From IMG/VR virus record IMGVR_UViG_3300032092_002160, positions 1 to 40,382 of that record: 40,382 nucleotides of DNA; one strand, written 5' to 3'. The position numbers and the translations under genes are program-made. Shown here one piece after another: positions 1 to 40,382 of the stretch (positions are counted from its first letter, which is position 1; each line of letters begins with the position of its first letter). The DNA is from a virus. The notes under the pieces are model-generated. The model was not told where the DNA came from, did not search any database, and saw only the letters and a list, made by a program, of their open reading frames with translations.

Positions 1-337
1 AGTCCACCCACTCGTGCGAGCACTCATCATACGACTCTGTATCCAGTTCATACTTACTCAACACATCGTACCATGATGTGTAGTTGCCATCTGAATACAC
101 GCTCTGCAACGACGTCCAGCGTATCAGCAGGTCATACGAGTACACCACGTGGTGCGAACCATCCAGCACGTCCATCACGACGTCCACGATTGCATGGTCG
201 TAGAACTGTCGTGGCTCAAGCATTACAAGGTTGCACTCATCATCACCGCAATCAATGACCCTATCTATGAATCGACTCTGCTCGGCCTTGGGTACGATTG
301 CGTTGGCTCGCTTTGCTTTCCTTTTTTTCTTGGTCAT
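1..337 (-). CDS. Unrecognised phage protein, 3' end beyond the window
   Basis: The minus strand reads open from an ATG at 337 to the window edge, giving about 112 residues with no stop. The N-terminus is very basic (MTKKKRKAKRANA), followed by a mixed acidic domain with segments such as VIDCGDDECNLVMLEP and FYDHAIVDVVMDVLDG. I do not recognise a family with certainty. The LEPR-x-FYDHAIV stretch loosely recalls short phage hypothetical proteins with an EPR-x-xFD-x-xIVG motif, but this is only an impression. No signal peptide or membrane segment is visible. The start overlaps one possible start of the divergent lysozyme-like gene, so the two genes probably diverge from the 338-377 gap. The continuous, compositionally sensible reading supports a real gene; the function is unknown. 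Confidence 0.7.
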   Translation of the reverse strand, partial: MTKKKRKAKRANAIVPKAEQSRFIDRVIDCGDDECNLVMLEPRQFYDHAIVDVVMDVLDGSHHVVYSYDLLIRWTSLQSVYSDGNYTSWYDVLSKYELDTESYDECSHEWVD

Positions 338-377
338 GGCCCACTCTTACGGCCAGACTCCGAAGACAGGCAAGCGA

Positions 378-935
378 ATGTTCATCTACGACGACAGGCG
401 AGCAGTTACCTCTGCACTCTCACTCATCGAGTCAGGTGATGATGACAATGCTGTAGGCGATAGGCGTAGTCCAGATGGCCCAGCCCTTGGTCGCTTCCAG
501 ATTCACCAGAGTGCATGGGATGAGATTAGTGCCATGCGAGCCAAGGACGGACGTCAGGTATGGCCCTATCACTCGGCCCGTAATGCACTCATTGCAGAGG
601 ACTATGCTTACACATTGCTCTCACGCATCACCAATGAGTTCAAGCAACACTACGTATACGAGCCATCACCTATTGTGTTGTATTCGTGTTACTCGCTAGG
701 CCCAAGCATTGTGCCCAAGATTAAGTCCATGCGATATCTTGAACTCGTGCTGTTGCCCAATGACAGGCCCATGGTGTGCCCATACCAGACTAAGCCTTAT
801 GCCTTCCTCACAGGCATCGGCTATTCAACCGCACTTGCCAAGCGTAAGGTAGAGGCAGGTATGCGATTCTCAGCCTTGCTCGCACACCACAAGTTCTCCA
901 TTGAGACTACCAACAAACCAACCCTGTACAAATGA
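378..935 (+). CDS. Lysozyme / lytic transglycosylase-like protein (candidate endolysin)
   Basis: Probably cleaves host peptidoglycan for lysis or DNA entry. Residues 13-37 carry the hallmark of the lysozyme/SLT fold: ALSLIESG with candidate catalytic Glu18, then an Asp-rich loop and PALGRFQIHQSAW, matching the E-S-G...G-x-(M/F)-QI pattern of goose-type and SLT enzymes. The 185-residue length fits a single-domain enzyme. The frame is open upstream, with starts at TTG 231, ATG 255, ATG 267 and ATG 336. I chose ATG 378 because AGG lies seven bases upstream, and because the hydrophobic stretch in the longer versions (ALARFAFLFFLV) is the antisense of the Lys-rich N-terminus of the opposing gene. 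If a longer start is used, that segment would act as a signal anchor. The stop overlaps the next start (ATGA), so the two genes are probably coupled. Confidence 0.75.
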   Translation: MFIYDDRRAVTSALSLIESGDDDNAVGDRRSPDGPALGRFQIHQSAWDEISAMRAKDGRQVWPYHSARNALIAEDYAYTLLSRITNEFKQHYVYEPSPIVLYSCYSLGPSIVPKIKSMRYLELVLLPNDRPMVCPYQTKPYAFLTGIGYSTALAKRKVEAGMRFSALLAHHKFSIETTNKPTLYK

Positions 936-1369
936 GTGACCGAGCCAAGTTCGACATAGACCTTCAGTATGGACAAGATGGTGAGCGTTGGCTCACGTGG
1001 CTCGGCACAGACCAAGCCAAGGTTGAGGTGAAGACCGAACGTGATACTTGGGCCACCACAGGCAATGCCGTGTTCGAGTTCAGGTGCCGTGGCAAGGCAT
1101 CAGGCATCGCTGTCACCACGTCAGACTATTGGGTGCATGTGTTCAAGTTGCACGACGTAGCACTCATGGTCATGGTATTCCACACACCAGACCTCAAGGA
1201 GTTTCTCAGGGAGTGCCATTCAACCGCTGGCATACATGGCTCACGCCTTACCACAGGAGGAGATGATAATGCCTCAGAGGTAATCCTCGTCCCCATCTCA
1301 GCCCTCTGGAAGGTCTCATGTCGCCTCTTGCCTTTCGTCACCCAACGTAATGGCAAGCCAACCACTTAG
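932..1369 (+). CDS. PD-(D/E)XK-like phage nuclease
   Basis: This is a 145-residue protein with a nuclease-type core. A candidate Asp28 is followed by VEVKTE (Glu32-x-Lys34), then WATTGNAVFEFRCRGK and ASGIAVTTSDYWVHVF. The E-V-K step, a TGN-x-x-x-E strand and a final SGI...(S/T)xADYW-type segment resemble small phage proteins of the PD-(D/E)XK superfamily that I recall, but the assignment rests on motif recognition. A role in DNA processing, such as removing branched or host DNA, is inferred. The ATG overlaps the stop of the lysozyme-like gene by four bases and has no Shine-Dalgarno, so translation is probably coupled. The C-terminal 50 residues lie outside the recognisable core. Confidence 0.6.
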   Translation: MSDRAKFDIDLQYGQDGERWLTWLGTDQAKVEVKTERDTWATTGNAVFEFRCRGKASGIAVTTSDYWVHVFKLHDVALMVMVFHTPDLKEFLRECHSTAGIHGSRLTTGGDDNASEVILVPISALWKVSCRLLPFVTQRNGKPTT

Positions 1370-1574
1370 GCCATCAGACTGTATCCACAACCCAATGATG
1401 TGATTGGGGTGATTAGATGCGTCGCATGGGCCATGGTAATCTCTAACAAAGTGACCCCATGTCAAGCCCCCTAACGACGTCTATCGTGGTTTGAGTCGCA
1501 TTTAGGTCATCATCATGCCCCATTTGGGGTCAGACTAGACATAATGACTATTTAGCGAAATCCAGCCGATACCC
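1370..1574. other. Intergenic region between convergent genes, with inverted repeats
   Basis: This 205-base gap separates the end of the nuclease-like gene (+) from the end of the HTH gene (-). CCCAAT at 1391-1396 pairs with ATTGGG at 1403-1408 around a six-base loop. TGACCCCA at 1452-1459 is the reverse complement of TGGGGTCA at 1525-1532. CCCCA at 1518-1522 and TGGGG at 1525-1529 form a tight palindrome. None is followed by a clear T tract, so the region could hold weak terminators or a protein-binding site. No convincing ORF was seen. Confidence 0.4.
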
Positions 1575-2195
1575 TCACTCGGGTTCTTGAAGGGGCGGGG
1601 GGGGTCGAACGTCGAGATTTTCGCCAGAATGCGACGGATTGTCAACCTCCACCTGATGGCCTAAAAAGGAAGCCTTCGGATTTTTAGCCCAGTCCATAAA
1701 AGCCCTAGTTGACTGGGGCTTCTCAGGGACGATTTCGGCGTCTAGGGTATCCTCCTTGGCTTTCAAAAGGGCCTTACCCTTGGCAGTCAACAATTTGTTG
1801 ATGCTATCATGGGTGATGCTAAAACGATGCTCAACCACCGCTGTGGGCTGGTCTTGCAGGGCCCCTATCTTGTCGATGGCAATACCCATGGCAATGGGGA
1901 TTTGGGAGACGTGCAGGGTGTCCAGTTCATCGACCAGTTTTTGGGATGCCCTCTGGACGAAGGACTTTAGGTTGCGGACAGTGGTTGCCTTGAACTCGTC
2001 CTGAAGCCCTGTGCACTCTGGCATCGACTTCTTGACCGCCATCACGTTGTTCGGGGAGGTCTTGGTTTCCTTGGCTACCTCTAGGATGGGTTTACCCTCC
2101 CTAAGGCCCTGTTCGATGGCAGTCCGCTTTTCGGGCTTGAGACGGGAGGCGTTGTGGTTCGAGGAAGGGTTGGTATCTAGGCGTTCGTTATCCAT
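1575..2195 (-). CDS. HTH DNA-binding protein of unknown role
   Basis: A 206-residue protein alone on the minus strand. Residues about 22-58 form a helix-turn-helix-like segment (AIEQGLREGKPILEVAKETK, then SPNNVMAVKKS) typical of homeodomain-like or resolvase-type HTHs. A helical middle follows (NLKSFVQRASQKLVDEL, then IPIAMGIAIDKIGALQDQPT), ending in a disordered Pro-rich tail. Similar HTH-plus-helical proteins occur in phages near packaging genes, so a small terminase subunit is possible; a regulator is equally possible. The frame extends to a TTG at 2246, but ATG 2195 is preferred because the longer form would overlap the divergent RusA gene. Only 34 bases separate the divergent starts, so one short control region could serve both genes. 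Confidence 0.6.
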   Translation of the reverse strand: MDNERLDTNPSSNHNASRLKPEKRTAIEQGLREGKPILEVAKETKTSPNNVMAVKKSMPECTGLQDEFKATTVRNLKSFVQRASQKLVDELDTLHVSQIPIAMGIAIDKIGALQDQPTAVVEHRFSITHDSINKLLTAKGKALLKAKEDTLDAEIVPEKPQSTRAFMDWAKNPKASFLGHQVEVDNPSHSGENLDVRPPPPLQEPE

Positions 2196-2229
2196 TGACT
2201 TCTGAGGTATGGGGCGAAGTGTGTAGGGA

Positions 2230-2712
2230 ATGGAGAACGAGTCCAACTATTTCGAGAAGCGACTTCTGGTGGATGTGTGCCCCATCAAGTCTACCCACCA
2301 AGCGAACCTCCGCATCCTCAAGACGAGGGATGGTCGCCAGTTCATCGGGAAGATGGAGAATTCGTCCATCAAGAAGTGGATACAGATGTTCACTGACAAG
2401 GCTCGTGCTCAGGCTCCCGACAAGCCTTTCGAGGGACCGCTTGAACTGACGATTTACTTCGGTTTCCCTCTGATTAAGTCGGATAAGGGCAAGGACGGCC
2501 CAATGGTCACTCGGCCCGATTTCGACAATTTGGCCAAATCCGTCTGTGATGCCCTGACTGACTGCGGTTTCTGGCATGACGACTCTCAGGTGGTTTTTGG
2601 CAAGGTAATGAAATTCCGCACGAAATACCCGTTTGTAGGGATTCACATCAAACCAGCCCTTTGGATAGATTCCGACTATTGCGACGCAATCCGACTCAAT
2701 CTCACTCGATGA
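2230..2712 (+). CDS. rusA: RusA-like Holliday junction resolvase
   Basis: A 160-residue endonuclease expected to cut four-way DNA junctions during phage recombination and before packaging. Residues 95-121 carry the RusA family signature: RPDFDNLAKSVCDAL gives Asp97, Asp99, Asn100, Lys103 and Asp107, followed by the DDSQV block with Asp117-Asp118. These match the metal-binding acidic residues and essential lysine of RusA, and the length is slightly above the roughly 120 residues of E. coli RusA. The extra length is mainly N-terminal. It starts the long plus-strand run that leads into the packaging genes. Its stop overlaps the next start by four bases. A purine run (TAGGGA) lies directly against the ATG, too close for an ordinary ribosome binding site. 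Confidence 0.9.
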   Translation: MENESNYFEKRLLVDVCPIKSTHQANLRILKTRDGRQFIGKMENSSIKKWIQMFTDKARAQAPDKPFEGPLELTIYFGFPLIKSDKGKDGPMVTRPDFDNLAKSVCDALTDCGFWHDDSQVVFGKVMKFRTKYPFVGIHIKPALWIDSDYCDAIRLNLTR

Positions 2713-3149
2713 AAGAATACGACCTTTTGGACAAGTACGCCATTCCCAAGGAGGAACTGGTATCCTACCGCAAGACGCTTACCGAGGGCACGGACTGGGT
2801 TCGTGAGCCTAAGGGTAACAAGCCAGCCAAGTTGTGCCCTGTCGTTTACACCGAAGAAGGGCTTAAGAAGGTTTTGACCCGATTTGGCGTGAATGGGGCG
2901 GAACCAGCCCAGCACGAGATTAAGGAGTTTACCGCAATAGTGGTTAAGTGCGACTTCCCGAACCCTACCATCCTTTGGGCCAATCAGGAGGGTCGTGAGT
3001 TGCAGTGGCCTTTCCCAGTCAAGGTATCCAACTCCCGATTATTCTTCAAGGGTGCTCGTATCAAGGTTCAGGCCAAGAATGGGAAGTTTTTTTGCTCGCA
3101 ACGACCCGAAAGCCGTACCAAGTTATTCAATACCCAGAACCCCCAATGA
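2709..3149 (+). CDS. Unrecognised protein with a possible N-terminal DNA-binding fold
   Basis: A 146-residue protein starting with an ATGA overlap with the RusA stop; the frame is open further upstream to 2661, but the overlap makes ATG 2709 the natural start. Residues about 10-58 (IPKEELVSYRKTLTEGTDWV, then VVYTEEGLKKVLTRFG) look like a small winged or MerR/ORF6N-like HTH, in which a 'G-x-DW' turn and a 'YTEEGL' helix are common. The C-terminal half is predicted beta and basic (KVSNSRLFFKGARIKVQAKN). The function is unknown. Its position directly after rusA suggests a DNA-related role. Confidence 0.6.
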   Translation: MKEYDLLDKYAIPKEELVSYRKTLTEGTDWVREPKGNKPAKLCPVVYTEEGLKKVLTRFGVNGAEPAQHEIKEFTAIVVKCDFPNPTILWANQEGRELQWPFPVKVSNSRLFFKGARIKVQAKNGKFFCSQRPESRTKLFNTQNPQ

Positions 3150-3229
3150 GCAAGAAATCCAACTACAAGTCCGAATCCAAGGTCCGTTCCAAGATGAACA
3201 AGCCCAAGCGTGGCGGGAAGCGTTGCTAA
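3146..3229 (+). CDS. Small basic peptide, 27 residues
   Basis: ATG 3146 overlaps the preceding stop (ATGA), and the frame ends at 3229 after 27 codons. The product is extremely basic, starting MSKKSNYKS and ending KPKRGGKRC, with about ten Lys or Arg and a single terminal Cys. The overlap, the composition and the match to the basic proteins that follow support a real gene, though it is short. It could bind nucleic acid or be a minor virion component. The overlapping frame ending at 3255 looks like a shadow. Confidence 0.5.
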   Translation: MSKKSNYKSESKVRSKMNKPKRGGKRC

Positions 3230-3267
3230 CCGCCGTCGCCAACAAAAACCCCTAAAAGAAAAAACCC

Positions 3268-3744
3268 ATGGGACTCGTAGGAATCGGACTCGCTATCGCT
3301 GGCAAGATGAGCCGCATTACCCGCAAGGGTAGAGGCATCGACGAAATTCGGTCTAACTTCGGCAATTCTCGCAAGACGCAAAAGCGTTCGACCATTGACC
3401 CTCGATTTAAGGCGGCACGGGGCGTCGGCAAGAAGGACTACCCTAAGTACGAGAAGGCCGTAAACAAGACCCAGCCTGTCACCTCTCCTCGAAAACTGTA
3501 CAAGGTCGAGCAAGGTCGCAAGGCTCTCAGCAACAAGCCTCAGGTCAACGAAAGTGGCGAAGCCGCTACTCCTCGTGACATGGAACTGGCCAAGGCCAAG
3601 GGTCGTGCTCACATCAAGATGTGGGGCGATAACGCAATTGGTCGTGCTCGCTCCCGACTCGCTCGTGGCGATAGCCTCCTTCCTCATCAATCCTCGGCGT
3701 GGTCCAAGCACAAAAACGCCAGTCGCACTAGCCGAGGCTACTAA
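3268..3744 (+). CDS. Basic protein of unknown function
   Basis: A 158-residue, strongly basic protein. A short hydrophobic start (MGLVGIGLAIAG) is followed by Lys/Arg-rich, low-hydrophobicity sequence with many Gly and Ser and a tail ending SRTSRGY. No family is recognised. The hydrophobic N-terminus could insert in a membrane, but is short for a transmembrane helix. The next gene also ends in RGY. The leader is A-rich (AAAAGAAAAAACCC) without a Shine-Dalgarno. Located just before the packaging genes, it may be a DNA-binding or minor capsid protein, which is inference only. Confidence 0.6.
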   Translation: MGLVGIGLAIAGKMSRITRKGRGIDEIRSNFGNSRKTQKRSTIDPRFKAARGVGKKDYPKYEKAVNKTQPVTSPRKLYKVEQGRKALSNKPQVNESGEAATPRDMELAKAKGRAHIKMWGDNAIGRARSRLARGDSLLPHQSSAWSKHKNASRTSRGY

Positions 3745-3764
3745 TTTTTAACCCCAACACTACT

Positions 3765-4184
3765 ATGCCTCCACGCATCAAAATCAAGTACCGCACCCGC
3801 ACTGTTACCCAGACCCGCTACCGCAATCGTCTTTCCGATAAGACCATTGGTGGTCGAGTCGGTAACGCCACCGCCAAGGGTATCGACAAGACCATCAAGG
3901 GCGTTAAGTCTGCCGCCAAGTCCGTTGGCGAGACGTACAGCCAGACTGGTTCCGACATTGCCAACGCTGGCCGTGCGACTGGTCGTGCCATCGCTTCTGG
4001 TGCTACCCGTGCCAAGAATGCCGTCAAGGACGCTGGCATGGCGGTTCACAAGGACATGAGCAAGAACCGCAACTCTGGCTACAAGCAACTCGCTGCTGGT
4101 GCCATTGGTGGTACTGCCGCACTTGGCGGTGCGTACGCCTCGTCGAAGTGGTCCGAACACAAGCGTAAGCAGAGGGGCTACTAA
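3765..4184 (+). CDS. Basic Ala/Gly-rich protein with hydrophobic C-terminal segment
   Basis: A 139-residue protein. The N-terminus is Arg/Thr-rich (residues 1-24). The middle (about 35-100) is an Ala/Gly/Lys-rich amphipathic helix pattern (AAKSVGETYSQTGSDIANAG), similar to late-embryogenesis-like or apolipoprotein-like repeats. The segment LAAGAIGGTAALGGAYAS (about 108-125) could be a membrane-interacting helix. The tail KRKQRGY resembles the SRGY end of the gene before. No family is recognised. This mix of amphipathic helix and glycine-zipper segment is seen in some phage ejection or membrane-active virion proteins; that role is a guess. The leader is TTTTTAACCCC without a Shine-Dalgarno. 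Confidence 0.6.
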   Translation: MPPRIKIKYRTRTVTQTRYRNRLSDKTIGGRVGNATAKGIDKTIKGVKSAAKSVGETYSQTGSDIANAGRATGRAIASGATRAKNAVKDAGMAVHKDMSKNRNSGYKQLAAGAIGGTAALGGAYASSKWSEHKRKQRGY

Positions 4185-4189
4185 CCCAA

Positions 4190-4753
4190 TTGGCAGAGGG
4201 CGATAAAGTCGTTCCCTCTGGGGGAAACCCGCAACTCGACCCAACGAGGGACAACAAGTGGTCCAGTGCACTCAACGACAAGTTGGGTGTCACTGGTCCC
4301 GTGCTTAACGAGACCCTCGGTGCCACTGGAAAGGAACTCCAATCCGATAGGTGGAAGCGTAACGAGAACGGACTACTCTACGATTCTTACACCGAAAACA
4401 GAGATTTTGAGCCTAACAAGGCGAAAAAATCTGTCGGTTCGCCTAACGGCGAAGGAGCCAAAAGCGGTACTACCAACAAGTACCCAAATAAGGTAAACGA
4501 ACCGAAGAAGGGGGATGGGCCGAAGCCGTCTGCGGCTCTTGCAGGTAACTTCGGCGGGATTAAGTTTAAGAGCCAAACAATGCAGATGGCGGCTGATGCC
4601 ACTATTGCGATGTTCCCATTCCAGACTTTGCTACCTAGGTGCGTTGGTCCGTTCATTCCAATCGTGATGAACTATCAGGGCGGAGTGGCTCAATCTTCCG
4701 TTCAAGAGGCCACTAACACTGGAAAAGTCCCAAACAAGGAGAACGCAAGTTAA
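4190..4753 (+). CDS. Unrecognised protein before TerL (TTG start)
   Basis: A 187-residue protein. No ATG occurs in frame until about 4580, so the start is probably the TTG at 4190, five bases after the previous stop, giving MAEGDKVVPSGG. The first 120 residues are polar and likely disordered, rich in Asn, Lys, Gly and Pro. Residues about 128-165 hold a more hydrophobic stretch (MAADATIAMFPFQTLLPRCV). Its last base overlaps the TerL start (TAATG), so it is translationally linked to packaging. The position before the large terminase is where many phages carry the small terminase, but no HTH or TerS-like helix pattern is seen, so I do not assign that. Confidence 0.6.
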   Translation: MAEGDKVVPSGGNPQLDPTRDNKWSSALNDKLGVTGPVLNETLGATGKELQSDRWKRNENGLLYDSYTENRDFEPNKAKKSVGSPNGEGAKSGTTNKYPNKVNEPKKGDGPKPSAALAGNFGGIKFKSQTMQMAADATIAMFPFQTLLPRCVGPFIPIVMNYQGGVAQSSVQEATNTGKVPNKENAS

Positions 4754-6381
4754 TGGGATTCGACAAGGTTCAGGTTGGCGGGGTTGAACTGACTAAGCAT
4801 CCAGTCATTCACCTTCCCACGGAAGACGAACTTGTTAGTCTAGCCAACGAGATTGGACCAGAGGCTACCGCAGAGGTGCTTCGTCGTCGTGAGGAGAAAA
4901 TTCAAGCAGAGCAGAACGACCCTTACAGGCACGGATTTGAGCCGAACTGCTGGTCGGATGCCGATGAGATTTTGATGGGCGGAACGGAATTGCTGATTAT
5001 GGGTGGAAATCGTGCTGGCAAGACCGAGTACGCCGCAAAGCGTGTGATGCAGTTGCTATGTTCTCGGCCTGAGAGCCGAGTCTGGTGCCTTCACACCACC
5101 AGCCAAACATCAATCCAGATGCAACAGGCAGTCATCTGGAAGTACATGCCGCCAGAGTTCAAGACGGCAAAAAAGACAAAAGTAACGAACATCCAGTATT
5201 CCCAGAAAAACGGGTTTACTGACGCTACGTTTGTCCTGCCTAACAGAAGCCAGTGCTTCTTCATGAACTACGGGCAGGAAAAGAAGGTCATCGAAGGTGG
5301 CGAACCTGACCTGATTTGGTGCGACGAGTTAGTGCCACCAGACTGGGTAGAAACGCTTCGTTACCGACTGGCTACCCGTAGCGGTAAGATGATTATCACC
5401 TTTACGCCAATCACTGGCTTTACCCCAGTCGTCAAGGATTACGTAGCGGGGTGCAGAATCAAGAAGACCTTGCCCGCTACACTGCTGGCGGACACGCAGA
5501 ACATCCCAAGCATCCCCAAGGGCCACATGCCTTACACGGCAAAGTGCTCGAAAGGGGCGGCTGGAGTAATCTGGTTCCACTCCGAGTTAAACAGGTACTC
5601 TCCGTTCGAGCAAATCAAGTTAGCCCTGCGTGGTCGTGGCCCCTATGAAGTCAAAATCCGAGCCTATGGCTGGGCGGAGTCGCTTTCTGGCTCCCAATTT
5701 CCGAGATTCGGCGAGCCAAACATCATTCCGAAGGAGCAAATCCCAGAGCATGGTACGAACTACATGGCTGTTGACCCTGCTGGTGCCAGAAATTGGTTCA
5801 TGCTTTGGATGCGTGTGGACGAACATGGAAACAAGTTCGTGTATCGTGAATGGCCTGACATTAGCATGGGCGAATGGGCGATGGCTGGCGAAAAGCCTGA
5901 TGGCAAGTCTGGACCAGCCCAACGTCAGGGTGCTGGTATGGGCCTTGACGAGATAAAGAACCTTATTCTTGACCTTGAGAACGGCGAGGAGATGGCCGAC
6001 AGGTACATCGACCCTCGTGCTGGAGGTACTACTGTCATCCAGAAAGAAGGCGGTACGACCCTCATCCAACTGCTAGATGAAGGCGATAACCCGATGTATT
6101 TCACCCCTGCGGCTGGTCTGCGACTTGAGGAAGGTGTGTCCATCTTGAACGATTGGTTCGCCTACGACCCAAATCAGCCAATCAGCGGAATCAACCAGCC
6201 AAAACTCTACATCTCCGAGGATTGCCATAACCTTATTTGGTGCCTCCGAGAGTGGACTGGGCTGGACAACGAAAAGGGTGCCTCAAAAGACCCAATCGAC
6301 GCACTTCGCTACCTTGCCGTCATGGACCCCATGTATGGTGGTTCAGACTCCTACACCGCTATCGGCGGTGGCTCCTACTAA
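4753..6381 (+). CDS. terL: Terminase large subunit
   Basis: The packaging motor ATPase and headful or site nuclease, acting at the portal. In 542 residues, the N-terminal ATPase has Walker A GGNRAGKT (84-91), Walker B DLIWCDE (186-192, with Asp191 and Glu192 as metal and catalytic acids) and the coupling motif ITFTPITG (215-222). The C-terminal RNase H-like nuclease has Asp341 in MAVDPAGA, a second acid in RYIDPRAGG and a third in KDPIDALRY near the end. Size and motif order are normal for TerL, so the protein looks active. ATG 4753 shares its A with the previous stop (TAATG), and an AAGGAG run lies about 12 bases upstream. The gene is followed by a small HTH gene and then the portal. Confidence 0.97.
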   Translation: MGFDKVQVGGVELTKHPVIHLPTEDELVSLANEIGPEATAEVLRRREEKIQAEQNDPYRHGFEPNCWSDADEILMGGTELLIMGGNRAGKTEYAAKRVMQLLCSRPESRVWCLHTTSQTSIQMQQAVIWKYMPPEFKTAKKTKVTNIQYSQKNGFTDATFVLPNRSQCFFMNYGQEKKVIEGGEPDLIWCDELVPPDWVETLRYRLATRSGKMIITFTPITGFTPVVKDYVAGCRIKKTLPATLLADTQNIPSIPKGHMPYTAKCSKGAAGVIWFHSELNRYSPFEQIKLALRGRGPYEVKIRAYGWAESLSGSQFPRFGEPNIIPKEQIPEHGTNYMAVDPAGARNWFMLWMRVDEHGNKFVYREWPDISMGEWAMAGEKPDGKSGPAQRQGAGMGLDEIKNLILDLENGEEMADRYIDPRAGGTTVIQKEGGTTLIQLLDEGDNPMYFTPAAGLRLEEGVSILNDWFAYDPNQPISGINQPKLYISEDCHNLIWCLREWTGLDNEKGASKDPIDALRYLAVMDPMYGGSDSYTAIGGGSY

Positions 6382-6384
6382 TTT

Positions 6385-6600
6385 ATGGAAATCCCCAAAG
6401 AAACTCCCCCGCTTCTTCGACTAGCGGACGCCACCAGAGTGTTCAACTTGTCTAAGTCCACCCTGATTCGCCTTCGCAACGCTGGCAAAGTAAAGACTTT
6501 TAAGACTATCGGAGGGCAACACATGTTCTACCGAGACAGTCTCCTAGAATTCATCAAATCCAATTCCAATGAAGTTCAACAGTCCCAACCCTCACTCTGA
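6385..6600 (+). CDS. Small MerR/excisionase-like HTH protein
   Basis: A 71-residue protein with a complete winged-helix DNA-binding pattern at about 10-57: LLRLADATRVFNLSKSTLIR, then LRNAGKVKTFKTIGGQHMF and YRDSLLEFI. This is the excisionase/MerR-type domain (helix_turn_helix_17-like) found in Xis proteins and plasmid or phage regulators. It sits between TerL and portal in the same direction, three bases after TerL (TAATTTATG leader), and overlaps the portal start by 32 bases. That position is unusual for an excisionase. A packaging-site recogniser (a TerS substitute) or a late regulator are alternatives. No integrase is in the window. Confidence 0.75.
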   Translation: MEIPKETPPLLRLADATRVFNLSKSTLIRLRNAGKVKTFKTIGGQHMFYRDSLLEFIKSNSNEVQQSQPSL

Positions 6601-8800
6601 TAAACTGGCCTTCCACAAGGAAAAGCCAGACATTCAGTTGCTTTTGTCCGAGTACGAACGCTCGGCTTACTTCGGCACCATGGTGTCGAAGATGAACTAC
6701 GCCGACGACATTCGTCTTGCTCGCTGGGTCGGCCAGACCGAGGACGGAAAGAAGCACTCTTGGGCCCGACCTGATGGCGACCCAGCCTTCCCGTTCGAGG
6801 GTGCTTCCGATGTTCGTGTTCGACTCGTTGACCGACTCATTAACGACCAGAAAGCGACGCTCCTTACGGCCTTCAAGGGTTGCACCCTCAAGGTTGGCGG
6901 AACCGAAATCAACGATACCATGGCGGCGGCTTCGGCAACGAACCTGATGCGTTGGCTTGTTGAGACAAAAATCAAGAATGAGTTGCATCGTGAGGCCGAA
7001 TTGGCCGCAGACTATGCCCTTACCTATGGCTGGTCGGTTGTTCAGGTGACTTGGGAACAGCAAATGTCCGTACGAATCCAGTCCATGGACATGGCTGAAC
7101 TCCAGCAAATGGCCATGCAGGAACAGCAGGAAGGAGAACAGGAAGGCATTTACGCCAAGATGGTCAATTCCATCATAGACCCATCCAAGGAAGAGTATGC
7201 CGTCGCTTTGGTCAGTGACCATCTCCCGCAAATGAAGACCAAGGACGTCCGTAAGTTCGTCAGGCAGATGCGTGAGACTGGCAAGGGGGACATTCCAGAA
7301 ACCTACATGTCTAAGAACCTCCCGTGCATCGAGGCACTTAAGCCGTTTGACGAGGTTTGCTTCCCTCCCGAGACCGCCGACCTACAAAAAGCCCGTGTAA
7401 TCTTTCGTCGCCAGTACATGACGGAGGTCGAATTGCGTTCTACGGCTAAGATTGACGGCTGGGACCAAGAATGGGTGGACAAGGTGGCCAATACGCTTGG
7501 CAACCATTACTACTTCAACGACCCGAACCTCATTCCAACCACCACAATGCTCAATTCGAACATCGAACGTGGCAACAACCTGTGTGAGATTGTTTGGGCA
7601 TACTACCGCCAGTTGGATAAGGACGATGTTCCTGCCATCTATTACACTGTCTTTAGCCCACGTGTTGGTGAAGGTCTGTACGCCAAGCAGGAATTGCTGA
7701 ACTACGCCCACGGGGACTATCCATTCATCGAATACCGCCGTGAGCGTCACCGCCGTGCGGTTGCCGAGTCCCGTGGTATCCCTGAAATCAACAAGACCGA
7801 GCAGGATGAGGTCAAGGCACAGCATGACTCCATCCGTGACCGAACGGCGATGGAGACGCTACCGCCCGTAAAAGTCGTCAAACGCATCGGTGCTCTCAAT
7901 CGCATCGCCCCAGCACAGGTTTTGCCAGTTTCCAACAAGGACGACTACACTTGGCTTGAGCCTCCATCTGGCCGAGTCGAGTACGCCTTCCAAGTTATCC
8001 AGCAAATCGAGCAAAACCTAGGCAATTACTACGGCTATCAGGTTGGCGAAACCATCGACCCGACCAAGATTCAGATGATTAAGCAGTTGATGGTCGATAA
8101 CTGGCTTGGTTTCTGGACCCGTGTCTTTAGCCAGATGTTCTCGCTGTGCCTTCAGTACATGCCAGAGGAGCAGATTGTCCGAATCACTGGCACTCCGCTT
8201 AAGCAGGGCATGTCCGACATTCACAGCCAGTTCGACTTCAATGTTCGATTCGACGTCCGTGACACTGACCCTGAGTTTGTTCAGAAGAAACTTGAGGCTA
8301 TCATTAAGACTGTCGTTCCTCTGGACAGCAGTGGCATCATCGACAGGAACAAGTTGGTCAAACTGGTCATTGAATCCATCAGCCCAGATGCGGCCCGAGA
8401 ACTGGTCATCGACCAAGCGACTGCATCCCAGAAACTGTACAAGGATGTGGTCAGCGACATTGGATTGATGATGTTGGGCAACGAGGCCCAGTATGTTGAG
8501 AACGACCCTGCCGCCTCTACTAAGTTGCAGTTCGTCCAAGACATTATCCAGAAGAACCCCAAGGCCCAACAGGCACTTCAAGGCGACCAAATCTTCCAAA
8601 TCCTGTTCCAAAACTACACCAAGCAGTTGCAGTTCTCTATCGACCAAGAGAAGAACAAGCAGATTGGACGAATTGGCGTATCGCCAGCCTCCGAGAAGAT
8701 TCAGGAGGAGTTTGGCAAGATGGAACAGGAAGGAGCCCCAGAGCAGGAAATGCCACAGGAGCAACCTGAGGCTGGCGGTATCCCTAACACGCTTCTATGA
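6569..8800 (+). CDS. Portal protein
   Basis: Forms the dodecameric ring at the head vertex through which DNA enters and leaves. The 743-residue length matches P22-like portals (about 725). The diagnostic N-terminal block, WARPDGDPAFPFEGASDVRV (65-84), followed by RLVDRLI, is shared by podovirus and related portals. Long helical sections follow (QQIEQNLGNYYGYQVGE and the VQKKLEAIIKTVVPL region). The C-terminal end is Gln/Glu-rich, as in portal barrel or tail-proximal extensions (EQEGAPEQEMPQEQPEAGG). It begins inside the HTH gene and ends with an ATGA overlap with the next gene. Direct neighbours TerL and scaffold confirm the assignment. Confidence 0.92.
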   Translation: MKFNSPNPHSDKLAFHKEKPDIQLLLSEYERSAYFGTMVSKMNYADDIRLARWVGQTEDGKKHSWARPDGDPAFPFEGASDVRVRLVDRLINDQKATLLTAFKGCTLKVGGTEINDTMAAASATNLMRWLVETKIKNELHREAELAADYALTYGWSVVQVTWEQQMSVRIQSMDMAELQQMAMQEQQEGEQEGIYAKMVNSIIDPSKEEYAVALVSDHLPQMKTKDVRKFVRQMRETGKGDIPETYMSKNLPCIEALKPFDEVCFPPETADLQKARVIFRRQYMTEVELRSTAKIDGWDQEWVDKVANTLGNHYYFNDPNLIPTTTMLNSNIERGNNLCEIVWAYYRQLDKDDVPAIYYTVFSPRVGEGLYAKQELLNYAHGDYPFIEYRRERHRRAVAESRGIPEINKTEQDEVKAQHDSIRDRTAMETLPPVKVVKRIGALNRIAPAQVLPVSNKDDYTWLEPPSGRVEYAFQVIQQIEQNLGNYYGYQVGETIDPTKIQMIKQLMVDNWLGFWTRVFSQMFSLCLQYMPEEQIVRITGTPLKQGMSDIHSQFDFNVRFDVRDTDPEFVQKKLEAIIKTVVPLDSSGIIDRNKLVKLVIESISPDAARELVIDQATASQKLYKDVVSDIGLMMLGNEAQYVENDPAASTKLQFVQDIIQKNPKAQQALQGDQIFQILFQNYTKQLQFSIDQEKNKQIGRIGVSPASEKIQEEFGKMEQEGAPEQEMPQEQPEAGGIPNTLL

Positions 8801-9042
8801 GCACCGACGCAAAAAACTCCGCAGTAAAAGCCTTCATGTTCAGGACTCCAGAATCGGAGGAACTGTACAAGGCAGTACTTATGACCTGCGACTTAGCCCT
8901 TCAAATAGAGATGGGTAAGGTCATGGCTCCGACTACTACTGGAGAAGCCCGCACCCACTCGGCTGGACGCCTAGACGCCATCAACGACCTTCTTCTTGAG
9001 TTCCAGAAACTCAGGGAGGAGGCTCGTACGCACATGGTTTAA
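8797..9042 (+). CDS. Small unrecognised protein after portal
   Basis: An 81-residue, mostly helical protein. The C-terminal half (TTGEARTHSAGRLDAINDLL, then LEFQKLREEA) looks like a small helical phage protein of the kind often placed between portal and scaffold. The start overlaps the portal stop (ATGA). No catalytic motif or membrane segment is seen. The function is unknown. Confidence 0.65.
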   Translation: MSTDAKNSAVKAFMFRTPESEELYKAVLMTCDLALQIEMGKVMAPTTTGEARTHSAGRLDAINDLLLEFQKLREEARTHMV

Positions 9043-9143
9043 GAGTAAAGCGAGTCAAACCGCACCACAAAGCCTACGCTACTTGCGTCGGTCAATAAAA
9101 AGCCCTCAATCACCTACGCTTCTGGGAGCACTAAACCCTGACT
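9043..9143. other. 100-base gap before scaffold and capsid genes
   Basis: This is the longest non-coding gap in the structural run, which otherwise has overlapping genes. It may hold a promoter or processing site that boosts the scaffold and MCP transcripts. I see no clear -35/-10 pair; the only weak structure is ACGC...GCGT around 9074-9086, and an AATAAAAAG run follows. Confidence 0.3.
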
Positions 9144-10160
9144 ATGGAAAACGACTACCAGCCATCCGCTGAACTCGAACTTGGGAACGAGCCTAATCCC
9201 CCCATGCAAACGCAAGAAGCGAAACCCGACGCTTCCCAAGATAACAATCTCGCTGATTTCTTCATGCGAGCCTTGTCTGACGGGCAGGCTGAGGCGGTGA
9301 ACGACAACACCGATACGAATGAGTCGGAAAATGCCGAGGAGGGCGAAGAGTTTGAGGGCGAAGAGGCCGAACAGGCCGATGAGTCCAATGACGAAACGCA
9401 ACCCGAAGCGACCACGACGGAGGAAACTGATGAAGAGGAGAGTCAGGAATTTGAGACCCCAAAGGGTGTCAAAAAGCGACTCGCCAAACTCACGGCCCTT
9501 CGCAGGGAAGCAGAGGAACGTGCAAAGAAACTCGAAGAAGAACTTGACTCTGTCAAGCGTTCACAGGCCGCACCTAGGACCAACAATCCATTCTCAAAGT
9601 TGGATTCCGAAGATGCTATCAAGGCCGAGTACGACAAGCAAAAGAAGATTCGTTTATTCTGCGAACGTCACCCAGACGGATACTACGAAAGTAACAACCC
9701 ACAGGAGCATGTCTCTAAGGAGGAAATCGCCAAGGCTAAGGTCGTGGCTCTCCAAGCCATAGAAGACTATCTCCCCCAGCAAGCGGAGTTCATCACGGCT
9801 AAGAAGCAGTTCTCTCAGAAGGCCAAGAAAGAGTTTCCATGGCTCAGCGACCCCTCCGACCAGAGGGCCATCGTCGCCAAGAACCTCGTTAAGGCTCTTC
9901 CTGAGATTAAGCGTTTCCCAGACTACGAGATTTACGCCGCCCAGTTGGCTTTGGGCATGTCTACTTACAAGACGCAAAAGGAAAACGCTCGTCGTGGCCT
10001 CCAGCCACAGCGTGTGCCAGTACAGCCTACGTCCTTGTCTTCGGCCCCTCGTCCCGCCCCAAAGCGTGATGAAGTCGAGGCTCGTGCCAGTTCCGAAAGA
10101 TTCCAGCGAAGCGGGTCAATCTCTGACCTCGCAGACGTGTTTAAGTCCAAGTTCGTCTAA
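9144..10160 (+). CDS. Capsid scaffolding protein
   Basis: Guides assembly of the empty procapsid and is then lost. In 338 residues the features are classic: residues 1-105 are acidic and disordered (runs of Glu and Asp, e.g. NAEEGEEFEGEEAEQADE). A coiled coil lies at about 108-142 (KKRLAKLTALRREAEERAKK, then LEEELDSVKR). A helical domain follows, and a basic, Pro/Arg-rich C-terminus (about 280-338) would bind the capsid protein. It lies directly before the MCP, the usual place. No protease motif is visible, so this appears to be a pure scaffold. The start MENDYQP has no Shine-Dalgarno. Confidence 0.85.
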   Translation: MENDYQPSAELELGNEPNPPMQTQEAKPDASQDNNLADFFMRALSDGQAEAVNDNTDTNESENAEEGEEFEGEEAEQADESNDETQPEATTTEETDEEESQEFETPKGVKKRLAKLTALRREAEERAKKLEEELDSVKRSQAAPRTNNPFSKLDSEDAIKAEYDKQKKIRLFCERHPDGYYESNNPQEHVSKEEIAKAKVVALQAIEDYLPQQAEFITAKKQFSQKAKKEFPWLSDPSDQRAIVAKNLVKALPEIKRFPDYEIYAAQLALGMSTYKTQKENARRGLQPQRVPVQPTSLSSAPRPAPKRDEVEARASSERFQRSGSISDLADVFKSKFV

Positions 10161-10180
10161 CCTAATCCCCCATACAAGAC

Positions 10181-11602
10181 ATGGCTTCTCTATTCGAATC
10201 TCAATTCCAGAACGCTCGTCCGCTTCCTAACGGCCCGACCCGTAACGGCTCTCCCTCGGGTCGTATCGGTATCCGTGAAGAACTCTCGGACCTCATCGCC
10301 AACGTGGATGCTAAGGACACGCCCATCACCTCGATGGCTAAGCGTGGCTCTAAGCCCGGAAATACCACGTTCCGCTGGCAGGTTGACCGCAACCCAGACC
10401 CCTCGATTGAACTCGGCGTTCTCGATGGTGCTGACGTTGACCCGACCAGCCCCGCCACCAACCCTGCGTTCAAGCAGTACACCCTCGGCTATCGTGAAGA
10501 AGTGGAAAACAACATCCACATGTTCCGCCGTGCCGTCCACGTGTCCAACCTGACGCAAGACCTCCTCAACATCGCTGGTGTTAAGGATGAACTCAGCCGC
10601 CAGTTGGCTAAGGCCACCATCGACATGAAGCGTTCGATGGAACTTACCTTCACCTCGGACGTTCTCCCTGCCCTCGACGATGGTGCCACCCCCTATCGCA
10701 CCCGTTGCTTGACCGCTTGGATTAAGAACGACCTCCTCGGTGCCTCCACCAACACCCAGCAGAAGTACGGCTCTCAGGCCCAGTCCATTCGTCCTATCGG
10801 CGAAAACTTCCGCACCCCGACGACCTCCATCCTCGGCACTGGCCAGACTGTTGACCAGTTGGGTGAAAACGACGTTCAGGACGTCATGACCTCGGTCTAC
10901 GAGCAGACTGGCCAGTTCAAGAACCATGAGGCTGTCGTGGGCACCGCCCTCAAGCGTCAGTTCACGAACCTCGTCTACACCAAGACTGAGCCCGCCCTGA
11001 CCTCCAAGATTAACGTCAATCGTGACGGCAACTCGGACGTCATCAAGGCTTCGGTGGACTACTTCGAGGGCGACTTCGGTAAGTTGGCTCTGGTTCCCTC
11101 CCAGTTCCTCCACGCTGGCGTCAACCCCTACACCATCGTCGATTGCGGTGCTGGTGCTACTGGTCTCTCCTACACCACGACTGCCCGCTACGCCGTCGTC
11201 GATGGCGTCTTCTCCGCCGCTGACGTCACCTCCAATGGTGCTGGTCTGAATGGTGCTGGCAAGAACCTCGTCTGGCTGAAGGACGCTACCACCAACAAGT
11301 TCGAACGTGTTGCGTTCGGTACCGCTGGTGCTGTCGCCGCCCGCTTCGCCACCGAGGCCGAAGCCAAGAACTACGTCAACCTCCACGCCAACAACGCCAA
11401 GTGCAAGGGCTTCATCATCCCTTGGGACATGCTCGAAATCCGCTACGGCGGCAACGTCGCTCAGGTCCGTGAACTGACCGAAAACGGCGGTGGTCCTCGT
11501 CGCATGATGGAGGCTATGGCGGCTCTCGTCGTCCAGTCCCCCCTCACGTTCGGCATGTTCGACTATCGTGCGAGCACGGCCAACGGCGGTCTCCTTACCT
11601 AA
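10181..11602 (+). CDS. Major capsid protein, SU10-like (HK97 fold)
   Basis: The main shell protein. Residues 29-55 (RIGIREELSDLIANVDAKDT, then PITSMAKRG) followed by NTTFRWQVD match the conserved N-terminus of the SU10 major capsid family (DUF5309 type). At 473 residues it is clearly longer than the roughly 310-350 I associate with that family; the extra length appears to lie in the second half, around 300-400 (VSAADVTSNGAG-like Gly/Ala-rich part), and may be an inserted surface domain. Codon choice is extreme, with C in most third positions, consistent with very high expression. That bias also leaves the opposite strand open for 482 codons. The leader CCCCCATACAAGAC has no Shine-Dalgarno. 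Confidence 0.92.
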   Translation: MASLFESQFQNARPLPNGPTRNGSPSGRIGIREELSDLIANVDAKDTPITSMAKRGSKPGNTTFRWQVDRNPDPSIELGVLDGADVDPTSPATNPAFKQYTLGYREEVENNIHMFRRAVHVSNLTQDLLNIAGVKDELSRQLAKATIDMKRSMELTFTSDVLPALDDGATPYRTRCLTAWIKNDLLGASTNTQQKYGSQAQSIRPIGENFRTPTTSILGTGQTVDQLGENDVQDVMTSVYEQTGQFKNHEAVVGTALKRQFTNLVYTKTEPALTSKINVNRDGNSDVIKASVDYFEGDFGKLALVPSQFLHAGVNPYTIVDCGAGATGLSYTTTARYAVVDGVFSAADVTSNGAGLNGAGKNLVWLKDATTNKFERVAFGTAGAVAARFATEAEAKNYVNLHANNAKCKGFIIPWDMLEIRYGGNVAQVRELTENGGGPRRMMEAMAALVVQSPLTFGMFDYRASTANGGLLT

Positions 11603-11614
11603 CTCGTAAGGGGC

Positions 11615-11986
11615 ATGGCTGGCATCGAGTCCATCCATGAATCCATCCCGTCCGACCTTCTAGTTCCCATGCTAGAGGAGTTTCGGACGGGGTGGGAACT
11701 CCGTAAAATTCAGGCACACACCCAGAAGAAACTAATGGGTGAACTGAATAAACTCCACCATGGGCATGTCGATGGGCTAGGGCAGTTGTCCTGCCGAATC
11801 CCAGTCGATTCCTACCACTATTGGGGCCAACGCCTCGGGTACAGTTGCTGGAAGGACAAGAAGTTCGTAGCCGAATTCCTCCGTGACAACCCTGAGTGCA
11901 AGGTAAACTCCAAGGCGGTTAACACCACAGTCCGTGTTAGCGGAAACAAGAAAATCTACGATGCCTATGGCGTCGAAATCAAATAA
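11615..11986 (+). CDS. Unrecognised small protein after MCP
   Basis: A 123-residue protein with a conserved-looking core: GLGQLSCRIPVDSYHYWGQR, then LGYSCWKDKKFVAEFLRDNP. The pattern of an aromatic YHYW followed by GY-x-CW and F-x-x-FLRDNPE occurs in small phage proteins coded beside capsid genes, but I cannot attach a function. It is one of the few genes here with a plausible Shine-Dalgarno (TAAGGGG close to ATG 11615). Its stop overlaps the adaptor start (TAATG). Confidence 0.65.
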   Translation: MAGIESIHESIPSDLLVPMLEEFRTGWELRKIQAHTQKKLMGELNKLHHGHVDGLGQLSCRIPVDSYHYWGQRLGYSCWKDKKFVAEFLRDNPECKVNSKAVNTTVRVSGNKKIYDAYGVEIK

Positions 11987-12738
11987 TGCGGACCACCTAT
12001 TTCAGCGAAATCCTCTACACCGCCCTTCAAGTGTGCGGTTTGGACCGAAACCTTACTACCCTTGACCGATTCGAAACTGTCCGAGACTTCGCTTCCCGAC
12101 GTCTCCAGACCATTTGGGAGTCCCAAGACTGGCCAGACCTCAAGCGTTACACCAAGTGTACCACTGTCTTGGCTGATTCACGCAGGAAAGTCACACTTCC
12201 AGCCAATGTCGGGCAAGTTATTGCAGTCTGGAACAAAGACCCCTTGGCCCACAACGCCATCGAAAAGGACTTTACCCTCTACGAAGACGACGTTTACCTC
12301 GCCAACGACCTCGATTTTGACGTCTGGGTAGAGCATCGCCCTGATGCACCACGACTTTTCGGTAAGCCATGGTCCTCTACTACCACCTATTCCACGGGGG
12401 CACAGGTCTACTACGATGTTGGTGCCGCTGACACGACTCAGACGGGTCTTGTACCTAAGGAGGGAACGCCCTCTATGGGCGATTTCTACGTTTATGTTGG
12501 AAATAATCCTCAAGCGGGCCAAATCCCTCCTCTTGGCGTCTGGGAAAAAGTCTCTATCCCAAGGCTTTTTACGTCGTTTCTTGTCCATGGTGTTCATGCC
12601 GACTACCAAAGGTCGCAAGGCAACGCCGACCTCGTCGAAGCGGCTGAGGCCGACGCACAAAAAGCCCTCGACCAAGCGTTAGACCAAGTCCTACGCCAGC
12701 AGGGTCAGACTCGCCGAATCAATTTCAGAAACTACTAA
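11986..12738 (+). CDS. Head-tail adaptor / tail tubular protein A-like
   Basis: Expected to bind under the portal and start the short tail. In 250 residues, the N-terminus has the helical adaptor pattern with ASRRLQTIWESQDWPDLKRY (36-55), in which a basic helix precedes W-x-x-x-x-WP(D/E)L, common in phage tubular-tail A and gp6-like adaptors. A beta insertion (about 60-200) is followed by a closing helix AEADAQKALDQALDQVLRQQ, also typical of the family. Order after MCP and before the tail genes fits. An inserted segment (about 125-190, Thr/Tyr/Gly-rich) resembles a small carbohydrate-binding fold (STGAQVYYDVG..., then YVYVGNN), so it may have a decoration domain. Confidence 0.75.
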   Translation: MRTTYFSEILYTALQVCGLDRNLTTLDRFETVRDFASRRLQTIWESQDWPDLKRYTKCTTVLADSRRKVTLPANVGQVIAVWNKDPLAHNAIEKDFTLYEDDVYLANDLDFDVWVEHRPDAPRLFGKPWSSTTTYSTGAQVYYDVGAADTTQTGLVPKEGTPSMGDFYVYVGNNPQAGQIPPLGVWEKVSIPRLFTSFLVHGVHADYQRSQGNADLVEAAEADAQKALDQALDQVLRQQGQTRRINFRNY

Positions 12739-12739
12739 C

Positions 12740-13036
12740 ATGTCCTATCATTCTCTTAACCCAATCCAAGTACCTAGCGTCGATGTGACCAACTTCGGCG
12801 TCGGTTCCAAGACCAAGGTGCTTGAAGCCGTCCGTAATCGTCGCCTGTTTGGCATCGTTAACACTGGTACCACGACTCTTGAGGTCTGGCTCCAGCCTGA
12901 TGGTGCTGGAAACCCAATCAAACTTCGTGCCGCTTCCACCCTCTCTGCCGCTGATGGCGGTTCCCTTGAGTTCGCTGGCTACAACGGCGAAGTCTGGGTC
13001 AACGGAACTGGCTACGTCTACCACCACGCACAGTAA
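12740..13036 (+). CDS. Small beta-rich structural protein
   Basis: A 98-residue, beta-rich protein with an NRRLFGIVNTGTTTLEVWLQ stretch and a later YNGEVWVNGTG strand. This 'R-x-x-x-x-I-x-N-x-x-x-x-x-(I/V)-x-(I/L)' layout is seen in small phage proteins thought to decorate capsids or tails. I cannot separate decoration from tail-tip roles. It starts one base after the adaptor stop and shares an A with the next start (TAATG). Confidence 0.6.
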   Translation: MSYHSLNPIQVPSVDVTNFGVGSKTKVLEAVRNRRLFGIVNTGTTTLEVWLQPDGAGNPIKLRAASTLSAADGGSLEFAGYNGEVWVNGTGYVYHHAQ

Positions 13037-13827
13037 TGCCAATCTACAATGGTGGTGGCGGTGGTGTAGGTGGCATCACTGTTGAGACGGACCCGTCCGC
13101 ACTCAAGATTGCCAGCAATCTGAGTGACATTCAGAACACTACGACTGCTAGGAATAACCTAAACGTCTACTCCAAGACTCAGGTTGACCAAGCGATTGCG
13201 GCTGTTCCAGCGGGCCCTCAAGGCCCAGCGGGTGAGGCTGGCCCAGCGGGCCCAGCGGGGGCAGTCGGTGATACAGGCCCCCAAGGCCCTGCGGGCCCTG
13301 CGGGTGCCGATGGTGACACGCTATTTGATTTCAAGGGCACCTTCGTCCCAGATACAGTTAACTACCTCATTAACGATTCCGTAGTCTATGAAGGCTCAAC
13401 ATACGTCTGTATCCAGAATACTACTGGTCAAACTGTCACCAATACGGCGTATTGGCTGGTAGCGGCATCCAAGGGTGATACTGGTGCGGCTGGTACGAAC
13501 GGAACCAATGGTATGACAACTGCTCAGGATGCGATTGATTTGATTGCAAGCAACCTTACCGACCAACAGATTCTGAAAATCAACAAAGGCATGGGCAACT
13601 CCATCATTGGTGCTGGCCCATTTGCCTCGGAATCTCCAAGCGATTACACGCTTTACGTACGTCAGAATCAGGGATGGGTGGCTCTACCAAGCAACCCAAT
13701 CACGTCTGCTTCAAACCAGTCTAATTACAGCGGATTTAGCGTTGGTGGTTATGATACTGCTCACTATCCGTACGAACTTGTCCTAAGCGTTAACGGAACC
13801 ACGTACTACGTTCCAGCGAGGACTTAA
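13036..13827 (+). CDS. Collagen-like tail fibre or spike protein
   Basis: Probably a trimeric receptor-binding or spacer fibre at the particle surface. Features in order: a Gly run (6-13); a fibre-type helical segment LSDIQNTTTARNNLNVYSKT (29-48); a collagen-like block of 12 uninterrupted Gly-X-Y triplets (60-95, mostly GPA and GPQ); a domain at about 98-145 with GTFVPDTVNYLINDSVVYEG then STYVCIQN and YWLV, resembling carbohydrate-binding CBM5/12 modules; a second short Gly-X-Y run (147-160); and a C-terminal beta domain. The triplets would form a triple helix, as in other phage fibres. ATG shares an A with the preceding stop. Confidence 0.8.
   Translation: MPIYNGGGGGVGGITVETDPSALKIASNLSDIQNTTTARNNLNVYSKTQVDQAIAAVPAGPQGPAGEAGPAGPAGAVGDTGPQGPAGPAGADGDTLFDFKGTFVPDTVNYLINDSVVYEGSTYVCIQNTTGQTVTNTAYWLVAASKGDTGAAGTNGTNGMTTAQDAIDLIASNLTDQQILKINKGMGNSIIGAGPFASESPSDYTLYVRQNQGWVALPSNPITSASNQSNYSGFSVGGYDTAHYPYELVLSVNGTTYYVPART
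13213..13320 (+). repeat. Collagen-like Gly-X-Y repeat
   Basis: Twelve consecutive Gly-X-Y codon triplets inside the fibre gene, rich in GGCCCAGCGGGC-type units. The near-identical nine-base units make this stretch prone to expansion or contraction, a common way for phages to vary fibre length. Confidence 0.9.
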
Positions 13828-13829
13828 CC

Positions 13830-14357
13830 ATGGCATTCAGGCGTTTTGGCATTTTCAGAACGCCCCATGGCTGGCATGGCTATGATGGTGACGGAAACCT
13901 CATTCAGCGTGGCCTCAAACGCAAAAACGAAGATGCCGTTAACGAAAGCGTAGACTTTGGTAAGCCACTTCAGGCCTTCCTTAGAGACGGAAAGATTAGG
14001 GTCACATCTGGAACCATTGGTAACAAGATTCCTACCATTGGAGGATTGCCAATTAACAACCCACTGGCTGGAATTAACCCGTTTACGTTGCAGTTCAACG
14101 GGCTATACCAGTTGGTGGCTACATGTCCAGCCACCAGCAATGGCTACACGATGTTTCCGTCTTCTGCACCGACGCTTAGTATGATGCTTACTGTTCCTAC
14201 GGATACGGACACAGAGGCATTTGTTTCATTGGCCTCAATCACTGTGGCTGGCAATCAGGACCAGTTCCAAATTCAGAACCATCTATCTGGGTCTTTGTGG
14301 GGTGAGCGAGTTAAACTGACTGACGAACCAGCAATCTATTACTTTAACCTGATTTAA
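13830..14357 (+). CDS. Unrecognised structural protein
   Basis: A 175-residue protein. The N-terminus is basic and aromatic (MAFRRFGIFRTPHGWHGYDG), followed by beta-rich sequence with Gly/Thr loops and a final IYYFNLI strand. No family is recognised. GAGGAC upstream of ATG 13830 could be a weak ribosome binding site. It overlaps the next start by one base (TAATG) and lies between the fibre and nozzle genes, so a tail or fibre accessory role is likely but not shown. Confidence 0.6.
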   Translation: MAFRRFGIFRTPHGWHGYDGDGNLIQRGLKRKNEDAVNESVDFGKPLQAFLRDGKIRVTSGTIGNKIPTIGGLPINNPLAGINPFTLQFNGLYQLVATCPATSNGYTMFPSSAPTLSMMLTVPTDTDTEAFVSLASITVAGNQDQFQIQNHLSGSLWGERVKLTDEPAIYYFNLI

Positions 14358-15109
14358 TGGCCGTAATCTGCACATCGGGCGGTCAGATAGCGAGCCTTAG
14401 GCACAGAAGGAAGAAGATGTTTGCTGGCTTCATTCCTCAATTTTGGAAATGGAATTTTGTTAATGTAGTAAATAACTGGTACAGTTGGCAAGATGATTTG
14501 GCAAACGGCAACAGCCCTACTAACCAGATTTACTCGGTAATTGATGATACTTCGGTAAGTTCGAATTTTCAGCCAGAGGTTAACGTGGATACTCAGCAAA
14601 ATGAGTTCTGCCATACCATGATTCCGAACTTGTCCATTAGATGGTATCGAACTACTGATTACGGAACTTCAGGGAACGGGAACCCAACTACTACTTATGG
14701 AGTGACGGGTTACATTCAACAAGTTGGGTGGCAGGGACAGCCTGTCTTTGAGGGCGACAAGCCGTGGACTAGGTACAGGTTTTGGTGGAGACCATTTGCG
14801 GCTTTAAGAAAGACAATACAAGAGGAAGACCCTAATAACCCTAACATTTACATCTACACCGAAGAAGAGATTGTTATTGCTTCTGGAAATAGATTCTTTG
14901 AACAAACGTCGCCCGCCTTTGCTCACGACGAGGTTACTGTTGAGGTGCCGCCAGATGAAGTCATTTGGAGAGACCCAAACAATCAGTCCCTAGGATTCAG
15001 CAAATACACCTCCTATCAGGACATTAGTTTCAACGAGAACATTGCTACCTTGCCAGTAGTCGGTCCAGTCGATGTAATTATCCAATACAAACCGCCATAC
15101 TATGCCTAA
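14357..15109 (+). CDS. Unrecognised, AT-richer structural protein
   Basis: A 250-residue protein with many aromatic residues (WKWNFVNVVNNWYSW; RYRFWWRPF), beta-rich and probably globular. No family is recognised. Its codon use is visibly more A/T-rich than its neighbours (many AAT, TTT, ATT and AGA codons), which suggests later acquisition or relaxed selection. Strong aromatic content is common in receptor-binding or tail-surface domains, but this is only suggestive. It overlaps the next gene by eight bases. Confidence 0.65.
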   Translation: MAVICTSGGQIASLRHRRKKMFAGFIPQFWKWNFVNVVNNWYSWQDDLANGNSPTNQIYSVIDDTSVSSNFQPEVNVDTQQNEFCHTMIPNLSIRWYRTTDYGTSGNGNPTTTYGVTGYIQQVGWQGQPVFEGDKPWTRYRFWWRPFAALRKTIQEEDPNNPNIYIYTEEEIVIASGNRFFEQTSPAFAHDEVTVEVPPDEVIWRDPNNQSLGFSKYTSYQDISFNENIATLPVVGPVDVIIQYKPPYYA

Positions 15110-16475
15110 AGAAATCAAGCCAGACGGCGACCTCCGCTTCGAGGGGTTCGCATCTTTCCCAAATAGTGCCGCCTTCTCTGGTGACTCTGGCATGCTTGAG
15201 TATGCCGAGAACATTGAGATAAACGAGGGGGTAATTACCCCTAGGCTTGGCTCCGCAATCGCTGGCAATGCTGGGTCTGCCGTAGAATACGCCTGTTCTG
15301 CCCATGGCCCAAGCGGTGATAGCATTCTCCTTTGGGGAGCAAACAAGCGTTTCAACTGCCAAAGCGGGACGTTCACAAACCTGAATCTGGCGGCAAAGCA
15401 AAAAGCCCGAGGCAATGGTTACGCAGATGCCATTACGATGGAAACTACCGATACCGACTGGGTTACTGGTGGGTACATTACTGAGCGTCTTGTGACCGCC
15501 AAGGATGACCGCATCAGGTTCACGCTTTACACTGGCGTAGCCCCATACGAACCAGACGACCTTAGGCTTGTTCAGGGCACCTACGACCCAATTCAGGCCA
15601 TTGTGCCATCCATGAACAGCATGCTGGCCTTCGGTAAGCGTAGCATTTATGCCGTAAAGGCTGGCATGGGTCGTCAGGCCATTATCGACAGGAAGCCAAG
15701 CCGTGAAGCGTTCCATGAGACGAAGAAGATTTCTGGCTCTGAAGGGCTGATTGCCAAGGACGGATGGGCTGAGAATGGAGGCTACATTGCCTTCATGGAT
15801 GTTGACGGGATTAAGATGATGAAGGGGGATGAATTCGTTGAAGGCTCTGCCCCAATCTCATACCAAATCCAGAACATCATAGACCTTATCGACCCAGCCA
15901 AGATTGCCGACATTACAGCCGTGGGACTTCGTGGCCGACTGTACTTCAGCCTTCCGCTTCTTGGCTCATACAACAAGACGTGCGTCTTGGTGATGAACAC
16001 TGGCAACAAGGGAATGTTTGAGTCACTGCATGTTTACCCAGTGAGCATGGACTTCCTATGCCTTGCCCGAAAGAATGGCATTGTTCGCCTCTGGGGCGTC
16101 AACAAAGCCAACGGAACTGTACACCTTCTTGAAGAAGGAAGTACCGACGCTGGTACGGCCATTCAGGCTACCATTCGTACCAGAAACTACTTCATGCAGT
16201 CCCACTCGGATAAAAAGTACGACGACTGCTACCTTTATCTGGATACCCGTGGCAGTGCCTCCTTGGACATGAACTTCATTTCCGTTAATCCAGACGGCAA
16301 GTGGACCATAGATACATTCAACGGCAACCTAGGCACAGCGGTTAGACGTGCTTTGGCTAACAAAAAGTGCATGGGAGGTAAGTTGGAAATAGTCGTAAAG
16401 TCAGGCAATCCAGCCATCTTCAGCCTAGGGGTTGAAGGCTCTTTGGTCGGACGCTCCATCTTCTCCTCGTTCTAA
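15102..16475 (+). CDS. Tail nozzle / tubular protein B-like
   Basis: A 457-residue protein that I infer to form the tail nozzle. The N-terminus has FEGFASFPNSAAFSGDSGML followed by YAENIEINEGVITPRLG, the pattern seen at the start of phage tail tubular B and stubby-nozzle proteins, where a '...A-x-N-(I/V)-x-(I/V)-x-x-G-x-x-x-x-R-x-G' segment leads into a beta-propeller. Regular beta strands, SILLWGANKRFNC, MLAFGKRSIYAVKAG and RLYFSLPL-type blades follow. The length is shorter than T7 gp12 (about 790) and near P22 gp10 (about 470). Its position downstream of the adaptor agrees. Confidence 0.65.
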   Translation: MPKEIKPDGDLRFEGFASFPNSAAFSGDSGMLEYAENIEINEGVITPRLGSAIAGNAGSAVEYACSAHGPSGDSILLWGANKRFNCQSGTFTNLNLAAKQKARGNGYADAITMETTDTDWVTGGYITERLVTAKDDRIRFTLYTGVAPYEPDDLRLVQGTYDPIQAIVPSMNSMLAFGKRSIYAVKAGMGRQAIIDRKPSREAFHETKKISGSEGLIAKDGWAENGGYIAFMDVDGIKMMKGDEFVEGSAPISYQIQNIIDLIDPAKIADITAVGLRGRLYFSLPLLGSYNKTCVLVMNTGNKGMFESLHVYPVSMDFLCLARKNGIVRLWGVNKANGTVHLLEEGSTDAGTAIQATIRTRNYFMQSHSDKKYDDCYLYLDTRGSASLDMNFISVNPDGKWTIDTFNGNLGTAVRRALANKKCMGGKLEIVVKSGNPAIFSLGVEGSLVGRSIFSSF

Positions 16476-17173
16476 TGCCACTAGACCCCAATCCAGAACA
16501 ATACCCTCCGTACTCTAACCAGACGTACGTAAAGGTACATGAGCAGGACTTAAAGAGTGCTGGAACTGGAACATGGACCATCGGCGGCGGCGTAGTCAGC
16601 GTTCCTAACGTAGATTACACCACGCAGAAGTATTCTTTCTGGGGTCGAAATCCTAGGTATGAAATCGCACAGACTATTGATGCCTACAAACAGAACACTG
16701 AGGAGTTTATTGCCACTGACACGGCTTTGACGACGTACCTAGCCCAAAGAGTCAACACTCATGGGGAATCGGTTTACAACTTCATCAAATCCAAAGTCCC
16801 TAATCAGGACTCGAATCAGCAGTTTGTTCTTGGGTTTACTGCATCGCTTGGTGGTGGTCAAAACACCACCTATTATGCCAACTCTATCTCAGTTGAGCAG
16901 AACATGAACATGGTGCTTAAGGCCGTGGAAGTCTCGAACGGCCTACCTATCGTGACGCCATTTGAATCTGGTTTGATTTCCGACGCTCACGCTTCCGCTG
17001 TCGAAGCCAAAAACGCTGGCGAAATCAGAGACCAACAACTCAGGCAATCATTGCAGTCTGCTCGTGGCGTACAGGCCGCATGGGCTGCTGGGTACACCAA
17101 CAACTACACTTGGGACGGCCAATCTGTCGTAACTGGCATGCTCGGCCAACTTGGTGCCGCAATCCAAACTTAA
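16475..17173 (+). CDS. Unrecognised virion-associated protein
   Basis: A 232-residue protein. The first 65 residues are beta-rich (TWTIGGGVVSVPNVD). The rest is largely helical with Ala/Gln-rich heptad-like stretches (LQSARGVQAAWAAGYTNN). No motif identifies a family. Its place after the nozzle gene and before coiled-coil and Gly-rich proteins is like that of internal or ejected proteins in podoviruses such as T7 gp14. I keep that as a possibility only. Confidence 0.6.
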   Translation: MPLDPNPEQYPPYSNQTYVKVHEQDLKSAGTGTWTIGGGVVSVPNVDYTTQKYSFWGRNPRYEIAQTIDAYKQNTEEFIATDTALTTYLAQRVNTHGESVYNFIKSKVPNQDSNQQFVLGFTASLGGGQNTTYYANSISVEQNMNMVLKAVEVSNGLPIVTPFESGLISDAHASAVEAKNAGEIRDQQLRQSLQSARGVQAAWAAGYTNNYTWDGQSVVTGMLGQLGAAIQT

Positions 17174-17175
17174 CT

Positions 17176-17826
17176 ATGGACTACCTACGACTTGGAGCCT
17201 CTGGTTCCGCACGAGATTCAATTCCACAGGAGGCATACAATGTTCCTACCTTGGATTCTCTCCTGAAATTCTCCGCCGAAATGGGCCAGCAGGGCGTTGC
17301 TGGTGCAAGTGCTTCCGACAGGGCGGCAATGGAACTCAATGCACGGGCACAGGAGGCTCGCATCGCCCGCACTGAGGCGACAAAGGAGAAGGAACGCCAA
17401 ATGGAGACCGAAGAGGGTCAGGAACTCGACTTCCAGATGGGTCGCTTGAATCAGGTAATCAACACCTACGACGATTACCTAGCCAACATGGACCCTAATG
17501 ACGAGACGCAAGCCCCATACGCCATGTCGCTTATGCGTAAGCGTGACCAACTCGCTGAGTTGATGAACAAGACACGCCTCCGTGGCAAGGGTGCTGGCAA
17601 GGGATACAATTCCAACACTTTGAAGGGAATCTTGGAAGAGGGCGTCGGCAACGTTAAGGACGCCATGTTTAATCCAGAGACAAGTGCTCAAATCGGCAGA
17701 ACTTGGAATAAGCCAAAGAATGACCAACCCGCCGAAAAGCAAAAAGCCCCCGAAAAAGAGAAAAACGACGAATCTGGCGATTCCGACAATTTCAACTCAT
17801 CTAACACTGTAATCAATCTAGACTAA
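17176..17826 (+). CDS. Helical, charged protein (possible internal virion protein)
   Basis: A 216-residue protein starting at ATG 17176, two bases after the preceding stop. An upstream extension of the frame to 17080 would overlap the previous gene and is not preferred. Residues about 40-85 form a long charged helix (ALQ-type heptads; ARIARTEATKEKERQMETEE), probably coiled coil. The C-terminal 50 residues are Lys/Glu/Asp/Asn-rich and disordered. No family is recognised. Charge and helix content suit scaffold-like or internal proteins. Confidence 0.6.
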   Translation: MDYLRLGASGSARDSIPQEAYNVPTLDSLLKFSAEMGQQGVAGASASDRAAMELNARAQEARIARTEATKEKERQMETEEGQELDFQMGRLNQVINTYDDYLANMDPNDETQAPYAMSLMRKRDQLAELMNKTRLRGKGAGKGYNSNTLKGILEEGVGNVKDAMFNPETSAQIGRTWNKPKNDQPAEKQKAPEKEKNDESGDSDNFNSSNTVINLD

Positions 17827-17830
17827 ATTT

Positions 17831-19678
17831 ATGGGAAAAGGCACAACTCGTGGCGGTAGCGGTAGTCGTGGCGGAAGCACCCCTCGTGGGGGTCGTGGCG
17901 GTAGTGGCGGTAGTGCTCCTCGTGGGGGTCGCTCTGGGGGCAGTACGCCTCCTCCGAAGAAGAAGAATACTCCTGCCAACAACAACACGCCTCCACCTAG
18001 CAAGAATACTCCTCCAGCCAACAACGCTCCACTTTCGACCCCAAGCCGACGTGGACAAGCCCCATCTAGCGGTGCTAAGCCACTCTTGCCAGAAAACACT
18101 GCACCATGGCTTCTTGGTGCTGGTGCGGCTGGCACATTGGCTTACGGAATTGCGACTGGCGGTGATGACGATGAAGAGGGTGGCGGTGGTCAAGGCGGTG
18201 GCCAAGGCCAAGGCGGTGATGGCCAAGGCCAAGGTGGTGGTTCTGGCGAGCCAAGCATGGTCCCTGATGGCCAAGGTCAAGGTGGCGGTGGTCAAGGCGG
18301 TAGTGGTCAGGGCGGTGGTCAAGGCGATGGCGGAAAAAAGGACGGCAAGGAGCCAGAAACGCCTTTTTGGGTAAAGAACCAAGCATACTACCAAGACCAA
18401 GTTGACCGAAACCAAGGTATTCGTGCCCCAGAAGGGTACAATGGCACTGCTACTGAGTTTAACAACCAGTACTTGAATAGCCAACTCCGTGACAAGACCT
18501 CTCCTCTGTATCGTACGATTGCCCGTATGCGTGGCGAGAAGTTGGACGAACCTAATCCACAACAACCAGCACAAGGCAAAGGTCCGACGGGGGAAGAAAT
18601 TGCCGCCATGCTTGCCAAAAGGCAAGCCGCAGACCTTGCACAGGAGAACAAGCCTGTCACTGGCGAAGGGCCAACCGATGATGATGTGTACAATGCCCAG
18701 ATGGATTCTTTGCTACGTTCTCAAGGAATAGATAGGGATTCCGTTATGAGTGCATTTGGGGCAGATGATGGGGGAGAATCTGGTGCCGCTGGTGACGCTG
18801 GTACCGCTGGGACTGAGGGCGAACAGCCTACCGCCCCTCTTAGCCCCGAAGAGGCCGACCCTAACGACCCAGATTTCCAAGCGTGGCTACGTTCCGAGCA
18901 GGCTCAAAATGATAGGTACATGGCGAATGAAAACATCGTTCAGAAACTTGCCAGAACTGGCCGAGCATTACGGCAAGATTACGAACAGGGGGAGTACGGC
19001 ATGGATGGTATGGCTGGAGATGTTTTGGGTGCTGGTTTGGATTTGAAAGGATTGGGCCACGATGTTGGCGGTCTTGCCATGGCTGGACGCATGGCAACTA
19101 ATCCGTACTCAAGCCTTGCTCGTGAACTTGGCGGAAATCAGACGTTAGGTAAAATGCTTGGAAAGAATGCTTGGAAATCGGTTGGCCGTGCCGCAAGCAA
19201 TGCATACGCAAGGTCTGGTAGCGTTCTCGGTGGTGCCGCACGTTACGGCAAAGCACTAGCGGGCGGGGCGATTGGTCGTGCACTTCCGTTCTATTCCCTA
19301 GGTGAAGGCGTCTATCAGGGCGGCAAAGAACTGATTTCTGGGGGTGCCAAAAGCGATTACTTCGGCAATCGTGGCAAGGGTGCCGCCGCCGCCCTTGCAA
19401 ACTCTCTTACGTTTGGCGGTTTTGACACTGTTGCGGCGAACTTCAGCGATGAATACGCCAAGAAGACTGGTGCATCTAAAGACCCGCTTGGTACTGCTTG
19501 GTTGACCGAAAAGGTCTACAATGCCGCTACTGGTGGAAATCGTTCCGCCGTACCAAAGGCTCGGGTATTCACTCAAGCCCAGCGTGACGCCCTTAACAAG
19601 TGGGAGGAAAGTGGTGAATTCGTCCCACAAAGCCAATACGACCAACGATTCAAGCAACTCGGAATTTCCGACGAATAA
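17831..19678 (+). CDS. RGG-box and Gly/Gln-rich virion protein with hydrophobic segments
   Basis: A 615-residue protein built of unusual parts. Residues 7-33 are an RGG box with five RGG tripeptides (TRGG, SRGG, PRGG, RGG, PRGG). Residues 39-90 are a Pro/Asn linker. APWLLGAGAAGTLAYGIATG (91-110) is a likely membrane helix. Residues 111-168 are low-complexity Gly/Gln (GGQGQGG repeats). The rest is helical, with a glycine-zipper-like hydrophobic region near 465-545 (VLGGAARYGKALAGGAIGRA). No family is recognised. Hydrophobic Gly/Ala segments suggest membrane insertion, as in ejected channel proteins, so a role in DNA entry is inferred. Its N-terminus is similar to that of the next gene. The leader is AAATTTATG. 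Confidence 0.7.
   Translation: MGKGTTRGGSGSRGGSTPRGGRGGSGGSAPRGGRSGGSTPPPKKKNTPANNNTPPPSKNTPPANNAPLSTPSRRGQAPSSGAKPLLPENTAPWLLGAGAAGTLAYGIATGGDDDEEGGGGQGGGQGQGGDGQGQGGGSGEPSMVPDGQGQGGGGQGGSGQGGGQGDGGKKDGKEPETPFWVKNQAYYQDQVDRNQGIRAPEGYNGTATEFNNQYLNSQLRDKTSPLYRTIARMRGEKLDEPNPQQPAQGKGPTGEEIAAMLAKRQAADLAQENKPVTGEGPTDDDVYNAQMDSLLRSQGIDRDSVMSAFGADDGGESGAAGDAGTAGTEGEQPTAPLSPEEADPNDPDFQAWLRSEQAQNDRYMANENIVQKLARTGRALRQDYEQGEYGMDGMAGDVLGAGLDLKGLGHDVGGLAMAGRMATNPYSSLARELGGNQTLGKMLGKNAWKSVGRAASNAYARSGSVLGGAARYGKALAGGAIGRALPFYSLGEGVYQGGKELISGGAKSDYFGNRGKGAAAALANSLTFGGFDTVAANFSDEYAKKTGASKDPLGTAWLTEKVYNAATGGNRSAVPKARVFTQAQRDALNKWEESGEFVPQSQYDQRFKQLGISDE
18179..18334 (+). repeat. Gly/Gln-rich low-complexity repeat
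   Basis: Repeated GGCCAAGG and GGTCAAGG units encode GGQGQGG tandem runs in residues about 117-168 of the RGG-box protein. The units are short and imperfect. Such tracts are prone to slippage and may vary in length among relatives. Confidence 0.85.
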
Positions 19679-19681
19679 TTT

Positions 19682-20524
19682 ATGCCAAAAAGTACTAGAG
19701 GTTCAAGTAGCCGTGGCGGTAGCCGTGGCGGTAGCCGTGGAGGCTCTCCTCGTGGAGGTCGTTCTGCACAGGCAAACCGACGCCAAAGTGGCAATCAACA
19801 GCCAGCCCAACAACCACAATCCCAGCCAGCCGCACAGCCAATTACTCCCCCAGCGGAATCTCCCTCCTTTGCTGGAAGGATTGGCGGTGGTCTTGGAAGC
19901 CTTGTCAGAGGTATTGGGAGTACTGCCGCACATGGCTTTAAGGGTACTCTGGGTCGCCAACTAGGGTCTGAGTTTGAAAAGGAAGCGTTTGGAACTAGCG
20001 GCAAGACGCTTGGTACTATCGGTGCTGGTGGTGCTATTTACGGACTAGGACGACTTCTGAAGGCTGGCTACGATACGTACTCTAATGCTAAGTCTAACAG
20101 CGAAACCAAGAAGATGGTTACGCCAGAAGAAAAGGGTTATCGTGAAAAGACGGCCTTAGCGGTTACTGGCGGTATCTCCAACTTCGATAGGCGAGCACTT
20201 GAAGTTTTCAACGGCCAGCAGGACGAAGGCTGGCGTGCTGGTATGAAGTCCATCAAGCCAGATACTTACAAGAACTTGGCCGTTCAGGCCATTAAGACGA
20301 ATGACCCATCTGCTCTGTGGAGCGAAATCGTATTGAACGCCAAGCAAAACGGCAAAAACGTCAATGCATCCAAGCCGCTGTACCTCCCACAACGTTTCAG
20401 CAAGGGAGGCAAGGAGTACGGCTACGCCATTGATGCCTCTAAAATCAAGGAAGGCGGAAAGCCTCGTCTGATTCCTATCGAACTAGGTAAGGGCGTAGTC
20501 TGGGACGAGGAGGCCAAAAAGTGA
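19682..20524 (+). CDS. Second RGG-box protein
   Basis: A 280-residue protein with an RGG box at its start (RGG at 11-13, 15-17, 19-21 and 24-26), then a Gln/Pro linker (30-60) and Gly-rich helices with glycine-zipper character (SFAGRIGGGLGSLVRGIGST; TIGAGGAIYGLGRLL). The C-terminal 130 residues are a charged globular part. It shares N-terminal design, leader sequence (AATTTATG) and hydrophobic Gly/Ala segments with the gene before, suggesting duplication followed by divergence. The function is unknown; RGG boxes bind RNA or DNA in other systems. Its stop overlaps the next start (TGATG). Confidence 0.7.
   Translation: MPKSTRGSSSRGGSRGGSRGGSPRGGRSAQANRRQSGNQQPAQQPQSQPAAQPITPPAESPSFAGRIGGGLGSLVRGIGSTAAHGFKGTLGRQLGSEFEKEAFGTSGKTLGTIGAGGAIYGLGRLLKAGYDTYSNAKSNSETKKMVTPEEKGYREKTALAVTGGISNFDRRALEVFNGQQDEGWRAGMKSIKPDTYKNLAVQAIKTNDPSALWSEIVLNAKQNGKNVNASKPLYLPQRFSKGGKEYGYAIDASKIKEGGKPRLIPIELGKGVVWDEEAKK
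19711..19746 (+). repeat. 12-base direct repeat encoding SRGG
   Basis: CCGTGGCGGTAG occurs twice in a row (19711-19722 and 19723-19734), followed by a diverged third copy. Each unit encodes one SRGG step. Perfect DNA identity suggests recent tandem duplication. Confidence 0.85.
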
Positions 20525-21453
20525 TGGAAGACGACTATCAGCAGGAAGAGGAAGAAAACGCCCCAAGCGGTGGAATGTCTGGCATGGTTCGCCAGAACGC
20601 CCGCATGGATGAAAGCCAGATGAGCGTTGGCGAGCGTAACCTCTCCATGGGCATGAGCCCTTGGGCACACGTCGGCACCAGTCGTGACAATCAAATGTAC
20701 CGACAGGCCATGGTTCAGGCTTCTAAGCCTCAGAAGGCACCAGACCCTCGTCTTAAGGATGCCGAGTTCTACACTGGTCTTGGCGACTACGGCGGTGCTC
20801 AGGCCCTCATGAACAGCAAGGGTGCGGCCCTGTTCAACATGGACGAGGAAATCGAGATTGAGGACGAAGACGAGAAGGGAATGCCAGTTTCAAACAAGTT
20901 TTACGTCGGACCCAAGGGGAACCTAGGGATTAACGGCAAGAACGTCCCAGCGTCTATGCTGGCTCGAAAGTACGGGGTTGGCTCCGTTCCGTTCCGAGGT
21001 GGTGACTTGCAAGCAGTACAGTACCGAGGCCTTGTTGCTAGGGTTCAGAAGTTCACCAAAGACCTCAACTCTCTGAAGAAGATTTACCAAAAGAATACCT
21101 ATCTCGGCACATTTGACCCTTCCGAGGCGTCTGCAATGGCTAGAGCCCTTGAGGCCAGCATCAAGACTGACTATTTGGCCATCATGAAGGACACCAAGGG
21201 TCTTGGCGGCAACGTGTCTGACAATGACATGGCTATCGCTGAAAGCATGGTTCCCCAGAGAGCCAGTAAGGCCATTACCCGTCTTGGCGGGAATGAGATG
21301 GCACTCTTGATGAACGCCAAGAACTCCGCTTTGTCCAAACTCCTTGAAGTGGGTGCAGTCAACGGAATCGAACTCAGAAGCGACAGAAGCCAGCAAAGGA
21401 GTCGCAACATGATGCTTGAGTCCGCAACAAAAGACACTTCAGTCCCTAGATGA
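20524..21453 (+). CDS. Unrecognised virion-associated protein upstream of the giant gene
   Basis: A 309-residue protein starting at ATG 20524, which overlaps the previous stop (TGATG); GTG 20521 is an alternative. The N-terminus is acidic and Met-rich (MEDDYQQEEEEN; about ten Met in 60 residues). The remainder is helical with an acidic insert (DEEIEIEDEDEKG) and a stretch YVGPKGNLGINGKNVPASML, probably a beta hairpin. No family is recognised. It ends with an ATGA overlap with the giant gene, so the two are translated in a coupled way and may form one complex. Confidence 0.65.
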   Translation: MEDDYQQEEEENAPSGGMSGMVRQNARMDESQMSVGERNLSMGMSPWAHVGTSRDNQMYRQAMVQASKPQKAPDPRLKDAEFYTGLGDYGGAQALMNSKGAALFNMDEEIEIEDEDEKGMPVSNKFYVGPKGNLGINGKNVPASMLARKYGVGSVPFRGGDLQAVQYRGLVARVQKFTKDLNSLKKIYQKNTYLGTFDPSEASAMARALEASIKTDYLAIMKDTKGLGGNVSDNDMAIAESMVPQRASKAITRLGGNEMALLMNAKNSALSKLLEVGAVNGIELRSDRSQQRSRNMMLESATKDTSVPR

Positions 21454-24400
21454 TTAACCAGAACCCAGATAACTCTAGGCAAGGCGAAATCGGTGATGAT
21501 GTACTAAATCAGGGTCTAGAGTTAATTAAGTCTGGTTCGCTTCGCTACGCCAGAGAAGAACCAGCACTTCCAGAAGCCCCAGAAGAGGGCTATCTTTCGC
21601 ATGAGCCTACCCCAGATGAGGTCTGGGAGTACATGGCCACGAACAGGAACAGGACATTCGACAAGTCTACCGAGCAAGGCAGACGCATGTACGAACTGTT
21701 TAAGGTGGCTAACAAAGAGCGTAACCAGTGGACGATGGATGTGGTCAAGCAGATGGTTAACACCATTGCCGCCGTACCTGCCAACTTGGTCAATAGTCTG
21801 ATTGAGAACCCCCTTAAGGCTCCTGTTTCGGCATTGGATGGTATCGCCCGTGACGTCCGTGACCTTTACGGCATCCTTGCACAGTCTGAAGACCCTAATT
21901 CGCCTCTGTTTAGGTTCAAGGCTTACATCACTGGCAACGGGACGATTGAGGAAGAAATCGACCAGTTTAACGAGGCTCGATGGTTCAACAACAAGTCTCA
22001 GGAACTTGAAGAAGGCGTTGGCACTGTCCTTGAGGACTTCGTCCCAGAAGATAAGCGTGAGTTCGTCAAGAGCCTCATCGACCCAAAGATGGCTCAGGCC
22101 TTGTCGTACATTGGCCTAGACCTTCCGCACGTCCTGCTTTCTCCACTTAAGGCCAGAAGGGCTATTGGGACGGCACTTAATGCCTACAAAGACCCAGCCT
22201 TGATTGCCAAGGCAATGACCGAGCAGTCCAGCGTAATTAGGGAAAGCCTAGACCTTGCGGCCAGCCGTGGTAAAAACTTCGCCAACAAACTTATTGGCAC
22301 GACCATGTCTGGGGTTGCCGATACTGTGGCGACGCCCTTCCGTGTAATCGAAGAAAAGGCACGTCGTGTCGGCTCTGCCGTCGCAGAAACTAGCGGTCAT
22401 AACCCGACTGTCTTGCGTAACGCCACTTCTACTGTTTTGGCTGACGCTGGAGAAAAGGTGATTGGTGAAGTCGGGGCTATGAGCCCGCTTCGCACGACCC
22501 TGTTCTCGTTCGGCGTAAAGCCTCTAATGGAGTATGCCAGCGTTCTTGGCTCCGAGATTGTCGATGCGGCCCAAGGTGTTGCCGCCATCAAGCCCCAAAA
22601 CATGGGCATGGGAATGCTTGAGCGACTGGCCACCAAGAATGGCTCCCGAATCCCCCTTAGCACCGAAGCATTGGCCGTAGCCAAGTTCACCAATGTTGTC
22701 GTCGGCTGGCCAGCATCCATGGCCATCCCTGTCTTCAAGAGGGCTGTCGGTGATGCCGCCGTGATGGGCACCCTTGGCTATCTTAATGCCCGAGGCGAAG
22801 GTGCGGCTGGTGGCGTTGGCGTCGGCTTTGCTTGGGGTGGTCTTTCTGGCTCCCTACGCCACGTACACAGCGTCTATGAGCACTCCCTTACTCAGAGGAA
22901 CCTAATCGACAATTTCGACAAGGCTCAGATTAACCAGATTGCCAGCGTTAAGCCAGAGAACGCACGTAATTTTGCTGAGGCCACGACTGTAATCGACAGG
23001 CTTAACGACGACAGAGTTTCTTCTACCGCACGTGCATTCATGTCCATGTTGCACACTTCTGACCCAAGCGTGGAGTTCAGGTTCGCTTCTCTTGATGAAG
23101 CCATAAAAGAGTTCGGCGTACCAAACCAGAAGAATGAAATCTCGATGGGCGGGTATAGTTACGGAACTCTTAGCGGTGCCAACCCGAAGGGAATGCAGTT
23201 TTCCAATACCCTTCCAGACGGAACCAACAGGAAGGTAATCTGGATAAACAAGAACTTCTCACAGCCAGAAACTATTGGCCATGAGATTGCACACCAAATT
23301 CTGGACCATGTGTTCAATCTGGACAACGACAACAGCCAGATTGTCAGGCAATTCTTCGGGGATACCAAGGATTCTGGCGTCGTTTCGGACAAGGCCATGG
23401 CCTACCTTATGGCCGATTACACGGCTGACTATTACAAGGCAGACAAGAAGGTGGTCCTAGAGCCACTTGCGTCTAAGTACGAAAAGACGATTGAGATGTT
23501 CAGAAGTCAGATTGACGCTGGAACGCTCAATTGGGACAACCTTCAGGAGGTGATGAATTTCAAGGGGGATGGAACTACCCCATTTGGACTGGGCAACATC
23601 ATCCACGAGTTCTTCGCCTACAACGTATCTAACCAACTTCTTACCAAGTCCCCTGACTACTTCCTGAGAAACCCAGAGGGCGTCAGCCTCAAGGCCCACG
23701 TAGAAAATCTCTACACACTGATGAATCAGCGTGTGGTTTCACGTGCTGAGGAGGCTGGCCTAATCATTAACCACGTCAAGAACGCCGAGTCTGGGAAGAC
23801 TTCTTTCGAAACCTTCATGTGGCAGGACGGCCACTACCGCAGGTTCGACATGCTGGACAACTGGTCCGAGGCAATCATGCGGAAGGCAATGCGTCACGGG
23901 GACGTGAACGTCTCCTTGATGAGCCCAGAACGTGCAAAGGCGTTCTTTGAGGCCAACAACAAGGTTAGGTTCTCCAATGTCGTCAACGGCGGACGTGTAA
24001 TGAAGGACAAGAAGGAGGTTGACCAACTTATCTCGGAAAACGCCGAGCAGATGGTCAAGACTTGGGAGGCAATGCCTCCAGACAAGCGTCCTAAGTTCAT
24101 CAAGGACCAAGGCGGCAACGTGACTGTTGACCTGACCAACGTAAACAAGGAGGCTTGGGATTCCCTTGTCGGCAAGGTCAACATGACCAAGGCCGAACTC
24201 GACGAACTCAAGGGCATCTGCGAAGTCATCCGAGACAATCGTGCTGGCAAGCCAGTGTTCAATACCTTCAGCGGTCAATACCTAGGCCGAACTCATCAGG
24301 TGGAGGCTGGCGGTCTCGTAAAGCGTCTTACTGGCAAGGACGTCCCTGTGACTTATCGCAGGTTCAGCCCATTTGCCGCCGAACTCAAGTTCGACAGGTT

Positions 24401-27400
24401 TGACGAGAACGGGAATCCGATTCGCAATCCTAAAGGGCACGTTACCCTTCATGTCGTTGACGTAGCCGTAATTGACAGGCGTCGCATGAAGATGTGGCAG
24501 AGGGCTGACGTCCGTAGCATTTTCACCGACTTCGGTCACTTTACCCGTACGTTCACGACGTACATGCACAACCTATCTCAGGCTACTGGCATCAAGTTGC
24601 CATCCGAGAAGTTGTTTGCCAAGGAGTTTGGGAGTCAGGCTGGCAAGGTCCGTGACCTGATGTACGAGACCTTTGGTGGTCGTAAGCGTGTTGACGAGTC
24701 TTTCATCAACGTTCCTTCCGACGGCTACACTGGCAACAAGGACGGCCCCAACTACCCATTCCACTCGCTTCGCTTTGAGTTGCTGGCTGGACTTCAGAGG
24801 CAGACCCGAGTCTTTGCCGAGACCTTCGGCAATAACCTAGGCAACCTCCCGTACAACCACATTGAGGCCTATGAGGGCGTTCGACGCAACCTGATGGTGG
24901 GCGGTTTCCGTGTCCATGAACTGGACAATGACCGCAAGTTCTGGTCCAACGGGGCTGGCTACGAGATTCGTGGCGACGCTGGACGCTTCAGGCTGTTCAC
25001 CCCATACGGCAACTCTGTTGGAGTATTCAAGACCCCAGAGAGGGCTTTTGCGGCGGCTGACAAGCATGCCAAGAAATTAGACCTAGCCGACTTTACTCCT
25101 ACCTCTGGCAATGAAGGTGTGACGATTGACGGGGATACCAACATTACCCCGACCATCGCCGCATCAATCAACGGCTCCACCAACATGATGGTTTCTGGTG
25201 GCAGGATTTACAACATGGGCATTCAGAAGGACAACAACTTCGAGTTGTCTAGGTTCAAGAATGCCGTCGCTGGGTTTAGCGACGTTTCTGGCCCTGTTCA
25301 GCAAAATTATAGCGGTACCCTGAATAGAACCTTCCTGTCGAAGATGGGTGCCCCGACCATTACCCTTGGGGAACTGTGCGGCTCTAAGGCTAACAACAAG
25401 AATCACATTCTTTACAAGTACCCTCAACTTAAGGAACTGGTGGTGTACTGCTCCTTGGGTAGCCCTCTTAACGGGGACATTGATGTTCAGTTCGGGATTG
25501 GGCGTCAGACGATGGATGCCATCGGCATCAGCAAGGCTTTGGCGTCGCACAGGAACTTCGAGAAAATCATTGAGGCTGAACTCGCTCCACATCTCCAGTC
25601 TTGGGTTTCTGCCATGGAGGGCGAACTGCCAGCCCACATGCTTGCCTTTAACTTCACGGGCAAAGGGCTTGAATCTGAACTAATGGGAGTTGGCCAGTTA
25701 TCTAACCTGAACAGGGAATTTCTCGCTTACAAGGCCAGCGGAAATCCAAATGCAACGTTTAAGGATTTCTTGGGAGACGTTGCTTCAAAGAAGGCCAATG
25801 ACGTTGCCTACGATTACATCAATGCGACCAAACTTAGCCAAGCGGAACAACAAAGGATTAACTCAAACATTCCAACATGGGGTGCAGGTGGTAACTATGT
25901 TAAGTCTATCTGGGTCATGGGAGCCGATGACTATGGTCTCGGTGCAAGAGGTAGGAACAAGGTAGTAACAAAGAAGGACAAAAACGGGAGGCTTCTGTAT
26001 TCCCTCGACGATGCCCAGCAAAAGGCCGTAAACGATTTCTTCCTGAAGATAGTGCAGTCATTTACTGGCACCAATCCTTCATCCTATTCCATGAACGTGA
26101 TGGGCAGGAACGTCTACCTAGTTGACCCAAAGGTGGTTGATTTGAATACGCTAATCCCAATTTTTAAGCAACTTGATGCGGTAAACGTTGGAGATGGCAA
26201 TAACCTGAAAATGGCCATTGTAAGAGAGTTGCAGAACGCAGAAGGATTCCTTCATGCCATTTCAAAAGACCCAAGTAGGCGTGTAAATAGTAGGGGGGTA
26301 TTTGACCAAGGTGCGGCAGATTCAAATAGGGCTATGATGGCACTTGGTTTTACACAAAACGCAGTAGTCATAGACAAGGATGCTCAAGGAGTACCAGCAA
26401 GATGGACTGGAGAAGCAGACATTCCAATGCAAGTCGCACTTCTTGCTAATGGTGTCGGAGATTACTCGATTCTTCAACTTCAGGGCGGTTCTGACCCAGC
26501 ACTTCAGACTACTTCCGAACTAATCATCCACTCAAAGTTTATCCCAATCACAGTTAAGAACATTTTGAGTGCATCCAGCGACGTCAAGGGGCTGATGAAC
26601 CAAGTTCAGGCAATTGCTGGTAAGTTCCCATACAAGTCTGGCGAGACAATCATGTCGGTCAACATGTCCATGGCTATGCTTAGGCAGTCCCCGTTCTTGG
26701 ACTATGATTACGGCACAAAGAAGTACATCGGTACTGGCTCTCTGCATGATGCGTATGCCAATGGGTTGCATGTCATGCTTCTTCAGAGCGTGGCACAAGA
26801 CCTTCTTCCTAACCTTTCCCAGAACGACCTAGCCCAGTTGGCTACGACCCAAGGGGCTGAGAAGTTTGTTCGTGCGACGTTCGACATGGAGCAGAACGGG
26901 AAAGCCTACTTTGCCAGACAGATTGGTATGGCAGTTCAGCAGATTCTTACTGGTACGGACGTAATTAGCGGCAATGGGCAAAGCCTCGCTAACGTTGCCA
27001 TGGTCATGGGTAACATCGGTAGCGACGCAAATCTTACCCAGTTCATGTCAAACCCTGACACGCTTGGCCCTACCATGGTCAACGCTGGCTACGCAAAGTT
27101 GATGAAGGTTGCCATGTTTGCTGACACTTCGGTGATGAAGAACGCTTTTAAGAGCAACCTGTTCCAGAACGACAAGTCATCTAAGTTCAACAAGTTCACC
27201 AACGCACTTGGGACTCTCACCAAGAACACGCTTGAGGCCTCTGGGGTTAAACTCCACGAGCCACGACCAAGCGTCAGGGGTGGCTATGGCACGTCTCCAA
27301 ATCCCAAACTGATGGTCGGTGGCTACCAGAACTCCACCAATGCCCGCATGCAGGAGATGATTGACCTCGGCATGGCTCGCCAAATCAGGACCGACGCTGG

Positions 27401-30400
27401 CAAGATTTACCATGCGTTCGAGTTTACAGACGCCGACTCCCAGTTGAAGTTGGAGTCCGCCAGAGGTGAACTGCACCTGTTGCCACTACTTGGCGGCTAC
27501 GGGCTGGACGACACCGCTACCGAAGGTCTGGACAATGTAGCCAACCGATTCTTCGACGAGTACCTGAAGGCTCGTGCATCCAACGACAAGGCGGCTATGG
27601 ACCAAATTGTGGCCCGCCTTTCTTACATCAAGTTGTCTGACCTGTTGGACCACAAGTTGCTGTACAACTTCTACCCCAACCTGAAGAACGTGATGGTCGG
27701 GTTCAGCACTGGCTATGATGCCAGTTATGCCCCTAACATTAACAAAATCACCATCGGCATTGACCGACTGATTGGGGACGAGGTTAACAGACGTATCGAA
27801 GCCAACAAGATTCCTACCAGCATCTTTGAGGATGGCCCAGACAGGGGTACACGTGCCCTTCTTCTTCACGAGATTCAGCACTCCATCCAGAAGGTCGAAG
27901 GCTGGACTGATGCTTACTCGGTAAACAACCTCGAAGACTTCAACGTTGGTGCCATCAGATTTCTCGTTGGTGAAATCATGGGCAACAAGGAGGCTGTTGG
28001 CGTCTCTAGGGACGTCTTGAGCAACAAGGACATTGATTTCCTTGAGAAGTACTTTGGTCCAGACGCCAAGATTGGAACTAAGACCCCTCTTGACGTCCTC
28101 AATGCAGTCAGGCGTTTGATTGACTCGCCTATGCACAAGCAAATCAGTGCGTTTGCCTTGCCAGCGGTGATGCGTGTGGTCGGCCAGATGGTCTTGGCGG
28201 TATCTGACGCTTACGGGGAAATGTCCGAGTCGCACCCTGAACGCAAGAAGGCACAAGCGGTTGTAAGGGACTTGGAGAACATTCATCGTAAGGTTAACCA
28301 GTACAACCAGATGATTAAGGACGGCACGGCATCTCCGAATGACGTGTACGTGGCACTTACCAAGCGTGGCGGCATCATCGAGGCTATTGGAGACATGCAA
28401 AACAGGTCTTACAGCCTTGGCGACTCGCCAATCGCAAAAGCCCTGTTCAACGACATGTCCTATGCCAATAGGTACCTTGCCGAGTCCCTGTCGCTACTCC
28501 AGCAGAACGAGTCCCTCAAGGCACTCACTGTCGGGGACACCAACGGGCAGATGCTGGCCCTACGCCAGATTGCCGACACCTTGTCCGACATGCACTACCA
28601 CGGCATGCGGAACGAGATTGAGGCCAACATGACCGAACGCAGGAGCAAGATGAGCCAAGCCGAACTGAACAAGTCTGGCCTGTCTCCCTCTGGCGAGCGA
28701 ATCAGCGGCATTGAAGGCTTTGAAGGTCCATTGGATGTTGGCGTTGGTGGCAACAGCCTCAGGAAACTCGGCTTGGCTATCGCCGAAAAGAAGTCCGTAC
28801 GCTCCCTGATGTTCGGTCAGAACCCCAACCTGATGGTTGGCGGTCTTGGCCTTGGCATGAGTGCCTTTGACGCCACCAGACAGGGCGGAATGACGGACAA
28901 CCTTCGAGTCCTAGAAACGCTTGGAAGATTGGCCACTGTTTCCCACAGCATCAAGGCCATCAACGATGACCTTAGTGCCCTGAAATTGTACGGGTTTACC
29001 AGCCGTGGCTGGGAGGTAGATGCCGAGACTGGCAAGATTTCTCTCGTCTACAAGAAGGGTACCATGAAGGGTACAAAGGACTTCGATGCGGTAGATGCAG
29101 ATGAACTGAATCTCAGGGACAGGATGCGTCGTGGCAGGGATGCTGGTACTGGCACCATGTCTATCGCTAGCAACGATGGCGAGTTCGTAATCGTCAATGC
29201 ACTGGACAAGGAAAACAAGGGTACGCTCAACATCGAGCAACTTGCCAGCCTGTTGGATGCCAAGATTGAACTGATGGAGTCCATCGAGACTCCAGTTGAG
29301 GCAGTCAACATCATCATGGATGACCCTGACTTCCCACCAGTCATCTTGGCTGACAACATCGTATCCTACCTTGCTGGCCGTGGCGTATCTGCGGACGGCA
29401 TTTCTCTGTCAAACGCAGAGTCAATCGCCAAGGTATTTGTAGGACAAAATCTCACCAAGGCGGAATTGGTCAACATCATGGCCTTCTTCCACCAGCAGTT
29501 GGTGGACGAAATAACCTACGGAAGCAAGGAGTCGTTCATCGCCAAGGCCACCGAAAAAGCCATGTCGGTGGTCAATCGTGAGAGTGGTCTTACCATGACC
29601 GAGGCCCTTTCTGTTCTTGAGTCTGGGTTTGCTGGAGATGTAAGCAACACCGCAACTTCTATTCTTACTGGTAACGAGAATACTACTGGAGAGTTCTACC
29701 ATGTTGCTTCCAAGGACGAGGACTCCAAGCAACTTGGATTGTTTAGAGCCAGACGTGGCATCCTTAGGTTTGAATTGAGAAAGCCAACTTTCATCTCTCA
29801 GGCAGATTGGGATAGTTGGGTAAGTGAGCGTCTTGGCAGGACAAAGTACCTGAAGAAAGAGAAAGGCGGGAACTATTACCTCACTGGCGAGTCGTTGTCC
29901 TCAAGCGAGATTCGAACCAATCAAAACAACACCGCAGATTTGCATGCCGCCGCCAAGCAATTGAACAGGCGTCTCGCAAGAAAACTGGTGTTGCTTAAGC
30001 CCTTCATCGAAGGGATGACTAGTTACCTTAGGTCTGCTGATTTCGCTACTCTTTCCCAGAACACTAAACGCACCGCATTGTTCTCGTTGCTGGACGAGAT
30101 GTACAAGGACTCGATTAAGGTGAATCCTTACTCGGAATCCGACAAGCATCAGGCAAGGAATGAAATCAGAAGGATGCAAAGCGACAGGGATGACTTTGGT
30201 ACCAGTGGATTTAGCGAGTCCGTTTCGAGACTGCTTTACCCAGACGAGGTGACGACTCCAGATTCCATTGCCAAGCATGGCAAGCCATTGCCAAGGTTCG
30301 GCACTGAGACCCTTAGCCGTAGCGTGATTGGCACTTCCGCAGACCCTAACTCGATTCTTTTCAACACAAGGTCCATCTTGTCCCCAATCGTCGGTTTGAC

Positions 30401-33400
30401 TGCGGACAGGAACATTGGCTTCAGGAGTTATCGTGACGTTGAGCCTGAAGTCCTTAAGGCGAATCTTGGTCAGGTAATCCACAAGGTATTCTATTACAAC
30501 GACGAGTTCTTTGGCCAAGTCTACGGAGTTCCGCACGACCTTAGCCAGTTCTACCTGAACCATGTCGTAGCCTCGTCTTATCTTTATGCTTGGGGCAATT
30601 ACCTGTCTTCCGAAGCCCAGACTTACAACCTTGAGGCAATGCCAGTGGATAACATCGCTGAGATTGTCAAAAAGGTGTATTCGCTTTCTGCCCTTGCTGG
30701 GGAGTTGGAGATGCGTCACGTGCTTTCTCTCCAGAACATCAGTCCTAGGGCACTGCCAATCACGATTAACCCAGAAAGAAGGAGCAAGTTGTTCAGGGAT
30801 ACTAGAAACAACACAACTTGGCAGGGGCAACAGGTTTACAAAGATGCAATGGCTCTTGATGCAAGCGTCGTCTCCGCCACCAATGGTTACGTCTCAAAGG
30901 CTGGGGAAGTTGTCATTACGGATTCTAGGCTGGCACAAAGCCTAGCGGCCAATCAGGTGGGCAAAATCGAGAGCATTCCAGTCCCAGTCAAGGGCAAAGG
31001 TACGCCGATTGAGATGATTCACAAGGCCGAGCGTGTTGGTGCCATGGTTCACTTCGAGGACATGAAACTCCGAGACTACCTGTTCGGCACTGTCTATGGC
31101 GAAGGCCGTGTCCTTAGGTCTGGCACCAGCGTCGTAAGCAAACTTCTGGAAATCAGAAACAGCCTATCCTCCAACACTGAATCTCCTAGGAAATCTCTCC
31201 CGCAAAAGAGAGACAAGTCTGCGATGATGTGGAACGGGACGCATGCCCTGCATTCGTCCATGTACTTCTCTGCGGTCACTAACGGAATCGACAAGAGTGC
31301 CCTTACTCGTGCCGTCAGCAATACTCCATTTCTGATAGACATTCTTCAGAACCACAACAAGTACGCACTTCCGTTTGATGCCCATACTGTAAACGCCGCC
31401 TTGGCTCCTCTTGTGCTTACGGCAATGGCGGAGAAACAGGCGTACATCTATCAGGGCAAGGTTGTAGAGGGCGATTTCCTCCTTCCAGAACAAAGGGCGG
31501 CATTCAATGCAATCGTATCTGGAGAGCCTACTCCTACGTTGCCAGCGTTTTGGGCTACATTGGAGGGCTGGCAAAAGAACCACATCTTGGGATACTTCAA
31601 CAACAACAATGTCGTTCACACGTTCGACAACCTTGTTGGTGCAATGTCGGCCAAGTCTATTATCGAGCGTCTCAAGACGGCTGAAGCGGGTTCACTGACG
31701 GCCATGGATGCCCTGTTCGCCAACGCTGGCGGATTCGTAAAAGCCATGGAAAACGCATTGGATACGTATCTTTCGCATGATGCGTTCTGGTGGGAAACTG
31801 GCGTCCAAGGTGGTGCTCCGTTCCTAGACACTTCCGAGGGCAACTACGGAATCAACAGGATGCACGACAACGTTACCATGTTCTTCGCAAGGGCTGGCGA
31901 AGGACTGGAGCACGTGAGCAACCATGAGTTTGCTGGGTACGTAATTGCACTAAACAGCGTACCAGCCTTTGACCATGTCGAGACTGCTACTGTTGGCGGT
32001 CTTACCATTCCCTACACTGAAGCGACTGGCAACGAAATCAGGGGTTCTGGACGCAGGTTTGTGTTCGGACAGAATGTTCAGACCGATAAGGGTCTGGAAT
32101 TTGTTAAGGCAAGCGGCTTCTTCGGAAGTGGCACTCCGTTCATCAACCTAGGAGAACAAATCAATGCTGGTAACGAGATAATCTTCCCAAGAACTGGCGG
32201 CGTTTCCTCTGCACGTTCCATCTTGGACAACAAGAACAACTACGAGTCTTTCGTTACCCGTTCGCCTCAGTTTAAGTTGGTTCCCTCCGACAAGGGTGGC
32301 ATCGCCTCCCAGATTCTCGCTGGTAGGCAGGAACTGACAAAGTCTGGTATTTCTTCCCTTCTTGAAGACCAACCTTCAACTGGAGTAAACCTAAGGGAGC
32401 ATAAGTTCAGCAAGCGTGGCGTTGGCCTCACTTCCGCATTCATGCGTAAGCAGATGGTCGATGGTATCATCAGGGAGGCCAGACGTGCCAACAAGGAGTC
32501 GGCTGTCATCGAGCCAGCCAGATACAAGTTGTCTGGCAGAATTAAGCCGAACCTTAACATCATGGCCGCTGAGAGTGATGCCACTAAGGCTCAATACCTA
32601 TCTGAACTTGCCATCTACGGGGCGACTTCAATCTCTCCTACTCCGTACACTATCGTTCAAGGGGCTCAAGACGTAGACAGCAACAAGTTGCCTTTGATTT
32701 CCGCTCCGTTTGGTCACAAGCCTTCGTACGGGTTCGCGTTCAAGAAACTCTCGGATGGTAGCACTGTCGTTAACGTGACTGGCGACCACTTCTCCCACAA
32801 GTACATGCTCAAGTCCTCCAGAAAGGGCATCTATCAGAAAAAGTCGTACTTTGGTTTCAACATTCAGGAAGGCTTGGGGTACAATCCGAACAATGGACTG
32901 ATGACCCCGTCTGCGTTCCAAGGCGTCAGCATGGGAATGAAAACAGATGTTGAAGGCATCCCAGATGCAGTACTTGCCTATGCCCAGTTTGGCGGTCCTG
33001 CTTGGGTTGATGAGATAATCAAGGTAGCAGACCACACGCTTGCCAACGGGATTAGCGAAACGAGAGTTGAAAACAACGTCCTCGCTGGCACTGGCGATGT
33101 TCTGGTCCAAGGCGTACACAAACAGGCGTTGCTTGATGGGACGTTTGCTGGAAGCGAAGACAAACTGGTTCCAGCCTATGAGATGGCTCGTCATGGCATT
33201 AGTCATAATTACATGACATTCACCTTCCCTCCAAACACCCCTCCAGAGGTAATGAAGGGAACTCTGATGCTCCTGTTTGCAAGCAATGCTTCTATTGAGT
33301 TGGCCAGATGGAATGCGTCTGCTTTTGGCGGGTACACGTTGAGTTACTACGGCAAAGATGGAGTTGGGTCTGGTCTAGGAAAAGCCCAGATGGATTACAT

Positions 33401-36400
33401 CAAGTCTGGAAGTCGTCGTTCACTTACTCCCGATGGAAGTGCCATGAACGCCCAGAGCATGAACACGTTGTTCAAGGAAACCCTTAATCTATCCACCAAA
33501 AAGGCCACATCCAGTTCCCTTCCGCTTCAGGACATTTGGGCTCCGTTCAACTTGATGAACCAGTCCGAACTCAATGGGCACCTTGATACCCTCATGGGAA
33601 TGATTGTCGGCAAGGACCATGGGTACTTCCTGCCGCAGTCCGAAAAGCAATTGATTGCCAGCGGCGACACCAAGGTTGCCATTGAGGCCATGTTCCCGAA
33701 CAGGCCTGATTTGCTCGATTACGCTTGGGACAATGAAAGCACTGGCGACGTCTCCATCGTAGAGCAAAAGGACAAGAAGAAGAAGGTCACTGGCTACCTC
33801 ATTGGCTACAACATCCAGACTGGCTATGACGAGGCTGGCAACAAGACCTATGCCCGTCGTGTCGTTTCCGCCCGCACCCGTGCCGAAGCCGAGGCAATCA
33901 AACTCAAGTTCACTGTAAGCACCAGTAAGGCTGAACTTGCGATGGCCATCGAGCGAATCTCGAACAACGGGGGACAGGCAATCAAGTTGAACGCTTTGGA
34001 CGCTGGCAACGTCGTGTTCGAACCTATGACCAACAGGGTGGCGTCCCTCGGGTCGGATGGTGTTCTGACATACAAGAAGGCCGACACACAGACTGTCGGA
34101 CACACCGACAAGCCAATGTCCGCCCAGATGGCCGAAGCGATTGCCAATACGCTGGCTCAGAATCAGGGCCTAAGCGTCAACATCGGTCAGCCTACCGCCA
34201 ACCTGATGGTGGGTAACAGGAACAGCATGGACTTGGAGGCTTCGCTTCGTCGTCGCATCCAGTTCGGTTCTGGCCTTGGTCCGATTGAGTTCTCCTCCAG
34301 ACTCATGAACGCCATCGCTTACGGCAAGTTGAAGAACAAGCCAGAGCACATGGCCTACCCAGCGACCCTCACTGGTGCCGAGTGGTTCAAGTTCCTCAAG
34401 GAATCTCAGGTGAGCAAGGACGAGTTTAGGCAGACTGGACTTGTCACGCTACTGCATGCCAACAAAGACCAGCAGATTTCCAGACAGGAACTGGCTGAGT
34501 TCGTCCACACAACCTACCCGTCCACCTATCGAATCTCTAGGCACACCAACCCAATCGTCGAGGAATCTGATGCCAGTACCTTCAGACTTCCTTGGGGCGA
34601 GGACATTGCCACCAAGGAAAATCAGGTGCTCAAGGACTTGTCCACGAACCTGATTGTAATCGGTGACGCCATCGACTCGGCAATCAAGCCAGACACCACT
34701 CCAGAAGCCATCGCCGAAATCGAGTTGCTCAAGAAGTCCATGATGACTGCGTTGGACACACTCATCAAGGAAGCCAACTTGCCAGCGTCAATCAAGGAAC
34801 GTGCGACCATGGCTGGCGTGTTCGAGTCCCTTAAGGAAGAAATCGAAAAGCAGGTGTCGTCCGACAATCAGGACAGCGTCGTGAGGTTCGGTAGCCAAAG
34901 GACCATCAGGCCGATGCAGTTGAACTACCTGTACAAGACCTTCATCGAGTCTCGCATGGAGTCGCTGAATACGATGGCCCTTGATTACTTTGGTGGCCAT
35001 GACGGGCTTCAAATCCAAGACCCGTATTCCTACTTGAAGATGGATACGTTCATGATGGACCCTGATGCCAACAAGAAACTGTTTGGTTTCAGCGTCAACG
35101 AGTCCTACAACCCGATGGGTCCGTACACCCGAAATACTTGGGACTTGGGGTTGATGATGAAGGTGAATCAGAACAACCACAACTCCTACGCAACGGCCTT
35201 TGGTCAGTACACGTCTTCCGTGATGCAGTCCGAAATCATGGGCCCTAAGACTCAATTGATGTTTGATTCTTACAGGGCTGAACTTGATGAAAGGCTCAAG
35301 AAGACAAACAACCCAGAGGACATTCGCAGGATTAGGTCCATTCAGGCTTCCCTAGACCGAGTCAGAGAGGCCCGCATCGCAATCAACCACAACTACAACT
35401 TCAACGATGCTAGCCACTACTCTGGCAACCCGAACAGCACGTTCCAGTTGGGCCACCTGCGTGAGACAGTCACCATCAAGAACGCAGAACTTGGGTTGTT
35501 CACCTTTGGAGACAAGAAGTTCGTCGGCGGCGATAAGTTGACCGACCCAGTCTCTGGTGTTCAGGGTAAGCCAGAGCCAGTCATCGTCATCGAGGAGATT
35601 CAGTCTGATACCTTCCAGAGATACGAAGTGTCTGCCGCTGGTAAGCAGGAGATGGCACTTCCAGACTCGTTCGAGCAAGTCGAAGGGATACTCCGTGCTG
35701 GCGACTTGGCTAATGTCAGCAAACAAATCGAGAAACTGGAGACGCTGCTTCAGAACAACGAGTCTTGTGTTAAGTCGCAAATGAACTCCCTGAGCACAGT
35801 AAATGGGTACACGACAAAGTTCGATGCGATTTTCCTGCGTACCCTTGCCAAATCGTTGCTCAACCCGTTCGAAGTCTATTCCCTTTACAGGGCCTACTAC
35901 GAGACCCTGAAGGAAAGTCACCACGACGAGATGACCTCTAGCCAATTCAATGAGGTCTTCGTCAACACTGGCAGAACTGTAAAGCCCAGCGGGAACTACG
36001 CCCACATGGCTGAGACCACTCCAGAAATCCCAGTCTATGAGATTGATTTCGATGCTCTGGATAGGATTAGCAAGAGTCTAGATACCAGCCTTTACGACAA
36101 GAACTCTCACTTGTACAAGGTAATGAACCTGATTGGTGCTGAGGCTTCGGTCATTCTTGCTAAGACGATTTACGCAAACTCCCCGTCGGTACTCCATGGG
36201 GTCAAGAGGTCGATGCTACCACACGCCCAAATTGCTGGCTGTATCGTTCCTATCGTTGGGATGATGGATGAGGTCGCCGCATCAATGGGCAAGATGGCAG
36301 ATACAATCAACGACGCCGTTTCTTCTGATTTGATTGATTATGACATGGTCGGCGGAAAGGTGATTCAGTGGGTCAAGGACAGGATTAAGTTCTTGGAGTC

Positions 36401-38414
36401 TGGGAACGCAGTAGATGGTGATGGCGTCATCCCTTCGAGAATCCAGCACAAGGCACTTACGGCTCTTGCACAGACGCTTGAGCAGATGAGCAAGGAAAAC
36501 CCAAATAACTTCCGCATTCCAGCCATGGACATTTCCGGGGAACCCATCATCGCCAAGAACGGCGTGATGAGCATTGGTAATGTTTACGGCGATGACAATG
36601 GCGGCACGTCAATGGTAGAGATGATTACCTACGAACGTGCATTGTACGATGAATCTGGTTCTTATGTCGCTGGCAGAGTGTCGGAGGGCAAAAGGTATCA
36701 ACTCATGAAAACGAATGCTAGGTCTGCCCTTGGGGTTGCCGTTGCACACGCCGTCAGGCCTTGGGCAATCCGTGGTTCCATTGACGTGATTCCTGCACAA
36801 ATCAAGGAACTCAAGGCCAAGCAAGCGGAGTTGGCTAAGATGGTCCCGATTAACCCAAGTAAGGAGGGCTCGACCATTATCAATACATCCATGCCGTTTG
36901 GCGTTGAGGACATTTACAAGCCAGTATCCCTGAACGCCACCATCATTCGTGCGGCGGCTAGGGGCATGGACTCTATCATCCTTTCGGATGCTAGACACAT
37001 GTTCAACAGAGGGTACAGCCCGAACGAATCGTTCAGGACTCCATACCTAATCTTGGGCCGACGTCGCCGACTATTTCAGGTTCCAGACCTGATGAAGCCG
37101 TTGGCCGCTACGATTGCCCACATGAGCATGTTTGAGAACTCATCTGGGCTGTACGGGAATCTGATTGGGCGTTTCAAGGAGATGCCAGACGTCGAACTTG
37201 AGCAGATTCTCGCTGGCAACAAGTTCACGCATGAGGGTAATGACCTAACCCTTTACCACCACTTTGGTAAACTTACCGAGCAGTTCCTTGGCTTCGTCTA
37301 CGCAAACGGCACACCTGAATACAATACGCCGTTTACCTTGGATTCCGTCTACCAGACTGGAACCGACGGCGTCCTGAGGTTGCCATTCAATCGTGATTCT
37401 TCGGACTCGCTTGGTAGTGCGATGACGGATGAGAACGGGAAGCCACTCAATCCTGCCAAGGTGGACGAGAACAGCCTTATCGGAAGATTGTTCGCCCGAG
37501 AAAAGCGTCGTGTCCAGCAAGCCTTCAAGAGCATGGGTTCCTTCGCTCTCCTCACCGAGAACGGAGATTGCATGGGGTATGTATCCAACTACGGGCTCCC
37601 GTCCTATTGGCTTGAGGCTCACTTCGCTGGTGCCGAGCGTTCGCTGATTGATTTCTACGCCACGGATGCGTTCGACATGCCAGTGCTTGACTACCAAGCC
37701 GATACTGGAACCTACAACATCGTCGATGCCAAGACTGGCAAACTGATTAGAGCCACCAAGAACAAGGCGGAGGCCTTGGAGGTGTTCCACCAAAGCAAGA
37801 AGTACAGGGGTGGCAATGGGTACGTCGGCAACTTCCTCAAGAACTGGTCTGGCCTTGGCGGGTACGTTGGTACCGCATTCTACTCTGGTGCTACGAGTAG
37901 CAATGGGCTTAGCGAAATCAGCAATACCAGTGCTGGCTTTGCCGCTACTGAAAGACTGCTACGCACTCCTGTGATTCCAAAAGAACTCGCAATTTCTAGG
38001 AGCGACGTATCTGTTGAACTTTCAGATGACAAGGCGAGGACTCTTGTCACCGAACAGCGTCAAAGCCGCCCAGACAAGCCCGTTTGGGCCAACAACCCAG
38101 CCAACAACAAGTTCAGGAAACTCCAGTACATTGCACGTGGCTTGATGACCAGCAAACAGGTGACTCAGTTCGAAACCATGATTGCTTCCGCCAGCGGTAC
38201 CATGATGAGGTTCAAGCCAAGGTTCCCGACGGAGGCACACAAGACGGCGTGGCGTAAGCGAGCCATCGAAGGCATCGCAAACCTGATGCCGAGCAATACG
38301 CCCGACTACCGCCCGAAGCCTACGGCTGGCAACCTAGACCTGCTCAAGCGTATCTCCGAGTTCCGCAGGGCACCAATCGAGAATCAAGATGATGAGTCCG
38401 AGACCTCCCGTTGA
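21450..38414 (+). CDS. Giant multidomain polyvalent-type protein, 5,654 residues
   Basis: A single uninterrupted frame of 16,965 bases, starting with an ATGA overlap. Visible modules: residues 413-472, hydrophobic Gly/Ala-rich; 545-730, a zincin-like metallopeptidase with HEIAH (611-615) and candidate third ligand Glu720 in HEFFAYN; 2050-2180, a second one with KLSDLLDHKLLYNFYP, then LLLHEIQHSIQ (His2140, His2144), Glu2175 in VGEIMG a candidate third ligand; about 4645-5190, a module with FQLGHLRE, then VIVIEEIQSD (4715-4720) and GMDSIILSDARH, shared by phage 'polyvalent' proteins. The motif LMVGG or close variants recurs at 1147, 1245, 1951, 2460 and 4251, with NLNIMAAE at 3701 a weaker match. 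Much of the rest is unrecognised. Position after internal-protein genes and before lysis suggests a virion protein delivered with the DNA, as with N4 vRNAP; this is inferred. No polymerase motif was recognised. Confidence 0.95.
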   Translation: MINQNPDNSRQGEIGDDVLNQGLELIKSGSLRYAREEPALPEAPEEGYLSHEPTPDEVWEYMATNRNRTFDKSTEQGRRMYELFKVANKERNQWTMDVVKQMVNTIAAVPANLVNSLIENPLKAPVSALDGIARDVRDLYGILAQSEDPNSPLFRFKAYITGNGTIEEEIDQFNEARWFNNKSQELEEGVGTVLEDFVPEDKREFVKSLIDPKMAQALSYIGLDLPHVLLSPLKARRAIGTALNAYKDPALIAKAMTEQSSVIRESLDLAASRGKNFANKLIGTTMSGVADTVATPFRVIEEKARRVGSAVAETSGHNPTVLRNATSTVLADAGEKVIGEVGAMSPLRTTLFSFGVKPLMEYASVLGSEIVDAAQGVAAIKPQNMGMGMLERLATKNGSRIPLSTEALAVAKFTNVVVGWPASMAIPVFKRAVGDAAVMGTLGYLNARGEGAAGGVGVGFAWGGLSGSLRHVHSVYEHSLTQRNLIDNFDKAQINQIASVKPENARNFAEATTVIDRLNDDRVSSTARAFMSMLHTSDPSVEFRFASLDEAIKEFGVPNQKNEISMGGYSYGTLSGANPKGMQFSNTLPDGTNRKVIWINKNFSQPETIGHEIAHQILDHVFNLDNDNSQIVRQFFGDTKDSGVVSDKAMAYLMADYTADYYKADKKVVLEPLASKYEKTIEMFRSQIDAGTLNWDNLQEVMNFKGDGTTPFGLGNIIHEFFAYNVSNQLLTKSPDYFLRNPEGVSLKAHVENLYTLMNQRVVSRAEEAGLIINHVKNAESGKTSFETFMWQDGHYRRFDMLDNWSEAIMRKAMRHGDVNVSLMSPERAKAFFEANNKVRFSNVVNGGRVMKDKKEVDQLISENAEQMVKTWEAMPPDKRPKFIKDQGGNVTVDLTNVNKEAWDSLVGKVNMTKAELDELKGICEVIRDNRAGKPVFNTFSGQYLGRTHQVEAGGLVKRLTGKDVPVTYRRFSPFAAELKFDRFDENGNPIRNPKGHVTLHVVDVAVIDRRRMKMWQRADVRSIFTDFGHFTRTFTTYMHNLSQATGIKLPSEKLFAKEFGSQAGKVRDLMYETFGGRKRVDESFINVPSDGYTGNKDGPNYPFHSLRFELLAGLQRQTRVFAETFGNNLGNLPYNHIEAYEGVRRNLMVGGFRVHELDNDRKFWSNGAGYEIRGDAGRFRLFTPYGNSVGVFKTPERAFAAADKHAKKLDLADFTPTSGNEGVTIDGDTNITPTIAASINGSTNMMVSGGRIYNMGIQKDNNFELSRFKNAVAGFSDVSGPVQQNYSGTLNRTFLSKMGAPTITLGELCGSKANNKNHILYKYPQLKELVVYCSLGSPLNGDIDVQFGIGRQTMDAIGISKALASHRNFEKIIEAELAPHLQSWVSAMEGELPAHMLAFNFTGKGLESELMGVGQLSNLNREFLAYKASGNPNATFKDFLGDVASKKANDVAYDYINATKLSQAEQQRINSNIPTWGAGGNYVKSIWVMGADDYGLGARGRNKVVTKKDKNGRLLYSLDDAQQKAVNDFFLKIVQSFTGTNPSSYSMNVMGRNVYLVDPKVVDLNTLIPIFKQLDAVNVGDGNNLKMAIVRELQNAEGFLHAISKDPSRRVNSRGVFDQGAADSNRAMMALGFTQNAVVIDKDAQGVPARWTGEADIPMQVALLANGVGDYSILQLQGGSDPALQTTSELIIHSKFIPITVKNILSASSDVKGLMNQVQAIAGKFPYKSGETIMSVNMSMAMLRQSPFLDYDYGTKKYIGTGSLHDAYANGLHVMLLQSVAQDLLPNLSQNDLAQLATTQGAEKFVRATFDMEQNGKAYFARQIGMAVQQILTGTDVISGNGQSLANVAMVMGNIGSDANLTQFMSNPDTLGPTMVNAGYAKLMKVAMFADTSVMKNAFKSNLFQNDKSSKFNKFTNALGTLTKNTLEASGVKLHEPRPSVRGGYGTSPNPKLMVGGYQNSTNARMQEMIDLGMARQIRTDAGKIYHAFEFTDADSQLKLESARGELHLLPLLGGYGLDDTATEGLDNVANRFFDEYLKARASNDKAAMDQIVARLSYIKLSDLLDHKLLYNFYPNLKNVMVGFSTGYDASYAPNINKITIGIDRLIGDEVNRRIEANKIPTSIFEDGPDRGTRALLLHEIQHSIQKVEGWTDAYSVNNLEDFNVGAIRFLVGEIMGNKEAVGVSRDVLSNKDIDFLEKYFGPDAKIGTKTPLDVLNAVRRLIDSPMHKQISAFALPAVMRVVGQMVLAVSDAYGEMSESHPERKKAQAVVRDLENIHRKVNQYNQMIKDGTASPNDVYVALTKRGGIIEAIGDMQNRSYSLGDSPIAKALFNDMSYANRYLAESLSLLQQNESLKALTVGDTNGQMLALRQIADTLSDMHYHGMRNEIEANMTERRSKMSQAELNKSGLSPSGERISGIEGFEGPLDVGVGGNSLRKLGLAIAEKKSVRSLMFGQNPNLMVGGLGLGMSAFDATRQGGMTDNLRVLETLGRLATVSHSIKAINDDLSALKLYGFTSRGWEVDAETGKISLVYKKGTMKGTKDFDAVDADELNLRDRMRRGRDAGTGTMSIASNDGEFVIVNALDKENKGTLNIEQLASLLDAKIELMESIETPVEAVNIIMDDPDFPPVILADNIVSYLAGRGVSADGISLSNAESIAKVFVGQNLTKAELVNIMAFFHQQLVDEITYGSKESFIAKATEKAMSVVNRESGLTMTEALSVLESGFAGDVSNTATSILTGNENTTGEFYHVASKDEDSKQLGLFRARRGILRFELRKPTFISQADWDSWVSERLGRTKYLKKEKGGNYYLTGESLSSSEIRTNQNNTADLHAAAKQLNRRLARKLVLLKPFIEGMTSYLRSADFATLSQNTKRTALFSLLDEMYKDSIKVNPYSESDKHQARNEIRRMQSDRDDFGTSGFSESVSRLLYPDEVTTPDSIAKHGKPLPRFGTETLSRSVIGTSADPNSILFNTRSILSPIVGLTADRNIGFRSYRDVEPEVLKANLGQVIHKVFYYNDEFFGQVYGVPHDLSQFYLNHVVASSYLYAWGNYLSSEAQTYNLEAMPVDNIAEIVKKVYSLSALAGELEMRHVLSLQNISPRALPITINPERRSKLFRDTRNNTTWQGQQVYKDAMALDASVVSATNGYVSKAGEVVITDSRLAQSLAANQVGKIESIPVPVKGKGTPIEMIHKAERVGAMVHFEDMKLRDYLFGTVYGEGRVLRSGTSVVSKLLEIRNSLSSNTESPRKSLPQKRDKSAMMWNGTHALHSSMYFSAVTNGIDKSALTRAVSNTPFLIDILQNHNKYALPFDAHTVNAALAPLVLTAMAEKQAYIYQGKVVEGDFLLPEQRAAFNAIVSGEPTPTLPAFWATLEGWQKNHILGYFNNNNVVHTFDNLVGAMSAKSIIERLKTAEAGSLTAMDALFANAGGFVKAMENALDTYLSHDAFWWETGVQGGAPFLDTSEGNYGINRMHDNVTMFFARAGEGLEHVSNHEFAGYVIALNSVPAFDHVETATVGGLTIPYTEATGNEIRGSGRRFVFGQNVQTDKGLEFVKASGFFGSGTPFINLGEQINAGNEIIFPRTGGVSSARSILDNKNNYESFVTRSPQFKLVPSDKGGIASQILAGRQELTKSGISSLLEDQPSTGVNLREHKFSKRGVGLTSAFMRKQMVDGIIREARRANKESAVIEPARYKLSGRIKPNLNIMAAESDATKAQYLSELAIYGATSISPTPYTIVQGAQDVDSNKLPLISAPFGHKPSYGFAFKKLSDGSTVVNVTGDHFSHKYMLKSSRKGIYQKKSYFGFNIQEGLGYNPNNGLMTPSAFQGVSMGMKTDVEGIPDAVLAYAQFGGPAWVDEIIKVADHTLANGISETRVENNVLAGTGDVLVQGVHKQALLDGTFAGSEDKLVPAYEMARHGISHNYMTFTFPPNTPPEVMKGTLMLLFASNASIELARWNASAFGGYTLSYYGKDGVGSGLGKAQMDYIKSGSRRSLTPDGSAMNAQSMNTLFKETLNLSTKKATSSSLPLQDIWAPFNLMNQSELNGHLDTLMGMIVGKDHGYFLPQSEKQLIASGDTKVAIEAMFPNRPDLLDYAWDNESTGDVSIVEQKDKKKKVTGYLIGYNIQTGYDEAGNKTYARRVVSARTRAEAEAIKLKFTVSTSKAELAMAIERISNNGGQAIKLNALDAGNVVFEPMTNRVASLGSDGVLTYKKADTQTVGHTDKPMSAQMAEAIANTLAQNQGLSVNIGQPTANLMVGNRNSMDLEASLRRRIQFGSGLGPIEFSSRLMNAIAYGKLKNKPEHMAYPATLTGAEWFKFLKESQVSKDEFRQTGLVTLLHANKDQQISRQELAEFVHTTYPSTYRISRHTNPIVEESDASTFRLPWGEDIATKENQVLKDLSTNLIVIGDAIDSAIKPDTTPEAIAEIELLKKSMMTALDTLIKEANLPASIKERATMAGVFESLKEEIEKQVSSDNQDSVVRFGSQRTIRPMQLNYLYKTFIESRMESLNTMALDYFGGHDGLQIQDPYSYLKMDTFMMDPDANKKLFGFSVNESYNPMGPYTRNTWDLGLMMKVNQNNHNSYATAFGQYTSSVMQSEIMGPKTQLMFDSYRAELDERLKKTNNPEDIRRIRSIQASLDRVREARIAINHNYNFNDASHYSGNPNSTFQLGHLRETVTIKNAELGLFTFGDKKFVGGDKLTDPVSGVQGKPEPVIVIEEIQSDTFQRYEVSAAGKQEMALPDSFEQVEGILRAGDLANVSKQIEKLETLLQNNESCVKSQMNSLSTVNGYTTKFDAIFLRTLAKSLLNPFEVYSLYRAYYETLKESHHDEMTSSQFNEVFVNTGRTVKPSGNYAHMAETTPEIPVYEIDFDALDRISKSLDTSLYDKNSHLYKVMNLIGAEASVILAKTIYANSPSVLHGVKRSMLPHAQIAGCIVPIVGMMDEVAASMGKMADTINDAVSSDLIDYDMVGGKVIQWVKDRIKFLESGNAVDGDGVIPSRIQHKALTALAQTLEQMSKENPNNFRIPAMDISGEPIIAKNGVMSIGNVYGDDNGGTSMVEMITYERALYDESGSYVAGRVSEGKRYQLMKTNARSALGVAVAHAVRPWAIRGSIDVIPAQIKELKAKQAELAKMVPINPSKEGSTIINTSMPFGVEDIYKPVSLNATIIRAAARGMDSIILSDARHMFNRGYSPNESFRTPYLILGRRRRLFQVPDLMKPLAATIAHMSMFENSSGLYGNLIGRFKEMPDVELEQILAGNKFTHEGNDLTLYHHFGKLTEQFLGFVYANGTPEYNTPFTLDSVYQTGTDGVLRLPFNRDSSDSLGSAMTDENGKPLNPAKVDENSLIGRLFAREKRRVQQAFKSMGSFALLTENGDCMGYVSNYGLPSYWLEAHFAGAERSLIDFYATDAFDMPVLDYQADTGTYNIVDAKTGKLIRATKNKAEALEVFHQSKKYRGGNGYVGNFLKNWSGLGGYVGTAFYSGATSSNGLSEISNTSAGFAATERLLRTPVIPKELAISRSDVSVELSDDKARTLVTEQRQSRPDKPVWANNPANNKFRKLQYIARGLMTSKQVTQFETMIASASGTMMRFKPRFPTEAHKTAWRKRAIEGIANLMPSNTPDYRPKPTAGNLDLLKRISEFRRAPIENQDDESETSR
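23082..23639 (+). other. First metallopeptidase-like module of the giant protein
   Basis: Residues about 545-730. A beta strand (KVIWINKNF) leads into PETIGHEIAHQILDH, a zinc-binding HExxH helix with the general base Glu612. About 105 residues on, IIHEFFAYN supplies Glu720, placed like the third ligand of many phage-encoded zincins. The catalytic layout is complete, so activity is plausible. Its substrate could be peptidoglycan stems, host proteins or the giant protein itself. Confidence 0.6.
24888..24905 (+). other. NLMVGG tag, copy 1
   Basis: Residues 1147-1152 of the giant protein, in the context VRRNLMVGGFRV. It falls at the end of the first large module and directly before a small beta/alpha segment. 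Confidence 0.6.
27300..27323 (+). other. LMVGG tag, copy in NPKLMVGG
   Basis: Residues 1951-1958 of the giant protein (context TSPNPKLMVGGYQN). It lies about 100 residues before the second metallopeptidase-like module. Confidence 0.6.
27597..27989 (+). other. Second metallopeptidase-like module (LLHEIQHSIQ)
   Basis: Residues about 2050-2180. KLSDLLDHKLLYNFYPNLKN followed by a beta stretch and LLLHEIQHSIQKVEGW is a pattern I know from phage and mobile-element polyvalent proteins, where it reads as 'LgdvLDHp-LfxaYPxL' then 'tLLHEiQHxIQ'. It keeps both His and the Glu of HExxH. Glu2175 in VGEIMG is a candidate third ligand. It is separate from the first HEIAH module by about 1,500 residues. Confidence 0.65.
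28821..28844 (+). other. NLMVGG tag, copy in NPNLMVGG
   Basis: Residues 2458-2465 of the giant protein (context FGQNPNLMVGGLGLG). It follows the end of the second metallopeptidase-like module and its helical extension. Confidence 0.6.
34200..34214 (+). other. NLMVG tag, last copy
   Basis: Residues 4251-4255 of the giant protein (context GQPTANLMVGNRNS). It precedes the region that contains the EEIQSD module. Confidence 0.55.
35382..37019 (+). other. EEIQSD polyvalent module
   Basis: Residues about 4645-5190. The order HYSGNPNSTFQLGHLRETVT, EPVIVIEEIQSD, then much later VSLNATIIRAAARGMDSIIL matches the widespread 'N-x-x-x-HxR ... vl-x-IEEIQSD-x-xQ ... K-x-x-l-x-xAxexGxDxIxw' layout of phage polyvalent proteins. 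The biochemical role of this module is not established to my knowledge. The gap between the EEIQSD part and the last block is longer than usual, so an insertion may lie in between. Confidence 0.6.
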
Positions 38415-38736
38415 AGATGACCTGATGCGTAACGCCGAGAGCCTACGCCAAGGCGGATGGATTGTGTCCGTGCTTGGTGCGGCTGGCTCGCTCTGCCGTC
38501 TGCTCCTAACTAACGAGGAACTGCCTGTGGCTATCTGGTTCAGGCGTGTGCTTGCTGGTGCCATCGTAGGCGTCCTGAGTTTCTTTGTGATTCACGGACG
38601 CATTGAGCCACTCAACGAAGCCATCTTCTATGCTGTCTGTGGTACAGCCGCCCCAGAACTGGTAGAGTTCGCCAGACGCAAACTTCTTAACCGCCTCGAA
38701 GATGAAACCAAAACCACAAAGCGTAAGCGTCGCTGA
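38389..38736 (+). CDS. Holin-like membrane protein
   Basis: A 115-residue protein (ATG 38389, or ATG 38392) overlapping the end of the giant gene by 26 bases. Three hydrophobic segments are visible: 23-40 (GWIVSVLGAAGSLCRLLL), 53-70 (RVLAGAIVGVLSFFVIHG) and 78-97 (AIFYAVCGTAAPELVEFA). The tail is strongly basic (KTTKRKRR). Small size, several membrane helices, a charged tail and the position before other lysis genes point to a holin that opens the inner membrane for the endolysin. The Gly/Ala-rich third helix resembles LydA-type holins, which I note with caution. Confidence 0.7.
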   Translation: MMSPRPPVEDDLMRNAESLRQGGWIVSVLGAAGSLCRLLLTNEELPVAIWFRRVLAGAIVGVLSFFVIHGRIEPLNEAIFYAVCGTAAPELVEFARRKLLNRLEDETKTTKRKRR

Positions 38737-39040
38737 AGCCATCATCATCACGCAGTCCATCTTCCTGTGCCTTGTGGGCCTTGCGGGTTGGATGGCTTCG
38801 GCTCCCGTTAACGAGGGTTTCGTCGCTTTGAGGGATAGGGATAGTGCGGTGGCAATCGTGACGGACAATGGACTGACGACGGACAAGACTACTGTTGATT
38901 TACGAAACGTTGAGAAAGTGTTGAAGAACTACGAGACTGTGTGCCTGACGATTGGGGCAATAGGTCTGATTGTTCTTGTGGGCACTGTTGGTCGTGCCTA
39001 CATTAAGCCCCATGGAAAAACTCAAAAGCCTCGCCGTTGA
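38702..39040 (+). CDS. Two-helix membrane protein of the lysis block
   Basis: A 112-residue protein with membrane segments at about 11-32 (AEAIIITQSIFLCLVGLAGW) and 79-99 (TVCLTIGAIGLIVLVGTVGR), separated by a polar loop of about 45 residues, and ending in a basic tail (KTQKPRR). It overlaps the holin-like gene by 35 bases, and GAAG directly precedes the ATG. Two helices with a soluble loop could be a second holin, an antiholin or an inner-membrane partner of the lipoprotein. No family is recognised. Confidence 0.6.
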   Translation: MKPKPQSVSVAEAIIITQSIFLCLVGLAGWMASAPVNEGFVALRDRDSAVAIVTDNGLTTDKTTVDLRNVEKVLKNYETVCLTIGAIGLIVLVGTVGRAYIKPHGKTQKPRR

Positions 39041-39125
39041 ACTGTGGACCAAGTATCCAGACAAAGTACTCGTCTTTGCCGTGTCATTTGCGTTTGGCTT
39101 GCTGTTGGGTGTAGTCTTGTTCTGA
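39012..39125 (+). CDS. Tiny single-helix membrane protein, 37 residues
   Basis: ATG 39012 opens a 37-codon frame ending at 39125, overlapping both the previous gene (28 bases) and the lipoprotein gene (in another frame). The product has an amphipathic start (MEKLKSLAVELWTKYPDK) and a single hydrophobic helix (VLVFAVSFAFGLLLGVVLF) to its end. Such a layout is typical of pinholins, antiholins or small lysis regulators. The hydrophobic run in a frame separate from the neighbour supports, but does not prove, expression. Confidence 0.5.
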   Translation: MEKLKSLAVELWTKYPDKVLVFAVSFAFGLLLGVVLF

Positions 39126-39811
39126 TTGGCTGTGCCACGCCCGAGGTGCCAGTGCCTCAGGTCAAGGTGCTAGACAACCCAGAGAAGGACGCCTACATCG
39201 ACAAACTGGAGCGTGAGGTGTCAGAGGCTGGTGCGGCCTTGGAAGCCGTCAGGAAGCCAGTCACAGGTCAGGCCCGCAAGTTGCTGGACCTTACCCTAGT
39301 CCGCCTCAACGGCATCAAGCCACCTACGCCTACGCAGGTTAAGGCGTATGAACTGACGCTGGTAGATGACAAAGCCTTGGCTAAGGCAGAGCAGGTAGCC
39401 CAGAAGGTGGACGAGGAAACCTCGGCCCTGTACGGCATGGTCGAGCAGATTGAAAAGGAAAACGAGGACTTGAAGCATGAGATGGAGGCGATGAGACGTG
39501 AACAGGCTTACGGCGAACTTCGCAAGAACTGTCTGTGGATTAGTACTGTGTTCGCTTTTGTTGGTGCTGGGCTATTCATCCTGCAATCCCTCGTTCGCAA
39601 GGGAGGTAAGGCTGGAGCCATCATGATTTTGCTGTCGGTGTTCTTTGGTGGTGCTCCGTTCGTGATACAGGACGTCGTACAGGCCACGTGGTTCCCATAC
39701 CTCATGGGTACGCTCATAGCAATCGGTTGCGGGCTCGGTGCATGGGTAGCATGGCACGGCCACAAGGACGTAAAGTGTCGCTTGACCCCAGCGGTGGCTA
39801 AACCAGAGTAA
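39044..39811 (+). CDS. Lipoprotein with coiled coil and C-terminal membrane helices (spanin-like)
   Basis: A 255-residue protein with a GTG start, the only canonical start before the lipobox. Residues 13-30 form a lipoprotein signal, with LIGC (27-30) as lipobox and Cys30 the lipidation site. Residues 46-70 and 110-160 are charged and coiled-coil-like. C-terminal helices lie at about 163-184, 190-208 and 217-238. A lipid anchor for the outer membrane plus inner-membrane helices is the layout of a unimolecular spanin, which fuses the two membranes in the last lysis step, though usual u-spanins have one C-terminal helix rather than three. Its start overlaps the 37-residue frame. It is followed by the terminator. 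Confidence 0.6.
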   Translation: MDQVSRQSTRLCRVICVWLAVGCSLVLIGCATPEVPVPQVKVLDNPEKDAYIDKLEREVSEAGAALEAVRKPVTGQARKLLDLTLVRLNGIKPPTPTQVKAYELTLVDDKALAKAEQVAQKVDEETSALYGMVEQIEKENEDLKHEMEAMRREQAYGELRKNCLWISTVFAFVGAGLFILQSLVRKGGKAGAIMILLSVFFGGAPFVIQDVVQATWFPYLMGTLIAIGCGLGAWVAWHGHKDVKCRLTPAVAKPE

Positions 39812-39883
39812 CGTCGGTAAGCATGAGTCGGGTGCCGAAAGGTTAAATGGAGTTTTTCCTTGGTTGGTTCTACTTACAGCCCG

Positions 39884-39919
39884 AAACAAGAAGGGCCCCG
39901 ATTGGGGCCCTTGTTGTTT
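39884..39919. terminator. Bidirectional rho-independent terminator
   Basis: AAGGGCCCC (39891-39899) pairs perfectly with GGGGCCCTT (39904-39912) around a GATT loop. After one mismatch, AAACAA (39884-39889) pairs with TTGTTT (39914-39919). It separates converging transcription units: the lysis block ends at 39811 on the plus strand and the ERF gene ends at 39918 on the minus strand, whose stop codon lies in the outer stem. T-rich sequence follows on both strands. Confidence 0.85.
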
Positions 39920-40382
39920 AGAACGGAACGTCGTCCGAACTCGGTTTCGACTTCCTGCTTGCGGCGATGTTGTCCAACGCCTCACGCAGTTTGGTGTCGA
40001 GAGGATTGACCACGCCGTTGTAGGGCTTGGCCTCGAACTTCTCGATGTACCAGTCGAGCGAGTTGGCTGGCAGTTCGTACAGGGCCTTGCCCTTGTTCTT
40101 GCCGAAGTGCAGGACGAGTTTCATGTCCTCTCCAGCGGCGTCGGTAGGATACTCCTTGGCCTTGTACGCTTGCTCCATGGCCTTGGCCTCGGAGACCTTG
40201 GCGACGGGCTTGGCGACAGGCTGTGGTGAGTTAGTCACTACGCTACGCACGACTCGGTCGGCTTCCCCGTCGTCATCCGAGGTAGCCACGTTCGCACAGG
40301 AGGCGATGGCGTAACGCCTCAGGTACGAGAACAGGGAACCAGCGTCCTGACCCTTGATGCCATCAGCAACGGGGATGCAGAC
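39918..40382 (-). CDS. ERF-type single-strand annealing protein, C-terminal part
   Basis: The minus-strand frame is open from the right edge to TAA at 39918-39920; the N-terminus lies outside. The visible 154 residues start with VCIPVADGIKGQDAGSLFSY, then LRRYAIASCANVATSDDDGE. The 'Q-D-x-GS-x-x-(S/T)Y-x-RRYA ... (T/S)xDDDGE' signature is that of ERF/RAD52-like annealing proteins, used in phage recombination. A linker rich in Lys/Ala/Pro follows. Then comes LVLHFGKNKGKALYELPANS-LDWYIEKF, a FGK-x-KG motif as in the C-terminal domain of ExoX and related proteins. The final SSDDVPF resembles the acidic C-terminal tip of SSB (DDDIPF). The two additions are unusual for ERF and may let it bind DNA or recruit SSB partners. 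Confidence 0.85.
   Translation of the reverse strand, partial: VCIPVADGIKGQDAGSLFSYLRRYAIASCANVATSDDDGEADRVVRSVVTNSPQPVAKPVAKVSEAKAMEQAYKAKEYPTDAAGEDMKLVLHFGKNKGKALYELPANSLDWYIEKFEAKPYNGVVNPLDTKLREALDNIAASRKSKPSSDDVPF

Follow-up and report, generated by a model that had tools for sequence, protein, structure and literature searches.

Viral polyproteins and the substrates of prohead proteases are cut at many sites that share one common recognition motif. Processing of ejected proteins by a prohead protease is described for Salmonella phage SPN3US (PMC10052503). For the polyvalent proteins (Iyer et al. 2017, PMC5512222) the sections of that survey on zincins predict that these domains process the proteins, name no cleavage sites and describe a HEXXXH variant of the zincin motif. 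Burkholderia phage JC1 gp69, a Bcep22-like protein of 4,515 residues, is represented by 51 unique peptides in purified virions (PMC9144972), and Pseudomonas phage 8P (8P_023) encodes a protein of 5,145 residues at the same genome position as the giant considered here. With the former confirmed by mass spectrometry (MS) and the latter in the same position, giant virion proteins are already a known kind. Among the open-licence papers searched we found no description of a tagged phage polyprotein.

Genome context and the giant frame

The window, by which we mean the whole stretch of DNA analysed (40,382 bases), is an incomplete virus record and near-complete relatives are longer. The terminase large subunit (TerL), the SU10-type portal and head proteins and a weak SU10-type adaptor place the phage among the short-tailed SU10-like viruses (Table 1). 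A first-pass annotation, made from the sequence alone, had proposed a short-tail block and this agrees with the matches of portal, major head protein and, below threshold, adaptor to SU10-type podovirus families; the giant sits in the late virion operon of this SU10-like podovirus. It closes the morphogenesis block and small membrane- or lipoprotein-like genes come next (38389..39811), for which there was no Pfam match above cut-off. At the position of the giant C75C1 (TerL 33%) has shorter genes, which gave no family-profile match in the stretch compared, part of the first gene lying outside it.

Elsewhere in the window, positions 2230-2712 encode a RusA-type endodeoxyribonuclease (PF05866, 3e-19) and 13036-13827 a 263-residue protein with a collagen-like repeat (PF01391), which is probably part of a tail fibre. 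Two genes of the virion block, 17831-19678 and 19682-20524, a short way upstream of the giant, start with long low-complexity repeats of arginine, glycine and serine (RGG type) and their products are possibly disordered internal proteins that touch DNA. An open frame of 482 residues antisense to the major capsid gene (10190-11638, minus strand) is probably due to chance.

The giant gene is a single open frame of 5,654 codons starting with ATG (21450-38414, plus strand). It occupies 16,965 of the 40,382 bases of the record (42%), and it shares four bases with the gene upstream (20521-21453) and 26 with the one downstream (38389-38736), all as first claimed. A search of IMG/VR with TerL gave 80 related loci. 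The first 2,900 residues of the giant match 22 of 25 TerL-related records, some 20 of which carry a giant frame, and no internal stop is present in any of these ~20 frames. Full-length versions comprise 5.4-6.5 thousand residues and in relatives of ~46-52 kb the gene accounts for 35-40% of the genome. Two of the 22 depart from this: G025 has a frame of 1,575 residues and G012 lacks sequence; a deletion was rejected as the cause of the shorter giant of G012, which we attribute to a gap in the sequence between contig ends. In G016 a 123-bp terminal repeat marks completeness and the giant frame continues across the join. The reading of G001 as a closed circle was dropped.

The giant gene is under purifying selection throughout, with a whole-gene dN/dS of 0.14-0.37 in five pairs; in the four pairs analysed by block, no 500-residue block reaches 1. 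Since the frame is unsplit and stop-free in about 20 relatives and constrained in this way, it is neither a chance occurrence nor an assembly error. Close relatives, compared for a division into ordinary enzymes, keep the giant unsplit. No giant was found in bacterial genomes, either of prophage or host. The protein is longer than the virion RNA polymerase (vRNAP) of phage N4, as the first-pass annotation observed, but its size is not without precedent given the JC1 and 8P proteins.

Table 1. Positions of the virion and lysis genes and of the modules, zincin sites and tags of the giant protein in the window.
Feature	Position	Strand	Basis or remark
Terminase large subunit	4753..6381	+	phrog_2 3e-19; PF03237 1.4e-7
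Portal protein, SU10 type	6569..8800	+	PF23899 1.2e-13
Major capsid protein, SU10 type	10181..11602	+	PF17236 3.3e-37
Head-tail adaptor, SU10 type	11986..12738	+	PF24175 1.9e-4; 22.4 bits, below cut-off of 27
Giant polyvalent-type protein, 5,654 aa	21450..38414	+	Open frame; relatives; purifying selection
Module 1, aa 1-1147	21450..24890	+	N-terminal core common to short relatives; zincin 1
Zincin-1 HEIAH, aa 611-615	23280..23294	+	Motif; Peptidase_M78 E 0.02-0.04, below cut-off
Tag 1 LMVGG, aa 1148-1152	24891..24905	+	Recurrent tag; AF2 coil, pLDDT<50
Module 2, aa 1153-1245	24906..25184	+	Minidomain, beta-sheet and helix
Tag 2 MMVSG, aa 1246-1250	25185..25199	+	Absent from clade E/F; AF2 low-confidence coil
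Module 3, aa 1251-1953	25200..27308	+	Variable slot; 3-4 lineage-dependent families unlike one another
Tag 3 LMVGG, aa 1954-1958	27309..27323	+	AF2 coil, pLDDT<50; identity breakpoint in several pairs
Module 4, aa 1959-2460	27324..28829	+	Zincin-2 module; kin in Pseudomonas phages 8P and E220 and in ctsTn925
Zincin-2 HEIQH, aa 2140-2144	27867..27881	+	Kept in every giant covering the site
Tag 4 LMVGG, aa 2461-2465	28830..28844	+	AF2 coil, pLDDT<50
Module 5, aa 2466-4251	28845..34202	+	No Pfam, PHROGs, NCBIfam or PDB match above threshold
Tag 5 LMVGN, aa 4252-4256	34203..34217	+	Recurrent tag
Module 6, aa 4257-5611	34218..38282	+	Conserved EEIQSD
EEIQSD motif, aa 4715-4720	35592-35609	+	EE[IVLF]QSD in every giant spanning the site
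Tag 6 LMPSN, aa 5612-5616	38283..38297	+	Precedes 38-aa tail
Putative lysis cassette, three small genes	38389-38736, 38702-39040, 39044-39811	+	Position; hydrophobic or lipoprotein-like starts

Modules, zincin sites and the variable slot

The giant has at least six modules and library assignment was obtained for the zincins alone. Scans of the giant and its relatives against Pfam, PHROGs and NCBIfam gave sub-threshold matches only, used solely as support for zincin 1. Sequence searches of the PDB and Foldseek fold searches with the parts tested returned nothing significant, and matches to the colicin D RNase were scattered and weak, with E>1 only. Adenine methylase and SNF2 helicase modules (DarB-like) are absent from the Pfam and NCBIfam scans of the giant; the same NCBIfam scan does detect methylase and helicase modules in 8P and JC1.

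Clade E/F has the HEXXXH form of the zincin-1 site, the variant described for polyvalent proteins, against HEXXH in A/B, C and D; to regard zincin 1 as lost in E/F would be wrong. In profile searches the zincin-2 module matches the giants of ctsTn925 (2e-11), E220 (1.6e-6) and 8P (3.7e-5), and its HEXXH lies within a helix preceded by three strands in the AF2 model. Zincins of the polyvalent kind are thus indicated by module matches in the case of zincin 2 and by the conserved motif in that of zincin 1, for which the Pfam match is below threshold. The AF2 models are of moderate confidence and derive from shallow alignments. The model of residues 580-1270 was matched in BFVD by Foldseek to proteins of uncultured phages, with E between 3e-18 and 2e-11; among the six best matches four are named LPD/ART-PolyVal (large polyvalent), one NAT_SF and one is uncharacterized. 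For the parts modelled, the structural search proposed in the first-pass annotation therefore returned BFVD matches and no PDB fold match. The giant lies beside late virion genes and, with its zincin sites and structural match to phage proteins annotated as LPD/ART-PolyVal, is a polyvalent-type protein, as had been suggested, and a new member of that kind. The EEIQSD motif of module 6 may echo one found in other phage polyvalent proteins. The most conserved region is residues 950-1140 of module 1.

Comparison by blastp places each module other than module 3 in one family. Module 3, of ~700 residues between tags 2 and 3, falls into separate groups by lineage, between which distant homology is possible. 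Breakpoints in identity between pairs coincide with tags in many cases, at 1954 (L115/L116 and window/L109), 1245 (L125/L171) and 1153 (L110/L111); others fall at 1190-1230, within or after the minidomain of module 2.

More distant relatives (TerL 62-64%) have versions of the giant of 1.5-4.9 thousand residues. Those of 1.5-2.4 thousand residues include the N-terminal core and the minidomain that follows tag 1, present in one or two copies, and have an FMP tag of their own. Their zincin-like site is similarly placed but only weakly similar to zincin 1 (i-Evalue 0.005-0.3). One short relative (L182:6228-11162) has five FMP-type tags, and two intervals between them match a free-standing protein of 129 residues, gp127 of Mycobacterium phage Stark, and a free-standing methyltransferase of 225 residues from Dickeya phage JA33 (JA33_190). 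The module formed by residues 1057-1274 of L182 is also held by a 6.1-kb gene of Caulobacter phage Jess A (L193) annotated as 'lysis protein', a label that may be misleading.

The repeated tag and its variation by lineage

The more surprising feature, overlooked in the first-pass annotation, is the presence of co-varying tags at the junctions. On aligning relatives an LMVGG-like pentapeptide was spotted at residues 1148, 1246, 1954, 2461, 4252 and 5612. The pattern [LMF]M[VIL]GG occurs 31 times in 20 giants against 0.9 expected from shuffles. Searches of whole giants with clade-specific tag patterns lead to six shared places in clades A/B, C and D and to five of them in E/F; no clade has more than two further recurrent places. 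Constraint on the tag is loose, in that position 4 may be G, T, S, A, K or R and position 5 G, D, N or S.

Similarity among tags was first judged with hand-picked cores by permutation of lineage labels (0/2000) and, because the cores had been picked by hand, an unsupervised test of alignment columns was added. Five columns in which methionine is conserved in A/B are serine throughout E/F, and these are position 2 of the five tags retained there. With later-added sequences included, this position is methionine in A/B in 17/17, 16/16, 17/17, 16/16 and 15/15 cases and serine in E/F in 11/11, 9/9, 9/9, 9/9 and 7/7; none of 13 other conserved-methionine columns makes the switch (Fisher 1.2e-4). Clades C and D have Q or M. 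The clades are monophyletic on a tree constructed without the tags. A single deep branching of that tree separates M from S, so the joint change of zincin 1 and tag counts as a single phylogenetic event.

Tag copies within one genome use different codons, with serine drawn from both codon families, and no homology was found between their flanks. Remnants of a duplicated domain and gene conversion are ruled out on these grounds, which argue instead that selection acts on the peptide by way of a single partner common to all copies. The simplest reading of the sequences is that such a partner would recognise all copies at the peptide level. Among other genes of the window the tag appears once, as LMMLGN in the portal, and a general prohead-protease site is ruled out for this reason. 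The four tags that were modelled (1-4, AF2 from shallow alignments) all lie in low-confidence coil; indel density at the tags is not distinctive. As in a polyprotein, a motif shared by module boundaries co-varies by lineage.

Processing, delivery and comparison with known systems

Does the giant enter the virion, and what might read its tags? The late position after the head-tail genes, as in the MS-confirmed JC1 gp69 and in 8P_023, points to a protein that would be carried in the head and delivered to the host. The co-variation suggests, at the level of sequence, that the tag marks where the protein is cut up. The tags would then be recognition sites of one protease, releasing pieces that act separately, and cutting may occur inside the head or once the protein has entered the host. 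Zincin 1, acting in cis, would be the leading candidate since the deep split that separates M from S tags also separates its HEXXH from its HEXXXH form, and since the short relatives combine their FMP tags with a similarly placed zincin-like site; it is possible that zincin 2 or a protease acting in trans is responsible instead. Module 3 could be an exchangeable cargo freed between two cuts. We judge the chances to be even that the whole chain holds, namely that the giant is a polyvalent polyprotein packaged in the virion, co-injected with the DNA and cut at co-evolving tags. More tentative, and short of an even chance, is the version in which a virion polyprotein with its own metalloprotease undergoes at least six dispersed cuts, tags and protease co-evolve, and one slot of exchangeable cargo is delivered to the host.

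The main rival treats the tags as docking motifs that would pin each module to the same repeated partner, which could be a chaperone or a protein of the inner core or scaffold and would assist packing or threading of an uncut giant. Docking accounts for the co-variation as well as cutting does, for what is needed is one common partner and not necessarily a protease. According to PMC5512222, N4 vRNAP enters the virion without being processed, and the tag is hydrophobic and glycine-rich in the manner of short linear binding motifs. However, all four tags that were modelled are in linkers and fall on the boundaries of swaps, two zincins are conserved, and in a short relative the modules set off by tags are known elsewhere as free proteins; we consider docking possible though rather doubtful. 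If there were no common reader at all, this would be an ordinary giant polyvalent ejection protein with tags that are conserved linker or module-start sequence. Tagless polyvalent giants do exist (JC1, E220), but M and S switch together at five sites that lack homology and use different codons, and they do so again in later-added sequences; together with the permutation of lineage labels (0/2000) this disfavours that explanation and renders it improbable.

Other readings concern the nature of the protein itself. That it acts inside the cell as a late protein and is not part of the virion would fit the family search, which recognises no tail or core domain; yet the gene directly follows virion genes, there is an MS-confirmed precedent in the same position and versions as short as ~1,500 residues keep the N-terminal core, making this very unlikely. 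An N4-like virion RNA polymerase diverged past sequence recognition would suit the size class, the short-tailed phage and a long late gene with a zincin like that of N4 vRNAP. The first-pass annotation had seen no polymerase motif and this held, in that family profiles gave no match at E<=0.01 to residues 1-3008 of N4 vRNAP and PDB sequence and fold searches gave none in the parts tested; such a polymerase is scarcely credible.

Were the preferred reading, cutting at the tags, correct, the concerted evolution at five or six junctions would provide exact candidate cut sites together with a candidate protease. The tags would define the delivered units, and the modules between them could be expressed as natural pieces.

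Processing of the SPN3US type differs from what is predicted for this giant, to which, among the genes of the window, the tag is confined apart from the portal LMMLGN. N4 vRNAP is likewise the product of a giant late gene in a short-tailed phage and has a zincin site, but the present giant shows no similarity to residues 1-3008 of this polymerase, and the N4 protein is reported to be packaged unprocessed (PMC5512222). With the polyvalent proteins as characterised in the zincin sections of that survey, the giant shares zincin hub domains, the late virion context and the LPD/ART-PolyVal structural match; it differs in having candidate co-varying sites and in that most of its modules are unassigned. 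The Bcep22-like giants of JC1 and 8P resemble it as single frames after the head-tail genes and near the lysis genes, and the zincin-2 module is common to 8P and the present giant. They differ in carrying an adenine methylase and SNF2 helicase, neither of which was found here, and 8P has PLxRFG. PLxRFG was rejected as an equivalent repeated tag, being a single 681-residue domain in 8P, and no repeated tag was found in the MS-confirmed Bcep22-like giants, 8P or E220. What is new is the co-varying tag architecture and putative cargo slot within a polyvalent giant. In the present family a single protein takes up 35-40% of a genome of ~50 kb, above the 22-24% of the confirmed Bcep22-like giants.
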